Source: Actinocrinis puniceicyclus (lineage in GTDB: Bacteria; Actinomycetota; Actinomycetes; Streptomycetales; Catenulisporaceae). From it: a DNA stretch of 58,210 bases. Both the position numbers and the translations under genes were made by a program. Below are positions 1-58,210 of the stretch, piece after piece. Within the stretch, counting starts at the first letter, position 1, and each line of letters opens with the position of its first letter. The stretch covers positions 1 through 58,210 of the forward strand of contig NZ_JAGSXH010000029.1 of NCBI RefSeq assembly GCF_018283645.1, read 5' to 3'. A model generated the notes under the pieces. It was not told where the DNA came from and did not search any database. It saw only the letters and a program-made list of their open reading frames with translations.

Positions 1-1
1 C

Positions 2-2317
2 GGCGACTACCCGACCGCCACGCACACGCACGGCGACCCGCACTGCGACCCGAACGGCACCCAGAGCGACGGCAACGGCGGCACCTACCCGACCGACGCC
101 ATCCCCGGCTACAACGTCCCCGCCGGCCAGTGGTTCGCCGCGCAGTTCCAGCAGCTGGTCGCCAACGCCTACCCGCCGATCGGCGGCAGCAGCGGCGACA
201 CCACCCCGCCGTCCGCGCCGTCCGGCGTCACCGTCACGGGAACCACCACGAGCAGCGTCGCGCTGTCCTGGACCGCCTCGACCGACAACGTCGGCGTGAC
301 CGGCTACGACATCTACCGCGGCACCACGCTGGCCGGTACGTCCACCACGACCAGCTTCACCGACTCCGGGCTGACCGCGTCGACGCAGTACTCGTACACG
401 ATCAAGGCGCACGACGCCGCGGGGAACCTCTCGACGGCTTCGACCGCGGTGACCGCGACGACTCAGGCGTCCAGCAGCGGCACGAGCACCTGTGACCCCA
501 CCGGCACGATTCCGGCCGGCGACTACATGATCCAGGCCAACGAGTGGAACTCGACGGCGACGCAGTGCATCACCTACACCGGTGGCACCGCGTGGAACGT
601 GAGCACCGCGAACTTCAACCTGACCGGTTCCGGCGCGCCCGCGACATACCCGTCCATCTACAAGGGCTGCCACTGGGGTCTGTGCACGCCCAACAGCGGT
701 CTGCCGATCCAGGTGAGCAAACTCGGCAGCGCCACCAGTTCGTGGTCCACGACGCAGCCGGCGTCGGGCGCTTACGACGTGGCGTACGACATCTGGTTCA
801 ACTCCACGCCGACCACCACCGGCCAGCCGGACGGCACGGAGATGATGATCTGGCTCAACAGCCGCGGCGGCGTGCAGCCGTTCGGCAGCCAGACCGCCAC
901 CGCGAACGTGGCGGGTTACAACTGGAACGTGTGGACCGGCAACCAGACCTCGTGGAAGATCATCTCCTACGTGCTGAACCCGGGCGGCACCTCGTTCAAT
1001 AACCTTGACATCAAGGCCCTGATCAACGATGCGGTCTCCCGCGGCTCGCTGAACGCGTCGAACTACCTGATCGACTCCGAGGTCGGCTTCGAGATCTGGC
1101 AGGGCGGCCAGGGCCTGGCCACCAACAGCTACTCGTTCAACGCGACCGCCGGCGGCGGCGGTGACACGACGCCGCCGTCCACGCCGACCAACGTGGTCGC
1201 CAGCGGCGTGACCAGCAGCAGCGTCTCGCTGTCCTGGTCGCCGTCCACGGACAACGTGGGCGTGACCGGTTACCGCATCTACCGCAACGGCACGCAGGTC
1301 GGCACCGCGACCAGCACCTCGTACACCGACACCGGCCTGACCGCGTCAACGCAGTACTCGTACACCGTGGCGGCATACGACGCCGCGGGCAACGTGTCGA
1401 CGCCTTCCTCCGCCGTCTCCACCACGACGTCGGCGGGAGCCGGTGACACGACGCCGCCGTCCACGCCGACCAACGTGGTCGCCAGCGGCGTGACCAGCAG
1501 CAGCGTCTCGCTGTCCTGGTCGCCGTCCACGGACAACGTGGGCGTGACCGGTTACCGCATCTACCGCAACGGCACGCAGGTCGGCACCGCGACCAGCACC
1601 TCGTACACCGACACCGGCCTGACCGCGTCAACGCAGTACTCGTACACCGTGGCGGCATACGACGCCGCGGGCAACGTGTCGACGCCTTCCTCCGCCGTCT
1701 CCACCACGACGTCGGCGGGAGCCGGTGACACGACGCCGCCGTCCACGCCGACCAACGTGGTCGCCAGCGGCGTGACCAGCAGCAGCGTCTCGCTGTCCTG
1801 GTCGCCGTCCACGGACAACGTGGGCGTGACCGGTTACCGCATCTACCGCAACGGCACGCAGGTCGGCACCGCGACCGGCACCTCGTACACCGACACCGGC
1901 CTGACCGCGTCAACGCAGTACTCGTACACCGTGGCGGCATACGACGCCGCGGGCAACGTGTCGACGCCTTCCTCCGCCGTCTCCACCACGACGTCGGCGG
2001 GCAACACCGGTGGCGGCGGCTGCACGGCCACGTTCCAGAACACCAGTGACTGGGGCAACGGCTTCACCGCCAACGTCACGGTGACCAACACCGGAAGCAC
2101 GACCACCAAGTCCTGGAAGGTCACCTGGACGTGGGGCGGCAACCAGCAGGTCACCAACATGTGGAACGCGGCCAACCAGCAGAGCGGCCAAGGCGAGACC
2201 GCCACGAACATGAGCTACAACGGCGCCATCGCCCCGGGAGCGAACACCCAGTTCGGATTCCAGGCCAGCTACTCAGGTGCCAACGCCAATCCGACGCTCA
2301 CCTGCACCGCGAGCTGA
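2..2317 (+). CDS. Modular secreted cellulase, C-terminal part (GH12 endoglucanase + Fn3 x4 + CBM2), 5' partial
   Basis: The reading frame is open from base 2, so the start and signal peptide lie outside the window. In order: about 65 residues resembling the end of a GH6-type cellulase catalytic domain (tentative); an Fn3 domain (about 195-465); a GH12 domain (about 487-1145); three Fn3 domains (1160-2001); and a C-terminal CBM2 (about 2020-2314) that begins and ends with the paired cysteines typical of that family. GH12 retaining endoglucanases use two glutamates; the likely nucleophile is in EMMIW (codon 839-841) and the acid/base in FEIWQGG (codon 1091-1093). The enzyme should be extracellular and cut beta-1,4-glucan or xyloglucan while held on cellulose by the CBM2. 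If the upstream domain is GH6, this is a two-catalytic-domain cellulase. A strong terminator follows. Confidence 0.9.
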   Translation, partial: GDYPTATHTHGDPHCDPNGTQSDGNGGTYPTDAIPGYNVPAGQWFAAQFQQLVANAYPPIGGSSGDTTPPSAPSGVTVTGTTTSSVALSWTASTDNVGVTGYDIYRGTTLAGTSTTTSFTDSGLTASTQYSYTIKAHDAAGNLSTASTAVTATTQASSSGTSTCDPTGTIPAGDYMIQANEWNSTATQCITYTGGTAWNVSTANFNLTGSGAPATYPSIYKGCHWGLCTPNSGLPIQVSKLGSATSSWSTTQPASGAYDVAYDIWFNSTPTTTGQPDGTEMMIWLNSRGGVQPFGSQTATANVAGYNWNVWTGNQTSWKIISYVLNPGGTSFNNLDIKALINDAVSRGSLNASNYLIDSEVGFEIWQGGQGLATNSYSFNATAGGGGDTTPPSTPTNVVASGVTSSSVSLSWSPSTDNVGVTGYRIYRNGTQVGTATSTSYTDTGLTASTQYSYTVAAYDAAGNVSTPSSAVSTTTSAGAGDTTPPSTPTNVVASGVTSSSVSLSWSPSTDNVGVTGYRIYRNGTQVGTATSTSYTDTGLTASTQYSYTVAAYDAAGNVSTPSSAVSTTTSAGAGDTTPPSTPTNVVASGVTSSSVSLSWSPSTDNVGVTGYRIYRNGTQVGTATGTSYTDTGLTASTQYSYTVAAYDAAGNVSTPSSAVSTTTSAGNTGGGGCTATFQNTSDWGNGFTANVTVTNTGSTTTKSWKVTWTWGGNQQVTNMWNAANQQSGQGETATNMSYNGAIAPGANTQFGFQASYSGANANPTLTCTAS
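1160..2001 (+). repeat. Three tandem 282-bp Fn3-coding repeats, nearly identical at DNA level
   Basis: Units start at 1160, 1442 and 1724, each beginning GGTGACACGACG. I see one substitution across the three copies, changing a Ser codon to Gly near base 1876 in unit 3. The earlier Fn3 domain at about 195-465 is clearly more diverged. Near-identity including silent positions points to recent amplification or gene conversion. Each unit is 94 codons, so copy-number changes keep the frame. Confidence 0.95.
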
Positions 2318-2379
2318 AGTAAGGCGCACTACCCGAAAGCGCGCTGATGCGCTGAAGCAGCTGATACACCAGGGCACAG

Positions 2380-2422
2380 GTCGGCCCGGGTGACCGATGT
2401 TCCGTCGGTCACCCGGGCCGAC
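2380..2422 (+). terminator. Strong hairpin terminator after the cellulase
   Basis: A perfect 18-bp stem (2380-2397 with 2405-2422) closes a 7-nt loop, 63 bp after the cellulase stop codon. No U-tract follows, as is usual for high-GC actinobacterial terminators. Confidence 0.85.
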
Positions 2423-2606
2423 GCCGTTGCGCGGGCCGGTCGCTCACGCGGGCCGCCCGGAGGGCTCTCTCCCGCTTGTAGCGGAAAGTGGTTGCAGTGC
2501 GGGCCGGCCGGCGTCGTGTGCGTGTCGTGGCACGGCGGCGCGGAATACCGTGGCCGAGAACACGACGTGATGATTGCGGGTGGGGGCAGCCGAATCGGAG
2601 GCCACT

Positions 2607-2954
2607 ATGGTGGACGTTTCCGCCGACGAGTTCGAGGAACTGGTCGAGGAGGCACTGCGCGGCATCCCGCGCGACCTCAAGCGGGCGATGCGCAACGTCG
2701 CCGTGTTCATCGAGGACGAGAGCCCGCCCGGGCAACCGGCACTGCTCGGGCTGTACGAGGGCGTGCCGCTGACCGCACGCGGCGAGTGGTACGCATGGGT
2801 GCAGCCGGACCGGATCACCATCTTCCGGCTCTCCATCCTGCGCATCTGCCGCACGCGGGAGGACGTCGTCGTCGAGGTGACGAAGACCGTGGTGCACGAG
2901 GTCGGACATCACTTCGGGATCGATGACGAGCGGCTGCACGAGCTGGGTTATTGA
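2607..2954 (+). CDS. Small zincin-type metallopeptidase family protein (PF06262-like)
   Basis: A 115-residue protein with the zincin motif HEVGHHFGIDD near its C-terminus (HExxH plus a downstream Asp), matching the short 'metallopeptidase family protein' group (PF06262) common in actinobacteria. The Glu should be catalytic and the two His zinc ligands. It has no signal peptide or membrane segment, so it is likely cytosolic; substrates of this family are unknown. ATG 2607 is chosen because GGAG sits 6 nt upstream and the family usually begins with this acidic helix. It stands alone between the cellulase terminator and a convergent kelch gene. Confidence 0.85.
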   Translation: MVDVSADEFEELVEEALRGIPRDLKRAMRNVAVFIEDESPPGQPALLGLYEGVPLTARGEWYAWVQPDRITIFRLSILRICRTREDVVVEVTKTVVHEVGHHFGIDDERLHELGY

Positions 2955-3220
2955 CCAGGCACCGGAAAGTCATGTCCATCGCGGCAAGGTGACGAGTCCG
3001 GCGGACATGACCGCCGACGCGCCCAGGGTCAGGCCCAGGCCGCGGGGCCGGTGCGTGGTTCCGAACGCCCGCTCGCGCTTATCGTCGAGGACCTTGAGGT
3101 GCACCCACCGCTCCCGGGCAGGGCAAGTCACCGTTCGGCGCCCCTGGTTTGGCCACTCGGCCGAAACCGCACCGCCGTGGCTCGGCCGCTGACCGATCCT
3201 TGATCATCGGTCCGGCGCCG

Positions 3221-3268
3221 TGTCACGGCGGCTGTCACGGCGGCTGTCACGGTGGCTGCCACGGCAGC
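3221..3268. repeat. Four 12-bp tandem repeats with a small hairpin, between convergent genes
   Basis: Units of TGTCACGGCGGC occupy 3221-3232, 3233-3244, 3245-3256 (one change) and 3257-3268 (diverged). The last unit forms a short inverted repeat (3254-3260 with 3263-3269) just past the stop of the minus-strand kelch gene and may help terminate it. I see no gene in the rest of 2955-3281. Confidence 0.6.
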
Positions 3269-3281
3269 CGCCGAGTGGGCC

Positions 3282-4454
3282 CTACGGCTGGAAGATCTGC
3301 GCCGTGCCAAGGACGCCGGAGTCGCTGCCGTAGGCGATCCCCCCGGCGGTCAGGACCCGTCCGTCGGCCAGGAGGGTCACCGTCGCGTCGGCGCGGTTCT
3401 GTCCCCCCACGATGCTCCAGGTGGCGGTGGTCGGGTCGTACACCTCGTCGTTGTCGGTGGCGCTCGCGCCGCCGGAGGCCAGGGCTCGTCCGTCGGCCAG
3501 GGTGGTCAGGCTCTGCCCGGTGTAGAAGCTGGTGAAGTTCGTGGACTGTCGAACGGTCCAGGTTCCGGTCACGGGGTTGAGTTCTTCGACGACGTTGGTC
3601 GGCCAGGTGCTGCTCCAGCCGTCGCTCTCCCACCCTCCCGCGAAGAGCACGTTCCCGGAGGGCAGCAGCGATATCTGCGGGCCGTCGCCCAGGAACACCG
3701 GGGCGGCGGGCAGCCGGGACCAGGATTGCGTGGCGGGGTTGAAGATCGTCGGGCCGCCGCCGCCCGCAGTCCACAGGCTGGAGGTTCCCAGCGTGGTCAG
3801 CACCCGGCCGTCGGGCAGCAGGACGCCCCGCGGGTTGCAGCATCCGCTGGAGACCCCGGTCGGTCCCGTGGTGGTCCACCGATTCTGCTTGGGGTCGTAC
3901 ACCTCCGCGGTGGGTGTGGCATCGCCCTGGACGGCGACGTTGCGCTGCCCGGCGACCAGGACCCGGCCGTCACCCAGTCGCACGGCCAGGTCCTCGGCCC
4001 GGGGGTAGGCCATCGACGCTCCCGGCGACCACTTCCCGGTCGCCGGGTTGTAGAGCTCGGTCGAGGTCTGCTCGCCACCGGCGTAGCCGTTGCGGCCGCC
4101 GGCCACCAGGACCCGGCCGTCGGCGAGGGTCGTGGAGGTGGCCGCGTACCGGGGTGTGGACAGGCTGCCCGTCCTGCTCCAGGTGCCGGTGGCCGGGTTG
4201 TACAGCTCCGCGCTCGTCAGGACCGCTGAGCTGTTGTATCCGCCGGCGACCAGCACCTCGCCATTGCCGAGCAGGGAGGCGGTGTGGAACTCACGGGCTG
4301 TGGCGAGGGAGCCGGTGTCGCTCCAGGTGCCCGATGCCGCGGCGTGGGCGGTCGGGGGGAAGACGGCGGTGGTGAGGGAGCCGGCTGCGAGAACAGCGGC
4401 CAGGCGCACACCGGTGCCTCTTCGGCTCCTGGTTGAGACGGTCGTCAGTGCCAT
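3282..4454 (-). CDS. Secreted kelch-repeat protein (galactose-oxidase-like beta-propeller)
   Basis: A 390-residue protein with a Sec signal peptide (basic start, hydrophobic core, cleavage about after PPTAHA) followed by kelch repeats of about 50 residues. Each has a DGRVLVAGG-type strand and a following YNPATGTW-type strand; I count six to seven blades, enough for one propeller. There is no separate catalytic domain and I could not place the Tyr/Cys copper centre of galactose oxidase, so a binding role outside the cell is safer than an enzymatic one. The start is ATG 4454, with AAAGG 6 nt upstream. Frame openness further upstream lacks a leader-like sequence. Confidence 0.8.
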   Translation of the reverse strand: MALTTVSTRSRRGTGVRLAAVLAAGSLTTAVFPPTAHAAASGTWSDTGSLATAREFHTASLLGNGEVLVAGGYNSSAVLTSAELYNPATGTWSRTGSLSTPRYAATSTTLADGRVLVAGGRNGYAGGEQTSTELYNPATGKWSPGASMAYPRAEDLAVRLGDGRVLVAGQRNVAVQGDATPTAEVYDPKQNRWTTTGPTGVSSGCCNPRGVLLPDGRVLTTLGTSSLWTAGGGGPTIFNPATQSWSRLPAAPVFLGDGPQISLLPSGNVLFAGGWESDGWSSTWPTNVVEELNPVTGTWTVRQSTNFTSFYTGQSLTTLADGRALASGGASATDNDEVYDPTTATWSIVGGQNRADATVTLLADGRVLTAGGIAYGSDSGVLGTAQIFQP

Positions 4455-4697
4455 CACATGCCTTTCGCAGAGTCGTGACGATATGACGGCGAGGGAACCC
4501 GCTTCCCGATACGGCCATTCCATTGATGCGCACGAGCTTTCCCCAACTCCCCGCGCGCAGCGTCCGGCGGGGGATCTGCGGAATGCGGTGGTTCCGCGAC
4601 GACGGCGGGTGAAGGTGGAATGATCCCGAAGCTCGCCGGGTTCCCTGTCCGGCTCGAGGTCCGGGCCGCGGTGAGGTGAGTGGCGTAGGGAGCGGTG

Positions 4698-6104
4698 ATG
4701 GTGCGCGGTCTTGTCTCGGCGCTGCGTCGACTCGAGCAGGTGAGCAGGCCGGGCGACGCGCAGTTCGCCGCCGCGCTGCGCGCGCGTTGGGCGGGCCTGC
4801 CCGAGCACGTCAAGACGCCCGGGCAGGTCCTCGGGCGGCACGCGGTGGGTTGCGAGGGCACGCACGGGGTGTTCCCCAAGTGCAATCTCGCCTGCACCCC
4901 GTGCTATCACTCGCGGGATGCGAACCGGGTGCGGGTGGACGGGGCGCACACCCGGGAGAACGTCGAGGCGCAGATGCGGCTGCTGCGCCGGTTGCGCGGC
5001 CCGCGCGCGCACGCGCAGTTGATCGGCGGCGAGGTCACCCTGCTCGACCCGGACGATCACGCGGCGGCGCTCGAGATCATGCGTCGGCACGGGCGGGAGC
5101 CGATGAGCTTCACCCACGGCGACGTGGACTACGACTACCTGCGCCGGCTCGCGCTGGGCCCGGACGGGCACCGCCGGTTGCGCCGCCTGTCGTTCGCCGC
5201 GCACTTCGACATGTTCATGTTCGGTCGCCGCGGCATCGAACGCCCGCCGGACGAGGCCTCACTCAACCCGTATCGGGCCGCGTTCACCGCGAAGCTGCGC
5301 CGACTGCGCCGCGAGTGCGGGGTGCGCACGTTCGCGGCGCACAACATGACGGTCACCCCCGCGAACCTCGACCAGGTCGCCGAGGTGATCCGGGCGACGC
5401 GCGGCATGGGCTACGGGATGTTCTCGTTCCAGCCCGCGGCGTTCATCGGCGACGAGCGGCGCTGGCACGAGGCGTACCGGGACGTGGACGGTGACGCGGT
5501 GTGGGGCGAGATCGAGCGCGGCGTCGGGACGCGGCTGGACTACCGGATCATCGAGCACGGGGATGTGCGCTGCAACCGGGTCGCCTACGGGTTCTACGTC
5601 GGCGAGCGCTACATCCCGGTGCTCGACGGCGACGACGCCCGTGACTTGGCGGTGCGTGACGCCTTCTACCGGCACCTCGGCGAGGTCAACTTCTCCGGCA
5701 CGCCGACGCCCCTGCTGCTCGCGCAGCTTTCCCGGGTGGTGGCGCAGCATCCGACGGTCCTCGCCGTCGCGGCCGGATGGCTCGGGCGCACGGTGCGCCG
5801 CGCGGGAGTCGGGCGACTGCTGCGCCATCCGCGGCTGCGTCCGACCAGCTACGTAATGCATCGGTTCATGGACGCCGAGGATGTGGCCGAGGCCTGGCGG
5901 CTGATGGAACGCGGCGAGAGAAGCGAGGACCCGCGCATCAAGGAGACCCAGGAGCGGCTCTCGGCCTGCCACTACGCGATGGCCCATCCGCAGGACGGCA
6001 CGCTCGTGCCCGCGTGCGTGCAGCACAGCGTGCTCGATCCTGGCGAGAACGCCGCGCTGCGCCGGCTGCTGCCGATCGTCGAGGTACGCGCTCGGCGAAA
6101 CTAG
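4698..6104 (+). CDS. Radical SAM enzyme, first gene of the rSAM cluster
   Basis: A 468-residue protein with the radical SAM cluster motif CNLACTPC (Cys62, Cys66, Cys69), which binds the 4Fe-4S cluster that cleaves S-adenosylmethionine. An IGGEVTLL segment follows as the GGE motif. Further Cys residues near the C-terminus (SACHYAM, PACVQHS) could bind an auxiliary cluster. Homologues sit in actinobacterial genomes without an assigned reaction; the substrate is unknown. ATG 4698 is preferred to GTG 4695 because of the upstream TAGGGA. It begins a plus-strand run continuing with overlaps to 12005: the 70-residue gene starts 12 nt later, which suggests joint function. Confidence 0.85.
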   Translation: MVRGLVSALRRLEQVSRPGDAQFAAALRARWAGLPEHVKTPGQVLGRHAVGCEGTHGVFPKCNLACTPCYHSRDANRVRVDGAHTRENVEAQMRLLRRLRGPRAHAQLIGGEVTLLDPDDHAAALEIMRRHGREPMSFTHGDVDYDYLRRLALGPDGHRRLRRLSFAAHFDMFMFGRRGIERPPDEASLNPYRAAFTAKLRRLRRECGVRTFAAHNMTVTPANLDQVAEVIRATRGMGYGMFSFQPAAFIGDERRWHEAYRDVDGDAVWGEIERGVGTRLDYRIIEHGDVRCNRVAYGFYVGERYIPVLDGDDARDLAVRDAFYRHLGEVNFSGTPTPLLLAQLSRVVAQHPTVLAVAAGWLGRTVRRAGVGRLLRHPRLRPTSYVMHRFMDAEDVAEAWRLMERGERSEDPRIKETQERLSACHYAMAHPQDGTLVPACVQHSVLDPGENAALRRLLPIVEVRARRN

Positions 6105-6115
6105 AAAAGGATCCG

Positions 6116-6328
6116 ATGACCCACGATGACGAGGTGGAGGCGCTGATGCGGGTAGGTGTGATCAGCGGATCGGACGGCTACGAATGGCCGGGCCTGACCG
6201 GCACGGTTCCCCGCACGATCACCACACGCTACGGGCGCGGGCACGCGCGATTGTCGAACCACCTCGCGCACAAGGCGAAGGCGGACGCGCTCGCGCCTGC
6301 CGGGATCGTCTACCGGTTCGCGTCATGA
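6116..6328 (+). CDS. 70-residue protein of unknown function within rSAM cluster
   Basis: A small soluble protein with AAAAGG 5 nt before ATG 6116. It lies 12 nt after the radical SAM gene and overlaps the next start by 4 nt (ATGA), so it is co-translated with both. It has an acidic start, a middle part with GYEWPGLTGTVPRTITTRYG, and a His/Lys/Arg-rich end. There are no Cys residues and no membrane segment. It could be an accessory or substrate-binding protein. A peptide substrate (RiPP-like precursor) is possible but not supported by a leader/core pattern. I do not recognise a family. Confidence 0.7.
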   Translation: MTHDDEVEALMRVGVISGSDGYEWPGLTGTVPRTITTRYGRGHARLSNHLAHKAKADALAPAGIVYRFAS

Positions 6329-7002
6329 CCGGGGACGCGACGATTCTGGTGATGGCCAAGGCCCCTCTGCCCGGCCTGGCCAAGACCCGGCTGCATCCGC
6401 TGCTCGGACCGGAGGGCTGCGCCCGGCTCCAGGCGGCGCTGTCGCGCCACACGCTCGCCACGGCCCTGGCCACCGGCCGCCGCGTCGTGCTGGCCTTCGA
6501 TCCGCCGGATGCGCACAGCGAGATCAGCCGGCTGATCGACGGCCTCGGCGCCCTCAAGGCGGTCCCGCAGCGCGACGGGCACCTGGGTGAGCGGATGACG
6601 ACCGCGGCCGCGGACGCGCTGCCGGACGGCGGACCGCTGGTCGTGATCGGCACCGACGCCCCGGCCTTGACCGCCGGCCTGCTCGATCAGGCCTTCGCCG
6701 CGCTGGAAACGGCGCCCGCATCCGTGATCGGTCCGGCCCTCGACGGCGGCTACTACCTGCTGGGCGTGCGCTGGCCCGCACCGGACGTCTTCGCCATCGA
6801 CCCGGCGCTCTGGGGCGGCGAGCATGTAGCGGCGACGACGATGGCGCGGCTGCGCCGACTGCCGGGCTGCGTCACGCAATTGCCGACGCTGCGCGATCTC
6901 GACACCCCCGAGGACGCGACCGCACTGATCCGCGATCCCGCGTTACCGCCCGAGATCGCCCACGCCCTGGTCCCCTCGCGCACCCAGGCGGCCGGGCCGT
7001 GA
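6325..7002 (+). CDS. rSAM/selenodomain-associated transferase 1 (TIGR04282, DUF2064)
   Basis: A 225-residue nucleotidyltransferase/glycosyltransferase-A-fold protein. ILVMAKAPLPGLAKTRL at the N-terminus matches the DUF2064/TIGR04282 signature, with a central GTDAPAL (metal-binding DxD-like) and a GGYYLLG segment. The family resembles CofC-type nucleotidyltransferases and probably activates or transfers a sugar or small acid. It is classically paired with TIGR04283 beside radical SAM genes, as here. It overlaps both neighbours by 4 nt (ATGA and GTGA). Confidence 0.85.
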   Translation: MTGDATILVMAKAPLPGLAKTRLHPLLGPEGCARLQAALSRHTLATALATGRRVVLAFDPPDAHSEISRLIDGLGALKAVPQRDGHLGERMTTAAADALPDGGPLVVIGTDAPALTAGLLDQAFAALETAPASVIGPALDGGYYLLGVRWPAPDVFAIDPALWGGEHVAATTMARLRRLPGCVTQLPTLRDLDTPEDATALIRDPALPPEIAHALVPSRTQAAGP

Positions 7003-7778
7003 TCGAGACCCGACCAGCGGTCTCGATCATCGTGCCGACGCTGAACGAGGCGCCGCGGATCGCCGCGTCCCTTGCGCGGCTGCGGCGGGACTTCCCCGAC
7101 GCGGAACTGATCGTGGCCGACGGCGGCAGCACCGACGGCACCGCCGACCTCGCCCGGCCGCACGCCCACGTGATCGACTGCGAGCGGGGCCGCGGGCGCC
7201 AACTGCGGGCCGGCGCGGCCGTCGCCCGCGGCGAGGTGCTGTGGTTCATCCACGCCGACACGATCGTCGATCCCCGGGCGCTCGGACAGATCCGGGCGGC
7301 GCTGCTCGAACCGGCGGTGGCCGGCGGCGGCCTGTCGCTGCGCTTCGACCGCGATACCAGGGCGCTGCGTTTCCTGGCATGGTCCTCGAACCATCGCGCC
7401 CGCCGCCTCGGGCAGATCTTCGGCGACCAGGCGATGTTCGTACGCCGCGACGTGTACGCCGCACTCGGCGGATTTCCCGACTACCCGCTGATGGAGGACT
7501 TCGCCTTCTCCCGCCGGATACACCGTGCCGGACGGCTCGCCGTGCTGACCGCCACGTCCACGGCCTCGGCCCGGCGCTTCGAGGCACACGGCACCTGGCG
7601 GATGATCGCCTTCATGCAGGTCATCAAGGTCCTGTATCTCGCTGGAGTCGATCCCGCGCGGCTCGCCGCGCTCTATCGCGCCGGCCCGCCCCGACTACGC
7701 CCGCGGGCGCGCACCCGGTCCCGCACCGCCCCCATGCCCGGCTCCCCCGGCGCCCGAGAAGGTGTATCCGTTGACTGA
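6999..7778 (+). CDS. rSAM/selenodomain-associated transferase 2 (TIGR04283, GT2 family)
   Basis: A 259-residue family 2 glycosyltransferase: SIIVPTLNEAPRI at the start, VADGGSTDGT for nucleotide-sugar binding, IHADT as the DxD-like element, and GGFPDYPLMEDFAFSRR as the acceptor/catalytic region. The C-terminal part is short and basic with one hydrophobic stretch, so it may touch the membrane. It belongs to the group next to radical SAM genes in arsenosugar-type loci (TIGR04283). The GTG start overlaps the preceding stop; its own 3' end overlaps the MFS gene. Confidence 0.85.
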   Translation: MIETRPAVSIIVPTLNEAPRIAASLARLRRDFPDAELIVADGGSTDGTADLARPHAHVIDCERGRGRQLRAGAAVARGEVLWFIHADTIVDPRALGQIRAALLEPAVAGGGLSLRFDRDTRALRFLAWSSNHRARRLGQIFGDQAMFVRRDVYAALGGFPDYPLMEDFAFSRRIHRAGRLAVLTATSTASARRFEAHGTWRMIAFMQVIKVLYLAGVDPARLAALYRAGPPRLRPRARTRSRTAPMPGSPGAREGVSVD

Positions 7779-9213
7779 GACTCCGCGCACACCGCCGCCG
7801 TCCGCCCTCGGCGCGCGGCTCGACCGGCTGCGCTTCGGCCGCCGGCACACCGTGATCCTGCTGGCGTTGGGCGCCGGGTGGATGTTCGACTCCTTCGAGG
7901 TGCAGCTGTTCTCCAACGCCATCGGCCCGCTCGGCGACCACTTCCATGCCAGTGTGTTCGAGCGGGACGCGGTGCTCGCGGTGTGGCTCGGCGGGATACT
8001 TCTGGGCGCGCTGGCCGGCGGAGCGCTCACGGACCGGTTCGGGCGGCGGCGCATGTTCGTGCTCACCCTGCTGTGGTACGCCGGATTCACGGTTCTCACC
8101 GGCCTGAGTCCGGACCTCGCCGCCGTGTACGCCCTCAGATTCCTCGCCGCGCTCGGTGTGGGCGCGGAGTACGCGATCGTGAACGCGGCCATCGCGGAGT
8201 TCATGCCGGCCCGGGTGCGCGGTAAGGCAGCGGTGGCGGTGATGAACTTCTGGCCGCTCGGCGCGATCCTCGCCGCGCTGCTGGCCTACCTGCTGCTCGA
8301 CACGTTCGCGCTGGCGAGCGCGACCTCCTGGCGGTACCTGTTCGTCCTCGGCGGTCTGCTGGCGCTGGTCGTACTGTACTATCGCCGCCGCATCCCGGAA
8401 TCCCCGCGCTGGCTCGCCTCCCACGGCCGCGTCGAGGAGGCCGAACGCATCGTCGCAGACCTCGAATCCGCTGAGCCCGCCCACGAGGTGAGACAGAGTG
8501 CGGTGACCGGCGTGCTTGGCCCGGCACCGGCACCACCACCACCGCAGTTGCCGGTGACCACGGCGCTACGCGAACTGGTGCGCCGGCATCCCGGGCGCCT
8601 GGCGCTGGGGGCGGCGCTCGATCTGGCCGAGGCGTTCGGCTACTACGGCATCTTCGCGCTGCTCTCGGTGGTCGTTCTGACGAAGGTGCACATCCGTACG
8701 GCGCAGATTCCGTTCTTCTACATCCTCGGCAACCTCGGCGCGCTGGCCGGCGGGTTGATCGCGAGCCTGCTGCTGGACCGGGCCGGGCGGCGCGGCACGG
8801 TCGCGGGCGCGTACCTGGCCGCGGCGGCCGGGGTCGGGCTGCTGGCCTGGGCGACGGCCACCGGCTCGGCCGCCTGGGTGACCGCGGCGTTCGTGGTCTC
8901 CAACGGCGCCGCGACCGCGGCGTGGACCTCGGCGTATCCGACGTTCACCGAACTGTTCCCCACGCACCTGCGAGGTGCCGGGATCGGGGTGTCTGTGAGC
9001 GTCGGGCGGATCGGCGCGATCGTCGGCACGCTGCTGTTGCCCGACCTGGCCACCCGGCTCGGCGCCACCGCCTCCTACCTGCTGGTCATCGGATTCTGGC
9101 TGATCGGGGTCGGCGCCATCGGCCTGTACGCGCTGCGCGGCGGCCAGGAGGCGGCGGGCCGCCCGCTCGAATCGCTCGTCCCCGTACCCGCCCCGGCAGC
9201 CGCCGGGGCCTGA
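7771..9213 (+). CDS. MFS transporter (sugar porter/SV2-like)
   Basis: A 480-residue inner-membrane transporter with about 12 hydrophobic segments. It carries the MFS loop motif GALTDRFGRRRMF between helices 2 and 3, and a second DRAGRRG motif between helices 8 and 9. A long cytoplasmic loop (about residues 200-260) splits the two six-helix halves. TTG 7771 is preferred because AGAAGG lies 8-9 nt before it; the in-frame GTG 7762 overlaps that ribosome binding site. Its coupling to the transferases suggests it exports, or possibly imports, the product or precursor of this cluster. Confidence 0.85.
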   Translation: MTETPRTPPPSALGARLDRLRFGRRHTVILLALGAGWMFDSFEVQLFSNAIGPLGDHFHASVFERDAVLAVWLGGILLGALAGGALTDRFGRRRMFVLTLLWYAGFTVLTGLSPDLAAVYALRFLAALGVGAEYAIVNAAIAEFMPARVRGKAAVAVMNFWPLGAILAALLAYLLLDTFALASATSWRYLFVLGGLLALVVLYYRRRIPESPRWLASHGRVEEAERIVADLESAEPAHEVRQSAVTGVLGPAPAPPPPQLPVTTALRELVRRHPGRLALGAALDLAEAFGYYGIFALLSVVVLTKVHIRTAQIPFFYILGNLGALAGGLIASLLLDRAGRRGTVAGAYLAAAAGVGLLAWATATGSAAWVTAAFVVSNGAATAAWTSAYPTFTELFPTHLRGAGIGVSVSVGRIGAIVGTLLLPDLATRLGATASYLLVIGFWLIGVGAIGLYALRGGQEAAGRPLESLVPVPAPAAAGA

Positions 9214-9236
9214 CATCAGCACTTGGAGTCGCCCTC

Positions 9237-10910
9237 ATGCGGATCGCGGTTTCCGGAGGCCCCTACGGCAACCCCTACGCCCTGCGCGCATTCGTCGCCG
9301 ACGCGACGGCGCGTGGCGCCGAGCGCCTGTTCTGCCTCGGGGACCTGGGCGGGTTCGGCGCCGAGGTCGACGCCCTGTGGCCGATCATCAAGGACGCGGG
9401 TATCGAATGCATCGCAGGGAACTACGACGTGGCCATCGCCCGCGCCGATGCGGACTGCGGCTGCGGCTACCGCGATCCGCGCGACAACGCTTACGCGCAG
9501 CTGATCTACGACCACACCCTCACGCACACGAGCCGGCAGTTCGCCGCCTGGATGGGCGCCTTGCCCACCGAGCGGCGGCTGACGTTGCGTGGCCGCGACG
9601 TGCACCTGGTGCACGGCTCCCCGCTGGCGCTCAACGACTTCTGGTGGGAATCCCTGCCCGAGCACGAACACCGACGGCGCGCCGAGTCCAGCGGCGCCGA
9701 GGTGATCCTGTGCACGCACAGCGGCCTTCCGTGGATCCGGCGGATCGGCGACGCGCTCACGGTGAACGTCGGGGTGCTCGGCAAGCCCGCCAACGACGGG
9801 CGACGCGAGGTCCGTTACGCGATGCTCGACCTCGACGACGGGCACCCGCGGGCCGAACTTGTCCCGCTCGCCTACGACTGGCGCGCCCAGGCGGAGTCCA
9901 TGCGCGACGCCGGGCTGCCCGAGGCGTTCGTGGAGACCATCGAGACCGGCTGGTGGACCACCTGCCTCGAGTCCCTGCCCCCGCGTGAGCGCTCCCGCGG
10001 CCGCTACCACCTCTATCGCAGCGCCTTGCCAACCTCGTTCACCCCCTCCGGCGGCAGTTGGGGCGACCCTGAGACAGTGGCCGAGGACGAGCGCCCGGTC
10101 ATCGGGCTGTTCGGCTCGCCGTATTTCCCCGCCCGGCTGTGGATCTACACCAACTTCCACTGCAACCTGCGCTGCGACTACTGCGCGGTGGCCTCCTCCG
10201 CGCGGGCCGAGCCCCGCACCATCGGCCCGGAGGCGTTCACAAGCCTGGTCGATGAGGCGGTGCGCGAGGGCTTCGCCGAACTGTATCTGACCGGGGGCGA
10301 GCCGTTCCTGCACCCACAGATCATGGAACTGCTCGATGCGGCCAGCCGTGCCCTGCCCACCGTGGTGCTCACCAACGCGATGCTCACCGGAACCCGGCGC
10401 CTCGCCGGGCTCGCGGACCTCGCCGATCGCAAACTCATGATTCAGACCTCGCTCGACGGCGCACGTCCGGAGACACACGACGCGCACCGCGGCCGGGGCT
10501 CGCACGCCCGCACCCTCGCGGGAATCAGGCAGCTGATCGAGCTCGGCCTGCCCCCGCGCGTCGCACTGACCGAGACCCCGGAGAACACCGGCGAGATCGG
10601 CCAGGTGGCCGACCTGCTCGCCGGGCTCGGCCTGCCCCCTGCCCACTTCGCCGTCAGGCCCCTGCTGCGCCGTGGTTTCTCCCGGGAAGGCCGGGAGATC
10701 CAGGCCGACGCGAGCATCCCCGAGCTGACCGTGAGCGCGGACGGCCTGCACTGGCACCCCGCCGGCGCCGACCTGGCCACCAGCCCGGACATGCACCTGG
10801 CCCCCGCGGGCGCTTCGCTCGCCGAGGGCAAACGCCTGATCACCGAGCGGTTCCTGACCGCGCGCCTGGCCGACGCCAGCCTGCCCCGCCCCGTCCACTG
10901 CGCCATCTGA
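9237..10910 (+). CDS. Metallophosphoesterase-like / radical SAM fusion protein
   Basis: 557 residues. Residues 1 to about 240 match the calcineurin-like metallophosphoesterase fold (CLGDLGGFG with Asp36, AGNYD, HLVHGSP, LCTHSG). The usual N-terminal DxH metal motif (SDIHGN) is replaced by SGGPYGN, so one metal site may be lost. Residues about 295-500 are a radical SAM domain with CNLRCDYC (Cys309, Cys313, Cys316) and TGGEPFLHP. The tail is short and ends with a Cys near the C-terminus. The fusion implies that phosphoester recognition or hydrolysis and radical chemistry act on one substrate. The start ATG 9237 has GGAG about 12 nt upstream and fits the fold; upstream in-frame sequence overlaps the MFS gene. 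Confidence 0.85.
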   Translation: MRIAVSGGPYGNPYALRAFVADATARGAERLFCLGDLGGFGAEVDALWPIIKDAGIECIAGNYDVAIARADADCGCGYRDPRDNAYAQLIYDHTLTHTSRQFAAWMGALPTERRLTLRGRDVHLVHGSPLALNDFWWESLPEHEHRRRAESSGAEVILCTHSGLPWIRRIGDALTVNVGVLGKPANDGRREVRYAMLDLDDGHPRAELVPLAYDWRAQAESMRDAGLPEAFVETIETGWWTTCLESLPPRERSRGRYHLYRSALPTSFTPSGGSWGDPETVAEDERPVIGLFGSPYFPARLWIYTNFHCNLRCDYCAVASSARAEPRTIGPEAFTSLVDEAVREGFAELYLTGGEPFLHPQIMELLDAASRALPTVVLTNAMLTGTRRLAGLADLADRKLMIQTSLDGARPETHDAHRGRGSHARTLAGIRQLIELGLPPRVALTETPENTGEIGQVADLLAGLGLPPAHFAVRPLLRRGFSREGREIQADASIPELTVSADGLHWHPAGADLATSPDMHLAPAGASLAEGKRLITERFLTARLADASLPRPVHCAI

Positions 10911-10950
10911 CCCCCGCGAACCCGCCCTACAGGAAGGGGATGTCCCCGCG

Positions 10951-11259
10951 ATGAGCGAGACCGAACCCGCCGTCACCCTCTACACACGCCCAGGCTGCCC
11001 CTATTGCAGCAGGCTGCGTCGCGGCCTGAACGCCTCCCATCTGCGCTACCGGGAGATCGACATCTGGCAGGACCCGCAGGCCGCCGCATTCGTGCGCTCG
11101 GTCGCCGGCGGCAACGAGACCGTGCCCACCGTCGTGGTCGCCGGGCACGCCATGGTCAATCCGTCCGCCGCTCGCGTGCGCGCCGCGGTCTCCGAGCACG
11201 CCCCCGGGCAGTTGCCCGCCCAGACCAAGCGCAGGTTCCCGTGGCTGCGCGCGCGGTGA
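10951..11259 (+). CDS. Glutaredoxin/mycoredoxin-like protein
   Basis: A 102-residue thioredoxin-fold protein with active site CPYC (Cys16, Cys19) after VTLYTRPG, a cis-proline region ETVPTVVVAG, and a slightly longer C-terminal tail than usual (family about 80-90). In actinomycetes such proteins reduce mixed disulfides with mycothiol. AGGAAGGGGA precedes ATG 10951. It may keep the radical SAM enzymes or a thiol-bearing intermediate reduced. Its stop overlaps the GTG of the methyltransferase. Confidence 0.85.
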   Translation: MSETEPAVTLYTRPGCPYCSRLRRGLNASHLRYREIDIWQDPQAAAFVRSVAGGNETVPTVVVAGHAMVNPSAARVRAAVSEHAPGQLPAQTKRRFPWLRAR

Positions 11260-12005
11260 TCAGCCAGGCCTACCTACGCGCCTTCCATCAACGCCACCCC
11301 GGCATCACCGAGGCCGTACTCGAACGCGCCCGGGTCAACGGGATGACCGCGTACCAGTGGCTCGCCCACGCCGCGCCGGAGCATGGGAGAGTGCTGGACC
11401 TCGCGTGCGGCAGCGCACCCATGCGCGCTGCCCTCGGCCCGGCGGTCGACTACGCGGGCGTGGACCGGTCCCCGGCCGAACTCGCCGCGGGGCGCGCCGC
11501 GGGCGTCGACAGGCTCGTGCGGGCGGACGCAGCCCTGATGCCGATCGCCGACTCCAGCATCGACGCGGTCACCTGCTCCATGGCTCTGATGATCCTCCAG
11601 CCGCTCGATGTGATCCTCGACGAGATCCACCGCGTGTTGTGCCCCGGCGGGCTGCTGCTGGCCACCGTCCCCGGCACGCCCGGCCGGATCCCGCGCGCGA
11701 TCGCACTCGTCACGGCCCGCCTCCTGACCGGCGACCCGGCGTGGCAGAGCCCGAACACCGCCGCCCTGCGCGACCCGCGAGAACTGCTCGCCCGCCACGG
11801 ATTCGCGCTGCTCGACGACGACCAGCGCACCTTCACCTACCCGCTGCGCACCGGCGAGCAGGCCGGGCTGCTGCTCGACTCCCTCTACCTGCCCGGCCTC
11901 ACCCCGCGCGCCCGGCGGCGAGCCCTGCGGCTGATCAGTGCCCTGAGACTGGTTCGGGCCGGCGTTCCCATCCCGATCCGCCGCCTGCTGATCCGGGCCG
12001 GGTAA
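11256..12005 (+). CDS. Class I SAM-dependent methyltransferase
   Basis: A 249-residue soluble protein with the SAM-binding motif I VLDLACGSAPM, an acidic motif II (VDYAGVDRS) and RADAALMPIADSSIDAV, and the typical EIHRVLCPGGLLLATVP segment (Methyltransf_11). The C-terminal part is basic, with a predicted helical cap. The GTG start overlaps the glutaredoxin stop (GTGA). The substrate is unknown; context suggests methylation of the cluster product. It is not a recognisable ArsM: I see no Cys triad. Confidence 0.85.
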   Translation: MISQAYLRAFHQRHPGITEAVLERARVNGMTAYQWLAHAAPEHGRVLDLACGSAPMRAALGPAVDYAGVDRSPAELAAGRAAGVDRLVRADAALMPIADSSIDAVTCSMALMILQPLDVILDEIHRVLCPGGLLLATVPGTPGRIPRAIALVTARLLTGDPAWQSPNTAALRDPRELLARHGFALLDDDQRTFTYPLRTGEQAGLLLDSLYLPGLTPRARRRALRLISALRLVRAGVPIPIRRLLIRAG

Positions 12006-12050
12006 CCCGGTCCGGGGCGCACCCGGCAGTGGAGTCTCGCGGAAGTCGTG

Positions 12051-12070
12051 CGGAGAAGTGGACTTCTCCG
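12051..12070. promoter_or_regulatory. Inverted repeat, possible operator
   Basis: CGGAGAAGT-GG-ACTTCTCCG, 9-bp arms with a 2-nt centre, in the 153-bp gap before the membrane-protein gene. The short centre is unlike a terminator and more like a dimeric regulator site. No regulator is known for it. Confidence 0.4.
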
Positions 12071-12158
12071 AGGCGGTCACCGGGTTCCCTTCCTGACCGG
12101 CAGGCGCGCACACGGCGCGCGGGAGCCGCCGGTGTCTTCGCCCCCTTGGAGGAAAATC

Positions 12159-12734
12159 TTGAGTACGGCCGCTTCACACCCGCACATACTTACGCGTGCA
12201 GACTCGGCGCACGTGGCCGGCACCGTGGTCACGGGCGCGATCGCCGGCGTGATCGGATCGCTGATGATGGCGATGTACGCGATGATCGCCTCGGCGACCT
12301 ACCGGCACCACGGCTTCTTCACCCCGCTCTACCACATCGCCTCCACGTTGATATCCACGAACGCGCTGATGGCCTCGATGCAGCACGCGATGATGGGCGG
12401 GGCGTTCTACTTCAGCCTCGGCCCGGCGCTGCTCGGCGCGCTCGTCCACATGATGGTCGGGGCGATGTACGGCGCGATCCTCGCGCTGCTCGTCTCCATG
12501 CGCCGCATCTCGGCCCCGATGCTGGTGGCGGCCGGGACGGTCTGGGGCGCGGTGGCGTTCGCGCTCAGCTCCTGGGTGCTGCTGCCGATCGTCGCCTCGG
12601 TCCTCTCCTCCGGAGACCAGATCACGCACATGGCCTCGATGGTCGGCTACGGCACCTTCCTCGTCGAGCACCTGATCTTCGGCATGATCGCAGGCGTTCT
12701 ACTCGCCGTCCGGCAGACCCGCAGCGGGTCCTGA
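12159..12734 (+). CDS. Small polytopic membrane protein, unknown function
   Basis: 191 residues with about four to five membrane segments (roughly residues 20-45, 70-115 as one or two, 122-148, 165-185). The segments are rich in Met and His (for example MQHAMMGG and ALVHMMVGAM), which could hint at metal or haem binding but proves nothing. The TTG start at 12159 is chosen because GGAGG sits 6-7 nt before it; in-frame sequence further upstream is Arg-rich and not membrane-like. It ends just before a strong terminator and may be the last gene of the rSAM cluster or a separate unit. Confidence 0.75.
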   Translation: MSTAASHPHILTRADSAHVAGTVVTGAIAGVIGSLMMAMYAMIASATYRHHGFFTPLYHIASTLISTNALMASMQHAMMGGAFYFSLGPALLGALVHMMVGAMYGAILALLVSMRRISAPMLVAAGTVWGAVAFALSSWVLLPIVASVLSSGDQITHMASMVGYGTFLVEHLIFGMIAGVLLAVRQTRSGS

Positions 12735-12743
12735 CCGTACGGT

Positions 12744-12784
12744 GCGTGCCCGTGACCCGGATCAGTTCCGGGTCACGGGCACGC
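12744..12784. terminator. Bidirectional hairpin terminator
   Basis: A perfect 18-bp stem (12744-12761 with 12767-12784) with a 5-nt loop, placed between the convergent membrane-protein gene and the anti-sigma gene. It can serve both strands. Confidence 0.85.
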
Positions 12785-12818
12785 ATGCGAGTGTGCGGTG
12801 GAAGAGGGCACGCTGGAA

Positions 12819-13109
12819 CTAGGCGTCTGCGGGTGGTTCCGGGCCGGTGGCTGCGAGTTGCTCGCCGAAAGAGCGCAGCCGCGCGAGCGCGTCGTCGGCG
12901 GGCTGCTGCCGCTGACCGAGCGCGTGTTTGATCGCGCGGTAGGCGGCCAGCTCCAGGCCGCACTTGCGGCAGTACTCCAGGTGCGCGGCCACCCGCTCGA
13001 CAGTCGCGTCGTCGACCTCGCCGTCGAGATACGCCTGGAGTTTGGGGCCGACGTGCATGCACTCGCGCATCTCCCGCATCCGCCGGGCTCGGTCGCTCAT
13101 CGCGCTCAC
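12819..13109 (-). CDS. Zinc-binding anti-sigma factor (RsrA-like, zf-HC2)
   Basis: A 96-residue protein with the ZAS motif AAHLEYCRKC (HxxxCxxC), which in RsrA-type anti-sigma factors binds zinc and senses thiol oxidation. No membrane segment, so a soluble anti-sigma factor. Its GTG start overlaps the stop of the upstream sigma gene by 4 nt, the standard arrangement for a sigma/anti-sigma pair. Expected role: holding the ECF sigma factor inactive until disulfide stress ejects zinc. Confidence 0.85.
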   Translation of the reverse strand: MSAMSDRARRMREMRECMHVGPKLQAYLDGEVDDATVERVAAHLEYCRKCGLELAAYRAIKHALGQRQQPADDALARLRSFGEQLAATGPEPPADA

Positions 13110-13678
13110 CGTCCGCTCCTGGTCGGCGCCAGCCCCGCCGCGGCCAGCCGGTCACGTATCCGCTTGCGGGCCCTGTGCAGTCTGCTCATCACGGTTCCCT
13201 CCGGCACTTCAAGCAACGTGGCCGCCTCCGCATAGGTAAGCCCGTCGATGTCGACCAGCTGCACCACCTGCCGGTGCTTGACCGGCAGCGCCGCGAGCGC
13301 CTCGTCCACCACCTTGTCGAACACCTGCTCCACGACCAGTTCTTCCGGCCCCGGGGCTGGGGCGGAAAACGGGCCCCGCCCCTCGTGCCGCTCGAGTTGC
13401 GCGTCCGGGTCGTCGAGCAGGTCGGGGCGCCGCCGACGGTGCCGATTGATCTCGGTGTTGCGCAGGATCGTGAGCAGCCAGGCGCGCGCGTGCGTACCGT
13501 CGAACCGCTCGACGGCCCGGTAGGCGCGTAGCAGTGTGTCCTGTACCAGGTCCTCGGCGTCCGCGGGCTGCGCGGTGATCGAGAGCGCGACCCGGTAGAG
13601 CACCTCGATCTCGGGCAGCACGTACCGTGCGAACGCTGCCTGCGCCCGCTCGTCGGCCGCAGCCGCGGATTGGTCCAC
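13106..13678 (-). CDS. ECF-type RNA polymerase sigma factor (SigR-like)
   Basis: 190 residues with sigma region 2 (DAEDLVQDTLLRAYR for core binding and -10 recognition, then HARAWLLTILRN) and region 4 (LTYAEAATLLEVPEGTVMSRLHRARKRI, helix-turn-helix for -35 recognition). Overlap with a ZAS anti-sigma gene and an upstream GGAAT-N19-GTT sequence resemble SigR/RsrA control of thiol-oxidative stress. GTG 13678 is the first in-frame start; no clear ribosome binding site is seen, and the putative promoter would give a nearly leaderless transcript. The redox genes on both sides suit such a regulon. Confidence 0.85.
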   Translation of the reverse strand: MDQSAAAADERAQAAFARYVLPEIEVLYRVALSITAQPADAEDLVQDTLLRAYRAVERFDGTHARAWLLTILRNTEINRHRRRRPDLLDDPDAQLERHEGRGPFSAPAPGPEELVVEQVFDKVVDEALAALPVKHRQVVQLVDIDGLTYAEAATLLEVPEGTVMSRLHRARKRIRDRLAAAGLAPTRSGR

Positions 13679-13687
13679 GACAGCGGA

Positions 13688-13714
13688 AACCCGCCGCGCC
13701 GAACCGCGTATTCC
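13688..13714 (-). promoter_or_regulatory. Possible SigR-type promoter of the sigma operon
   Basis: Read on the minus strand: GGAAT (13714-13710), 19-nt spacer, GTT (13690-13688). SigR consensus in Streptomyces is GGAAT-N18-GTT. The start codon lies 10 nt downstream. Autoregulation is typical of SigR, but the match is short and could be chance. Confidence 0.35.
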
Positions 13715-13762
13715 ACGAGAGACCGGCGGAATCCCACAGCGGGGTCAGCGGGTTTCCTCGTC

Positions 13763-14005
13763 GTGAACGTGCATCGGATGGCGCAGGGATGCCGGCAGCG
13801 GGCCGAGCATCTGCGGCTGCACGCCCTGGTCGGGGCGTACGTCGACGGCGAGCTGACCGGGATGCGCCGCGCGCGGGTGGCCGCCCATCTGGCGGTGTGC
13901 TTCGCGTGCAGCGGATACGCCGAGGCCCTGCGCCTGATCAAGCAGTCGCTGCGCTCCAGCCCGCACCGCACCCCGCCGTGCCCCGCCGGGGACACACGAC
14001 CTTAG
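13763..14005 (+). CDS. Small zinc-finger (ZAS-type) protein, second anti-sigma-like gene
   Basis: About 80 residues with GAYVDGELTGMRRARVAAHL followed by CFAC, giving an HxxxCxxC motif like that of the anti-sigma factor at 12819. It is divergent from the sigma operon and 14 nt upstream of the DUF427 gene, whose ribosome binding site (TAGGAGGA) overlaps its stop codon. Start choice is uncertain: GTG 13763, GTG 13769 or ATG 13778. It may be a second anti-sigma factor for the same or an unlinked sigma factor. Confidence 0.65.
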   Translation: MNVHRMAQGCRQRAEHLRLHALVGAYVDGELTGMRRARVAAHLAVCFACSGYAEALRLIKQSLRSSPHRTPPCPAGDTRP

Positions 14006-14022
14006 GAGGACGAGCAACCGTG

Positions 14023-14331
14023 ATGCGCGCGATCTGGAACGGGCGGGTCCTGGCCGAAACCGAGCGGACGAAGACAGTGGAGGGCAACCACTACTTCCCA
14101 CCCGAATCGGTCAACCTCGACTACTTCACCAAGTCCCGCACCAGGACCCTGTGCCCGTGGAAGGGCCTGGCCAACTACTACACCGTCACCGTGGACGGGA
14201 ACGTCAACCCGGACGCCGCCTGGTACTACCCGCATCCCTCGCCGCTCGCGCGCCGGATCAAGAACCACGTCGCGTTCTGGAACGGGGTCACCATCGAGGG
14301 GGAGCCGGAGCAGGAGCCGAAGAAGCGCTGA
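14023..14331 (+). CDS. DUF427 family protein
   Basis: 102 residues with the DUF427 core: WNGRVLAETE, the VEGNHYFPPESV segment, TLCPWKGLANYYTV and DAAWYYPHP. The fold is a small beta-tent; members are widespread in actinobacteria and lack an assigned reaction, though a conserved Cys (CPWKG) is typical. GGAGGA precedes adjacent starts GTG 14020 and ATG 14023. Linked to the zinc-motif gene, so possibly part of the redox regulon. Confidence 0.85.
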   Translation: MRAIWNGRVLAETERTKTVEGNHYFPPESVNLDYFTKSRTRTLCPWKGLANYYTVTVDGNVNPDAAWYYPHPSPLARRIKNHVAFWNGVTIEGEPEQEPKKR

Positions 14332-14476
14332 CCTGCGGCCGTCGCAGACCAGGCCGCCGGCCCAGGCCCACCGGCCCAGGCCCACCAGCGCGGGCGCAGC
14401 AGCGCGGGCGCAGCAGCCTCGAGGACCGGCCGCAGTCAGTGCCCGGAACGCCACCGCGTCGTACGCGTCATGCTGG

Positions 14477-15889
14477 TCATCTGTTCCACCGCCGCCTCGC
14501 ACCGAGCAGGAACCTGACGACGCGGCCGGTGCCCGGGGCGGCGAGCCGGTCCGCGGCCTCGGCGAGAGCGGCGTTCCACGGCCCGTCCGCATACGTCGGG
14601 TAGGGATGGATCGTCGCAGCATACTGTGAGGCGCTCCAGCCGTGGCGCACCGCAGCGGCCAGATGCGCGATCGTCTCCCCGGCGCGCGGAGCCACCACCG
14701 TGGCCCCCACGATCCGACCACGCCGCCCGAGTACGAGCCGGGTGAACCCCTCGGTGCGCCCGTCGGCGACCGCACGGTCCACGCGCTCGTGCTCGAGATC
14801 GCGCACCCGCACGGGCCCGTGCCGTGCGTGTGCCTCCTGTTCGGTCACGCCGACCTGGGCGACCTCCGGGTCTGTGAACGTCACCGACGGCACTGCGTGC
14901 TCGTCGATCCGCCGACGCACGCCCAGCAGCATGGCGCTGACCGCCGTGGCCGCCTGGACCCCTGCCAGGTGGGTGAACGCGGAACTGCCGCTGACATCCC
15001 CGGCGGCGTAGATCCGCCGGTTGCTGGTGCGCAGCCGCGCGTCCACCTGCAGCCCGCCACGCTCGTCGGTCCGGACCCCCGCCGCATTCAGGCCCAGGCC
15101 CTCGATGTTCGCGCGGCGCCCGGTGGTCACCAGCAGGCGGTCGTACGAAAGTACCCCGACGTTCGTATACAGCGCGTCGTGATCGACGCGTTCGGCCTTT
15201 ACGCCGATGAGTACCTCGACTCCCTCGGTGGCCAGACGCTCCGCCAGCACCGCGGCCGCGCGCGGCTCCGCACGCGGCAACAGGCGGTCCATCGCCTCGA
15301 CGATGGTGACCTTCGCACCGAGCCGCGCGAAGGCCTGGCCCAGCTCGCACCCGATCGGCCCGCCGCCGAGCACCACCAGCCGCCCGGGCAGTTCAGTCAG
15401 GTCCCACACGGTATCGCTGGTCAGCGGCCGGGCTTCGGCGAGTCCGGGAATCGGCGGGAGCGCGGGGGAACCGCCGGTGGCGATCAGCGCGTACCGGAAG
15501 CCCACCTCCCGCGCGCCCACCCGGAGGGTGCGCGGGCCGGTGAAGTGAGCCTCGCCGCGGGCGACCTCCACTGCGTCCGTGGCGAGTGCCTCCGCGGAGT
15601 CGTGCGGCTCGATCTGCCTGATGGCCGCTTTCACCCGGGCCATCGCCTTCGCCAGGTCCACCGGCCCGCTCGCGGAAACCAGGCCGAGGTCCCCGGCCTC
15701 ACGCGCGGCCTGAACCTGCGCGGCGGCGTGCAGCAGGGCCTTGCTCGGCACGCATCCGGTCCACAGGCAGTCCCCGCCCAGGCGCCCGCGCTCGGCCAGC
15801 AGCACCCGCGCGCCGAACCGGGCGGCTAGGCGCGCGCCGGTCAGTCCGGCACTGCCGCCGCCGAGCACCACCAGGTCGTAACGATCCAC
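14477..15889 (-). CDS. FAD-dependent pyridine nucleotide-disulfide oxidoreductase (MerA-like)
   Basis: 470 residues: FAD-binding DLVVLGGGSAGL at the N-terminus, redox disulfide GGDCLWTGCVPSK, NAD(P)-binding VVLGGGPIGCELG, and the IYAAGDVSG second FAD motif, then the dimerisation domain. It resembles mercuric reductase/dihydrolipoamide dehydrogenase-like enzymes but lacks the N-terminal HMA domain and the C-terminal Cys pair needed for Hg(II), so mercury reduction is unlikely. The GTG start at 15889 is chosen because the Rossmann motif begins 4-5 residues later and GAAGG lies about 10 nt upstream. Substrate may be a low-molecular-weight disulfide or quinone. Confidence 0.85.
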   Translation of the reverse strand: MDRYDLVVLGGGSAGLTGARLAARFGARVLLAERGRLGGDCLWTGCVPSKALLHAAAQVQAAREAGDLGLVSASGPVDLAKAMARVKAAIRQIEPHDSAEALATDAVEVARGEAHFTGPRTLRVGAREVGFRYALIATGGSPALPPIPGLAEARPLTSDTVWDLTELPGRLVVLGGGPIGCELGQAFARLGAKVTIVEAMDRLLPRAEPRAAAVLAERLATEGVEVLIGVKAERVDHDALYTNVGVLSYDRLLVTTGRRANIEGLGLNAAGVRTDERGGLQVDARLRTSNRRIYAAGDVSGSSAFTHLAGVQAATAVSAMLLGVRRRIDEHAVPSVTFTDPEVAQVGVTEQEAHARHGPVRVRDLEHERVDRAVADGRTEGFTRLVLGRRGRIVGATVVAPRAGETIAHLAAAVRHGWSASQYAATIHPYPTYADGPWNAALAEAADRLAAPGTGRVVRFLLGARRRWNR

Positions 15890-16232
15890 GGATATCCAGC
15901 CTTCCACGCCGGGATAGGACGCGTGGGGAACCCGCCGGGCGGCAAAGTCCTTCCCCCGGGACGAAAAGCCCGCAACTGCGCCCGCCGTGCGCGATGCGCA
16001 TCGGGCGGTGGCGGAATGCTCCGGGGTAGCACCCGGGTTTCCGATGCGATGCGACATCTACGCGCTGCCGCGATCGGAGGCGTATGGCGCACCTGCGCGA
16101 GCGTGCCACGCGGACCCGTCCCGCGCGGCGCGGCAGAGTCGCGGGTACGGCGCCTTCTGGAAGGGTGTACGCGTCGAGCGGGTCAGGGACGCGGCGCAAT
16201 CCGGCCGATAGTCATATCAGGAGGTTGATTCG
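15890..16232. other. Divergent intergenic region between the two oxidoreductase genes
   Basis: 343 bp without a convincing gene. It must hold promoters for both divergent oxidoreductase genes. A strong AGGAGG is seen just before 16233; I found no clear shared operator. Confidence 0.5.
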
Positions 16233-17597
16233 ATGGTCGAGCAGACGGACGTCGTGGTGATCGGCATGGGGCCTGGCGGCGAGCACGTCGCGGGCCGCCT
16301 GGCCGAGTCGGGGCTCGATGTGGTCGGCGTCGAGGCGGAGCTGGTCGGCGGGGAATGCCCGTACTGGGGCTGCGTGCCGAGCAAGATGATGATCCGCGCG
16401 GCGAACCTGCTCGCCGAGGCCCGGCGCGTGCCCGGCATGGCCGGAAGCACGCAGGTGACGCCCGACTGGGGGCCGGTGGCGACCCGGGTGCGCGACGAGG
16501 CCACCGACGACTGGAACGACCAGGTGGCCGTGGACCGGTTCACCGGCACAGGCGGGCGTTTCGTGCGCGGGCGCGCGGTGCTTTCCGGTCCCGGCACGGT
16601 CCGCGTCGCAGAGGCCGAATACACCGCTCGCCGTGGCGTGGTGATCGCCACCGGCACCAGGCCGGCGATCCCGCCGATCCCGGGACTCGCGCAGACCCCG
16701 TTCTGGACGAACCGCGACGCGGTCGCGGCCAAGGAGCCGCCGGCCTCGCTGATCGTGCTCGGCGGCGGGGCGATCGGCCTCGAACTGGCGCAGGTCTTCG
16801 CGCGCTTCGGTACCGCCGTCACCGTCATCGAGGCCCTGGACCACCTCGTGCCGATGGAGGAGCCCGAGGCCGGGGAACTACTCGCCGAAACGCTCGCGGC
16901 CGAGGGACTCACGATCCTGACGGGCGCACGCGCCGCAGGGGTCGAACACCGCGCGGGTACGTTCGCCGTGCGGCTCGAGGACGGCCGGGAGCTGACGGCG
17001 CAGCAACTGCTGGTGGCCACCGGCCGCCGCGTCGATGTCTCCGGGCTCGGCGTCGAGCACGCCGGCCTCGACCCGAAAACCAGGGCACTGACGGTGGACG
17101 GGCAGATGCGCGCGGCCGAGGGGCTGTGGGCGGTGGGCGACGTCACCGGGGTCGGCGCGTTCACGCACGTGGCCATGTACCAGGCGCAGATCGCCATCCG
17201 CGACATCCTCGGCCAGCCGGGGCCGGACGCGGACTACCGGGCGCTGCCGCGCGTCACCTTCACCGACCCGGAGATCGGCGCGGTCGGCCTGAGCGAGCAG
17301 GCCGCCCGGGCCCGCGGGCTGACGGTGCGCACCGGCGTATCGCAGATTCCTTCCTCGGCACGCGGCTGGATCCACAAGGCCGGCAACGCGGGATTCATCA
17401 AACTCGTCGAGGACGCCGAGCGCGGCGTCCTGGTCGGCGCGACCTCGGCAGGACCCGCCGGCGGCGAGGTGCTCTACGGACTCGCGGTCGCCGTTCACGC
17501 GCAGGTGCCGACCGCGCAACTGCGGCACATGATCTACGCCTACCCGACCTTCCACCGCGCCGTGGAAGACGCCTTGGCCGCGCTGAACAGACCGTAG
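16233..17597 (+). CDS. FAD-dependent pyridine nucleotide-disulfide oxidoreductase, second paralogue
   Basis: 454 residues with FAD motif DVVVIGMGPGGEH, redox-active GGECPYWGCVPSK, NAD(P) motif IVLGGGAIGLELA, second FAD motif LWAVGDVTG, and a C-terminal YAYPTFHRAVEDAL whose His-Glu pair is the acid/base of disulfide reductases. The other paralogue (14477) lacks that His, so this one looks like the more typical reductase. AGGAGG lies 8 nt before ATG 16233. Divergent arrangement suggests shared control with the paralogue. Confidence 0.88.
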   Translation: MVEQTDVVVIGMGPGGEHVAGRLAESGLDVVGVEAELVGGECPYWGCVPSKMMIRAANLLAEARRVPGMAGSTQVTPDWGPVATRVRDEATDDWNDQVAVDRFTGTGGRFVRGRAVLSGPGTVRVAEAEYTARRGVVIATGTRPAIPPIPGLAQTPFWTNRDAVAAKEPPASLIVLGGGAIGLELAQVFARFGTAVTVIEALDHLVPMEEPEAGELLAETLAAEGLTILTGARAAGVEHRAGTFAVRLEDGRELTAQQLLVATGRRVDVSGLGVEHAGLDPKTRALTVDGQMRAAEGLWAVGDVTGVGAFTHVAMYQAQIAIRDILGQPGPDADYRALPRVTFTDPEIGAVGLSEQAARARGLTVRTGVSQIPSSARGWIHKAGNAGFIKLVEDAERGVLVGATSAGPAGGEVLYGLAVAVHAQVPTAQLRHMIYAYPTFHRAVEDALAALNRP

Positions 17598-17639
17598 CGG
17601 ACCCCGCGCACAGCACGGACCCTGCAAGGGCTCACCGGT

Positions 17640-17668
17640 CGGGCCGAGCCGCTACTCGCCTCGGCCCG
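17640..17668. terminator. Possible bidirectional terminator
   Basis: CGGGCCGAG and CTCGGCCCG (9-bp arms, 11-nt loop) lie in the 238-bp gap between convergent genes. The gap also holds a plus-strand stretch with weak coding character (about 17645-17775), too uncertain to call. Confidence 0.45.
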
Positions 17669-17835
17669 GCGGGAGCCGAAGACTCTGCCGGAGTTCAGCC
17701 GTCGCCTCCGGCAGGCCGGGGTCCTGCGCCGGGTCGATCGACCGGCCTCGGTCATCGCTCCGGGCACCTGCGGATAGTCGACGACGAGGATCCGCCGACC
17801 GCCGCGTGTTTTGAACGTCACGCCAGGCTCGGCGG

Positions 17836-20800
17836 CTACTCGTAGCCGAGGCGGATGTGCAGTGTGAGGCGCTTGCCGTCGCGCAGCACGGTGAACAGGA
17901 CGACTTCGCCGGGCCGGTGCGACTGGATCGCCTTGACGGCGTCCTCGGCCGAAGCCGGCTTGCTCGCGCCGATCGAGACGATCAGGTCGCCCTCGGCGAG
18001 CCCGCCGAGGTCGGCCGGCTCGCCGAGTTTGACCTCGGAGACCTCGACGGTGGGCGCGCCGATGCCGGACGGGGTCGTGTCGTGCACGGCGATGCCCGCG
18101 AGCGTGGTGCTGCCGGACGGGGCCCCGGCGTAGCCCATCGTGAGGTAGGTGGCGTAGATGTCGAGCAGGCCCGTAGGCAGGACCCGGGCCGGGCGGCCGG
18201 CGCCGGCGGCCCGGGCGAGGCCGAAGAGGGGCAGTTGGTGACTGTTGCCGACCGGCACGACCGGCGTCATCGGGCGTAGCAGCGTGTCGGGGTGCGCGTC
18301 GAGCGCGTCGAGCACGACGCCCCAGTCCGGCGTGGCCATCGGCGGCTGGGCGGAGCTGAGGCTCACCTGGTCCATCAGAACCCCGTCAGGGTGCTGCGAA
18401 AAGGCGATCGCCTGCAGGCGCACCACGGCGCTCTTGTCCGAGCCCTGCGTCGCGATCTCCGACTGCCAGGGCAGGCCCGCAGGCCTCGGTCCGTGCGGGA
18501 TGCGCGCGGCGGCGAAGCAGAACGCCGTGGTCGAGGCCGGGCACAGGAGGCTCGCCGGATAGACCGAGGTTCCGTACTCGAGGGTCACCGACATCTCCGG
18601 GGTCGGGTTCTGCGGCGGCATCACCGCGTACAGGTACCAGTCGTTCAGCGAACTCGGCGGTCCGTTCTTGGACAGCACCTGGTGGACGATGTTCCCGGTG
18701 CCCTGGATCCGTGGCGTCACGTAAAAGGTGCCCATGGAGCCGAGCAGCGTGCCCGGCAGCGTGCGCCCGCCGCCGAGATGCACGGTGGTCAGGACGGCGG
18801 ACGCGTCGTGCAGCAGCGTCTGGTCGTTCGGGGGAGCGTCCCCGTCGTCGTGCAGGCCGATCACGACGGCCAGCATCAGCAGGAGCGTGATGCCCGCGGA
18901 GAACCGGGCGAGTTTCCGCAGTCCCAGGCCCGCGAGCAGCAGCGCGCCTGCGCCGATGAGCACCAGTGCCGAGTCGGAGGAGAATCGTTTGCGCACGGGT
19001 GCGAGCCGGCCGAGCGCAATGGGCGAGCCGGTTTGTCGCGTCGAGTCGTTCTGTGCGGCGAGCAGCCGCGCGCCGATGCTCTCCTTCTCCCCGCGGATGC
19101 CGGCGACCAGGTCGGCCGGTTCGATGACCGTCGAGCCGCGCTGCGCGGCGAGCCGCTGGGCGGACTCGAAGGCCCGATCGAGGTCCCGCGTCACCGCCAC
19201 CCCGGGCATCCGGCCGATCGTCCTGGCCACCGCGCCGCGCGAGTACTCGGGGTCTGATGCTGGGGGCGAGCCCGCGCACTGGCCGGGCAGATCGAAGAAC
19301 ACGTCTCGATCAATGCCCACGAGCAGGTCGAAGGTCCCGAGCGCGCGGCTGCGCGTCATCGCGAGACCCGACCGGGTCGCGTTCTCCAACGCTTCTGCGC
19401 AACTCGGCATCCTGGCCACAGTGTTCGTGCGCTTGGCCGACGCCACAGCCGGCACCGCGGCCAGGACCCTCGACGGAACCGGATCCAGCTTGTCGGGCGT
19501 GCGCAGCCGGCGACCGAACACCTTCTCGCAGTAGTCGTGGAACGCCGCCGGCCGGCCAGTCTCACGCAGCGCGCGGCTCAGCGCGGTCTTCGAATCGCCG
19601 AGCAGCCCGTAGGCGAGGTGCTCGACACGGACCTCACGTTCGCCAAGGCCGGCGGCGATCTTCTCCGCCGACCTGAACGCCTCGGCTGTCAAGCGCGTCG
19701 TGCGCAGCGAGCGCCCGTCGCGCAACATCAGCTCCGCGATGCCTTCCGACTCTTCGGCATCCCGCAGGAGAAGACCGGTTCCCGCGTGATCGCGGTCGCC
19801 CATCACGCGGATGGGGGCGAACGTTCCACCGGCCGACGTGTGCACCGTGCCGGCAAGGTCGAGCGAGCACAGGACGGCTCGCGGCGCGTCCTGCAGCGCT
19901 GCCGAAACGGCGAAGGTCACCGCCGCGGTCCACGGCAGGCTGCAGCGCAGTTCGACCGGCTTGCGCTCCAAGACGCCGAGCAGCTCCTCGACCTTGACCC
20001 GCCGCAGGTTGACGAACGCCTCGGTTTCGGCGGACGCGACCTTCTGTGTAGTCCACAGCTCGGGCCGCGCTGCGCCCTTCCGGCCATCGGAGGCGACAGG
20101 AGCGGGACCGGTATCGGTATCGGTATCGGTATCGGGCGGACGAGTCGTCCACACCGTCAGATTGGCCCATTCGCAGGGCGCTGCGGAATCATGGCCCAGC
20201 TCGGCCCGCCTCGCCAGGATCGCGTCGCGCACCGCGAGCGCGAGGTGCGTTCCGCCGAGCGCCGCGGCTGAGGCACGGGCGAAGACCCGCGCCCCGGGGT
20301 CGACGACCGCGTTGTCCACCGGAGCCTGCCCGCCGAGCACGCTCTGCGCCCCGCCGATCAGACAAGCGGTCGGCAGACCGATCGGCTCGTCGCGCGTGCT
20401 GACGGTCACGTGCGCGGCCCAGCAGGCGTGCAGCACCACGTCGCGCGGCCATGCGATGCCGTACGCGGCCTGCACGGTGATGATCCCGCCACCGTTGAGC
20501 AGAATGCCGCGCGTGGCGGCGCGCCGTGCCGTCACGCCGTGATTGGAGATCGCGGCCAGGTCGTACTCGCGCCCGCACGTCAGCTGCGCGCGCATCTGCT
20601 CGCCATCACTGGTCACCACTGTTTCGACACCGTCCGGCCAGGCCGTCGCCAGTTCGCGCAGCGCACTGCGGAATTCGCCCTCGTATCGCGTGGGGCCGCA
20701 GTTGAGCAGCGCGAGCCTGGGCCGAGCACGCACCGGCGCCGGCGCGGCGTCGGGCGCGGGCAGCAGATTGAGGTTCGGCATCACCACCGCGGCGGCGTGG

Positions 20801-23118
20801 TCCACCAACAGGCTGCCGTCACTCAGCGGCAGCCCGGCGAACGGGATCAGCGAGATCGGACCGTCCGGCACGACCAACAACACGACCGGATCATCACTCG
20901 GGCGCCCACGCAGCAACGCGTCGAGATCGGGCGGCAGCAGCGCCGCGGCCAGCTCACGCCAGACCGGGTCGGACACGTCGCTGTACCGGTGCACCTCGGC
21001 GATCTGCTCGGCTTCACCGCTGTCGAGGGCGGCGAGAACACCACCGGGCTTGCGGATGGCAGCCACCTGGCGCTCGTCGTGGGCGAGGTCTGCGATCCTC
21101 GCTCGGTGCAGGCTGATCCGTTCCCGGGTCACGGTGACCGTCGTGATGTCCCAGCCGCCATCGCCGGCCGCGCAGTGGTAGTAGACAGCGACCCGGCCAC
21201 CGAGCCGATCGAGCACCGAACCGAGGTCGACCAGCTCGGGAATCAGGGTCTTGGCGAAGGCGCGGGAATACCGGTCCTCGAGCTGCGCGGTCAACGCGGC
21301 CGCGGCGGCCACGCGCTCCGGGTCATCCTGAAGGTCACCGGTGCTGAGCCCCCCATCCTCCAATGACACACGGCGTTCGGCCTCCGCATCCCGGTGACTG
21401 CGGACCAGTGCCTGCAGCTCATCGTCCTCGGTGCCGGCCGACGCGGCACGCAGCGCGTCGGCGAGCGCGTTGCGGTGGGTCTCCTCCATCAGCCACAGCG
21501 CCAGCTCCGCGGCGCGATCGCGCTGGAAGCGCACGCAGGTGGCGAGCACCTCGAAGACCTCAGTGTAAAAGGCCGCATTGGCCTCGATCAGCGAGAAGCG
21601 GCTCGCGCCGCCGGTGAGACGCCCGCGGGCGTACTCCATGCCGCGCAGCGAGAGCTGGAGTACGGACAGGGTGAGCGACTCCCGCTGCGCGGTGAGGGTT
21701 CCGGCGCGCAGCGCGCAGACCGCCGCCTTCGCTTGAATCAGCGCCCTGCGCGACCGCCAGCCGGTGTCGGTGAGGCGCTGCCCGGTCGAGAGGTAGGCGG
21801 CTGCGGCGTCGGCGAAGGCACCGAGGCCGGCGAGCCGGTCGGCGATCAGCTCCTCGGTCTGCGCCTTCACGACGTCGAGCTGCCGGGCCTCGGCCGGGGA
21901 CAGATCGGCGAAGCCGTAAGGGGACTGCATCGCGACGACCACATCGCGCAGGCACAACGCCTCGACCAGTGCGGCGCGCTCGTCGCGCCATGCCAGGTCC
22001 CTGATCGAGTTGAGCGACTGCCCCAGCGCCGCGGAATGCCGCCGGGTCCAGGCCAGGCGCCAGGTTCCGCGCGGCAGCGGCACATCACCCGGCTGCGCCT
22101 CGCCGCCTGCCAGGCGATCGAGGGCGCGACAGTCGTCGATCAGCACGCCAACCAGCCGTGGAGCGCGCCTCCCAGCATCCTTGGCCGCAGCGGCGGCCGC
22201 CAGTTGCGCGACAGCCAGGTCGTACTCGCCTACCGCGCGGCGGAACAGCGCCTCGGCGGCGAGGACTTCGGGCCGGCCTGCGAGCCCGGGGTCGGCCGCG
22301 TGCCGGTTCACCAGCCGCTCGGCGTGATCGAGGGCGTTGATCTTCAGCTCATAGTCGACGGCGGTCGCCCCGGCCCAGGCGAGCATCGCCTCGTCGCCAC
22401 GTCGGCGGAAGTACTGCTCCGCCTCCGCGAAGGTCTGCCGCGCGCGGGCCGTGTTCTCTACCGCGCCGACCGGAACGGTGACGCAGCGCCGTACATGCCG
22501 CCGCACACCGCGCCGCAGGGCCGCCCGTAGCGGAGGCCGGTAGCCCGCGCCGGTTTGCACGCGCTCGTCGGTCACCGAGAACAACAGGTAGCGCAGGAGC
22601 CAGACCCAGACTGCCGCCGCGATGCTCGGCGCGAACCTGCCGAACGCCGGCCCCGGCGCGAAGATCAGCACGATGAGCGCGAGCCCGGTGACCACGGCGC
22701 TGTACGCGACGCTGAGAGTCCCGGCGACCGCCGCCGGCTTCTGGCTCAGTTCGGCACGGGTGCGCGTACTCTGCGCGCGGCGTGCCGTACGCAGCAGGAC
22801 GATGCACGGAAACAACGCGACGGCGGTCGGATAGTACTCGGATATGTGCTGCCTGATGATCCACTGCTGCAGGCTGTCGCTGGACTCGTTCGCGTATGCG
22901 GTCAGGATGATCCCGCCCGGTCCGGTGGCCCACCACCACCCGGCTGCGAGCACGGGGACCAACACCAGGGCGTCGAAGCCGAAATGGCGGGTCATGTTGA
23001 CCAGGCGGAACATCCACACCGGGCGCACGAGCCGCGTCCCGAACAGGCGCGGGCGGGCCGGCGTCGAGACCTGCGGCGCTACTGGCTGCGAGTTCAAGAC
23101 TCCCCCTCCGAGTCGCAT
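17836..23118 (-). CDS. Giant membrane-anchored CHAT (caspase-like) protease with Clp-N-like repeats and C-terminal PDZ domain
   Basis: 1760 residues from ATG 23118. In order: several hydrophobic segments (about 47-62, 95-112, 130-155, 160-180); a long helical TPR-like region (about 215-600); a CHAT protease domain (about 640-985) with likely catalytic His860 (SNHG) and Cys899 (HACWA); a linker with Asp-Thr repeats; Clp-N-like helical repeats (about 1130-1210, 1235-1285, 1300-1350; LTAEAFRSAEKIA and VRVEHLAYGLLG resemble ClpA/C N-domains); a transmembrane pair (about 1380-1420); and an extracytoplasmic part ending in a PDZ domain (about 1670-1755; GEPADLGGLAEGDLIVSIG). CHAT proteases are caspase relatives used in programmed death and defence. 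A TTG start at 23097 has a much better ribosome binding site (GGAGGGG) and may be the true one. Divergent from an unknown gene 42 bp away. Confidence 0.8.
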   Translation of the reverse strand: MRLGGGVLNSQPVAPQVSTPARPRLFGTRLVRPVWMFRLVNMTRHFGFDALVLVPVLAAGWWWATGPGGIILTAYANESSDSLQQWIIRQHISEYYPTAVALFPCIVLLRTARRAQSTRTRAELSQKPAAVAGTLSVAYSAVVTGLALIVLIFAPGPAFGRFAPSIAAAVWVWLLRYLLFSVTDERVQTGAGYRPPLRAALRRGVRRHVRRCVTVPVGAVENTARARQTFAEAEQYFRRRGDEAMLAWAGATAVDYELKINALDHAERLVNRHAADPGLAGRPEVLAAEALFRRAVGEYDLAVAQLAAAAAAKDAGRRAPRLVGVLIDDCRALDRLAGGEAQPGDVPLPRGTWRLAWTRRHSAALGQSLNSIRDLAWRDERAALVEALCLRDVVVAMQSPYGFADLSPAEARQLDVVKAQTEELIADRLAGLGAFADAAAAYLSTGQRLTDTGWRSRRALIQAKAAVCALRAGTLTAQRESLTLSVLQLSLRGMEYARGRLTGGASRFSLIEANAAFYTEVFEVLATCVRFQRDRAAELALWLMEETHRNALADALRAASAGTEDDELQALVRSHRDAEAERRVSLEDGGLSTGDLQDDPERVAAAAALTAQLEDRYSRAFAKTLIPELVDLGSVLDRLGGRVAVYYHCAAGDGGWDITTVTVTRERISLHRARIADLAHDERQVAAIRKPGGVLAALDSGEAEQIAEVHRYSDVSDPVWRELAAALLPPDLDALLRGRPSDDPVVLLVVPDGPISLIPFAGLPLSDGSLLVDHAAAVVMPNLNLLPAPDAAPAPVRARPRLALLNCGPTRYEGEFRSALRELATAWPDGVETVVTSDGEQMRAQLTCGREYDLAAISNHGVTARRAATRGILLNGGGIITVQAAYGIAWPRDVVLHACWAAHVTVSTRDEPIGLPTACLIGGAQSVLGGQAPVDNAVVDPGARVFARASAAALGGTHLALAVRDAILARRAELGHDSAAPCEWANLTVWTTRPPDTDTDTDTGPAPVASDGRKGAARPELWTTQKVASAETEAFVNLRRVKVEELLGVLERKPVELRCSLPWTAAVTFAVSAALQDAPRAVLCSLDLAGTVHTSAGGTFAPIRVMGDRDHAGTGLLLRDAEESEGIAELMLRDGRSLRTTRLTAEAFRSAEKIAAGLGEREVRVEHLAYGLLGDSKTALSRALRETGRPAAFHDYCEKVFGRRLRTPDKLDPVPSRVLAAVPAVASAKRTNTVARMPSCAEALENATRSGLAMTRSRALGTFDLLVGIDRDVFFDLPGQCAGSPPASDPEYSRGAVARTIGRMPGVAVTRDLDRAFESAQRLAAQRGSTVIEPADLVAGIRGEKESIGARLLAAQNDSTRQTGSPIALGRLAPVRKRFSSDSALVLIGAGALLLAGLGLRKLARFSAGITLLLMLAVVIGLHDDGDAPPNDQTLLHDASAVLTTVHLGGGRTLPGTLLGSMGTFYVTPRIQGTGNIVHQVLSKNGPPSSLNDWYLYAVMPPQNPTPEMSVTLEYGTSVYPASLLCPASTTAFCFAAARIPHGPRPAGLPWQSEIATQGSDKSAVVRLQAIAFSQHPDGVLMDQVSLSSAQPPMATPDWGVVLDALDAHPDTLLRPMTPVVPVGNSHQLPLFGLARAAGAGRPARVLPTGLLDIYATYLTMGYAGAPSGSTTLAGIAVHDTTPSGIGAPTVEVSEVKLGEPADLGGLAEGDLIVSIGASKPASAEDAVKAIQSHRPGEVVLFTVLRDGKRLTLHIRLGYE
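20109..20132. repeat. Four-copy hexamer repeat inside the CHAT gene
   Basis: CGGTAT repeated four times; on the coding (minus) strand it encodes Asp-Thr four times, in the linker after the CHAT domain. A hexamer can expand or contract without breaking the frame. Confidence 0.9.
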
Positions 23119-23160
23119 CGCGTTTCAGTATGCTCAGGTCGACCGGACGCGAAGGGGGAA

Positions 23161-23748
23161 ATGATGGAATCGCGATCCGAACTCGCGGTGCGTGTGGTCG
23201 AAGTGCTACCGGGCAGCCGATTCCTCGTGATCGTCGATGCGGACGACGTCGATCTACCCGACCGGGACGAACTCGGCGATCTGCGTTACCACGCGCGCAA
23301 GCAGATGCGCGCTCCGGTCCTCGGCATGGGCGTCGATGAGGTCTTCCTCGTCGAATCGGTGGTCGCCGCCGTGGTCAACGGCGTGATCAGCCCAGCGGTG
23401 TGGGCACCCTTCCCCGCCGCGGGCCGCTGGCTCGAGCGCACGATCCGTGCCCGCCGCGCGGCCGGCAGCGCCGCGAGCGAACCGGCCGGCGCGCTCACCC
23501 CGGCGCCCGTCCTCGGCGGCACTGAGAATCCGGACCCTGATTTCGACCCGGTCGCCCGCGCCGTGGCGCTGGTGCGCAGGGTCCTGAGCAGCCGGCCCGA
23601 CTGGGCCGAGCCGCAGTTGGAGTCGGTCAAGGGCGACGACGTCACCTGGACGGTGCAGCTGTCCGTGGCCGACCGCTGGAAGGCCTCAGTACACATGTCG
23701 CACGACGGCCACCTCGTCGAGATCGCCATCGACCCGGTGAAACGCTGA
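23161..23748 (+). CDS. Protein of unknown function divergent from the CHAT gene
   Basis: 195 residues, no signal peptide, one weakly hydrophobic stretch (about 60-80, VVAAVVNGVISPAVWAPFP), an Ala/Pro-rich linker, and a C-terminal domain with VTWTVQLSVADRW and VHMSHDGHLVEIAIDP. AAGGGGGA precedes ATG 23161; a second ATG follows directly. Only 42 bp separate it from the CHAT gene, so they probably share a promoter region and may act together (for example as regulator, substrate or inhibitor of the protease). I do not recognise a family. Confidence 0.75.
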   Translation: MMESRSELAVRVVEVLPGSRFLVIVDADDVDLPDRDELGDLRYHARKQMRAPVLGMGVDEVFLVESVVAAVVNGVISPAVWAPFPAAGRWLERTIRARRAAGSAASEPAGALTPAPVLGGTENPDPDFDPVARAVALVRRVLSSRPDWAEPQLESVKGDDVTWTVQLSVADRWKASVHMSHDGHLVEIAIDPVKR

Positions 23749-23841
23749 CCGGCGTTGAAGCAGCGCCTGTCCAGCAGGGGACGAAGAAGGACGACTGGCA
23801 GCGCCGGCAGGATGTCCGTTCGCCATGGGCTGTCGGCACGA

Positions 23842-25665
23842 TCAGGCGGTGGCGCCTGCCTGCGCGGAAGTGTCGGTGAGGAAACCGCCTGACTGGTGTT
23901 GCCAGAGCTTCGCATAGGCGCCCTCGCAGGCGAGCAGTTCGTGGTGGGTGCCCTGCTCGATGATCCGGCCGCGGTCGAGCACGACGAGTCGGTCCATGCC
24001 GGCGACCGTGCTGAGGCGGTGCGCCACCACCAGCGCGGTACGTCCTTGCATCAGCCGCCAGAGTGCCTCCTGGACGAGGATCTCGCTTTCGGAGTCCAGG
24101 GCGCTGGTCGCCTCGTCGAGCAGCAGGATCGGGGCGTCGCGCAGGATGGCCCGGGCCAGGGCGACGCGCTGGCGTTGTCCGCCGGAGAGTTTCACCCCGC
24201 GTTCGCCCACCATCGTGTCGTAACCGTCGGGCAGCGCGTCGACGAACTCTGCGACGTGCGCGGCCTGGGCCGCGCGGTGGATCTCGGCCTCGGTGGCGCC
24301 GGGTCGGGCGAACGCGATGTTCTCGCGCAGCGAGCGGTGGAACATCGCCGGGTCCTGGGGCACGTAGGCGATCAGACTGCGCAGGTCGGCTTGGCGCAGG
24401 TCGCGGATGTCCTGGCCGCCGATCAGGATCCTGCCTCCATCGATGTCGGTCATCCGCAGCAGCAGCCTGGTCAGCGTGCTCTTGCCACCGCCGGACCTGC
24501 CCACCAGCCCGATTCTGGCGCCGGCGGGCACGACCAGGTCAAGCTCGTCGAAAAGCGGCTCGCCGCTGCTGTAGCCGAAGGTCACCCGCTCGAAGCGGAT
24601 CTCGGCGGGCCGGGAGCGAAGCGGTGCCGGCGCCACCGGGTCGAGTACGCTCGCCGGCGTGCGCAGCAGGGCGGTGAACTGCGCGGCCTCGGTCATCGCG
24701 CTTTCCAGGTTGCGGTAGATCCGGTTGAAATCGAACATGATCCGCGTCGCGTTCGCATAGTAGGAGAAGACGATCACGATCGCCGCCACCCCCGCACCAT
24801 GTGTGGCGAGCGTGACCGCCAGCAGCAGGCCGAGGCCGTTGGTCAGCACCGACATCGGCGCGATCAGCGTGTCGACGCGCAGGTTGCTGTAGTCCCAGGA
24901 GCGCAGCGAGAGCCGCCTGGCCTGCGCGACCCGTGAGCGGTGTTCGGCGGCCTCCCTGCGTTCGGCGGCGAAGGCCCGCACCGTGTCCATGTTCGTCAGG
25001 CTGTCGGCGACATGGCCCGCGACGCGGGCGATGGCCGCTTCGCGCTGATCGACCAACGCCTGGCGGCGGCGAATGATCGGGACTACCGCCAGGGCCGTGA
25101 CCGCGATCATCCCCAGGAGCGCGACCACGAGCCACGGGTCGTAGTGCCACAGCACGACCGAGCCGAAGGCCAGCGGGACGAAGTTGCCCGCGACGTCGAA
25201 CACCAGGGTGTCGGCGGTCTGCTCGAACCGGGAGGCGAAGCTCAGGACCCGCTTGGTCAGCGAGCCGGCGAAGTTGTCGTGGAAGAACGCGCAGTCCTTG
25301 GCGAACAGCTCGTCCAGGCCCACCACATACAGGTGCTCGATGCCCAGGGCGTCGACGCGGTTGAGGAAGTGGATGCCGATGCGCCAGAGCACCTCGGAGA
25401 GCAGCATGACGCCGGCGAAACCGAGCACATAGGGAAACGCCGAACCGAGAACGAGGTGAGCGTTGTCGCTGATTCGTGTGACAAGCCGCGCGACGAGCAG
25501 CGGCGCGATGTAAAGGATACCGATGTTGCCCAAAGCCGGCCCCAGCACAGCCGGCAGCGCCAGCCGCCACAGCCGGGTCACCTCGCGCCGGTAATAGCGC
25601 GCCGCGAGCATCACCGAACCCTTGTCCGGTTTCTCCTCGTCCTCGTCCTGGGGCGAAACGCCCAT
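23842..25665 (-). CDS. ABC exporter, fused transmembrane and ATPase domains
   Basis: 607 residues: six-helix transmembrane domain (about 30-330) followed by an ATPase domain with Walker A GRSGGGKST, Q-loop AYVPQDPAMF, signature LSGGQRQR, Walker B ILLLDEATSALD and the H-loop AHRLST. It is a half-transporter of the MsbA/LmrA-like type that would work as a homodimer, exporting a lipid, drug or peptide. The ATG at 25665 follows a GAGGGGG; an adjacent in-frame GTG (25668) is possible. It is convergent with the gene at 23161 and not visibly linked to a partner. Confidence 0.9.
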   Translation of the reverse strand: MGVSPQDEDEEKPDKGSVMLAARYYRREVTRLWRLALPAVLGPALGNIGILYIAPLLVARLVTRISDNAHLVLGSAFPYVLGFAGVMLLSEVLWRIGIHFLNRVDALGIEHLYVVGLDELFAKDCAFFHDNFAGSLTKRVLSFASRFEQTADTLVFDVAGNFVPLAFGSVVLWHYDPWLVVALLGMIAVTALAVVPIIRRRQALVDQREAAIARVAGHVADSLTNMDTVRAFAAERREAAEHRSRVAQARRLSLRSWDYSNLRVDTLIAPMSVLTNGLGLLLAVTLATHGAGVAAIVIVFSYYANATRIMFDFNRIYRNLESAMTEAAQFTALLRTPASVLDPVAPAPLRSRPAEIRFERVTFGYSSGEPLFDELDLVVPAGARIGLVGRSGGGKSTLTRLLLRMTDIDGGRILIGGQDIRDLRQADLRSLIAYVPQDPAMFHRSLRENIAFARPGATEAEIHRAAQAAHVAEFVDALPDGYDTMVGERGVKLSGGQRQRVALARAILRDAPILLLDEATSALDSESEILVQEALWRLMQGRTALVVAHRLSTVAGMDRLVVLDRGRIIEQGTHHELLACEGAYAKLWQHQSGGFLTDTSAQAGATA

Positions 25666-26553
25666 CACGCCGCCCCCTCACCGTTGTCGCAGGATGAAGC
25701 GGTAGGCCGCCATCAGAGCGCTTAGTGTCCCGTCACGGCGGCAATGTAGTCCAAGGGTTTTAGCGGTGGGACGCGACGCCGTCATCGCCACATGACAGCG
25801 AAGGTCGAGTGCTCACGGAACCCGGATTCTTGCTCACCCGGCGCTCGGCCCCCTCATCCCGCCTTGCCGCGTTGCCGAAACGCCCACAGACGACCCACTG
25901 CGTTGATTGAGCACCGCGAGGGTGTTCCGGCGCCTTGCCAGCCGGGCGCGGATGACCGGACGCGCGCAGCCAGGTCGAGCAGAGTCATGCGACGGATTTC
26001 CGGCGCGGGACACTAGGCCGACGCGATCCTGGCGTGCGACTTTCCTGAGGCGGTCACACTGAGTGGGCAGCTGGTGCGCGCATCAGATTGCTGTGAGCGT
26101 CACCGGGGTCGCTCGGGCGTGTACGTGGGAAACTTTCGCCGAGCCACAACGCCTGTCCGTCCGGTTCGCAGCGCACGTCGAGGCGCTCGACGGAGCGGGC
26201 CGACCACGTCACGGGGCGAGGACGGACGCGCCGACTCGGCGGGAGCGCTGTGGCGCGCCGCCGCGCGGGGAGAGCGGCTCTTGTCCCTGCGCGTGACCCG
26301 CTGGACACTTCGCGTGTCTCCACCGTCGCCGCCAGCCGCGCCGTGGAACCGGCCGTGCGCTCGCCGGTGCGCGCGGCGGCGGCCATCGCCTGCCGGGCAC
26401 CGAGTGGCGGCGCGATCTGCGGGCGTCGACCGGGAGTCTGGAATGCGTGTACTGCGGCCCCGGCAGCCGCCCGCCACACGCTGTCGGCGGCGCCGGTGGC
26501 GTGGGCTTCGAGCACAGCGGGTCAGCGGTCTCCATCCGGCGCGGAGGTTTTCG
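25666..26553. other. Long intergenic region, no gene seen
   Basis: 888 bp between the divergent ABC transporter and the CBM2-Fn3 gene. Open frames here look Arg/Ala-rich and unlike real coding sequence. GCGGAGG (26541-26547) is the ribosome binding site of the next gene. I see no clear repeat, tRNA or terminator. Confidence 0.5.
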
Positions 26554-28431
26554 ATGAAGCGGAACCATCACCGATCGTGGGCGGTCGGCGCGGTCGCCGT
26601 CGCGGTCGTCGGCGGCGGGTTGACCGTGATGAGCTCGGCGCAAGCAGCCACCGGCTGTCAGGTCTCCTACAGCGTCGCCAGCCAGTGGCAGGGCGGGTTC
26701 GGCGCGAGCGTGAGCATCACCAACCTCGGCGGTCCGATCACCGGCTGGCAGCTGTCCTGGTCCTTCACGGCCGGTCAGACGATCACACAGTTGTGGAACG
26801 GGAGCTTCACCCAGTCCGGCTCGAACGTCACGGTCAGCAGCCTGTCCTACAACGGTTCGCTGGCGACCGGCGGCAGTACGAGCTTCGGGTTCAACGGGGC
26901 GTGGCGCGGCAGTAACCCCGTTCCCGGCAGCTTCGCGCTGAACGGCGTCACCTGCACCGGCGCCGTCAGCAGCGACTCGGCGAGCCCGTCGGCCTCGGCT
27001 TCGCCGTCCGCGTCGTCCTCCGCGTCGAGTTCGTCCACGGTGGCCACGCCTCAGCGGCTTTACGCCACGAACGACGCCACCTCGATCACCCTGTCCTGGA
27101 CCGAGCCGACCGCCGACGACCGGCCCGCTTACTTCAACGTCTACGAGGGCGGCGTGGTGGTGGCCCGCAACACCACCACATACGTGACCATCCGAAACCT
27201 GGTGTTCGACAGCACGCACACCTACACGGTGACCGCCGTCGACCCGGCCGGGCGGGAGTCCGCTCCCAGCGCGGCCGTCTCCCGCACCGCGTTCGAGGGC
27301 GGCGCGTACGCGTGCGGAATCACCGCGCCGAGCGGCTTGGTCGCGAGCGACGTCACTGGGTCCGCCTTCTCGTTGTCCTGGTCCAACGCCCTGCCCTCCT
27401 ACGATCAGGCGGGCACACTCGTGGTGCTGCTCGACGGGACGGCCGTGGCGCAGACCAGCCTGGACAGTGCCCGGATCAGCGGACTCGCGCCGTCCTCGAC
27501 CCACAGCGTCGCGGTCGCGCGCCGGGACTGCACCGGCACCCTGCACTCCAGCGCGCCGCTGACCGTCACCACCCTGTCCGGCGCGTCCCCGCAGTCGCCC
27601 GCGCCTAGCGGCCTGACCGTGACCGGCACCACCAACACCACGGTGTCACTGTCCTGGAGCGCGTCGGGGGCCGCCGCCGGCTACGCGGTCTACGACGGCG
27701 GCGCCCGCGTCGCGACCACGACGGGCACCGCGGCGACCGTCACCGGCCTGTGGCGGGATACCGCGCACCGGTTCACCGTCTCCGCACTGGACGCCGCCGG
27801 CGCGGAGTCGGCGCAAAGCGCCCCGGCCGTCGCCTCGACGACGCCCTGCGACACCGTCACGCCCGCGCCGGTCGCGCTCGCGGTCACGCCCCGCTCGGCG
27901 TCCACGGTCGCGCTGACCTGGGTGTCCACGGTGCAGTCCGCCGGCTTCATCGTCTACCACTCCGGAAACCCGGTCGCGACCGTCGAGGCAGCGTCGGCGG
28001 TGGTCACCGGGCTGCCTTCGGCGAGCACCGCGCAGTACTCGGTCGCGGTCCAGGCCGTCTCCCGCGGGGGCGCGTGCCCCGCCTCGGCGCCGAGCAGCCC
28101 GGTGGCCGCGACCACGCTACCCGGCTCGGCCGCGCGGCCCGCCGCCCCGACGATGCTCGCGGTCACCGGCCAGAGCAGCAGTCCCACCAGTCCCGAAACC
28201 GGCACTGTCACGCTCGCCTGGAGCCAGCCGGCCGGCAGCGACCCGGTCACCGGATACCGGATCTACGACGGTGCGACCGTGCTCGCCGCCACGACCACGA
28301 CCGGCGTGACCCTGACCCTGCCGTCAGGCCCGACCCACGAGGTATACGCCGTGTCCGTGGACGCGGCGGGCAACGAGTCGACCCTGGACGGACCCGTCTC
28401 CTTCACCGTGCCCTACATCCCCTTCCCGTGA
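26554..28431 (+). CDS. Secreted CBM2 + multi-Fn3 protein without a catalytic domain
   Basis: 625 residues. Signal peptide ending about at SSAQA, then a CBM2 (about 33-135, bounded by Cys in GCQVSYS and VTCTG) with the Trp residues expected for cellulose binding, a Ser/Pro/Ala-rich linker, and about five Fn3-like domains to the C-terminus (each with an SLSW- or LTWVS-type strand). No glycoside hydrolase, esterase or LPMO domain is visible. It is likely secreted and attached to cellulose, as an adhesin, scaffold or helper for the hydrolases. GCGGAGG lies 7 nt before ATG 26554. Confidence 0.85.
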   Translation: MKRNHHRSWAVGAVAVAVVGGGLTVMSSAQAATGCQVSYSVASQWQGGFGASVSITNLGGPITGWQLSWSFTAGQTITQLWNGSFTQSGSNVTVSSLSYNGSLATGGSTSFGFNGAWRGSNPVPGSFALNGVTCTGAVSSDSASPSASASPSASSSASSSSTVATPQRLYATNDATSITLSWTEPTADDRPAYFNVYEGGVVVARNTTTYVTIRNLVFDSTHTYTVTAVDPAGRESAPSAAVSRTAFEGGAYACGITAPSGLVASDVTGSAFSLSWSNALPSYDQAGTLVVLLDGTAVAQTSLDSARISGLAPSSTHSVAVARRDCTGTLHSSAPLTVTTLSGASPQSPAPSGLTVTGTTNTTVSLSWSASGAAAGYAVYDGGARVATTTGTAATVTGLWRDTAHRFTVSALDAAGAESAQSAPAVASTTPCDTVTPAPVALAVTPRSASTVALTWVSTVQSAGFIVYHSGNPVATVEAASAVVTGLPSASTAQYSVAVQAVSRGGACPASAPSSPVAATTLPGSAARPAAPTMLAVTGQSSSPTSPETGTVTLAWSQPAGSDPVTGYRIYDGATVLAATTTTGVTLTLPSGPTHEVYAVSVDAAGNESTLDGPVSFTVPYIPFP

Positions 28432-28440
28432 CAGACACGG

Positions 28441-28470
28441 TCTGCCTGTCTGCCTGTCTGCCTGTCTGCC
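28441..28470. repeat. Octamer tandem repeat after the CBM2-Fn3 gene
   Basis: TCTGCCTG repeated about 3.75 times, starting 9 bp after the stop codon. Simple-sequence repeat in the 3' flank; possible slippage site. Confidence 0.85.
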
Positions 28471-28485
28471 GGCCAGGCTGAACTC

Positions 28486-28519
28486 GTGAGCACCGCGCCG
28501 GCGGCGGTGGGGTGCTCAC
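28486..28519. terminator. Probable terminator between convergent genes
   Basis: GTGAGCACC (28486-28494) pairs with GGTGCTCAC (28511-28519) across a 16-nt GC-rich loop. It sits between the convergent CBM2-Fn3 gene and the PKD-domain gene. Confidence 0.55.
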
Positions 28520-28665
28520 CACCGGTTGCCGGAGGTGCGATCGAATCACCGCACGATCAGCGCTAGCGATCCGACCGTCAGGACCGGTGGACAAACCGCG
28601 CGCTCTCACCGATCAGGCGACGACGACTGTCGACGGACGCCGGGGCGATTCCCTTGGATCGGCGC

Positions 28666-31506
28666 CTACGGACCGATGGCGACGAAGTACCCGTACACGT
28701 CGACGATCAGTTGCAGGCTGCCGCCGCTGCCGTTGTAGAAGTCAACCGCGTCGTCGGACGGAACGAGCGGAAGTGCGAGGTTCGCGGCCGTTTCGTGCGG
28801 CGCGAAGTTGAGCGTCGACGTGTTGGGCACGATCAGCGGCTGGTTGCCCAGGTCGCTGTTGTCCGGGAACACAGTCAGGTATCCGCCGGCGTTCGTGTCG
28901 GTGACGGTCGTGTTGAGAACCAGGCCGGTGAGTACGGCACTGGGGTCGAGACGCCCCAGCCCTTGGTTCATCTGGACGATGTACGCGTTGCCGGAGGGCA
29001 CGGCGCCTGCGGCAATCTTGCGGCTGTCCAGGCGGCGGAACGGCGTTACCGGCACATACGACGATGCGGGCGTGGAGCTGAAGTAGCCGTAGAGGTCCGC
29101 GATCAGCCGTGCCGGACCTCCGGCTATGGACAGATCGATGTAGCCGTCCTGGCCTACGGGCACGATCGCCGCGTTCGCGACCGTCTGTCCGGGCCCGAAG
29201 TTCACGTTCGAAACCGTGGGCTGCGACTGACCGTCAGGATACGCAGACACGTACCCGCCCAAGGAGGGCCCCGCGACGGTCAGGTTCAATGCCACCGCCG
29301 TCACGTTGGCCGGAATGTTGCCGACGCCGGCGACCTTCAGCCGCACCGGCGTTCCCTGCCGCACGGTCGAATACGGATAGCCTCCGGTGCCGTCGCGGGT
29401 ATCAAGCATCCGGTCCGGGCTCGTGCCGCGGTACTCTTGCGCGGCGGCGGCGGTGAAGTACCCGCTCACGTCAGCGATCAGCGCCACCGTCCCACCGCTG
29501 CCGTTGTAAAGCTCGATCGTGCCGTCCGGCCCGACCGGGACGACCGCCAGATTCGCGACGGTTTGACCGGCCGAGAAGTTCAGGCTCGACGTGGCTGGCC
29601 GAGGCATACCGGAGGGGTACGCCGTCAGGTATCCGCCCGCCTTGGGCCCGGTCACCGTGAGATTCAACGCGACCGCGCTCACGTGTGCAGGCATGCCGAC
29701 CGCGCCGCCGATGCGTAGCTTCAACGTTCCGCCCGCGGCGACGGCCGACGTGGATCCGCCGGTTCCTGTCCCCTTGCGCGTATCGAGGACACGTACCGGT
29801 CCGTACGCGACGTAATCGGTGCCAAGCGTCGTGACGCTCATCTTGGCCATGGCCGAGTTCGAGCCGCCGTCGGAAAGCGTGACCGATACCACATACGTGC
29901 CCGGCCTTGAGTACGTGTGACTGGTCGTGCCGGTCGAATTCACCTCGGCAGTCGTCGAGTCGCCGTAGTCGAAGCGGTACTGAGCGACCGTCCAGGGCTC
30001 GGATACGTTCGTCGCGTTCATGTCGAAGCTCAGGGCGCCATAGGCCGTCGACGTCAGGCCCGGAGTGGAGAAGGCCCCTGAGCCGACGACGACCGTGCTG
30101 CCGGTCATGTCCGCGCGGAAGGCCGATCCCTTCGATGCGCTCCCGGTGACGTGGTAGGTCCCTGAGGACTGATAGGTGTGGCTCACCGTGGCGGAAGTTC
30201 CGGTGATCACGGTCCCGTCGCCGAAATCGACGGAGTAGGTGTAGCCCGAGATCTGAGACCAAGCGTCCTTCGCGCTGAACACCGCGGTGACGGTACCGCC
30301 CGGCGAGATGCTCTGCGGCGATGCCGTTACCTTGACCGACGTTATCGAGTCCTGATACTCGCTGGCGCCCCTGTCGTAGTAGGTATGGCTGCCGGAGCCC
30401 TTGTTCGGCACCAGCGGGTCGTCCACCGGCAGGTTGTGCGGGTCGTCCCAGGTCTCTCCCGGCGCGGCGGAGTCGGCTGAGTCGATGAACGGCTGGTTCT
30501 CGTTGTTGTTGTCGTAGGCCGCGAAGTCGTCGTGGGCGCCCTGCCCGGTCTGCGCGCGGAAGGCGGCCGCCTGACCGGACGCGTAGGTGGTTCCGGCCCA
30601 CACGTAGGAACCGCTGCTGCCCAGCGACATTCCGCCGAGGTCGTTGTAGTCGGAGTGCGTCGAAGCCGTCGCCGTGGCGGCGACCGAGATGCCGACGTTG
30701 CTCGAGTTGTCCGGGCAGCCCGAGTCGCCCATCAGGATGTTGTTCTCGATGACCGTCGCGGCGGCGGCGCCCTGGATGTCGAGCTCGGGCCCGCAACTGC
30801 CCATTCCGGTGTTACCGACGATGTCGGTGCCGCTCGCCCCGGAGACCACTACCTCGTTCGCGGTTGCGCCCAACTTGTTCGAGGCGACGATGGTGCCCGA
30901 AACCGTGGAGTCGATCTGGACGCCCGCACCTACCGCGACGATGTAGTTGCCACGCAACGTGTCATCTGATGACGCACCGGCGATCTCGATGGCGGGAAGC
31001 GCCGAGGGGTAGGCGCCGTCGATGGAGGAGTTGGTTATGGAGACGTGCGAGCTGTCCGTGACGGCAACGCTGCTCGACGATGGCCGCCCGGTCTCGATGC
31101 TGTCGATATTGACGTAACTCGCGCCGGTGACGGCGATGTCGTGCGCGCCGATCGGGCTGGAACCGTTGAAGTCGATCTTGGTCGGCCAGCTGTAGGTCGA
31201 GGGGCTGAACGGGACGCCGGCGAAGGTGATCGGCGCGTCAGCGGTCCCCGACCTGGTGATGTCCACCTCGTTGTCGTAGGTGCCCGCCCCGATCCGCACA
31301 GTTTGGCCGGGGTTCACGACGTTCGCAGCGGCCTGGATCGTGCAAAACGGCATGGATTGGCTGCCCGATCCGGTGTCCGAGCACGCGGCCGACGTGTTGT
31401 CGACGTACAGCGTCGCTACCGCGGCGGCGCGCGCCGTGGTCGTGGCGGCGAGTGAAGCGGTAACCGTGATTAGGGCGGCGATCGCCGCGACCCGGCGCGT
31501 CCGCAC
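28666..31506 (-). CDS. Large secreted protein: right-handed beta-helix, two PKD domains, three C-terminal repeat domains
   Basis: 946 residues. Signal peptide ending about ATTTARA; then a parallel beta-helix region (about 35-385) beginning LYVDNTSAACSDTGSGS...PFCTIQAAA, as in pectate-lyase-like and DUF1565 proteins; two PKD domains (about 390-475 and 480-570; YSVDFGDGT and YRFDYGDST with following HTY); and three repeats of about 125 residues (about 575-700, 700-828, 830-946), each starting near RVLDTR/RMLDTR/RRLDSR and ending IADVSGYF/IADLYGYF/IVDVYGYF. That repeat is common at C-termini of actinobacterial exported proteins, probably for surface or glycan binding. A polysaccharide-binding or degrading role outside the cell is likely; catalytic residues were not identified. 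ATG 31506 follows a run of six G residues. Confidence 0.8.
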   Translation of the reverse strand: MRTRRVAAIAALITVTASLAATTTARAAAVATLYVDNTSAACSDTGSGSQSMPFCTIQAAANVVNPGQTVRIGAGTYDNEVDITRSGTADAPITFAGVPFSPSTYSWPTKIDFNGSSPIGAHDIAVTGASYVNIDSIETGRPSSSSVAVTDSSHVSITNSSIDGAYPSALPAIEIAGASSDDTLRGNYIVAVGAGVQIDSTVSGTIVASNKLGATANEVVVSGASGTDIVGNTGMGSCGPELDIQGAAAATVIENNILMGDSGCPDNSSNVGISVAATATASTHSDYNDLGGMSLGSSGSYVWAGTTYASGQAAAFRAQTGQGAHDDFAAYDNNNENQPFIDSADSAAPGETWDDPHNLPVDDPLVPNKGSGSHTYYDRGASEYQDSITSVKVTASPQSISPGGTVTAVFSAKDAWSQISGYTYSVDFGDGTVITGTSATVSHTYQSSGTYHVTGSASKGSAFRADMTGSTVVVGSGAFSTPGLTSTAYGALSFDMNATNVSEPWTVAQYRFDYGDSTTAEVNSTGTTSHTYSRPGTYVVSVTLSDGGSNSAMAKMSVTTLGTDYVAYGPVRVLDTRKGTGTGGSTSAVAAGGTLKLRIGGAVGMPAHVSAVALNLTVTGPKAGGYLTAYPSGMPRPATSSLNFSAGQTVANLAVVPVGPDGTIELYNGSGGTVALIADVSGYFTAAAAQEYRGTSPDRMLDTRDGTGGYPYSTVRQGTPVRLKVAGVGNIPANVTAVALNLTVAGPSLGGYVSAYPDGQSQPTVSNVNFGPGQTVANAAIVPVGQDGYIDLSIAGGPARLIADLYGYFSSTPASSYVPVTPFRRLDSRKIAAGAVPSGNAYIVQMNQGLGRLDPSAVLTGLVLNTTVTDTNAGGYLTVFPDNSDLGNQPLIVPNTSTLNFAPHETAANLALPLVPSDDAVDFYNGSGGSLQLIVDVYGYFVAIGP

Positions 31507-31664
31507 CGCATCCCCCCAGGAAACGAGTCAAGCTCTAGGCAAGCCACCCCACCTTACTGGCATGGATCACATGGCAAAAGTTCAGTGTGATGCGGTCTTG
31601 CTACAGCGGCACCGTGGCCCGCCCCGGGTCCACTCCATGCCAGAGGTCTTACCGTGGATCAGGT

Positions 31665-31778
31665 ATGCCGGCCCAACCTGGTGCCAGAGTTGTGACCTGG
31701 CCGGCGTATACGGCCGGTGCGGCGGTGCCAGCGCTGATCGGCACGGCGCTGTATCTGCGGCTGCGCGAGTATCGGTGA
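31665..31778 (+). CDS. Possible 37-residue membrane peptide
   Basis: ATG 31665 to a TGA at 31778 encodes a short peptide with one hydrophobic segment and a basic end (GTALYLRLREYR). It sits in the gap before the universal stress gene. The ribosome binding site is weak and GC3 only moderate, so it may be spurious. Confidence 0.25.
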   Translation: MPAQPGARVVTWPAYTAGAAVPALIGTALYLRLREYR

Positions 31779-32414
31779 TCAGCGCGCAAGAACGCCGGCC
31801 CGAACGCGGAACCCGCGCCACAGCAGGTCGGTGCCGTCTGCGCGAAAGCGCGGGACGCGGTCTGACACGGTGTCGCCCGCACGGCGGCTGCCCGGCGGGG
31901 ACACCTGGCCGCCGGTCGAGGGTCGCCAAAGGCGCGCGCGGTGATGCAGCCGCCCGACGTCCCGCGCCAGCGTGCTGGACGGGACCACGATCACGGCGCA
32001 TCCGGCGTGCCTCAGGCAGTATTGCGGCGCGCAGCCGTACCAGGCGCGGTGCAGTTGGCCGCGACGGTTTTCACCGACGACGAGCACGTCGCTCTCCCGG
32101 TCGGCGAGCGTGACCAGGACCTGTCCGGCGCGTCCGCGAACGACCTGGGGCCTGGTGGGCAGGTTCTCCGGCGGGCCGCCCAGTCCCTGGTCGAACGCGT
32201 CCAGCAACCGCCGCTCGGCGGCGTCGGCCCACTCCCGCGTGAGCAGCGGCGGGTAGCGGCGGCCGGCGCCGTCGCCGCCCGGCGGTTCCCACGCGATGAC
32301 CGGAACCAGGGTCTCGCCGAAGGCTCGGGCGTGGCCGACGGCGAAGCGCAGCGCCTGCAGGCTGCCCGGCGTGCCGTGCACGCCCACGATGACTCGTCCG
32401 AACAGGTGGGACAC
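31779..32414 (-). CDS. Universal stress protein (UspA family) with long C-terminal tail
   Basis: 211 residues. The first about 150 form a UspA domain: VIVGVHGTPGS at the start and VVGENRRGQ...CAVIVVPSS at the nucleotide-binding end, a variant of the G-x2-G-x9-G motif. About 60 further residues are Arg-rich and unlike the family; usual length is about 145, so this tail is either an extension or a sign that the stop was lost. GTG start at 32414. It neighbours the kdp operon, and Usp-type domains are found in KdpD, though no direct link is shown. Confidence 0.8.
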   Translation of the reverse strand: MSHLFGRVIVGVHGTPGSLQALRFAVGHARAFGETLVPVIAWEPPGGDGAGRRYPPLLTREWADAAERRLLDAFDQGLGGPPENLPTRPQVVRGRAGQVLVTLADRESDVLVVGENRRGQLHRAWYGCAPQYCLRHAGCAVIVVPSSTLARDVGRLHHRARLWRPSTGGQVSPPGSRRAGDTVSDRVPRFRADGTDLLWRGFRVRAGVLAR

Positions 32415-32745
32415 CGGCCGCTCCTTCGCTCAGCCCGCAGCCGGTTTCACTCCAGCACGCGGCAGCTCGCCACAGGCGGATTCTGACGGCGCTCTAACGC
32501 CCGGGCGCGCGGATCTGACGACTTTCTGACATGGGATGACGCAGACAGGCGACCCCGCGAGATCACGCAGAGGTGACGCCTTGATGTCGCGGGCGGCGGG
32601 CGGCGTCAGATCGGCGTGGAGTTTGCGCGGGCAGCCGTTTGAAACGCGTGAGCGACCGGCTCGACCGGCTCGACCGGCGCTTACATCGATTTCGGCCCTG
32701 GACAGGAGCCGCTCGCAAAACGTCGTTCATTCGAGGAGCCCCGCT
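32415..32745. other. Upstream region of the kdp operon
   Basis: 331 bp with no convincing gene. It should hold the kdp promoter. A 9-bp direct repeat (CGACCGGCT, about 2.9 copies) lies at 32653-32678. I looked for a ydaO-type c-di-AMP riboswitch pattern and did not find one. Confidence 0.5.
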
Positions 32746-32835
32746 GTGGCCGATGTGGTGTCCGTGGTGTTGATCGTCGCGGTGTTCGCGGTGCTCGCCC
32801 TGGTGGTCAAGGGGGTCGAGCGCCTTGAGCGCTGA
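32746..32835 (+). CDS. 29-residue membrane peptide preceding kdpF
   Basis: GTG 32746, with GAGGA about 10 nt upstream, encodes a single-span peptide: VSVVLIVAVFAVLALVV followed by the basic end KGVERLER. Its 3' end overlaps the TTG start of kdpF by 11 nt, so the two are co-translated. Similar short peptides occur before kdpF in other actinomycetes by my recollection; function unknown. It may be an extra small subunit or stabiliser of the Kdp complex. Confidence 0.65.
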   Translation: MADVVSVVLIVAVFAVLALVVKGVERLER

Positions 32836-32914
32836 CAACGTCATCGGCCTGGTCGTCGCCGTCGCGCTGACCGTCTACCTGGTGGCCGCGCTCGTGAAAC
32901 CGGAGAAGTTCTAG
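32825..32914 (+). CDS. kdpF: Potassium-transporting ATPase subunit KdpF
   Basis: 29 residues from TTG 32825: a single membrane helix ([19 protein letters not shown]) with the typical KPEKF end. KdpF stabilises the KdpABC complex. It overlaps the upstream small peptide and ends in TAGTG, sharing a base with the kdpA start. Confidence 0.85.
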
Positions 32915-34574
32915 TGTCCGTCGCAATCGCCGGCTGGCTGCAGGCCGGTCTGCTCGTGCTCGCACTCGCGATCTCCTATCGACCGCTGGGCGACTACCTG
33001 GCGCACATCCTGACCTCGCCGAAGCACTGGCGGATCGAGAAGTTCCTCTACCGGCTGATCGGGGTGGACAGCGAGGCCGACCAGACCTGGTCGGTGTACA
33101 TCCGCTCGGTGCTGGCGATCTCCGTCGTGGGCGTGCTGCTGCTGTACTCGATCCTGCGCGTCCAGGACCACCTGATGCTGGCCCTCGGCATGCCCGGGAT
33201 GCGGGCGAACCTGGCGTACAACACCGCGTCCTCGTTCGTGACGAACACGAACTGGCAGAACTACTCGGGTGAGAACACCCTCGGGTACACCGCCCAGTTC
33301 GCCGGGCTGGCGGTGCAGAACTTCATCTCCGCGGCCGTGGGCATCTGCGTCGCCGCCACCCTGATCCGCGGCTTCGTGCGCAGGCAGAGCGACCGGGTCG
33401 GCAACTTCTGGGTCGACCTGATGCGGCTGAACCTGCGGCTGCTGCTGCCGTTCTCCTTCGTGCTGGCGATCGTCCTGGTCGCCTCCGGCGTGGTGCAGTC
33501 CCTGGCCGACCCGCACACCGTCACCACGGTCACCGGCGGCCATCAGACGCTTTACACAGGGGCGACCGCGTCGCAGGAGGCGATCAAGGAACTCGGGACG
33601 AACGGCGGCGGGATCTTCAACGCCAACTCCTCCCACCCGTTCGAGAACCCGAACGCGTGGACCGACTGGCTCGAGATCTACCTGCTGCTTGTCATCGGCT
33701 TCTCGCTGCCGCGCACCTTCGGGCGGATGGTCGGCTCGCAAAAGCAGGGCTACGCGATCGTCTCGGTCATGGCCCTGCTGTGGGCGGGCTCAACGGCGAT
33801 CAACACCTGGCTGGAGGCGCGCGGCTGGGGCGCCGCCGCACGCCTGGCCGGCGGCGCGATGGAGGGCAAGGAGGTGCGCTTCGGCATCCCCGCCTCCTCG
33901 CTGTTCGCCACCTCCACCACGCTCACCTCCACCGGCGCGGTCAACTCCACGCACGACTCGTACACCCCGCTCGGTGGCGGGATGGCGCTGTTCAACATCC
34001 TGCTCGGCGAGGTCGCGCCCGGCGGCACCGGATCAGGGCTCTACGGCATGCTGATCCTGGCCATCGTCACGGTGTTCGTCGCGGGATTGATGGTCGGGCG
34101 CACCCCCGAGTATCTGGGCAAGAAGATCCGCCCGGCCGAGATGAAGTACGCGGCGCTCTACATCCTGGCCACCCCGGCGGTCGTGCTGACCTTCACCGGT
34201 ATCGCCATGGCCGCCCCGAGCGCGCGCAGTTCCATGAACAACACCGGACCGCACGGCCTGACCGAGGTGCTCTACGCCTTCGGCTCGATGGGCAACAACA
34301 ACGGTTCGGCCTTCGCCGGGCTGAACGGCGACACGCAGTTCTGGAACCTGACCGGCGGCCTCGCCATGACGCTCGGCCGCTTCCTGCCGATGATCTTCGT
34401 GGGGGCGCTGGCCGGCTCCCTGGCAAAGCAGAAGCAGACCCCGGCTTCCGCCGGCACGCTGGCGACGCACAAGCCGCTGTTCGTCGGCATGCTGCTCGGC
34501 GTCACGCTCATCGTCGTGGGACTGACCTACTTCCCCGCGCTCGCGCTGGGCCCGCTCGCTGAAGGACTCTCCTA

Positions 34575-34575
<1 letters not shown>
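32914..34575 (+). CDS. kdpA: Potassium-transporting ATPase, K+-channel subunit KdpA
   Basis: 553 residues, about ten membrane helices. Selectivity-filter segments are recognisable, including [18 protein letters not shown] and [13 protein letters not shown]. KdpA forms the K+ path of the high-affinity P-type uptake pump and belongs to the SKT superfamily. Length matches the family (about 550). GTG start overlaps the kdpF stop; stop overlaps the kdpB ATG (TAATG). Confidence 0.95.
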
Positions 34576-36674
<2,099 letters not shown>

Positions 36675-36676
36675 CC

Positions 36677-37342
36677 ATGAACCGACTTCCCGCCCCGATC
36701 CTGCGACACCTCGCCGCACTGCGCGCGCTGCTGGTGCTCACGGTGATCTGCGGCATCGCCTACCCGCTGCTGGTCACGGGCATCGCACAGGCCGCGTTCA
36801 AGGACAAGGCCGACGGCTCGCTGATCAAGGACGCCAAGGGACAGAGCGTTGGCTCCGCGTTGCTGTGCCAGGAGTTCGTCGACGCCAAGGGCAACCCGCT
36901 GCCGCAGTACTTCCAGCCCCGCCCCTCCAACGCCATCCTCGCAGGTTCGACCAACGACCACGGCTGCGACCCGGCCCAGTCCGGCGGCAGCAACCTGGGC
37001 ACGAACAGTGACAAGCTCAAGCAGCAGGTAGCCGACCGGCAGAAGACGATGGCGGCCTTCGACTCGGTCCCCGGCCACAGCGTCACCCCGGGCCAGGTCG
37101 CCGTGGACGCGGTCACCGCCTCGGCCTCGGGTCTGGATCCCGACATCTCCCCGCTCAACGCCGCGCAACAGGAGCACCGCATCGCCGCCACCCGCGGCAT
37201 CACGGCGGCCCAGGTCGAAGCACTGGTCAAGGCGAACACCGGCGGGCGCGACCTCGGCTTGCTCGGCGAGAGCGGCGTCAACGTCCTGCAGCTGAACCTC
37301 GCCCTGGACGCACAGTACCCGTACACAGGCAAATACAGATGA
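36677..37342 (+). CDS. kdpC: Potassium-transporting ATPase subunit KdpC
   Basis: 221 residues: one N-terminal membrane helix (ALLVLTVICGIAYPLLVTGI) then an extracytoplasmic domain with YFQPRPSNA, DPDISPLNA and the AAQVEALV segment of the family. KdpC assists ATP binding and assembly. No kdpD or kdpE follows; the operon ends here at a terminator, so the sensor genes are elsewhere or absent. Confidence 0.95.
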   Translation: MNRLPAPILRHLAALRALLVLTVICGIAYPLLVTGIAQAAFKDKADGSLIKDAKGQSVGSALLCQEFVDAKGNPLPQYFQPRPSNAILAGSTNDHGCDPAQSGGSNLGTNSDKLKQQVADRQKTMAAFDSVPGHSVTPGQVAVDAVTASASGLDPDISPLNAAQQEHRIAATRGITAAQVEALVKANTGGRDLGLLGESGVNVLQLNLALDAQYPYTGKYR

Positions 37343-37357
37343 TGCTGTAGACCGGCG

Positions 37358-37382
37358 CCGCGGGCGCAGCCCGCGCCCGCGG
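37358..37382 (+). terminator. Terminator after kdpC
   Basis: CCGCGGGCG (37358-37366) pairs with CGCCCGCGG (37374-37382) around a 7-nt loop, 15 bp after the kdpC stop. Confidence 0.7.
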
Positions 37383-37602
37383 GACCGCGGACCAAGAGGA
37401 CCGGCGACATGCGCGGCAAACTGCTCCCTGGGCATGATCTTGATCCATCGCCATGGGGCGCATGCCGCGATCCAGTTCAACCCCGTCTCGCGCTGTGCGC
37501 CCCGGGGAAATCGACCGTAGTGAACGGTTCACCTGCGGTTTGCGCGGCGCAGGACTATCGTAAGGCGCCGTTCGACCGTACCGGCTGGGGGGATTGATCG
37601 CT

Positions 37603-38853
37603 GTGAAGCTTCTGCACGCCGCCGATCTGCACATCGACAGCCCCTTGCGAGGCCTGGAGAGGTATCCGGACGCCCCGGTCGCGGCGATCCGCACCGCCAC
37701 GCGTCGCGCCATGGAGAATCTGGTCCAGCTCGCACTGGCCGAGGCGGTCGACGCGGTACTGCTCGCCGGCGACATCTACGACGGCGATTGGCGAGGCTAC
37801 GACACCGGCCTGTTCTTCCAGCGTCAACTGGGGCTGCTCGCGGAGGCGCAGATCCCCGTCTACCTGGTTTCCGGGAACCACGACGCGGAGAGCCAGATCA
37901 GCAGGAACCTCACCCTGCCGCGCAACGTGCACCAGTTCACGACCCATCAGGCCGAGTACGCGGTTGACGAGAAGGCCGGGATCGCAGTGCACGGACAGGG
38001 CTACGCGAGCCGCGCGGTGACCGACAACCTCGCCGCGCAATACCCGCGCGCTCTGCCAGGGCTCTTCAACATCGGCTTGCTGCACACCGCGCTCGATGGC
38101 CGACGCGAAGGACACGCGCCGTATGCGCCGTGCAGCGTGGAGCAGTTGGCCGCGCTGGGTTACGGATACTGGGCGCTCGGCCACATCCACAAGCGCGAGG
38201 TCGTCTCCGACCAGCCGCACATCGTGTTCTCCGGCAACATCCAGGGCCGTCACGCACGGGAAGCCGGTCCGAAGGGCTGCACCCTGGTCACCGTCGAGTC
38301 CGGCACCGTGAGCGTTGAGGAACGCCACCTCGACGTGGTGCGCTGGGCTCATCTGCAGGTCGACGCCTCATCGGCCAACGACTTGGACGACGCGTGCGAG
38401 CTTGTGCGACGACAGCTCACCGAGGAACGCGACCGAGCAGATGGACGACTGCTCGCCGCACGCGTCAGCGTGGTCGGACGCTCTGCCGCGCACACCGAGG
38501 TCTGGCGTGACCACGAGCGGCTGACCCACGAGGTGCGGACTATCGCCTTCGACCTGAGCGACGTCTGGGTGGAGAAGGTACGGCCTTCGACCCGGCCGCC
38601 TATCGAGGACGCAGCGGCCGGCGTCGAAGACGGTGCGGAGTTGATCGACGGCTTGATGCGCACGGCTCGGGAACTCGGCGCAGACGCTGACGCTCTGCGC
38701 GCGCTGATCGAGAAGGATCCGTTGTGGAGCAAGCTGCCCCGTGAGGCGCGCGAGGAGAACCACATCGGTTCCGGTGATCCGCAGTGGCGTGAACGGCTGC
38801 TCGAAGAAGCCTCGGATCTGCTGGTCTCGATGCTGCAGGAGCGTGTCCGGTGA
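37603..38853 (+). CDS. DNA repair exonuclease, SbcD/Mre11-like metallophosphoesterase (YhaO family)
   Basis: 416 residues. All phosphoesterase motifs are present: HAADLHIDSP, LLAGDIYDG, VSGNHDAES, LLHTAL and GHIHKREVV. The C-terminal third is the helical cap and ATPase-binding region. GTG 37603 is chosen since GGGGGGA sits 9 nt before it; the in-frame TTG 37594 is too close to that site. It overlaps the next gene by 4 nt (GTGA). With it, the protein should form an Mre11-Rad50-like nuclease acting on DNA ends. Confidence 0.9.
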   Translation: MKLLHAADLHIDSPLRGLERYPDAPVAAIRTATRRAMENLVQLALAEAVDAVLLAGDIYDGDWRGYDTGLFFQRQLGLLAEAQIPVYLVSGNHDAESQISRNLTLPRNVHQFTTHQAEYAVDEKAGIAVHGQGYASRAVTDNLAAQYPRALPGLFNIGLLHTALDGRREGHAPYAPCSVEQLAALGYGYWALGHIHKREVVSDQPHIVFSGNIQGRHAREAGPKGCTLVTVESGTVSVEERHLDVVRWAHLQVDASSANDLDDACELVRRQLTEERDRADGRLLAARVSVVGRSAAHTEVWRDHERLTHEVRTIAFDLSDVWVEKVRPSTRPPIEDAAAGVEDGAELIDGLMRTARELGADADALRALIEKDPLWSKLPREAREENHIGSGDPQWRERLLEEASDLLVSMLQERVR

Positions 38854-41800
38854 GAATCGACCGCCTCGACCTGGTCAAGTACGGCCGGTTCAGCGACCGC
38901 ACGATCGACTTCTCCGCCCACGGCGTGCACCTGGTCATCGGCCCGAACGAGGCCGGCAAGTCGACCATGCGCGACGCGATCACCGACCTGCTGTACGGCA
39001 TCGCGCGACAGACGGCCTACGGCTACCTGCACGACATGCGCGACCTTCGGATCAGCGCACTGCTGCGAGGTCAGGACGACCGGTCGCTGGAAGTCGTGCG
39101 CCTGAAGAAGGACCGCGACTCCTTGCGGGACGCCGACGGCGCCGTACTGGATCAGCGGGAACTGGACGCGGTACTGGCCGGGGTCGCGAAGGACGACTTC
39201 GTGAAGGTGTTCGCCATCGATCACGATGAGTTGCGCCAGGGCGGCGCCGCCTTGCTGGCCGGGAAGGGGGACCTGGCCAAGGCGCTGTTCGAGAGCCGCT
39301 CGAGCGCGCAGCTGATCGCCGTTCTCGATCAGTTGCGCGTCGAGCACGAGAAGCTGTTCGTGCAGCGTGGCAAGAACCCTGAGCTCAATGCCGCCCTGGC
39401 CGCCGACGGCCCGTACAACACGGCCCGTCGGGACCTTGCCGATAATCTCCTGCGTCCCGAGATGTATCGCGAGGCCGTGCGCGCGGTCGACGAGGAGCGC
39501 AAGGAGCGGGACGCGATCGTCGAGCAGCTCGGCTATGCGCGCGTCGAGGCCGCACGCCTGCTGCGGATCAAGCAGGCCTACGCGGGTATGGCGGAGCGGG
39601 CCCGTCTTCTGAACGAACGCGCGGAACTGGTTCAGGCCGGGCCGCGGGCCGACCAGGAAGCAGCCCGCCGGTACGAGAGGCTGCGGGAAGATCGCCAAGA
39701 GGCGCAGATCACATCGCGCGGCTTGCAGGAAAGCATCGCGCAGGCCCAGGCCAAGCTCGACCAGCTGGCGCCCGACCAGGCCGCGCTGAACCAGGCTGAT
39801 GAGATCACGTATCTCAACGATGAGTCCAACGCGATCGCGAGCGCACAGAAGCGCTGTGCGCAGGCGCAGCAGACGGCCGCAGAGCTACGTCAAGAGGCTG
39901 CCAACCGGCTGGCCAAGGCACGACCCGGCCACGACAGCGCGGTTCCGATCGAGCCGATCGCGCCCGTACTGCGCACGCGCGTGGATGAGCTTCTCGCACA
40001 GCAAGTGAGCCTCGACACTGAGCTGCGCGCCGCGCGCAAACACGCCAACGCCCGCGAGAGAGCACTGGCCAAGGAGCTGGCGAAGCTCGAATCGATCGAC
40101 TCGTCGAACGTGGATCCCGGGCCGTTGAACGCTGTGATCAAGGCCGTGCCCGCGACGCTGGCCAGTGAGATCACCGCCTTGGAGAAGCAGTGCGCCGCCG
40201 CCGAAGCGAAACTGCGCAAGTCCCGCAGGCGCTACGCGCGATTCGCACTCCCCGAGCACACCGCCGATCTCGCGCTGCCCGCCGACGAGGAGATCTCCAA
40301 GCACCGCAAGCTCGTGGACACGGCGGAGAAGACCAACAGCGGCAACAACGCCCGACGGGAAGAGTTGGAGGCGGAACTCGGCGAGCAGCGCCGCGCGCTG
40401 GAGAAGTTCCTGCGCCACGATCCACCACCGAGCGAGGCCGACCTTGAGAGCTCTCGCTCGCTACGCCAACGGCTCTGGGATCAACTGCGCCCGGGGCTCA
40501 CCGGCGACTCGCCCGCTCAGTCCCGGCCACCGGTGGCCGCGTACGAGGAAGCAGTCGACGCGAGCGACGACACCGCCGACCGGATGCGCCGAGAGGCCGA
40601 TCGGCTCGCCGAGCGCAAGAGCCTGGAAAGCTCGGTCGAACGCACCGAACAGAAGCTTTCCGAAGCGCGGCGGCAGTGCGACCTCTCACACGAGACCCTG
40701 CGCTCGCTCGACGAGCGCTGGCGCGACCTGTGGGCGCCCAGCGCTCTGGCGGCTCCCGCGCTGGAGATCACGACAGAACTGCTGACCGCGCTACGAACCC
40801 TGCGAGAGCAGAGCGACGACCACGACCGGATCCGACTCGACCTGGAGGCCGACCGGTCACAGGCCGCCGGCCACATGGCCCGGCTGCGCGCGGCACTGGG
40901 CGACGCCGGCGCACCGGTGCCCGACCAGTGCGCGTCCCTCGCCGAACTTCTCGAATCAGCCCTCGAATACCATGCGGCGCTGCGCGACGCCCTCAAGAAG
41001 AGGGCGAACGCGACGGCGAACAGCGACACCCTGCGCGGCGAGACGATCGACGCGAAACAGGAAGTCACGGATTGCGAAGCCTCGCTCGCGCACTGGGAGC
41101 GGCAATGGTCGGACCTGCTCGCCGAGCACGAGCTGTCCGGTACACCCGCACAGGTCGCCGCGGTCCTCACCGAAATCGACGAGATCGCCCGGCTCCACAA
41201 GGACGCTGCGCGTGAAGATGGGCAGGCCGCGCAAGCCCGAGCACAGGTGGACGCATTCACCGAGCGTCTGCGAACCGCGCTGGAAGCCGCGGGACAACCT
41301 CCACTGGCCGATCCCGCCCGCCGCCACCTTGAGGCCAAGTCCCTCAAGCGCTACCTGGATCGGCAGGCCGCGGCCGAAGCCGAACGCAACAGCCTGATCC
41401 AGCAGATCGAGGAGCTCAACCGGGAACTCGAGCACTCGCGGGAGAGCCGGGTCGAACACGACACCGTCCTGGCCGCGCTACTCACGCAGAACGCGGTCAG
41501 CGATGAGCAGGACCTGGCCGACGCCATCGAACGCGGCGCCGCGCTGCGCGAGCTCGACAAGCACCTGGGCAGCGTCGAACGTACGCTGGGCAGCAGCGGA
41601 GTCAGCCTCAGCCAACTCGAACAGGAGGTGGCGGAGCAGGACCCCGACCAGCTCGCGGCGCAGATCGCGGATCTCGACACGACGATCAGCCGGCTGGAGA
41701 GTCAGCGCAGCGAGAAGGACGCCAGGCTCGCGCTGGTAGAGCAGGACCTGAACCGGATGAACGGTTCGCCCGCCGCGTCCTTCGCGGCGGACACCGTCGA

Positions 41801-42329
41801 GCAGGAACTGGCCACGATCGTGCACCGCTCCCAGGACTATCTGCGCCTTCGGCTCGCCGAACAGATCCTGCTGGCCAACATCGAAGCCTACCGGCGGGAG
41901 AACCAGACACCGGTCCTGCGCCGAGCCGAGCACGTCTTCGCCCGCATCACCCACGGCCGCTTCCCGGAACTGGTCGCCGACGTCAACCGCGACGGTCGAC
42001 CCGTCCTGCGCGCACGCCGGGACTCCGGCCACCTCGTCGATGTCGAGGAGATGAGCGAGGGCACCTGCGATCAGCTCTACCTCGCATTGCGCCTCGCCTC
42101 CCTTGAGCGCTTCGCCGACGAGGGGCGCGCCATGCCGCTGCTGCTCGACGACGTGCTGATGACCTTCGACGACGGGCGCACCGGCGCCGGCCTGGAGATC
42201 CTCGACGAGATGGCCGACCGGTTCCAGGTCATCGTGTTCACCCACCACGACCACATCGGACACCTCGCCAAGGACGCACTGCCGGTGGGCCGGATCCACG
42301 TCCACGACATCACCCCGGCCGCCGTCTAG
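38850..42329 (+). CDS. SbcC/Rad50-like ATPase (YhaN family)
   Basis: 1159 residues. N-terminal ATPase half with Walker A GPNEAGKST (31-39), a long coiled-coil middle (about 200-950, rich in Glu/Leu/Arg heptads), and a C-terminal half with the signature SEGTCDQLYLALRL and Walker B PLLLDDVLMTFDD. No CxxC zinc hook was seen in the middle, which fits YhaN-type rather than classical Rad50 proteins. It works with the phosphoesterase encoded just upstream. The stop codon is the first TAG of an 11-bp tandem repeat. Confidence 0.9.
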   Translation: MRIDRLDLVKYGRFSDRTIDFSAHGVHLVIGPNEAGKSTMRDAITDLLYGIARQTAYGYLHDMRDLRISALLRGQDDRSLEVVRLKKDRDSLRDADGAVLDQRELDAVLAGVAKDDFVKVFAIDHDELRQGGAALLAGKGDLAKALFESRSSAQLIAVLDQLRVEHEKLFVQRGKNPELNAALAADGPYNTARRDLADNLLRPEMYREAVRAVDEERKERDAIVEQLGYARVEAARLLRIKQAYAGMAERARLLNERAELVQAGPRADQEAARRYERLREDRQEAQITSRGLQESIAQAQAKLDQLAPDQAALNQADEITYLNDESNAIASAQKRCAQAQQTAAELRQEAANRLAKARPGHDSAVPIEPIAPVLRTRVDELLAQQVSLDTELRAARKHANARERALAKELAKLESIDSSNVDPGPLNAVIKAVPATLASEITALEKQCAAAEAKLRKSRRRYARFALPEHTADLALPADEEISKHRKLVDTAEKTNSGNNARREELEAELGEQRRALEKFLRHDPPPSEADLESSRSLRQRLWDQLRPGLTGDSPAQSRPPVAAYEEAVDASDDTADRMRREADRLAERKSLESSVERTEQKLSEARRQCDLSHETLRSLDERWRDLWAPSALAAPALEITTELLTALRTLREQSDDHDRIRLDLEADRSQAAGHMARLRAALGDAGAPVPDQCASLAELLESALEYHAALRDALKKRANATANSDTLRGETIDAKQEVTDCEASLAHWERQWSDLLAEHELSGTPAQVAAVLTEIDEIARLHKDAAREDGQAAQARAQVDAFTERLRTALEAAGQPPLADPARRHLEAKSLKRYLDRQAAAEAERNSLIQQIEELNRELEHSRESRVEHDTVLAALLTQNAVSDEQDLADAIERGAALRELDKHLGSVERTLGSSGVSLSQLEQEVAEQDPDQLAAQIADLDTTISRLESQRSEKDARLALVEQDLNRMNGSPAASFAADTVEQELATIVHRSQDYLRLRLAEQILLANIEAYRRENQTPVLRRAEHVFARITHGRFPELVADVNRDGRPVLRARRDSGHLVDVEEMSEGTCDQLYLALRLASLERFADEGRAMPLLLDDVLMTFDDGRTGAGLEILDEMADRFQVIVFTHHDHIGHLAKDALPVGRIHVHDITPAAV

Positions 42330-42362
42330 CCGCCGTCTAGCCGCCGTCTAGCCGGCGTCTAG
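42319..42362 (+). repeat. 11-bp tandem repeat carrying TAG stops in all three frames
   Basis: Four units of CCGCCGTCTAG (the last with one change) at 42319-42329, 42330-42340, 42341-42351 and 42352-42362. The first unit supplies the YhaN-type gene's stop. Because 11 is not a multiple of 3, the TAGs at 42327, 42338, 42349 and 42360 cover all three frames. Confidence 0.9.
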
Positions 42363-42481
42363 CCGGGCGCAGGTTCGAGCTGCGCAGCCGAAGCGAAGCG
42401 ACGTCGCGCGCTCCTCGGGCGGCAAGCCGCCTACCTTCGAGGGGGGGCGCTGCCGTCGTCCACGACGCGGTGCGCCGCCGC

Positions 42482-42646
42482 ATGCTGGAGGTCTGCCGCG
42501 CCAAGGATGTACCTGTTTACCTCGATAAAGCGGTGCGCGACCTCCTGGCTGAGGGCCGCGCGCTGGGTTCCTGGAAGCGGCCCCTGCTCAGTGGTGATGG
42601 CGCGCTCAGCGGAGCCTCAGCGTTTCGGCCAGAACCAGAGCGGTGA
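42482..42646 (+). pseudogene. Possible gene remnant between the YhaN-type and AAA genes
   Basis: A 54-codon open frame encoding MLEVCRAKDVPVYLDKAVRD and more; the frame is open further upstream. The first half looks like real protein, the second half overlaps the antisense end of the AAA gene. May be the tail of a lost gene. Family not recognised. Confidence 0.3.
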
Positions 42647-43798
42647 GTCGAGCAGGCTCTGCCCGGGCAGCACCGTCTCCCCGTTCACCTTCCGCAACTC
42701 GACCATCTCCACATCCCTGCGCAGTTGCGCCGCCGCGCGGCCGATGGCCTCGATCAGGCCGCCGGCGTGCGAGACCACGATGATCTGGCTGCGCTCCGAC
42801 ACCGCCGCGATGAGCGCGCCCAGCGGCCCGAGCAGGTCTGGATGCAGGCTGGTCTCCGGCTCGTTGAAGACCAGCAGGTCAGCCGGCCGCGGGGATAGTA
42901 GCGCGGCGACGAGCAGCAGGTAGCGAAGTGTGCCGTCGGACAATTCGGCAGCGCCGAGCGGCCGTAGCAGGCCGCGCTGCCACAACTGGAGCGAGAACCG
43001 GCCGTCCGCCTCCACCTCGATCTGCAGACGGCTGCCCGGGAACGCGCCGTCGACCGCCTCTTCCAGTTGCGCCCTCCGGCCGGTCGCGACGATGGTCTGG
43101 AGCGCGGCGGCCAGATCGGCGCCGTCGTGCGCCAGCACCGGCGTGCGCGTGCCGATCTGCGGAGCCCGGGCCGCAGCGTCCGCGTCGGTGCGGAAGTGGT
43201 CGTAGAAACGCCAGGACCGGATCCGGTCCCGGATTCGGAACAACTCCGGGGCGGCTTGCGGGTCGCCGAACTCACTCAGCATGCTGTCGAACGGCTCGAT
43301 CGGATAGGGCTTCGGGGACCACTTCCCGTCGGCTGCGCGGATCTTGACGGCGTTATTGTGCCGCTCGACGAGCGAACTGGCCGGGCGAAGGACCGCACCG
43401 CTCCAGACCGCTTCGGTCTTGATCGCCGGATCCAGGTTGAACTTGGCCGCTTCCGCGTCCCCGCTCGGAATGGGCAACCCCAGGTCGACCGCGTAGCCGA
43501 ACTCGTCACCGCCGAAGCCGAGCCGCAGCCCGATCGGGGCGGTGCGCACCGTGCCCTGGGTCTTGCGGTCCGGCTTGGTGCCCTGCTCCGGTCCGGCCCA
43601 CAGCGTGGAGCGCAGCCCGCCCTCGCGCGCCAGCGCCGCCACCGCCCCGTTGCGCGAGACATCGGCCAACAGCCGCACGGCCCGGTACAGGCTCGACTTG
43701 CCGCTGCCGTTGGCGCCGGTGACGACGGTCAGCCGCCCGACCGGGATGCAAAGGTTGCGCAGGGAGCGGTAGTTCTCCACAGCGAGCGTGGTTATCAC
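42617..43798 (-). CDS. AAA family ATPase (RecF/OLD-like, AAA_21)
   Basis: 393 residues. N-terminal LAVENYRSLRNL and Walker A TGANGSGKSS; signature-like ELSDGTLRYLLL; Walker B region LLVFNEPETSLHP (the Asn-Glu-Pro-Glu form is usual for this group) and a late IIVVSHAG switch. No C-terminal TOPRIM domain, so it is not a complete OLD nuclease; such ATPases often work with a separate effector in defence loci or as stand-alone genes. The GTG at 43798 starts directly before the conserved LAVENYRSL; sequence upstream is not family-like. Divergent from the AbiEii-type pair. Confidence 0.8.
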   Translation of the reverse strand: MITTLAVENYRSLRNLCIPVGRLTVVTGANGSGKSSLYRAVRLLADVSRNGAVAALAREGGLRSTLWAGPEQGTKPDRKTQGTVRTAPIGLRLGFGGDEFGYAVDLGLPIPSGDAEAAKFNLDPAIKTEAVWSGAVLRPASSLVERHNNAVKIRAADGKWSPKPYPIEPFDSMLSEFGDPQAAPELFRIRDRIRSWRFYDHFRTDADAAARAPQIGTRTPVLAHDGADLAAALQTIVATGRRAQLEEAVDGAFPGSRLQIEVEADGRFSLQLWQRGLLRPLGAAELSDGTLRYLLLVAALLSPRPADLLVFNEPETSLHPDLLGPLGALIAAVSERSQIIVVSHAGGLIEAIGRAAAQLRRDVEMVELRKVNGETVLPGQSLLDSPLWFWPKR

Positions 43799-44027
43799 GC
43801 CCTCGACCGTAGGCGAAGATACAGACAGCCGCTCAGCGACCGTCAAACCAGCGGAACCGGCGGCCAACACGCGCCGCGCGCGGACGTGCCGCCACACCTT
43901 CAATCCGACCGTGCTGCTCCATGATCGCCATGACAGCCGGACGCGTCGGCCGCCGAGCGTACCCACGGTTCCCTGCCGCCGACGCAAATCGGTTTGCCCG
44001 GCGCCGGGTATCCGAGATGATCGGTGG

Positions 44028-44693
44028 GTGCACATAACGCTTGCCGGGGACCCGTTGGCGTTCGAGGGCGACTTCGAGACTCATGTGACGGTGCGCGGCG
44101 ACCGCACGGATGTCGACCATCTGGAGCGGTGGGCGGCTGGCGCTGAGCTGAAGCTGACGCTCATCACCCTTGGACGCGGCCGGGTACCGGTGCAGCCGAT
44201 GATCACGCTGCGCGGTTCCGGAACGCTCGGCGCGCAGTACACGGCGGCCGGGGTCGTGGTTGGGCGCCTCGAGACCGCGGGGTTCGAGGTAGCGCGGGTG
44301 AAGATCGAGGCGTCCCCGTGCACGCGCGGCGTGCCTGGCGACGATGAGGCCGCACTGCGTCTGGGCGCCGGATGCTACTTCGAGCACCACGTCAAGCTCC
44401 TGCTCGACGCCGGGTGCGACGTGGCGGCGTTGACGCGGTTGGTGGTCCCGCACGGTGCGCACGTGTCGTGGAACGCGCGGCGCGTGCTCGACCCCGGGCG
44501 GCACGAGCGGTTCGTGACCCAGCGCTGCCATGGGCTCGGGCTGGCGGCAGCGGGCAAGAGCCTGGAGGAATTGTGCACGATGCTGTACGAGTGTGGCTAC
44601 GAGATCGTGTCGGTGGAGCGAGAATTCGTGGTCTTCGACAGCGACGCGAGCCTGGACGCCGGGTGGATCGAGCGGAACGCGATCAGGGCGTGA
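44028..44693 (+). CDS. Protein of unknown function coupled to the AbiEii-type nucleotidyltransferase
   Basis: 221 residues from GTG 44028. No signal or membrane segment. Notable parts are VHITLAGDPLAFEGDFETHV, VARVKIEASP, a His/Cys-containing centre (GAGCYFEHHVKLLLDAGCD) and GYEIVSVEREFVVFDSD. It overlaps the next gene by 4 nt (GTGA), which strongly implies a joint role: cognate antitoxin or substrate-specificity partner are options. No clear ribosome binding site. Family not recognised; the AbiEi-type winged helix expected of a classical antitoxin was not seen. Confidence 0.7.
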   Translation: MHITLAGDPLAFEGDFETHVTVRGDRTDVDHLERWAAGAELKLTLITLGRGRVPVQPMITLRGSGTLGAQYTAAGVVVGRLETAGFEVARVKIEASPCTRGVPGDDEAALRLGAGCYFEHHVKLLLDAGCDVAALTRLVVPHGAHVSWNARRVLDPGRHERFVTQRCHGLGLAAAGKSLEELCTMLYECGYEIVSVEREFVVFDSDASLDAGWIERNAIRA

Positions 44694-46288
44694 GCGACGG
44701 GGCGTGGGACCGGTTCGGTTGGCGCAGCGCACGCGTACCGGGCACTGCGTTGCCCGACCATCAGCGCACGGCGCTGGGCGTGCCGCGCACGCTGCGGACG
44801 ATCTCGGGCACGGACCTGGTGCAGCGGCCGGTGTTCGACCCCGCACTCAAACAGTTCCCGAACGCCTACCGGGCCGGTGACCCGCAGTTCGCCGACGAGC
44901 AATCGGCGACACGTTGGCGCCAGGCACGCACGCGCGCCCTCGATCACGTGCTCGAGGCGATCGCCGACTCGCAGTGGGCCGATCATCTGGTCCTGCGCGG
45001 CAGCGTTCTACTGCGCACGTGGTACGGCCGGGCCGCACGCGAACCGGGCGATCTGGATTTCGTCGTACTGCCCGAGAGTTGGCGGATCGAGGAGCCGCGC
45101 ACCGACGCGATGCTCGAAGCGATCGCGCATGACGCCGAGCTGGCGGGTACCGGCGGCGGGGTGAGGATCTCGGCGGCCGACGCGGTCAGCGACGAGATCT
45201 GGACCTACGACCGGGTTCCCGGACGCCGACTGCTGCTGCCCTGGGACGCTGACGGCGTGCCAGGAGGCTGGGTCCAGCTCGACTTCGTGTTCAACGAGAA
45301 GCTGCCGATCGCCCCGGAGCCGGTCTGCGTAACGGCCGGCTCAGGCCGAGACGGCGCGCTGGTTTTGAGCGCGACTCCGGAGCTTTCGCTGGCCTGGAAG
45401 CTGCTGTGGCTGACCACCGACATGCACCCACAGGGCAAGGACCTTTATGACGCCGTCCTGCTCGCCGAGAACACCGGTGTGCGCTACGAAGTGCTGCGCG
45501 ACGTATTCCGGGACGCGAATGACGGCTACTTCCAGGCCCGTGCGCTACGCCCCTGGCACATCAGTACCCTAAGAACGGAATGGCAGCACTTCCACGACGA
45601 GCACCCAGGCCAGCCCGACAGCGACAGCGAGTACGTCCGGCGACTGGCGGCAGCCCTCGAACCCACCTTCGCAATGTTCGACGGACGTCCGGTCACCGAG
45701 TACGAGGCGCACACCGCGTGGCTCGGACCGCATGTCGAGAGATACCGGCACCGCCTCATCGAGCGGGACATGAACGCGATCCAAGAGGAGATGGCCGCGG
45801 CCCGCATCCCACCGTTGTCCGCCATCGTGATCACCCGGGAACTTCTCGGTCGCGACGATGTCAGCCTGGATGACGCGCGGCGCCTCGTCGTGAACCATCC
45901 CGCTTGGGCGCAGCGCCTCGCGTTCCGCTACGGCGACGGCGGGGAACTCGCCGCAGGGCTTGAGGCGATGGGCGTGGACCTGACCATCGAAGGCCGGCCG
46001 GCCTCGCCGGGGACCCGCCTGGCCCGCCGGGTACGCAGGGACTTCCGTCGATCCGGCGCCGCGCCCGAGGTCCTGCGCCTGCTCGCCGCGCTGCCCGCGG
46101 GATCAGTCGACCCAGCGCTGGGCAGCGAACGGATTCTCGCCGCCGTCGTGCTGCCGGCCGCCGGAGACATCAAGGAACTGCACCGCTGCCTCGCCCTCGC
46201 CCGCACCGATCGGCATGACCTACTCAAGGCCTCGGGCCTTGCCGGCCCCGATTGGCCACAGCGGCTGGATGCCGAACTCGGGCCATGA
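44690..46288 (+). CDS. AbiEii/AbiGii-type nucleotidyltransferase toxin-family protein
   Basis: 532 residues. The nucleotidyltransferase core lies at about 85-240: LVLRGSVLLRTWYG followed by REPGDLDFVV, the GS...DxD pattern of the AbiEii family, and then VQLDFVFNEK as the third acidic site; LAWKLLWLTTDMHPQGKDLYD is the usual family segment after it. The C-terminal 250 residues are helical and longer than in typical AbiEii (about 300). Known AbiEii proteins act as toxins, some by modifying tRNA. GTG start overlaps the upstream partner's stop. Confidence 0.8.
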   Translation: MSDGAWDRFGWRSARVPGTALPDHQRTALGVPRTLRTISGTDLVQRPVFDPALKQFPNAYRAGDPQFADEQSATRWRQARTRALDHVLEAIADSQWADHLVLRGSVLLRTWYGRAAREPGDLDFVVLPESWRIEEPRTDAMLEAIAHDAELAGTGGGVRISAADAVSDEIWTYDRVPGRRLLLPWDADGVPGGWVQLDFVFNEKLPIAPEPVCVTAGSGRDGALVLSATPELSLAWKLLWLTTDMHPQGKDLYDAVLLAENTGVRYEVLRDVFRDANDGYFQARALRPWHISTLRTEWQHFHDEHPGQPDSDSEYVRRLAAALEPTFAMFDGRPVTEYEAHTAWLGPHVERYRHRLIERDMNAIQEEMAAARIPPLSAIVITRELLGRDDVSLDDARRLVVNHPAWAQRLAFRYGDGGELAAGLEAMGVDLTIEGRPASPGTRLARRVRRDFRRSGAAPEVLRLLAALPAGSVDPALGSERILAAVVLPAAGDIKELHRCLALARTDRHDLLKASGLAGPDWPQRLDAELGP

Positions 46289-46427
46289 CCAAAACAGCCC
46301 GGGATTTCGCCTTCTCGGGTCTCGTGCGCCCACCTGTGCCACAGACCTGCCGCGCACTCTCCGGAGCGCTGCGCGCGGTTGCCCGATGAGCCGCCCGGCT
46401 CGAGCGGTCCAAGCCCGCCGGGAAGGA

Positions 46428-46841
46428 TCAGTCGGTGATGAGCTGGCCTGCGGCGATCTCGGACCGGACGAACTCGGGCAGGCGGCCCATCCAGTTGCGT
46501 CCCTCGGCCGGGCCCCGGTCGATCCAGAACGGGGAGTCAGGGCCGGTGTAGGAGATACGGGCGTCGCCAGTGGCCGCAAGAATCGCGGCGGCATCGTGGT
46601 GTTGAGCGAACTTGGCCCGCAGCAGCGCCGTCATGACTCCGACGCGCATCGTCGGCCAACCGGCTCGGCGCTCGACCGATTACCCCGGATTGCGGGCGTC
46701 GTTTGCCGTGGGGGTGTCCCGGATTCGGCCGTGATCGTTCCTGTGCGCCGCCGACAGCGCCCAGTATGCGTGCGCGATCGACGGGTATTGGCATCCGCCG
46801 AAGGAGACAGGGGCCTGAACGTCGCCGGATGAGGCGAGCAT
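46428..46841 (-). pseudogene. NADAR-family gene broken by an in-frame stop
   Basis: Read on the minus strand from ATG 46841: FGGCQYPSIAHAYWAL and RIRDTPTANDAR match the first half of NADAR (YbiA-like) proteins, and LLRAKFAQHH, LAATGDARI and GRNWMGRL match the second half. Both halves lie in the same frame, separated only by TAA at 46682-46680. NADAR enzymes cleave N-glycosidic bonds, including ADP-ribose conjugates, and occur in defence loci. One base change would restore the gene. The very N-terminus looks slightly short. Confidence 0.7.
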
Positions 46842-46874
46842 GCTCCAAGCGGCGTCACGCCGCGCATGTGCGAG

Positions 46875-46899
46875 TGGTGCGCGTGGGATTCGAACCCAC
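46875..46899 (-). other. tRNA 3'-end fragment (T-arm and acceptor), possible attachment site
   Basis: On the minus strand GTGGG-TTCGAAT-CCCAC (46899-46883) is a perfect T-arm, followed by GCGCACC and A at the right place for the acceptor 3' strand and discriminator base. No matching 5' acceptor (GGTGCGC) is found upstream, so this is a fragment, not a functional tRNA. Such 3' ends are typical attachment sites left by integrative elements. Confidence 0.55.
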
Positions 46900-47314
46900 A
46901 ACCCAGCTGGGCCCGCTTGTCTCTCACAGTGCCTCAGTCGTGGGTTCTGCCCGCCATCACGGCGCTTGATCGTTCGGCGCTGCTGCTTCGTGTCGGCCGA
47001 CGAGTTGGGATACTGGCGACAGTGCCCGATCGTGTCGGTCGCGGCGGCATTGCTGCGCAAGCACAAGACGGAGCAGGCCGACGCGGTACCGCTGCCGCGG
47101 ATCGTCCCCCTCAACGAGAACCTGGCCGCCCACTTCTCGCCCCCCGGGGCATTGAGCCCCGCCCATCACGGCCCGTCAGCCGGTCGCGTACGTAGCTCCA
47201 TCATTGAGGTGTTTCGCGCAGTGTCGTCTAGAGCAAGCGCTTCCGTCGCCTGGAGCACCCCCGGAAAGACACGCGCTGTTGACGTGCGCGCATCGGTGGC
47301 CTTGCATCGCCTGG

Positions 47315-47539
47315 GTGACCGACCCCACGCAGCCCCCGTCCCGTGAGCAGATCCGCGACCATCTGAGCGTCAAGCTCAACAACATGCTGCGGCGCATGAG
47401 CATGTACGGGGGCGAAGGCGCGTTGTTGATGGTGTTCGACCTTCTCTTCCTCACTGAAGGACTCGGCACCACTTCCCCGAGGCTCAGTATTCGAACCTGT
47501 ACCTGATCATCGGCAACTCGGTGCAGCACCCGCCAGCCT
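47315..47539 (+). pseudogene. Frameshifted small gene, family unknown
   Basis: GTG 47315 opens a coding-looking stretch (SREQIRDHLSVKLNNMLRRM, then GGEGALLMVFDLLFLTEG). Near 47460-47472 the plausible protein continues in another frame (HFPEAQYSNLYLIIGNSVQH) and runs into the end of the next gene. This looks like a gene broken by one frameshift and cut at its 3' end. The preceding 46950-47310 has only weak coding character. Confidence 0.4.
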
Positions 47540-49008
47540 CAGGCGTTGAGCTCGGTGATGAGCTGGTGAAGTTGGGCCGCGTCGAGCGGGATCCGGTGGG
47601 CGAGGCGGTTGCGCGACTGCCAGAGGACACGCAGCCTCCTACGCTCAACCTCGTTAAGGGCGATGTGGCCGTTGAGGTTTGCTCCCCACATAGAGCCGAG
47701 CTCCATGGCGGTCAGCGTTCGGCCGGTGCCGCTCCCCGTGGCAGGATCGGTTGGAGCGCCGAAAGAGCGCGGCCCATACTTCTCGTCCAACCGCGCGAGG
47801 GGGATCCGGGCGCGCCGGCGGACGACGTCGGTGAAGTCCTCTCGGACTTCGTCCAGCCGGGGAAGCAGCGCGTGGTGCTGAGCGAGCCAGACCCTGGTGC
47901 TGATGGTGCGCGGGTCCGCCAGGTCGTAAGCGGGGTGCCAGCGCACGCGCCCATCCCAGCTGTCGATGAGTCCGCCGCTCCAAGCAAGCAGAGCGAGTTG
48001 GGCTGGCCGGTTCCCGCCCGCGGGGCAGTCGCCCCGGTCCGGTAGAACGGCGTCGCCCTCGGCGGTTTTGGACACGGCGCGCCTCAGCGCTTCAAGCAGC
48101 GTCTCGGGATTTCCGTCCCAACCGGCCAACTCGGCGGCCACCTCCAGGAAGGGGCCGCTGAGCTCGGTGACAGTCGCCTGAACCACTGCCTCCAGCAGTT
48201 GCTGACGGCCCACCATCCCCGTCGTGGGCGGCCGGTTGACGGCGACGACCGTGGCTGTGTCGAGTCTGCCGACGGCACCCCACCACCAATGCACGGCGAT
48301 TTCGTCGCGGGCGAGCTGGTCCGGCAGGTCGGCGGGTAGATCCTCCGCGGCTGCGACGATGAGGGCGCGTGGCCGGCGCAGCGGCGGGAGACCTGCTTCC
48401 TTGGCCGTGGCCACCAATTGCCGCAGGAAGCTGACAGTTGCGGAGGGAGTCTTCTCCCGCCATGCCTCGATGACGATCGGACGCGTCTCGGTGCGGCCGC
48501 CTGCCCCTCCGGCGAGCCAGGCGAGCACTCCGTCTGTCGAAGAACCGGCAGCCCGGGTTCCGTGGCCGGGTGGGACCAGCGCCCCGGCCGGTCCTGTGAG
48601 CTGTCCGGCAAGGCGGTCCAATAGTTCCGCAAGGGATTCGGCGGGCGTGACGGGGCGTGCGGGTGCCGGAGCGCGTACCGCAGTGCCGTTGACGACTCCA
48701 AAGCCTGACATGCCGTCGTCGTAGTCGAGCAGAGGCGCCAGGCCAGACCAGTGTGGGGCGGCCGGCCGCGCCGTCACCGCACAGGCGGGGACACCGTCAC
48801 GGACCGGGGCGTCGGCAGACAGCAGAATGAAGTCGCCGACCTCGTGCAAGAGCTCGGAGAGCAGCGCGTCGGCGACACAGTCCGGTCCCAGGGTCTGCGC
48901 TCGCGGCAGCAGCAAATAGCAACTGCGCCCTGCTCGCAGGTCCTCGTGAATCCGCCGGAGCCACCCTCGGACCCCAGGAAGCGTGGTCAGCGGGACGCTG
49001 GTGGTCAT
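47539..49008 (-). CDS. Protein with C-terminal HEPN-type Rx4H motif, partner of the STAND ATPase
   Basis: 489 residues, second gene of a two-gene operon; its ATG overlaps the ATPase stop (ATGA). N-terminal half has alternating strands and helices (CYLLLPRAQTLG, FILLSADAP, PIVIEAW, ALIVAAAEDLP). The C-terminal about 100 residues are helical, with ELGSMWGANLN, then LRVLWQSRNRLAHRIPLD: Arg466-x4-His471 fits the catalytic Rx4H motif of HEPN RNases, close to the Swt1-like group. HEPN domains are common RNA-cleaving effectors of toxin-antitoxin and antiviral systems. Role as effector of the ATPase is inference; the domain call itself rests on motif and helix pattern. Confidence 0.7.
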   Translation of the reverse strand: MTTSVPLTTLPGVRGWLRRIHEDLRAGRSCYLLLPRAQTLGPDCVADALLSELLHEVGDFILLSADAPVRDGVPACAVTARPAAPHWSGLAPLLDYDDGMSGFGVVNGTAVRAPAPARPVTPAESLAELLDRLAGQLTGPAGALVPPGHGTRAAGSSTDGVLAWLAGGAGGRTETRPIVIEAWREKTPSATVSFLRQLVATAKEAGLPPLRRPRALIVAAAEDLPADLPDQLARDEIAVHWWWGAVGRLDTATVVAVNRPPTTGMVGRQQLLEAVVQATVTELSGPFLEVAAELAGWDGNPETLLEALRRAVSKTAEGDAVLPDRGDCPAGGNRPAQLALLAWSGGLIDSWDGRVRWHPAYDLADPRTISTRVWLAQHHALLPRLDEVREDFTDVVRRRARIPLARLDEKYGPRSFGAPTDPATGSGTGRTLTAMELGSMWGANLNGHIALNEVERRRLRVLWQSRNRLAHRIPLDAAQLHQLITELNA

Positions 49009-52000
49009 CCCCGGGTGCTTCGCCCGACGGTGAGCGCCCGGAAGGTGATCGAGTCCAGGGCGTAGCCGCCCTCGCTGTCGTCGAGAACCCCGTGGTCGGC
49101 GAGCCTGTCCATGAGCCGACGCACCTCGTCCAGTTCCAGGCCGGTGACGGAGGCGATGTCGGCGTAGCTGCAGCCCTCACCCGGCTCGACGTACTCGGTC
49201 CAGGCGGACAACAGCTCGATCACGTCCTGATCGAGCTCCACCCGGGCGAGGTGGTCGGCGGCGTTGCCCGGTTGCTGGAAGAAGGAGGCGACCTGCTCCA
49301 GCGCGGCCTCCAGCGCGGCGCCGCCGCGGGTGACGGAATGGATCGTGCGCTCCACCACGTTCGGCCAGCCTCCCGTGGCGTGCGCCAGCCTGCGCCGCTT
49401 GTCCAAAGTGTCGAACGGGCATTCCGGCCAGGCGTTCAGGCTGTCGGCGTTCCATCGCTCGGGCCGCAGCACGCGCGTGACCCGTTCGTCCTCGAAGCCC
49501 CGCCAAGTCATCGGGTCAATGACGAGGACCGCGGCGCGGTGCACTGCGCCCGGGTTGTGAGACGTGTGGACGTGCAGCTTCTCGACGCACTCCCGGAGCA
49601 ACTGGATGCCGCACATGCGAAGTTCGGCGATAACGACGCTGGGCTGCCTGCTGCGCGTGTCCTGTGTCAGCACACGAACGACATCGTCCGACCCGGTGGC
49701 GCGCACGGTCAGACCGCGGGCTTCGGCGTACGACGTGATGGCGAGGCGCAGCAGTTCCGGACCGTGCGCCTTGGTCAGGCACACCACGGTCACGCCCGGG
49801 CTGGTTGCCTCGTACAGTTGCTGCTCGGTCAGCGGGCTGTATAGCGCGACGCCGTTGGACTGGTTGTTGCCAACCAACCGCCTGGAGAAGCGCGGGTTGT
49901 AGTCATACGGAAGGCTGAACTCGGTCTGCCGGAGCTCCAGTTCAAGATCCTCGCGGGTGCCGAGCATGCGCACCACGTTGGGGCTACGCACCGCGTAGTT
50001 GCGGCGGTCGGTCTCCACCAGCAGACCGAGGCCCACCATCTCGTCCAGGTAGATCTTCACATCACTGGCGGTGAGCTTGTTGAATCCGTCGGGCCAGTGC
50101 CGCTTCGCCTCGGTCAGCAGGTCGTCGGCGTCGTAACCGTGCTGGAAGCGGTCGGCGCGGCTGCGCAGCGCGATCACCAGCGCGAGCACCCGGTATCGGT
50201 CCTCCAGATTGATCGTAATGCGCAGGCGGTCGGCGATGCTGCGGTGGACCTGTGCCGAGTCGGCGACTGCCCGGATGTCCTCCTCGGTGACCACGATCGG
50301 CCACTGCGCCGAACCGAGCGGCTTCTCACGCAACGCCGCGATCAGTCGATCACAGAAGATCTGCACCAGGCACGCCTGGTAGTTGGTCGCGGCCAGCACC
50401 CGCCACACCAGGCTGGGGTGCTCGAAGCGGTAGCCGAACGCGGCCATGGGCGCCACCACGAGCCGCTGGGCCTCGATGGGCTTGAGCGGGCCTATGCGCA
50501 TCTCTGCGCCGTGGGCGAGCGGCACGTTGGAAAGGTGGCTGAACCGCTGCACCTGGTGCAGACCGGCGAAGACGATCTTGAACCGTCGATCGGTGGCGTC
50601 CATCAGCCCCTTAAGGCGAGCGACGTTGGCGAAGGTGACCGCGCCGCCCGGGCCGCGGACCGCTTTCGAGTCGGCCATCAGGAAGGCGTCCGCCTCATCG
50701 GCCAAGACAAGGACGCGGCGCTCGCGGTTCTGCTCGAGCCACTGCCGCACCTGCTCCAACAGGACGTCGGCGCCCAGCTTGGAGGACACGCGCGGGTTGA
50801 GGACGCCGACCCGCTTGAGCTCGGAACCGAGCACGGACCAAATGCGGTCGGCCGGTTCGGCCTCCCCTACTCCTCGTGCCTTCAGGTCGAGGTAGACCGC
50901 CTTACGGTCCGGTGTCACCGGGAAGCTGGCCTCGACCTTGCGCAGCAGGGCGGATTTGCCGAGCTGGCGTCCCCCATAGAGGAACAGCGCGCCGAGCGGG
51001 TCGACGACGGTCGCCATCTCCTCGTTGCGGCCGTAGAAGACCTCGGGCGGCACCAGGCCGGCCACGAACGGGGTGTACGGCGTGAAGGCGGTCCACGGCA
51101 GCGTCACCCGCTGGGTCGCGCGGAACGAGCGGGGCGAACGGGCCGCTATCCAACCGAACACGGCCGGGTCTACGACCAGGGCCTGCTGCGGCGAGGTCTG
51201 CGCGTGCGCGGCCATCGCCCGCCGCCCGGCCAAACCCATCGGATACAGGTAAAGGATGATGCAGGCGTCGGACTCGTTGGGCAGCAGTTCCAGTGGGCTG
51301 CGTCCGCGCTGCTCGTCGGCGACCACGAGGACCGTGTAGGTCGTCGCTCCGGACCCGAGGGCGGCGACGTAGCCGGGAGCGGCCTCACTGGCCGTCAGCT
51401 GGGCGGTCAAACGGAGGACACCGCGCACCTGCTGGTGGTTGTCGCGGACGGGCGCGCGCCCCTCCAAGCCCAGGATGCGCAGGACGGTGGGGACATGCTT
51501 CTGCCACTCCGACCCACGTCTGGTCGGCACGCAGAGCGCGTCCCATGCGTCGAGTCCGCTTCGCGAGCCCTCAGTCAGCGGCTGCCCGTCGGCGTACCGC
51601 TCCGCCCACGGCCGGGCCGAATAACCGTGCTGTCCGGCCTTCGTCAGGGGCGCCGCTTCCAGATCGGCCATGAACCGCGCCAACTCGTCGCCCCAGTCCA
51701 GGCCAGTCCAGTCGGGCAGGCTGCTGCCCTCCCGCAACAGCGCGAGGCACTCCTCGGCGCTGACCGTGTCACCGGCCTCGAGCAGCTCGGTAATCCGCCT
51801 GCGGTCATGCTCGGATACCACCAGCGACTCCAGCCGCTCGCGCAGTCGCTTCACATACGACTCGAGCCTCAGATTCAGCTCGATCTCAAACCGGTGGATC
51901 TCCTCGACCACGTCGCGGAACGCGCCGTCGGGCGTGGGCTGTTCGAGGTGCTCCAGCCTGCCGACCAGTTCGCGCTCGGTCTGGTCGTCGAGGCCCTGGG

Positions 52001-54752
52001 TGCGAAGTTCCGCGAGCAGGCCGGCGGTCGCCCGGTGGGCGTCCCGATGCAGACCGGACCAGCGCGCCCATTCCGCGTCGCGCGAGGCGCGCCAGTCGGC
52101 GGACAGCGCCCGGATGCCTGCGTGAGCCGCGGGCACCAGAGCCTGCTCCAAGGCTTCCACCAGACGGTCGGCGAGGTGGAGGTCGCCGCGGGCGGCATAA
52201 CGGGTGACGACGGAACGGATGTCGACCGGCTCAAGCAGCGAGGCGACGGCCTCGACGAAGCCGGGTTCGTTCGGCCGCGGCGAACCGTCGGGCGAACGCG
52301 GCAGATCGAGCGCTGCCAGCAGCGCCTCCGCGCCCGGTGCGGTGTCCAGTTGGCCGTCCCCTTCGGCGACCTCCAGCACCCGCCGGGGAAATGGCGCGCT
52401 GTCCTCGCCCTGGAGCCAAGCCCGCAGCCGGAGCAGCGTCGCGCCCTCGGGCCCCAGCGGCGCGGGCTCGTCCCGGACCTGCTGAACGGCGTGGCGCAGG
52501 GCGGTCGCGGTATCGCCGAGTTCCTCCGCGCCCGGCACGGTCAGCGCGCGCGCCTGGGAGACAAGAGTGGCGACCTCTTCGATCCGGTGAAGCAGGGACC
52601 GCTTGGCCTTGGCCTCGATTGGCTCCTTGGCCTGCTTGGGCGTCCGGATCGCCGCGTCGGCCTCCTCGATGATGCGTTCGGCGGCGTCCCGCTTGGCGAA
52701 GATCCCCCACGCTTCATCGAGCACTGAAGCGTCCGCCCTGCCGCTCGCCCACGCGCGCACGGCTGCCAGAGCCCTGCCGAGCGGCTGGTCCGCGACGATC
52801 AACCGCTTCTGCACCTGTGTGGCGCGAGCGTAGCTCGTCTTCTTCAGTTCCAGGCTCTTCTGCAGTTCATCCGCCGCCTGGACGAGCCCGGCCTTGCTGA
52901 GAATCGGCTCCGCGTCACGGCTCGGGTTGAGAATCGCCGGATCGAAGCGCTGGTAGCGGCTCAGCACATCGACCGCGCATTTGAGCAGATGACCCCAGGG
53001 GGCAGGCACCGAGGCCGCCGGGTCCGCCTGCAACAGCAGGTCATTCGGCCAACCCGCGACCAGGCCGGCCCGCAGCGACGCGACCATAGCCAGTACCAGC
53101 GCCGCGCGGTCGCCGTGCAGGACCTCCGGGTCGGGCACGAACCGCGTCATCACCGTGGTGGCCTCTTCGACGAGGTCACAGGAAAATGCTGCGTCAGCGA
53201 ACGCGAGGCACTCGGCCCGGTGCGCCGGCTCAGCCGAGGCCAGGGTCAGCCAGTACGCCTCCTGGAAACGGCCGACGGCTATCAGCCGCTCGACGGGCGA
53301 GGCCTCAGTCGCACCGTCAGAGCTCTGCCAGGCCAGGTAAGCAGGCTTCACGCGAGCCTGTTCTTCCTCCGGCTGAGCCGTGAGGGTGTCCGGTGCGCGG
53401 GTGTCCGCAGCGGGCTCGATGAGCACAGCCGGGGCGGGGTCGTTGGCGGCCTGCGATACGGTGACCGTGGAGGCTGGCTGCTCCTCCTCGGGCAGTGCAG
53501 TCGACAGAGCGGGCGCAATCTCGTAAACGGCCCGAGTGGGTGGACAGACCTCCTCGGTGGGCGCCTCTTCGAGTTCTTCGATCCGCGGCTCGTCGACCGC
53601 CGGCGGCCCCGCGACGGTGCGTCCATGGTCGGCAGCCGACTCCTCGGCGGGCGCGGCTGTCAGCGGTCGCTGCAGCGCGGTTCCATCCAGCAGGGCGATC
53701 TGATCGTCGAGTTGCCGTAACGCGCCTCTCAGCTGCTCGGTGTAGGAGGCCCCGCCGCCGTCCTGACTGGCCTGCTCGACGAGTTTCAGCAGCGCCTCCC
53801 GCTGAGCCTTCAGCGAATTGAGCTGCGTGGCTCGGGCGGCCGCTTCTTGGTCCCTGGCTCTGAGAGCCTCGATCAGGGCGTCCAGTCTCGTGAAATCGTC
53901 GTCCGCGCTCCAGGCTCCGCCGGCCGTTGCGATTCGATCCGCCAACGCGGTCCGCTCGGCCGACCAGGCGGCCACCTCCTCCAAGGCGCCCTCGCCCGGC
54001 CGGAGCCCTGTGCGGACCCGGTCGGCGGTCTCGCTGAGGTGATCGGCGATCAAACTCGCACGCTCGCGCACCGAGCGCGCCCGATCGGCGAGGGCGCCCC
54101 AGTCAGGGTTCACGGATTCGCCCTCTGCCACCTGTTCCTCCCCCTCGTTCAAGTAACTGTTTTCGTCTACCTTGCCACCCACGTCCGACTCAGCCGGTCC
54201 CATCGCGTCGGATTCGCCGAGGGCAGCGTCATGGCAGCCAGCCTCGCCCTGGTCACAGCGGCACGGCCCCCCGGATCGGGCCGCAGCCTCGAGCAGGCGC
54301 TCCCAGTTCCCTGAGACCAGGTCAGCTGTTGCACCGTCCTCGGACTGCAGTGTGTGGAGTGTGAGGTGGGCGAGTACCGGCTCCAGGAACCCGATCATCG
54401 CCTCCAGTTCCTCGACATCGGGGTCGGCGCACGTCTCCGCCGAGTAGCCACCGCAGTGATCGAGCTGAAACATTGCGAACTGTGTCGCGGCGTCGGCGAC
54501 CTCTTTGAGTTCCTTGGCGGTAGCGCGGTTCAGCCAGACTCGGACGGTCAGAAGTTCCCGCTGCCCGATCCGTAGCGGCCCGTTCCGGCGAGCTCCCGCA
54601 ACCCGCGCCCAGTAGGGCAGCGGTCCAGGCAGAAGAATCAGCTTCCGAAGCTCGGCGTCTGCCAGACCGGTAATCCACGCCTTGATGGCTCCGCCGGATA
54701 ATGCCATGAAGGGATTGTGCCGGATCGCCAAAGCTCCGGACAGCCGTTCCAT
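49005..54752 (-). CDS. 1915-residue STAND-like ATPase with long helical N-terminus and winged-helix C-terminus
   Basis: Residues 1-170 form a globular start; 200-380 are coiled-coil-like; 380-490 Pro/Ala/Glu-rich linker; 490-1110 a long helical repeat region; about 1115-1230 a beta-rich domain. The ATPase domain follows: FYGRNEEM, Walker A GGRQLGKS (1260-1267), Walker B VLVLADEADAF (Asp1352, Glu1353). Then helical and winged-helix-like parts (about 1480-1580 and 1830-1905). The YGRNEE-Walker A spacing is like STAND/novel-STAND ATPases, signal-sensing switches used in antiviral defence. ATG 54752 is the first start; an in-frame stop precedes it, and AAAGGAG lies 21 nt upstream, so an internal start (ATG at 54707) is possible. 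Translationally coupled to the HEPN-motif gene. Confidence 0.75.
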   Translation of the reverse strand: MERLSGALAIRHNPFMALSGGAIKAWITGLADAELRKLILLPGPLPYWARVAGARRNGPLRIGQRELLTVRVWLNRATAKELKEVADAATQFAMFQLDHCGGYSAETCADPDVEELEAMIGFLEPVLAHLTLHTLQSEDGATADLVSGNWERLLEAAARSGGPCRCDQGEAGCHDAALGESDAMGPAESDVGGKVDENSYLNEGEEQVAEGESVNPDWGALADRARSVRERASLIADHLSETADRVRTGLRPGEGALEEVAAWSAERTALADRIATAGGAWSADDDFTRLDALIEALRARDQEAAARATQLNSLKAQREALLKLVEQASQDGGGASYTEQLRGALRQLDDQIALLDGTALQRPLTAAPAEESAADHGRTVAGPPAVDEPRIEELEEAPTEEVCPPTRAVYEIAPALSTALPEEEQPASTVTVSQAANDPAPAVLIEPAADTRAPDTLTAQPEEEQARVKPAYLAWQSSDGATEASPVERLIAVGRFQEAYWLTLASAEPAHRAECLAFADAAFSCDLVEEATTVMTRFVPDPEVLHGDRAALVLAMVASLRAGLVAGWPNDLLLQADPAASVPAPWGHLLKCAVDVLSRYQRFDPAILNPSRDAEPILSKAGLVQAADELQKSLELKKTSYARATQVQKRLIVADQPLGRALAAVRAWASGRADASVLDEAWGIFAKRDAAERIIEEADAAIRTPKQAKEPIEAKAKRSLLHRIEEVATLVSQARALTVPGAEELGDTATALRHAVQQVRDEPAPLGPEGATLLRLRAWLQGEDSAPFPRRVLEVAEGDGQLDTAPGAEALLAALDLPRSPDGSPRPNEPGFVEAVASLLEPVDIRSVVTRYAARGDLHLADRLVEALEQALVPAAHAGIRALSADWRASRDAEWARWSGLHRDAHRATAGLLAELRTQGLDDQTERELVGRLEHLEQPTPDGAFRDVVEEIHRFEIELNLRLESYVKRLRERLESLVVSEHDRRRITELLEAGDTVSAEECLALLREGSSLPDWTGLDWGDELARFMADLEAAPLTKAGQHGYSARPWAERYADGQPLTEGSRSGLDAWDALCVPTRRGSEWQKHVPTVLRILGLEGRAPVRDNHQQVRGVLRLTAQLTASEAAPGYVAALGSGATTYTVLVVADEQRGRSPLELLPNESDACIILYLYPMGLAGRRAMAAHAQTSPQQALVVDPAVFGWIAARSPRSFRATQRVTLPWTAFTPYTPFVAGLVPPEVFYGRNEEMATVVDPLGALFLYGGRQLGKSALLRKVEASFPVTPDRKAVYLDLKARGVGEAEPADRIWSVLGSELKRVGVLNPRVSSKLGADVLLEQVRQWLEQNRERRVLVLADEADAFLMADSKAVRGPGGAVTFANVARLKGLMDATDRRFKIVFAGLHQVQRFSHLSNVPLAHGAEMRIGPLKPIEAQRLVVAPMAAFGYRFEHPSLVWRVLAATNYQACLVQIFCDRLIAALREKPLGSAQWPIVVTEEDIRAVADSAQVHRSIADRLRITINLEDRYRVLALVIALRSRADRFQHGYDADDLLTEAKRHWPDGFNKLTASDVKIYLDEMVGLGLLVETDRRNYAVRSPNVVRMLGTREDLELELRQTEFSLPYDYNPRFSRRLVGNNQSNGVALYSPLTEQQLYEATSPGVTVVCLTKAHGPELLRLAITSYAEARGLTVRATGSDDVVRVLTQDTRSRQPSVVIAELRMCGIQLLRECVEKLHVHTSHNPGAVHRAAVLVIDPMTWRGFEDERVTRVLRPERWNADSLNAWPECPFDTLDKRRRLAHATGGWPNVVERTIHSVTRGGAALEAALEQVASFFQQPGNAADHLARVELDQDVIELLSAWTEYVEPGEGCSYADIASVTGLELDEVRRLMDRLADHGVLDDSEGGYALDSITFRALTVGRSTRG

Positions 54753-54974
54753 GCATCAAATCCACAATGGGTGCTCCTTTAGATGGACACGGGAGCAGTC
54801 CGCGACCCTCCGCACGCATCGGATCGCAGAAGCCGACATCGGCCCGGGAGCGATCCGTTGCGGGCCCCTCTCGGCTCGACCACGAAGAACGCTGATCACC
54901 GAGCGTGAGTCGCTCGGTCGACACTTCACAACGCACTCGCCCCATTCCCGATGAAGAAACAGGAAAGGTTTGTC

Positions 54975-55310
54975 ATGACGCAGGTTCTGCTCGCCGTCCG
55001 CCACGACGGCACCGGCCCGAACGCTCCGCCGGAAGAGCTTCAGCAGTCGATCGCCGACATGGAGGCGTTCGACACCAGAGCGAGAACTCCGGCGCGTTCG
55101 TGTTCCGCGCCCACCTGCATGGCGTGGAGACGGCAACCGCGGTGTGCAAGTCCAGCGACGACTACAGATCATCGACGGCTCGTACAGCGCGGACAAGGAG
55201 ACTCTCGCTGGCCTCTGGATCATCAGCGCCGCAGACGAGGACGCGGCTCTCGAATGGGCCAGGCTGGCCGCGTGCGTGGGGAGAGATCGTGCGCCGTCTG
55301 ACTCGGCGCT
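54975..55310 (+). pseudogene. YCII-family (DGPF) protein, multiply frameshifted
   Basis: MTQVLLAVRHDGTG through SIADMEAFDTR starts in one frame; ENSGAFVFRAHLHGVETATA continues in a second frame from about 55082; QIIDGSYSADKETLAGLWII continues in a third from about 55165; and GEIVRRL at the end fits the second frame again. Joined, they give a normal YCII-related protein of about 110 residues. AGGAAAGG precedes ATG 54975. These proteins often act beside ECF sigma factors, none of which is near. At least two single-base indels make it inactive. Confidence 0.7.
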
Positions 55311-55329
55311 GGATCGCCCCTTCAAGTGG

Positions 55330-55590
55330 CAGAGGTTCGGTAGTCGGCCGCCGTCGCCGACGCGGCCGCCTGGGCGGCGGACTTCAGCAGGGCCTTGGCG
55401 CGGGGCAGGAAGACCTCCCCCGCCGCGGTGTGCACGGCACCCTGCGGGGTGCGGTCGAGCAGGCGCACGCCGAGTTCCCGCTCCAGGTGGCGGATCGGCG
55501 ACTCAGCGACGGCTGGGCGACCTGCAGTTCGGCGGCGGCGCGCCCGAAATGGCGGTGGGCCTCCTCGTTCGTGACGGACCAGGCCGCGGC
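55330..55590 (-). pseudogene. LysR-family regulator, N-terminal DNA-binding fragment, frameshifted
   Basis: On the minus strand FGRAAAELQVAQPSLSR is in one frame and IRHLERELGVRLLDRTP plus HTAAGEVFLPRAKALL in the next, with a one-base loss around 55491-55505. Together they form the winged helix-turn-helix and linker helix of a LysR regulator. The ligand-binding domain is missing and the fragment abuts the polymorphic toxin remnant, which suggests a deletion joint near 55570. Confidence 0.65.
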
Positions 55591-55928
55591 GGTGGTCACG
55601 TTCGGCGCGGCGGAGGCTGCCGAGGCGCTGATCGTCGAGGGCGCAAAGAAGCTCATTAACGCTCTGGTTAATCAGCTGGAGCAGCACATTCTCGGCGAGG
55701 TGACCGGTAAGGCGGTCGCGCCGCTGGAGTCGGTCGTGCAGCGGGCGGTCGGCGGCCTGGTGTTCGAGGGCGTGGCCTCAGCGGGGCGGGGCGGTCGGTT
55801 CCGGGTTCGGGATCGTGCCCGGCGACCTGCTCGGCTATGCCCAGCGGCTGGCCGGACATGCGGACGAGGTCGCCGGTCACGCGCGCGCGTTTGGGACGGC
55901 GCTGGCAGGGGTGGACTTCGGTGAATAA
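55567..55928 (+). pseudogene. 5'-truncated, frameshifted polymorphic-toxin scaffold gene
   Basis: From about 55567 a coding frame gives VVTFGAAEAAEALIVEGAKK and LEQHILGEVTGKAVAPLESV; near 55778-55795, in a G-rich stretch, the sensible frame shifts to FGIVPGDLLGYAQRLAGHAD and ends GVDFGE at TAA 55926-55928. The helical content with HAD...AF spacing resembles the WXG100-like N-parts of actinobacterial secreted toxins. The 5' end is missing, replaced by the antisense LysR fragment. Its stop overlaps the GTG of the toxin gene. Confidence 0.55.
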
Positions 55929-56604
55929 TCCGGTCGTCGCGGCGCTGCGGCAGGCTGCCGAGCGAGTTGGCAAGGCGCTAAGCGAGGACGCCGGCCGGGC
56001 GATCGAGAAGATGTATCGCGACGCGGGACGACGTACCGAGGGAGTGGTCAAGCGGGTCACCGAAGCCGACGCCGAGCATGCACGTAAGCTGCTGCAGATC
56101 GCCGACCAGATCGGGGCCAAGGACACAGCCCTGGCCGCGACGCGGGACATCGAGCAGGGCGCGGCACTGAACACCGAACGCGCGGTGCTGCGAAAACAGT
56201 TCGAGCACGCGCTCGGGCCGCTTGGCACCGGGGGCGTGGACGAGGGCGCGAAGACGTTCAACCCGGCCGAACGGTGCATCGCCGACCTGTTGGCGGGCGA
56301 GGGCCGGCGGGTGACCGCACAAACCGAGTCTGCTGTAGACGGGGTGCGCACCGCCGACGCCATGGTCGACGGGGCTCCCACCGAGTTCAAGTCACTCTCG
56401 CCCGGTGCCGCTCCGAACGCGGTAAAGAACGCCCTGAACTCAGCGAAGGGACAGGCCGGGGACGCGGTGCTGGACGCGCGCGGCAGCGGTTTGACCGCGA
56501 GTGGCGCGCAGGAGGGTCTGGTGCGGTTCCTGCGCAATAATCCGCCCGGCCGGATGTCGTCGATCCGTATCATCGGCGACGAGTACGAGATCAACTGGCC
56601 GTAG
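55921..56604 (+). CDS. Polymorphic/CDI-type toxin with PD-(D/E)xK-like nuclease domain
   Basis: 227 residues from GTG 55921. Helical N-part (about 1-85) and a C-terminal toxin domain (about 115-227) with IADLLAGEGRRV, TADAMVDGAPTEFKSLSPGA, VLDARGSGLT and MSSIRIIGDEYEI. The D...ExK pattern (Asp, then EFK) fits the PD-(D/E)xK nuclease core seen in CdiA C-terminal toxins, which cut DNA or tRNA. No signal peptide; secretion would need the broken upstream part, so the gene may now be an orphan. The immunity gene follows 9 nt later. Confidence 0.75.
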   Translation: MNNPVVAALRQAAERVGKALSEDAGRAIEKMYRDAGRRTEGVVKRVTEADAEHARKLLQIADQIGAKDTALAATRDIEQGAALNTERAVLRKQFEHALGPLGTGGVDEGAKTFNPAERCIADLLAGEGRRVTAQTESAVDGVRTADAMVDGAPTEFKSLSPGAAPNAVKNALNSAKGQAGDAVLDARGSGLTASGAQEGLVRFLRNNPPGRMSSIRIIGDEYEINWP

Positions 56605-56613
56605 GAGACGACG

Positions 56614-56976
56614 ATGAGCGCCTATCACCAGATCTTCGTCCGCACGGCCGAGCCGCCCGAGACCCTGCTGGCCGATCTGACCGAGCTCTGCGACGCGCCA
56701 CTGAAAAGGATCGACGACGGGCCGGTGGACTATGCCTCGCACACCCCCACCGCGTTCATCGACGTCGAGCTTCACCACGACTTCGACCCCGACCGCGACA
56801 TGCCCTTCGACCAGTACCCCTTCCTGGTCACCATCCGCGACCGGGAACGCGACCAGGAACGCCAGCAGCACGCCGCGCAAGAAGTATTCGACGCGCTGGC
56901 CGCCACCGGGCGCTACCGGCTGATGCTTGTACACGACCTGCAGCGAATGCTCGCGACCTACCCGCCAGCCGCCTGA
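56614..56976 (+). CDS. Probable immunity protein of the adjacent toxin
   Basis: 120-residue soluble, acidic protein (many Asp/Glu, for example DVELHHDFDPDRDMPFDQYP). TAGGAGA overlaps the toxin stop, and ATG 56614 lies 9 nt after it, the usual layout of toxin then immunity gene. Intact. I do not recognise a named immunity family; the assignment rests on position, size and charge. Confidence 0.65.
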   Translation: MSAYHQIFVRTAEPPETLLADLTELCDAPLKRIDDGPVDYASHTPTAFIDVELHHDFDPDRDMPFDQYPFLVTIRDRERDQERQQHAAQEVFDALAATGRYRLMLVHDLQRMLATYPPAA

Positions 56977-57439
56977 CCCGCGCTCAAGGCGGTGACCGAC
57001 CGCAGATCGGGCAGGGCGAACAGGCCGCCGTCACGTCGCAGCGCGTGGCACAGTAACCCGGCGATCTCATCCGGTTTGAGATCGACGCCCTCCAGTCCGT
57101 CGACGGTTGGCGGGATCTGTTCGAGCACGTACTCGCCGCGACCGGGCGCCGTGAACTCAGGGCCGCAGCGGTCCTCGAAGGACCAGCACGCAACACGGAC
57201 CAGAAAGAAGAAGTGGCGTTCGCCTGGCCGGTCGAGGACGTGCAAGAGGCTGACGATCTCGGCCGTGCCGGCGATCTCCTCGCGGATCTCGCGCAGAAGC
57301 GCCGCCTCCCAACTTGCGTCGCCTGGTTCGACGCCGCCCCCGGCAGCACCCAGTAGGGCGCGATGCCCGGCCGGATGCGCTTGACCAGGAGCATCGTGTC
57401 AGCCGGAGTCACGAGAACGGCACGCACGCGTTCGACCAC
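56958..57439 (-). pseudogene. NUDIX hydrolase with a one-base frameshift in a G run
   Basis: From GTG 57439: VLVTPADTMLLVKRIRPG and YWVLPG in one frame, then GGGVEPGDASWEAALLREIR-EE (NUDIX box region) and FFFLVRVACWSF in the next. The break coincides with a run of five G (coding strand) where six would keep the frame, around 57335-57345. The rest of the gene is open to the stop at 56958-56960. Either a recent mutation or a homopolymer sequencing error. Its 3' end overlaps the immunity gene by 19 nt. Confidence 0.7.
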
Positions 57440-57539
57440 GGGCGGGTCCTCCCGTTACAGTCGCATGGTCAACGCGACGGACGGGCCGCAGCAATGCGAC
57501 TGGAGTGTCGAGTTCAGCGCCTGTGAAGGCGTCGGGGAC

Positions 57540-58012
57540 CACATCTACGGTTCGAGGCGGTTGGGACACGCGGAACAGGAAGCTGGCCTCGCGGATGCTG
57601 GGCAGGCCGAGCGACACCATCAACACACGGGAGAGGCCCATGCCCAGGCCGCCGTGTGGCGGGGTGCCGAACCGGAAGCAGCCCAGGTAGCCGGCCAGCG
57701 GTTCCAGGTCCATGCCCTTCTCGCGGGCTTGGGCGACCAGTAGGTCGTAGCGGTGTTCGCGCTGCGCTCCAGTGGTGATCTCGATGCCCTTCCACAGCAG
57801 GTCGAAGGACTCGTGACGCTCGGGTCGTCGGCTGGGCGCAGGTGGTAGAACGGCCGGACGCTGGCCGGGAAGCGGGTGACGAACACGAACTCGCTGCCGG
57901 TCTCCGCCGCGATCAGGGCGCTGAGAGTGCGCTTGCCCTCCGGGTCCAGGTCCTCGCGGGTGCCCTCGAGGTCCCAGCCGGTGGCGCGCAGCCTGGCCAG
58001 AGTCTCAGCCAC
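57540..58012 (-). pseudogene. Aspartyl-tRNA synthetase (archaeal/non-discriminating type) C-terminal fragment, frameshifted
   Basis: On the minus strand, ETGSEFVFVTRFPASVRPFY is followed, after a one-base loss near 57810-57818, by ESFDLLWKGIEITTGAQREH in another frame and FRFGTPPHGGLGMGLSRVLM, class II motif 3 of the AspRS type. The N-terminal half, including the anticodon-binding domain, is missing, and the C-terminus diverges after SFLFR (about 57555). The missing 5' part coincides with the transposase end at 58066, suggesting an insertion or deletion there. It is not a functional synthetase. Confidence 0.7.
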
Positions 58013-58065
58013 ACGATCAGTCGCGGTGCGGCGTTTGCGTTTGGGTGCGGCTCCTTGAGGGTGCG

Positions 58066-58210
58066 TCAGATGGGTATCAAGCCATCGAGATATCGTGAGG
58101 CGTGGACGCGTTCGTGTTCGCGTTGCAGGTGGTAGTCCCAGTAGGCGTCGAGGTCGCCATTGGCGTGCAGGGCGCGCAGGCGCAGGACGGCTTCGGCACC
58201 GGCCAGACCC
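58066..58210 (-). mobile_element. Transposase C-terminal end (ISKra4-like), partial at window edge
   Basis: The frame open from the window edge gives AEAVLRLRALHANGDLDAYW, then HLQREHERVHASRYLDGLIP and a TGA at 58068-58066. This matches the C-terminal end of ISKra4-family transposases as I recall it. The remainder and terminal repeats lie outside the window, and no inverted repeat could be checked. Confidence 0.5.

Follow-up and report, generated by a model that had tools for sequence, protein, structure and literature searches.

A conserved actinomycete gene cluster as a candidate ArsS-less variant of arsenosugar-type biosynthesis

The gene cluster described here lies on a contig of Actinocrinis puniceicyclus, analysed as a stretch of 58,210 nucleotides (the window), and is, on balance, probably a variant of arsenosugar-type (organoarsenical glycoside) biosynthesis that operates without ArsS, with arsenic as the presumed substrate of a series of putative reactions. 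The presence of TIGR04282 and TIGR04283 members, together with the concordance of TIGR04283 and a radical SAM fusion protein, F, supports an earlier note on this DNA, which had read the genes as a coherent arsenosugar-type set lacking ArsS. That the gene set is genuine, conserved and not a product of chance is confirmed by a gene order identical in Catenulispora (loci L013 and L020) and largely kept in more than 20 Streptomyces loci, and by dN/dS values of 0.22–0.37 for A, C, D, E and F between the window and Catenulispora. No published description of the cluster was found in the open-access literature searched. Its genes are as follows.

A, 4698..6104, forward strand: radical SAM protein, 468 aa; CxxxCxxC at C62/C66/C69
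B remnant, 6146..6328, forward strand: internally deleted MTAP-like phosphorylase gene, recognised by alignment with intact B and by DNA alignment
C, 6325..7002, forward strand: CofC/MobA-like nucleotidyl/glycosyltransferase; TIGR04282, 162 bits (cut-off 134)
D, 6999..7778, forward strand: family 2 glycosyltransferase; TIGR04283, 232 bits (cut-off 182)
E, 7762..9213, forward strand: MFS transporter; PF07690/PF00083
F, 9237..10910, forward strand: metallophosphoesterase-radical SAM fusion, 557 aa; CxxxCxxC at C309/C313/C316
G, 10951..11259, forward strand: mycoredoxin-type glutaredoxin, CPYC; TIGR02200, 93.7 bits (cut-off 89.5)
H, 11256..12005, forward strand: class I SAM methyltransferase; nearest model the DVU_1556 family, below cut-off; not ArsM
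J, 12819..13109, reverse strand: RsrA-like anti-sigma factor; TIGR03988, 32 bits, below cut-off; PF13490
K, 13106..13678, reverse strand: ECF sigma factor
L, 14477..16057, reverse strand: MerA-like FAD disulfide oxidoreductase; PRK06370, 445 bits (cut-off 620); MerA, 381 bits (cut-off 454)

Gene organization and the phosphorylase remnant

The genes lie where the earlier note had placed them. The near-continuous overlaps that it described between 6116 and 9213 (6325/6328, 6999/7002 and 7762/7778) and the GTGA coupling at 11256 (11256/11259) are all present as ATGA/GTGA-type overlaps, and 23 nt separate the MFS gene E from F. Its list of parts holds for the genes that it named; the phosphoesterase domain of F, the B remnant, L and the J/K pair had been overlooked. 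The conserved neighbourhood reaches downstream to 16057 and takes in the anti-sigma factor J, the ECF sigma factor K and the MerA-like reductase L. A search for the same gene set in other actinomycetes, which had been proposed as a check, found it in Catenulispora and Streptomyces. E and G are missing from most of the long homologous loci that have D; orthologues of E occur in Catenulispora, Actinacidiphila and a few Streptomyces, and homologues of H were found in 25 related loci.

The B remnant retains 60 of about 262 codons, its reading frame and its coupling to C, and the 70-codon ORF at 6116–6328 is this same remnant read from 6116. Intact B from Catenulispora and Streptomyces (262 aa) shares 43–47% identity (~230–254 bits) with the phosphorylase that immediately adjoins true ArsS in five genomes (L173–L176 and L192), and scores ~95 bits against solved MTAPs. 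Actinomycetospora and the loci L030, L037, L039 and L050 lack B and/or C or carry them in eroded form, so the phosphorylase and activation steps are not universal. The window's genome holds no second copy of the cluster phosphorylase. A weak phosphorylase-family match of 75 bits lies on contig C333, and its product could act in trans.

Linkage of the radical SAM proteins to the sugar genes

Across 49 long A-centred homologous loci, TIGR04283 (D) and F are either both present (24 loci) or both absent (25 loci), without exception. The full F fusion was found in 7 of the 396 genomes surveyed in the phylum, and TIGR04283 accompanies it in all seven (hypergeometric p ~1e-8); ArsS is present in none of these seven and in none of the ten genomes of the survey that bear A. 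In one genome that lacks A (G282, locus L190), F is accompanied by B, C, D, E and L and by a DedA-like gene, and F is therefore the constant radical SAM partner of the sugar genes. Co-occurrence of the radical SAM genes with TIGR04282/TIGR04283, whose absence would have spoken against the earlier note, is thus found in both surveys. Its view that two radical SAM proteins take the place of ArsS stands, but strict tracking of the sugar genes applies to F and not to A.

A is not specific to sugar-gene loci, as 25 of the 49 long loci carry it without those genes. Its most constant neighbour is L (45 of 49), and K lies nearby in 21 of 49. Many A loci that lack TIGR04282/TIGR04283 carry an ABC transporter resembling YnjBCD, together with a CDP-alcohol phosphotransferase; the set comprises a binding protein of the YnjB type (435 bits to PRK11622, cut-off 203), a permease, an ATPase, the phosphotransferase and a DedA-like protein. 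We take its counterpart to be the ynjBCD-ynjF and TVP38/DedA group of Escherichia coli, a likeness that extends to the two matches tested, YnjB/PRK11622 and UptA/DedA. Loci that have TIGR04283 and F tend to lack this set. A as the sole substitute for ArsS is disfavoured, since it occurs without the sugar genes and F, B, C and D occur without it.

The N-terminus of F is a metallophosphoesterase domain (PF12850) with an Ap4A-hydrolase-like fold, and fold comparison of the whole protein gave asymmetric Ap4A hydrolase and a BlsE/SkfB-like radical SAM half. Invariant cysteines lie in the phosphoesterase part (C33, C74, C76, C159 and C243) and at the third position from the C-terminus. The top model for the radical SAM half is NF049973, the Rv1681 family, at 245 bits, under the curated cut-off of 380; F differs from that family in its added metallophosphoesterase domain and fixed C-terminal cysteine. 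Against ArsS (TIGR04167), F scores 49–51 bits with a cut-off of 300; the likeness is confined to 135 columns of the shared radical SAM core, and F lacks the Cys-rich C-terminus of ArsS. In the window's genome no protein passes this cut-off, the best match being F itself at 51 bits, and the cluster therefore counts as a variant of the known arsenosugar pathway and not as a member of it.

For A, the AlphaFold model (pLDDT 85) shows a radical SAM barrel, and C52, C292, C424 and C440 are invariant among 37 homologues in addition to the CxxxCxxC motif. Profile matches are very weak and limited to TrsS, viperin and Tes models. A sequence search of the PDB gave no significant match, and the fold search returned generic radical SAM barrels with no close solved relative. 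Alignment of A with ArsS (TIGR04167) by hhalign gave a probability of 19% over 51 columns, with no detectable similarity beyond the cluster motif.

Proposed pathway and alternative explanations

An intact ArsM with all expected arsenic-binding cysteines lies within 10 kb of the cluster in 16 Streptomyces loci, which makes arsenic a more probable subject of the pathway than an unspecified small molecule. Streptomyces tardus P38-E01 and S. alboflavus NRRL B-2373 are among the ArsM-bearing strains. Across the order, a close ArsM is rare (5 of 197 genomes), and in three of these it stands next to A. Apart from ArsM, no arsenic gene was found among ten flanking ORFs scanned at three Streptomyces loci, and no other arsenic gene was recognised within the window cluster. 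The absence of ArsS and ArsM reported earlier extends to the whole genome, where generic methyltransferases were the only matches to ArsM. Of the "small molecule or peptide" product envisaged earlier, the peptide is not borne out, the sole small ORF being the phosphorylase remnant, and the small molecule is better specified as a probable arsenical.

In the proposed pathway, arsenic would be reduced by thiol systems involving the mycoredoxin G and the MerA-like L, and methylated where ArsM is present. F is the likeliest C-As bond-forming enzyme and would join the SAM-derived 5'-deoxyadenosyl group to arsenic in an ArsS-like manner. B would then strip adenine to give an arsenic-bearing 5-deoxyribose-1-phosphate, which the CofC-like C may activate and the glycosyltransferase D may transfer, and E would presumably export the product. 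For the phosphoesterase half of F, a hydrolytic step on a nucleotide or phosphate-ester intermediate is envisaged, while A might perform a second radical step together with L. The arsenic substrate, each reaction and the order of steps are presumptive. The pathway is reduced in the window, with B deleted and no close ArsM in the genome; unlinked enzymes therefore complete it there, or else it has undergone partial decay.

Muraymycin-type antibiotics receive 5-amino-5-deoxyribose through a phosphorylase, a nucleotidyltransferase and a glycosyltransferase acting in series. By a comparable logic, the radical SAM proteins could modify a non-arsenic substrate while B, C and D recycle the by-product 5'-deoxyadenosine into a 5-deoxyribosyl glycoside. 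The presence of B, C and D alongside A and F and the lack of ArsM in the window's genome agree with this explanation, and PMC8102628 reports 5'-deoxyadenosine being salvaged to make a bioactive molecule. We nevertheless consider it unlikely, given that B groups with the phosphorylase beside ArsS, that ArsM is linked in 16 loci and that the TIGR04283 family also adjoins ArsS and an ArsM-radical SAM fusion. Distinctly unlikely is the assignment of C-As (or other element-carbon) bond formation to A, with F left to later tailoring or phosphate hydrolysis: the extra invariant cysteines, the always intact CxxxCxxC and the position of A beside L and near ArsM in Streptomyces would suit it, but the A loci without sugar genes, the A-less genome and the non-significant alignment with ArsS argue for F.

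A pathway that handles selenium, mercury, a different thiophilic element or a novel thiol, controlled by a thiol-sensing sigma factor, is suggested by the RsrA-like anti-sigma factor, mycoredoxin and MerA-like reductase; it would also fit the weak similarity of A to TrsS, which is listed among selenoprotein families (PMC13188914), and of H to DVU_1556. The linked ArsM with its full set of arsenic-binding cysteines points elsewhere, the scan of cluster proteins brought up no recognisable selenium gene, and we regard this explanation as very improbable. The idea of a RiPP cluster, in which the ORF at 6116–6328 would encode the precursor peptide and the two radical SAM proteins would mature it, draws on the size of that ORF and on sactipeptide maturase models that match the radical SAM portion of F (StsB at 80 bits, far short of the cut-off of 625). 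It is largely refuted and hardly credible, because the ORF aligns as a fragment of the 262-aa phosphorylase, its identity as a precursor is rejected and no precursor gene is left.

Relation to known organoarsenical pathways

An ArsS-type arsenosugar locus consists of ArsM, ArsS/TIGR04167, a phosphorylase and TIGR04282/TIGR04283. The window shares TIGR04282 and TIGR04283 with it, and relatives add the orthologous phosphorylase and, in the 16 loci, ArsM. In place of ArsS, which is absent genome-wide, the cluster has two different radical SAM proteins, of which one is a fusion with a phosphoesterase; it adds the mycoredoxin, the MerA-like reductase and the ECF sigma factor, and the window lacks an intact phosphorylase and ArsM. 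At locus L179, TIGR04283 adjoins an ArsM-radical SAM/SPASM fusion, so the glycosylation module is not bound to a single type of radical SAM protein.

Arsinothricin biosynthesis (arsQML) likewise employs a radical SAM enzyme that forms a C-As bond, as cited in PMC12159101. Its ArsL transfers a 3-amino-3-carboxypropyl group, unlike the 5'-deoxyadenosyl group proposed here, and the ArsL model was not among the matches listed for A or for F (for F, the best 25 of 64 families). The arsQML genes are not known to include glycosyltransferases. The bisenarsan (bsn) cluster of Streptomyces is also an actinomycete organoarsenical pathway; it reportedly lacks SAM-dependent enzymes and relies on BsnM, an EPSP-synthase-like protein (PMC12159101), and no gene of that type was seen in the present cluster.

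In the cited literature, enzymatic C-As bond formation is attributed to ArsM-type methyltransferases, ArsS, ArsL and the SAM-independent bsn route. Tentatively, actinomycetes may possess a second, independent radical route, in which F, aided by A, replaces ArsS and feeds the phosphorylase/TIGR04282/TIGR04283 line, yielding organoarsenicals not yet isolated. Such a route would add a further type of C-As-forming enzyme and predict new organoarsenicals in soil bacteria. The TIGR04282/TIGR04283 label "arsenosugar biosynthesis glycosyltransferase" does not imply ArsS, and the ArsS-less cluster with ArsM attached occurs in named, culturable Streptomyces strains.

Gene content and the reduced phosphorylase

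Re-examination bore out the coordinates and gene calls of the earlier note for the coupled cluster at 4698-12005, in which most adjacent genes are coupled via start/stop overlaps. Three downstream genes missing from that note, encoding an ECF sigma factor, an RsrA-like anti-sigma factor and a MerA-like reductase, belong to the conserved neighbourhood.

Features of the cluster and its downstream neighbourhood
4698-6104, +, A, radical SAM protein
6116-6328, +, small ORF, phosphorylase remnant
6325-7002, +, C, TIGR04282 protein (162 bits, cut-off 134)
6999-7778, +, D, TIGR04283 glycosyltransferase (232 bits, cut-off 182)
7762-9213, +, E, MFS transporter
9237-10910, +, F, second radical SAM protein
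10951-11259, +, G, mycoredoxin-type glutaredoxin
11256-12005, +, H, class I methyltransferase
12819-13109, downstream, RsrA-like anti-sigma factor
13106-13678, downstream, ECF sigma factor
14477-16057, downstream, L, MerA-like reductase

Protein and DNA alignments identified the small ORF, previously unrecognised, as the remnant of an MTAP-like nucleoside phosphorylase (B). What survives, in frame, is the first 27 residues, a short internal segment and the C-terminal end of a 262-aa protein that is intact at the equivalent position in Catenulispora and Streptomyces. The window copy also lacks ArsM, the arsenite methyltransferase, and the FAD enzyme N. Despite these losses, dN/dS against Catenulispora indicates purifying selection on A, C, D, E and F (0.22-0.37; G, 0.60; H, 0.45). 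A generic phosphorylase on contig C333 of the same genome (weak TIGR01694 match) might substitute in trans; alternatively, the pathway may be decaying or yield a different end product. The deletion may also be a sequencing or assembly error; the frame and the coupled stop/start are nevertheless intact. Since Streptomyces sp. H27-C3 (L037:11381-12160) carries a second, independent in-frame internal B deletion together with an internally shortened C, and Actinomycetospora loci have neither gene, B and C are the dispensable part of the system. Loss of B and C is recurrent, with the gene termini retained.

Which radical SAM protein accompanies the sugar genes

The search with A gave 80 loci, the majority from actinobacteria (Streptomyces, Catenulispora, Pseudonocardia, Actinomycetospora, Geodermatophilus, Rhodococcus and others), and linkage was counted in the 49 exceeding 20 kb. 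D and F were perfectly concordant, with both present in 24 and neither in 25. The former also encoded B (20/24), C (19/24), N (17/24) and L (23/24), while the latter usually had a YnjB-type binding protein, permease, ATPase and CDP-alcohol phosphotransferase instead. This non-sugar set is widespread in actinobacteria; several of its loci (L076, L088, L091, L074 and others, with A at 10001) also encode a DedA-like protein and a MerA-like reductase. In the tree of A, both contexts were strongly clustered and neither formed one clade (5 changes versus ~21 in shuffles). A and L thus make up a broad core with two partner sets, one of them being the sugar genes (B, C, D, F).

F is a fusion overlooked in the earlier note, joining an N-terminal calcineurin-type phosphoesterase (PF12850) to a radical SAM domain. 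A fold search placed the phosphoesterase half nearest the asymmetric Ap4A hydrolase SapH and Pyrococcus/Sphaerobacter relatives; the radical SAM half is closest in fold to BlsE/SkfB and in model to Rv1681, below its cut-off (245 versus 380 bits). Across 34 proteins, the radical SAM CxxxCxxC, five phosphoesterase-half cysteines and a cysteine third from the C-terminus are invariant; C58, the sixth phosphoesterase-half cysteine, is nearly so.

Among 396 genomes of the phylum, scored as one sample, 8 carried ArsS (the TIGR04167 radical SAM enzyme of the known arsenosugar pathway), 32 TIGR04283, 10 A and 7 the full F fusion; none combined ArsS with A. TIGR04283 occurred in all seven F genomes (hypergeometric 1.2e-8, indicative only, as relatedness and fragmented assemblies are ignored), on a separate contig from F in G478. 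A was present in four of the seven and absent from three, including G282, whose locus (L190) clusters E, F, C, D, L, B and a DedA-like gene. Hence it is F, not A, that constantly accompanies the sugar genes. Both radical SAM proteins co-occur with TIGR04283, F strictly (concordant with D in 49/49 loci; 7/7 genomes) and A in part: 25 loci have A without D and F, and L190 has the sugar genes without A.

A candidate arsenical pathway

The absence of ArsS and ArsM was upheld genome-wide, with no ArsS over cut-off and no close ArsM, and by the ArsS test the cluster lies outside the known arsenosugar pathway. No description of it was found in the open-access literature searched.

An arsenical reading rests on the following evidence. 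In five ArsS loci of the 396-genome sample (L173-L176, L192), ordered TIGR04283–ArsS–phosphorylase, the phosphorylase shares 43-47% identity with B (about 230-254 bits), versus only ~95 bits between B and solved MTAPs; common motifs include FDD(L/I)(Y/F)(F/Y)xxNRLPxG, (H)V(N/D)GPRFN, SQTxGPE and DYANGV. Sixteen Streptomyces loci contain an ArsM-like gene, all 16 retaining a C-terminal CC and the cysteines expected of ArsM (SACC/TACC, FYGCGSP, VSNCV and VGECL), with residue roles presumed from known ArsM enzymes. A close ArsM is uncommon, with 5/197 genomes of the order having one, and in three of these five it sits no more than about 9 kb from A. Finally, at L179:7330-9465 (-), in a genome without ArsS, a single 712-codon frame joins ArsM to a radical SAM/SPASM domain and directly adjoins TIGR04283.

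This fusion ends in ...FHCNCALLT. A similar stand-alone SPASM protein (L181:10501-11985), flanked by TIGR04283 and TIGR04282, ends in ...FHCACVLTTNDECKKDCS. In one Streptomyces genome, the ArsM frame (L200, G060:C1:7863808-7864974) is reported to contain a single in-frame TGA, which may be a frameshift, an early stop or something else.

ArsS attaches an adenosyl group to arsenic (Cheng et al. 2021, cited in PMC12159101). We infer that the cluster would work like the arsenosugar pathway with the bond-forming enzyme exchanged: F would adenosylate arsenic, equivalent to the ArsS step, B would remove adenine by phosphorolysis, C would activate the sugar phosphate, and D would glycosylate before export by E. 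A would probably catalyse a second radical step together with L. The proposed B-C-D order resembles the aminoribosylation of muraymycin-type antibiotics, which follows the same phosphorylase–nucleotidyltransferase–glycosyltransferase logic.

Other features of the window and genome

Outside the cluster, the genome has another TIGR04282-like domain at C385:1788-2399 (L002), which scores 112 bits, less than the cut-off, and lies in a 628-residue open frame. Elsewhere in the window, one 1760-aa protein combines CHAT protease, Clp_N-like and PDZ domains (17836-23118, -), and a metallophosphoesterase followed by an AAA_27/SMC-like ATPase forms an SbcCD-like pair (37594-42329, +). A gene with an AbiEii nucleotidyltransferase-type toxin domain (44372-46288, +) lies near an AAA_21 ATPase gene (42617-44035, -), and a 255-aa ORF (55837-56604, +) ends in a CdiA C-terminal domain of the contact-dependent inhibition toxin type.

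Follow-up and report, generated by a model that had tools for sequence, protein, structure and literature searches.

CHAT proteases such as Csx29 are effectors that are unlocked by cytosolic partners. Csx29 has been described as a TPR-CHAT protease that acts together with an RNA-guided protein bound to it (PMC10028731, PMC9729208). In the EACC1 systems of actinobacteria, a small gene with a hydrophobic segment lies 5'-3' in one operon with a gene for a caspase-superfamily protein, which has an N-terminal peptidase and a variable C-terminus (Kaur et al. 2020, PMC7159879). GAP1-N2 membrane GTPases combine a cytosolic GTPase with four-plus-one transmembrane segments and a PDZ domain beyond the last of them (PMC7159879). 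EACC2 systems carry an EACC2 module at the N-terminus, and one group of them also has a TRADD-N partner; C-terminally, the caspase is joined to parts that vary and can be PDZ domains, or to transmembrane segments and extracellular domains (PMC8195603). The conflict-system literature also describes Clp-N repeats within a system linked to a caspase. DegS/HtrA enzymes are membrane-anchored serine proteases, in which the protease lies on the same side as a PDZ domain that reads exposed C-termini.

We analyzed a 58,210-nucleotide stretch of the Actinocrinis puniceicyclus genome (the window), in which a gene for a large CHAT-PDZ protein diverges from a small gene. The features of the locus are as follows.

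17836 to 23118, minus strand: whole CHAT-PDZ ORF, 1760 aa (ORF calling, Pfam, GC3)
22576 to 22983, minus strand: N-terminal membrane block, residues 46-181 (four hydrophobic segments, flanking charges)
21199 to 22473, minus strand: helical region, residues ~216-640, TPR-like by place, its C-terminal part homologous to TPR-CHAT proteins
20155 to 20964, minus strand: CHAT domain, residues 719-988 (Pfam E 1e-17)
20539 to 20541, minus strand: His860, predicted catalytic (AISNHG, invariant in 8/8)
20422 to 20424, minus strand: Cys899, predicted nucleophile (VLHACW, invariant in 8/8)
19549 to 19692, minus strand: Clp-N repeat A, residues ~1143-1190, EHLAYGLLG (Pfam, internal-repeat shuffle test)
19039 to 19185, minus strand: Clp-N repeat B, residues ~1312-1360 (Pfam, repeat A versus B shuffle test)
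18919 to 18975, minus strand: hydrophobic segment 1382-1400, membrane hairpin or crossing (hydrophobicity)
18853 to 18909, minus strand: hydrophobic segment 1404-1422, likely transmembrane (hydrophobicity, charges)
18109 to 18846, minus strand: region 1425-1670, no family match (Pfam)
17848 to 18096, minus strand: PDZ domain, residues 1675-1757 (Pfam PDZ_2 E 7e-10)
23119 to 23160: gap of 42 bp separating the starts; both promoters presumably lie within it or overlap it
23161 to 23748, plus strand: divergent partner gene, 195 aa, no family match (homologue at the same place in Catenulispora rubra)

Like Csx29 of Craspase and the TPR-CHAT proteins of the Streptomyces order, the window protein has a helical, TPR-like region followed by a CHAT domain with His and Cys. 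The Streptomyces-order proteins, however, end straight after CHAT, and two of them have only an N-terminal hydrophobic stretch. Csx29 pairs with a type III-E CRISPR effector, whereas the window protein adds Clp-N repeats, a C-terminal transmembrane segment and a PDZ domain and has a different partner. The pairing with a small gene recalls EACC1 systems, but the window genes are divergent, the peptidase is central and the partner lacks PF19953. The membrane layout ending in PDZ recalls that of the GAP1-N2 proteins, with CHAT in place of the GTPase. TPR-CHAT and Clp-N are not described in the EACC2 work, although the fusion of a caspase to PDZ or membrane parts is similar, and, unlike DegS/HtrA, the window enzyme would be a cysteine protease, probably on the opposite side of the membrane from its PDZ domain. 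No open-licence paper was found on CHAT combined with Clp-N and/or PDZ. The first-pass annotation had considered the domain order undescribed. The papers searched and the sampled genomes agree with this, but precedents exist for every pairing of the parts. The comparison suggests a variation on membrane-linked caspase systems that is neither EACC1 nor Csx29. We give an even chance to the reading that it is a membrane-tethered TPR-CHAT caspase-like protease whose PDZ tail senses exposed C-termini and whose small neighboring gene encodes a regulator or substrate.

The first-pass annotation had placed the ORF at 17836-23118, and these exact coordinates and all the domain features it named were found again. 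The protein consists, in order, of four hydrophobic segments, the helical region, CHAT, two Clp-N repeats, two hydrophobic segments, region 1425-1670 and PDZ, and the ORF has a coding-type GC3 throughout (87.7% overall, 85-96% per domain). The ATG at 23118 is without a clear Shine-Dalgarno sequence; by reading, a TTG at codon 8 (23097) is preceded by a strong one (GGAGGGGGAG) and may be the real start. Two AlphaFold models were poor (pLDDT 35 and 42), and no PADLOC model matched up to E 1.

A full-length relative was found in Catenulispora rubra DSM 44948 (locus L025), a protein of 1398 aa with 28-31% identity, 31% over residues 23-1005 of the window protein, and with PDZ in common. Four hydrophobic segments lie at its N-terminus, a helical region and a CHAT domain that keeps His and Cys come next, and a single transmembrane segment precedes two PDZ domains. 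The full-length CHAT-PDZ protein thus occurred in two of the 14 genomes of the family, the window's own and that of C. rubra. No third member was found in 99, 118, 178 and 149 genomes of the order, class and phylum, overlapping sets with ~400 distinct actinobacterial genomes, which yielded plain TPR-CHAT proteins only; in the scans of genome contigs, which are sparse pattern searches, absence is weak evidence. A tblastn search of 72,556 plasmids gave no homologue, and neither did a pattern scan of viral contigs. With only two members known, conservation statistics are thin.

We also surveyed long CHAT ORFs in 108 actinomycete genomes. None of the seven ORFs of at least 1200 aa that were read carried Clp-N, transmembrane segments or PDZ C-terminal to CHAT; they were CHAT-STAND-TPR or trypsin-CHAT-STAND-TPR proteins, or had CHAT at the C-terminal end. 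This control was partial: ten of its 14 loci were inspected, L076, L079, L084 and L085 being left out, L083 and L086 gave no ORF over the size limit, and the L082 ORF lay on the strand opposite the CHAT match. One actinomycete ORF (L074:4083-9083, plus strand) by reading began with a trypsin-like part and continued with CHAT, a STAND-type ATPase and TPR repeats.

The CHAT domain was recognized by Pfam (PF12770) at residues 719-988 with 65 bits against a cut-off of 24. We aligned eight CHAT sequences, those of the window, C. rubra, five Streptomyces-order TPR-CHATs and one short CHAT ORF from the window's family, and found 12 invariant columns, with His860 and Cys899 among them in all eight. 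The two residues had been named, with correct numbers, as the mark of a CHAT protease, and both are retained by the full-length homologue and by the six other CHAT proteins. By sequence, the window CHAT is a putative protease with an intact His/Cys dyad.

The first-pass annotation overlooked a TPR-CHAT-type helical region N-terminal to CHAT. Residues ~483-993, the pre-CHAT part and CHAT, aligned with five Streptomyces-order TPR-CHAT proteins (hhalign E 6e-29); the part of the helical region N-terminal to ~483 gave no hhalign alignment with these proteins, and Pfam TPR had no match. Two Streptomyces-order TPR-CHATs (L039:4794-8198 and L041:5090-7789, both minus strand) have a hydrophobic stretch ahead of the TPR region and are possibly simpler, membrane-tethered proteins.

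The proposed EHLAYGLLG-type Clp-N repeats passed the Pfam cut-off, and the two copies were similar beyond chance. Pfam Clp_N scored 21.6 bits in the whole protein and 27.5 bits (E 3.6e-6), in two stretches, in residues 1040-1380 alone, against a cut-off of 20.7, and in the comparison of repeats A and B (z 9.2) none of 1000 shuffles was as good. Foldseek with a low-confidence model of this part placed ClpC-type N-domains at ranks 1-3, none of them significant. Two additional repeats read by eye in the window protein failed shuffle tests. The corresponding region of the C. rubra relative was no better than chance, with 751 of 1000 shuffles scoring as high, and Clp-N is thus a variable extra. The conserved core would then comprise the membrane block, TPR-CHAT, the membrane segment, PDZ and the divergent partner.

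Hydrophobic segments had been reported near both ends of the protein, and we located four at the N-terminus (46-64, 91-109, 135-153, 162-180) and two ahead of the PDZ part. The charges flanking the N-terminal segments were +6, +1/-2, +5/-1, +1 and +9/-2. Since these give a clear N-in/C-in block, the TPR-CHAT part should be cytosolic, and the cytosolic side assigned to CHAT in the first-pass annotation is well supported by positive-inside charges. The C-terminal PDZ domain was confirmed by three Pfam models that agree on the C-terminus (PDZ_2, 39.5-42.4 bits against a cut-off of 27), and its nearest counterparts are HtrA/DegS PDZ domains.

The side on which the PDZ domain lies is not certain, since the window protein has two hydrophobic segments ahead of it and the homologue has one. 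Should segments 1382-1400 and 1404-1422, which are separate, both cross, PDZ would be cytosolic, like the intracellular PDZ fused to a caspase in EACC2 systems (PMC8195603), and the protein would be a membrane-docked cytosolic protease scaffold that recruits intracellular partners or substrates through PDZ, with no transmembrane signal. We consider this arrangement rather unlikely, given that the C. rubra relative has a single segment ahead of its PDZ domains, that the 27 residues after 1424 contain no K/R and five D/E while positive residues lie before and between the two segments, and that Cys 1526 and Cys 1534, the sole cysteines C-terminal to the membrane segments, would suit a disulphide outside the cell. 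The charges after 1424 and the single crossing in the relative favor, without proving, a PDZ domain outside the cell; the extracytoplasmic PDZ of the first-pass annotation is likely, but the two segments ahead of the window PDZ count against it.

The genomic setting of the two copies was examined. In the window, the CHAT-PDZ gene is neighbored by two flavoprotein disulphide reductases, the partner gene and an ABC transporter; no defense genes were seen adjoining it, and no Cas7-11/gRAMP gene was present among its immediate neighbors. Around the C. rubra copy lie genes for two tyrosine recombinases and for a NACHT-type ATPase of 1702 aa (L025:428-3817, L025:10050-15158), the latter with weak similarity to Avs1b (PADLOC E 6e-5). 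These recombinases and the ATPase hint at a mobile, conflict-type setting in C. rubra. Elsewhere in the window we observed a 1159-aa AAA_27 (YhaN/SbcC-like) ATPase with PADLOC similarity to LmuB (38850-42329, plus strand; E 4e-14) and a 638-aa ORF with an AbiEii nucleotidyltransferase domain (44372-46288, plus strand; PADLOC E 4.6e-163, Pfam 3.9e-19). At 47539-54752 on the minus strand, the gene for an AAA_22 ATPase of 1915 aa, whose C-terminus gave a very weak wHTH match (E 0.07), shares 4 bp with a gene for 489 aa that had no Pfam or PADLOC match, and the two form a possible two-gene system.

The ordinary neighbors in the window and the resemblance of PDZ to HtrA/DegS domains would fit a housekeeping envelope-quality protease, DegS-like or acting in regulated intramembrane proteolysis, that releases or degrades one regulator and has no role in phage defense or cell death. 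A housekeeping function is ill-suited to a gene so rare, found in two of 14 family genomes and nowhere else sampled, and the C. rubra copy adjoins two integrases and the NACHT-type ATPase; we judge this explanation rather unlikely.

The partner of the C. rubra gene encodes 170 aa at the same place and in the same orientation, 67 bp from the CHAT gene. The similarity of the two partners was weak but significant (BLASTP E 0.003; z about 5, with 1-2 of 1000 shuffles reaching the score). The CHAT-PDZ and partner genes co-occur in exactly the same two of 14 family genomes: a two-sequence partner profile gave convincing matches in these two only, and in 118 genomes of the class its one further match was spurious. 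Weak profile matches at L028 (C. rubra) and L112 (another actinomycete) lay, by reading, inside cellulase-type and lyase-type ORFs and were discarded. The 195-aa protein had no Pfam match up to E 10. In size and in its glycine-containing hydrophobic segment it resembles EACC1 as described in PMC7159879, but its membership in EACC1 (PF19953) was rejected, with no hmmscan match and an hhalign probability of 0.2%. An EACC1 search of the window's genome matched contig C9, not the CHAT-PDZ locus.

The tight, conserved divergent pairing and the co-occurrence would also be expected of a toxin-antitoxin-like pair, in which the small protein is the antidote to a CHAT protein that is toxic when freed. 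Such pairs, however, are seldom divergent rather than operonic, the small protein lacks any known antitoxin domain and the toxicity is a supposition, which makes this explanation unlikely. Very improbable is a degenerate HtrA-like protease in region 1425-1670 that would make the tail a DegS-like sensor, since the HtrA-like motifs seen by eye (GTFYVTP..IVHQV, VVLDALDA, GNSHQLPL) and the weak beta strands of a very poor model were unsupported by hhalign against HtrA (PDZ only; probability 0.2% elsewhere) and by Pfam (no trypsin), and the region is absent from the C. rubra relative.

The reading as a membrane-tethered protease with a sensing PDZ tail has its sequence basis in CHAT with His/Cys, the TPR-CHAT region, the membrane segments, the two Clp-N repeats, PDZ and the conserved partner, and its mechanistic steps are all inferred. 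The TPR-CHAT-ClpN part would lie in the cytosol and the PDZ part outside, where PDZ would bind exposed protein C-termini from a damaged envelope or from phage proteins; alternatively, the trigger could be the loss of inhibition by the small partner. Either event would alter the TPR-CHAT conformation and free the protease to cleave a substrate in the cytosol, which may be the small partner. Unfolded peptides or adaptors would dock on the Clp-N repeats, a lineage-specific extra. Sensing of envelope stress or infection, which had been proposed from the domain order, is something we infer only. For an actinobacterium that grows as hyphae, a stress response or the death of a compartment would be the most plausible result.

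More specifically, and tentatively, the protein could be a single-protein transmembrane receptor-caspase, in which an extracytoplasmic PDZ reads the ligand and directly unlocks the cytosolic protease while the small partner restrains it; this is possible, but doubtful. If true, a single polypeptide would correspond in function to a death receptor together with its caspase. The conserved small partner is the first candidate regulator or substrate, and a CHAT protease that is built into the membrane and ends in PDZ would offer bacteria a simple way in which signals from the envelope could lead to caspase-like proteolysis, with no intermediate kinase or ATPase.

Follow-up and report, generated by a model that had tools for sequence, protein, structure and literature searches.

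Among the described systems closest to the locus analyzed here is nSTAND2, a mobile two-gene counter-invader system put forward as a prediction in 2021 by Kaur et al. (PMC8195603, section 15, Fig 6C). One of its two STAND proteins is active and the other has eroded nucleotide motifs, the inactive one being most commonly fused to GT4 or to a HEPN RNase. A conserved arginine finger is found in both proteins, the family is placed near CR-ATPase, Dap3 and RNA12, and inactive STAND domains have been proposed as nucleic-acid receptors (PMC8195603). In the literature searched, nSTAND2 systems are described only in that work; they have been predicted on paper and, so far as we found, have apparently never been tried experimentally.

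The locus lies in a window of 58,210 nucleotides (the whole stretch of DNA analyzed) from the soil actinomycete Actinocrinis puniceicyclus and consists of two intact, overlapping minus-strand genes, encoding proteins of 489 aa and 1915 aa. Both reading frames and their ATGA overlap are as given in the initial annotation: the junction reads ...GGGGATGACCACC, so that the TGA stop of the large gene shares bases with the ATG start of the small gene. Since many Streptomycetales have full-length relatives, both ORFs are more than chance.

47539..49008, minus strand: small gene, 489 aa, predicted effector subunit with a putative degenerate STAND/ORC-type domain and a C-terminal HEPN-like domain (ORF, 18 aligned relatives, AF2 model)
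49005..49008, minus strand: ATGA stop/start overlap of the large and small genes (read from sequence)
49005..54752, minus strand: large gene, 1915 aa, encoding a giant ATPase of STAND type that is predicted to act as sensor/switch (ORF, AAA_22 E 3.7e-6, 18 aligned relatives)

The identification of the large protein as a STAND-like ATPase with Walker A and Walker B motifs is supported by profiles and by Foldseek, and its sequence can be divided as follows.

53298..54752, minus strand: residues 1-485, N-terminal region that evolves fast and may be a sensor or adaptor (pN/pS, block identity table)
51213..53297, minus strand: residues 486-1180, conserved, mostly helical region (AF2 secondary structure for residues 716 onward, alignment)
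49833..51212, minus strand: residues 1181-1640, active STAND/ORC ATPase core followed by a winged-helix-like part (AAA_22, ATPase_2, Foldseek)
50952..50975, minus strand: Walker A GGRQLGKS, residues 1260-1267 (identical in 17 members)
50688..50711, minus strand: Walker B LVLADEAD, residues 1348-1355 (sequence motif)
49008..49832, minus strand: residues 1641-1915, probable second, degenerate STAND and C-terminal winged helix (secondary structure, TGGWP motif)

AAA_22 is the sole profile match, and a weak one (E 3.7e-6), for the large window protein in the Pfam, NCBIfam and PADLOC scans; among its relatives, AAA_22 is matched in 18/18 members and ATPase_2 in 11/18. The model of residues 716-1915 is paired by Foldseek with RuvB, ORC and plant NLR resistosomes (prob 1.0), the Walker A motif is identical across 17 close relatives, and LxLADEAD is found in all the close ones. 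Selection on the pair is purifying and relaxed chiefly at the large protein's N-terminal end, where pN/pS is 0.63-0.70 vs 0.17-0.23 in the ATPase and where the alignment block table gives the lowest identity. Residues 1641-1915 are modeled as alternating strands and helices with a pLDDT mostly of 52-84; direct similarity between this STAND-like region and the N-terminus of the small protein was not significant by hhalign. The AF2 models were built on 7 sequences and are weak, with a mean pLDDT of 55 for the small protein and 51 for residues 716-1915 of the large one.

The small protein matches no Pfam or PADLOC family and has no real NCBIfam match. The initial annotation described its C-terminal motif and overlooked both a degenerate STAND/ORC N-terminus and the prior nSTAND2 prediction (PMC8195603).

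48250..49008, minus strand: residues 1-253, putative inactive STAND/ORC-like (iSTAND) domain lacking a Walker A (VIA-align, motif scan)
47959..48216, minus strand: residues ~265-350, probable helical/wHTH-like linker (AF2 helices 265-294, 301-316 and 336-341, low pLDDT)
47542..47913, minus strand: residues 366-489, HEPN-like (Swt1-like) domain (AF2 helices 366-399, 437-445, 453-470 and 477-488; weak PF18731 matches)
47596..47613, minus strand: RNRLAH, Rx4H motif, residues 466-471 of 489 (alignment of 18 relatives)

In the AF2 model, residues 1-253 resemble ORC, Cdc6, TnsC, CED-4 and Dark (VIA-align, Z 9-10), with TnsC and MuB among the nearest folds, and a Walker A of the form GxxxxGK[ST] is found in 0/16 members. 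Hence the small protein would not be merely a HEPN protein, as its N-terminus models as an ORC/STAND-type ATPase fold. R248 of this protein and R1403 of the large one are invariant among aligned relatives and may be candidates for the arginine finger.

The RNRLAH sequence reported near the end of the small protein is confirmed: R, N, L and H of RNxL[A/S]H are invariant in 18/18 aligned relatives, while the rest of the protein is variable, and R[NDH]xx[AS]H occurs within the last 60 residues of only 5/1241 control ORFs. In these relatives RN..[AS]H conforms to the Rx4-6H pattern of the HEPN superfamily (Swt1-like), in which R is followed by a polar residue. PF18731 (HEPN_Swt1) is matched in 5/18 members, with a best E of 0.0046 that falls below the family cut-off; in L044 the match (E 0.021) covers the Rx4H motif, and one member scores 15.6 bits vs the Pfam cut-off of 27.5. 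Divergent HEPN families frequently score under profile cut-offs. Profile-profile comparison with Swt1 HEPN aligns 33-39 columns at low probability, no HEPN chain of the PDB was matched by A7, the profile of the C-terminal domain, and a DUF4145-type HEPN identity was rejected as no similarity was seen. Taken together, motif, modeled helix layout and weak Swt1-HEPN profile matches suggest a HEPN fold for the C-terminal domain. It could still be a non-catalytic domain that binds nucleic acid and forms, with the winged helix and the degenerate STAND, a sensor, leaving killing or interference to the ATPase or other factors. Some HEPN domains are indeed non-catalytic (PMC3710099), the proposed receptor role of inactive STANDs fits such a scheme (PMC8195603) and other relatives of the ATPase adjoin nucleases and helicases; non-catalytic HEPNs, however, often lose both R and H (PMC3710099), whereas here the two are invariant in the 18 aligned proteins and are seen again in other classes, and we regard this explanation as improbable.

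The pair thus described resembles nSTAND2 in having two adjacent STAND-module genes in a mobile operon (profiles, fold, two-gene insertion, low-GC island), and Walker motifs in the large protein with no Walker A in the small one; a HEPN effector on the inactive-STAND protein would be a further likeness (invariant motif, weak HEPN_Swt1 matches). It differs in that the active partner, compared with nSTAND2 by description only, is a giant of about 1900-2000 aa, and in its fast-evolving N-terminus and probable second degenerate C-terminal STAND, which are unmentioned in PMC8195603; no nSTAND2 model is among the Pfam scan matches of either protein. The HEPN-DUF499 ATPase of BREX-related (Hma) systems likewise couples a Swt1-like HEPN to an ORC/STAND ATPase, but there the active ATPase itself bears the HEPN at its N-terminus, alongside a methylase and a helicase (PMC12839542, PMC3710099), whereas here the HEPN-like domain belongs to a second protein with an inactive STAND, and methylases or helicases are not constant neighbors. 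A degenerate STAND/ORC domain without Walker motifs also partners an ATPase system in BrxB and MoxR-vWA iSTAND proteins; these are part of larger multi-gene systems, the partner genes of which are not constant here. In Avs proteins the effector sits at the N-terminus of the ATPase chain and TPR-like sensor repeats at its C-terminus. The pair shares with them a STAND ATPase, here predicted to serve as infection switch, but carries its HEPN-like domain on a separate gene, and neither of its proteins matches a PADLOC family, Avs included, at E values of 1 or less.

Co-occurrence of the two genes had been named as the finding on which their joint reading could fail. Sequence homology of both genes identifies 19 adjacent same-strand pairs in Actinomycetota, and the evolutionary distances of the large and small proteins correlate at r=0.97, a value that 0/10000 permutations reach, which supports near-strict co-occurrence and co-evolution as judged from sequence. 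The pair is carried by a minority of genomes, 13/197 having any small-protein match, and such patchy carriage is expected of defence genes and equally of any accessory gene. A small-protein match in G106 (E 8e-4) was too weak and was left out of the count. Beyond the pair no conserved third gene was seen, save for common chromosomal flanks at the fabG/tldD site discussed below; a pattern search of viral contigs for the large protein and a search of phage records for the small one gave no match.

The only clear small-gene copy without the ATPase gene (G140) has decayed to a fragment that an internal stop interrupts. This is congruent with a toxin-antitoxin-like arrangement, in which the HEPN protein would be a constitutively toxic RNase restrained by the giant ATPase and released on damage or phage titration without ATP-driven activation. 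The HEPN gene does lie downstream of the ATPase gene and overlaps it, HEPN domains are common toxins (PMC3710099) and G026 has a PIN-type gene (PIN by reading) at the fabG/tldD site. Against this, G140 is one case, Walker A and B are strictly conserved, the giant is far larger than antitoxins and the STAND-type half of the small protein suits co-assembly, all of which leaves restraint by the ATPase an unlikely explanation.

More distant relatives of the ATPase broaden the picture. In G272, G596 and G696 the ATPase gene is overlapped by a downstream gene whose product has Rx4H near its C-terminus (RNNVSH, RNNVSH, RNAVVH and RNHLAH in relatives of the G272 class). These partners share with the small protein their position, the overlap, Rx4H and a weak agreement over 33 N-terminal residues, but were rejected as homologues, no homology being detected by HMM, and for that reason are left out of the 19 pairs. 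In G007 and G415 other neighbors stand in place of the HEPN partner: in the former, genes for pPIWI-RE and for a DEAD/RecQ-like helicase that retains a DinG-type remnant at its C-terminus, in the latter, an exonuclease/DinG/RecQ-like protein. The likeness to pPIWI-RE/DinG/REase systems (PMC3702460) is confined to such relatives, the window pair having no neighboring PIWI or DinG gene. We tentatively raise the possibility, rather less than even, that an unnamed actinobacterial immune family has the giant ATPase as its shared switch and swaps effectors by lineage (most having an inactive-STAND-HEPN RNase, one lineage pPIWI-RE and a DinG/RecQ-like helicase, another an exonuclease-DinG-RecQ protein, with FHA and RyR-domain proteins added in the G272 class), the N-terminus of the ATPase acting as a diversifying sensor.

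The pair also appears to move as a unit. In five Streptomyces it is inserted between fabG and a tldD-like gene, a site that is empty in 14/15 other Streptomyces and that constitutes a fixed housekeeping location beside fatty-acid genes rather than a defence island. A distant copy in G644 forms a two-gene island with a GC of 0.47-0.51 vs 0.61-0.70 in its flanks, and one copy is plasmid-borne, next to DISARM drmB, a VWA/AAA gene set and an N6-methylase. PADLOC families at 1e-15 number 102 among 134 neighbor proteins vs 8 among 134 control proteins, and the neighbors of pairs and ATPase relatives include Wadjet-type DUF2397/2398, pPIWI-RE and AbiEii. In the window, two neighbors have full-length domains.

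44372..46288, plus strand: AbiEii-type toxin gene, defence-island context (PF08843 E 3.9e-19, full-length domain)
42617..44035, minus strand: AAA_21/OLD-like ATPase gene (PF13304 E 8.3e-27, full-length domain)

Both lie downstream of the pair. The statement that nearly all small neighboring genes are broken therefore applies only in part: upstream there are a fragment that we take to be LysR-like and a CdiA_C-type toxin gene apparently split over two frames, and the two genes listed above escape it. A non-defence role, in development or in the control of mobile-element transposition by an ORC/TnsC/MuB-like loader, might be suggested by the resemblance of the small protein to TnsC and MuB and by the five copies at a fixed chromosomal site by fatty-acid genes; patchy distribution, two-gene mobility and defence-rich neighborhoods nevertheless speak against it, as does the lack of a transposase alongside the fabG/tldD insertions, and we deem it very unlikely.

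The earlier reading of the locus as a candidate defence pair is thus retained in a revised form. The observations are pairing, co-evolution, ATPase motifs in one partner only, a HEPN-type motif that does not vary, mobility as two genes and neighborhoods rich in defence genes; from them we infer that the C-terminal domain folds as HEPN and cuts RNA, and that the two proteins sense a trigger, form a complex and defend against phage. On balance we favor an immune module of the nSTAND2 kind made up of these two genes alone, in which an ATP-dependent sensor complex would unleash an RNase in phage infection. Weighing against it are the weak AF2 models, the short, low-probability Swt1 alignment and the lack of a HEPN match in the PDB, the other neighbors in G007 and G415, the patchy carriage that any accessory gene might show, and the fixed housekeeping site of the five Streptomyces copies. 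The large protein would be the ATP-dependent switch, its N-terminal variable region and/or degenerate C-terminal STAND sensing an invader signal, possibly foreign nucleic acid. Its active STAND ATPase and the small protein's inactive STAND half would then form a ring-like hetero-complex, the assembly of which would activate the C-terminal HEPN to cut RNA (host and/or phage) via R466 and H471, and this cleavage would halt infection, probably because the cell stops growing or kills itself.

Genomes with the two-gene insertion and those with an empty site lend themselves to natural presence/absence comparisons. Should the favored reading be true, nSTAND2 systems would gain concrete portable examples in culturable Streptomyces, and it would become testable whether an active STAND can fire an inactive STAND bearing an RNase, like two-component NLR or apoptosome assemblies.

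The two genes that the initial annotation had proposed as a candidate defence system are arranged as follows.

47539-49008, minus strand: small gene, encoding a 489-residue protein with the HEPN-type Rx4H motif RNRLAH at residues 466-471
49005-54752, minus strand: large gene, encoding a giant ATPase of 1915 residues

On re-reading of the sequence, both open reading frames, their ATGA overlap and their motifs were found to be exactly as first described. The large gene is single-copy in the source genome (6.77 Mb, 430 contigs), which its relatives place in the order of Streptomyces. A scan of genome contigs identified six full-length relatives of its product in Streptomyces and Kitasatospora (56-74% identity), and searches of related genomes yielded two more in the family. 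The small protein is present in 13 of 197 genomes of the order, one match being weak. Reading of both genes at every locus revealed them to be adjacent and on the same strand in 19 loci (the window, L004-L009, L025, L026, L028-L033, L035, L037, L044 and L104; L024, from genome G022, duplicates L006). A 927-kb Streptomyces plasmid bears one copy of the pair. Exceptions to the pairing are genome G140, in which the small gene survives only as a decayed fragment with an internal stop, and genomes G007 and G415, in which other genes flank the ATPase gene. Evolutionary distances among the large proteins and those among the small proteins are strongly correlated (r=0.97 over 16 loci, a value reached by 0 of 10000 permutations), and both genes are under purifying selection. 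The original proposal, against which homologues rarely found together would have counted, is therefore left unrefuted by the 19 adjacent pairs and the distance correlation. A toxin-antitoxin-like arrangement is a rival reading of such a pair, less likely in our view than the sensing mechanism set out below.

For the small protein, Pfam gave no family even at an E-value of 1, and there is no real NCBIfam match and no PADLOC match. Near its C-terminus, R466, N467, L469 and H471 are invariant in 18 of 18 aligned relatives, in an alignment with a mean column identity of about 40%. The C-terminal domain alone matches HEPN_Swt1 in five of 18 members (best E 0.0046), and in L044 the match falls exactly over the Rx4H motif (E 0.021), none of the matches seen in the small proteins reaching the curated Pfam cut-off for HEPN. 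Comparison by hhalign with Swt1-HEPN domains from related genomes aligned the same motif at low probability, and AF2 places helices at residues 366-399, 437-445, 453-470 and 477-488. The case for a C-terminal HEPN domain is thus good but not conclusive; a non-catalytic HEPN within a nucleic-acid sensor would be an alternative, and we regard an active RNase as the likelier reading. Unexpectedly, residues 1-253 are modelled as an ORC/Cdc6/TnsC/CED-4-type AAA+ fold (Z 9-10), nearly all of the best rows belonging to that clade, and Walker A is absent from every member examined. This makes the small protein an inactive STAND protein that carries a HEPN-like putative effector at its C-terminus.

For the large protein, searches of Pfam, NCBIfam and PADLOC returned AAA_22 as the only match (E 3.7e-6), with none in PADLOC. 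Conservation is highest in its ATPase core (1181-1640), where all close relatives keep GGRQLGKS and LxLADEAD, and the model of residues 716-1915 matches RuvB, ORC and plant NLRs. The core is followed by a winged-helix-like part and then by a region in which strands alternate with helices and which has a TGGWP motif, probably a second, degenerate STAND domain. The N-terminal 485 residues are the fastest-evolving (pN/pS 0.63-0.70 versus 0.17-0.23 in the core), which fits a sensor or adaptor, or a mere linker.

This organisation fits the nSTAND2 template, as judged from its published description rather than from member sequences. As predicted by Kaur et al. 2021 (PMC8195603), nSTAND2 is a mobile two-gene system of two STAND proteins, for which these authors proposed a toroidal hetero-multimer. 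In one of the two proteins the nucleotide motifs are eroded, and this protein is joined to an effector that varies, GT4 and HEPN being the commonest. No experimental study of nSTAND2 was found in the literature searched. Most likely, the ATPase would sense an invader and assemble with the small protein through the latter's inactive STAND half, and this assembly would fire the HEPN RNase in an abortive-infection response. The analysis shows the pairing, the conserved motifs, the mobility and the genomic context; the HEPN fold, RNA cleavage, the trigger and protection are the parts of this scheme that we infer.

Five Streptomyces genomes carry the pair at one chromosomal site (L026, L028, L029, L032 and L033), flanked by what we take to be a FabG-like/FabI-like gene pair and a TldD-like gene. 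The site is empty in 14 of 15 other genomes (L083-L097), with about 120-280 bp between tblastn matches; in the exception, L086, it is filled by a different cassette, presumably XRE/DUF397 plus a PIN-type gene. At base level, the fabG-side flank of L028 and L029 is conserved up to a CCTACAG-like sequence at which the cassette starts, and this cassette holds the two genes only. In genome G644 (L104, 8403-14409), the pair forms an island with a GC content of 0.47-0.51 in surroundings of 0.61-0.70, a transfer confined to the ATPase gene and the HEPN-motif gene. The two-gene insertion and this low-GC island therefore give the pair the appearance of a mobile unit complete in itself.

The 134 proteins encoded up to 10 kb away from 16 copies, the five at the fabG/tldD site being left out, matched 102 PADLOC families at 1e-15, including AbiEii, Wadjet JetA, type I/II methylases, GajB, DpdF and pPIWI-RE. 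For comparison, 134 proteins from 18 arbitrarily chosen sites in the same genome set matched eight families, including generic mads, AriA and PD-T4-6 models. The gene caller was simple and such counts overstate events, because a single protein can match several models, but the contrast is large despite this overcounting. AbiEii and AAA_21 genes lie near the pair in the window, and the plasmid copy is found close to a VWA/AAA/DUF5682 gene set, an N6-methylase and a DISARM drmB gene. That plasmid defence island (L056, NZ_CP023408.1, 26-63 kb) comprises the DUF5682/AAA/VWA set, N6-methylase, pair, helicase and drmB, together with a large protein annotated as sigma-70. A non-defence role for the pair is a further rival, to which, with these surroundings, we prefer abortive infection. 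At 54905-56976 the window also holds a CdiA_C-type toxin gene (PF18451, 1.9e-14, in the 55837-56604 reading frame), the upstream part of which seems to run on in another frame, and after it a gene for 120 residues that may encode its immunity protein.

Among more distant relatives, G231, of another class, keeps the pair and the motif RNRLAH. In the class of G272, four ATPase relatives have a downstream overlapping gene bearing a C-terminal Rx4H, which is homologous by profile in one of the four, G644. Three loci of that class (L105, from G696, 5643-15949; L103; L046) are four-gene operons encoding an FHA-domain protein, an RyR-domain protein, the giant ATPase and a protein of about 430 residues with a C-terminal Rx4H, possibly a kinase/phospho-signalling variant; L046 has one weak Kdo-kinase match. 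In G007 (L036, 2-13860), a pPIWI-RE gene (PF13032, 4.4e-66) comes immediately after the ATPase (5061-11144), and upstream of the ATPase are a DEAD/RecQ-like helicase with a DinG-type C-terminal remnant and a 750-residue protein of no known kind, possibly a four-gene pPIWI-RE variant. In G415 (L045, 1650-16999), the ATPase relative is followed by an exonuclease/DinG/RecQ-like fusion of about 1950 residues, and is oriented divergently from Wadjet-type DUF2397/DUF2398 genes beside it. Hence, as two cases suggest rather than prove, the giant ATPase may serve generally as a switch whose partners can be exchanged.
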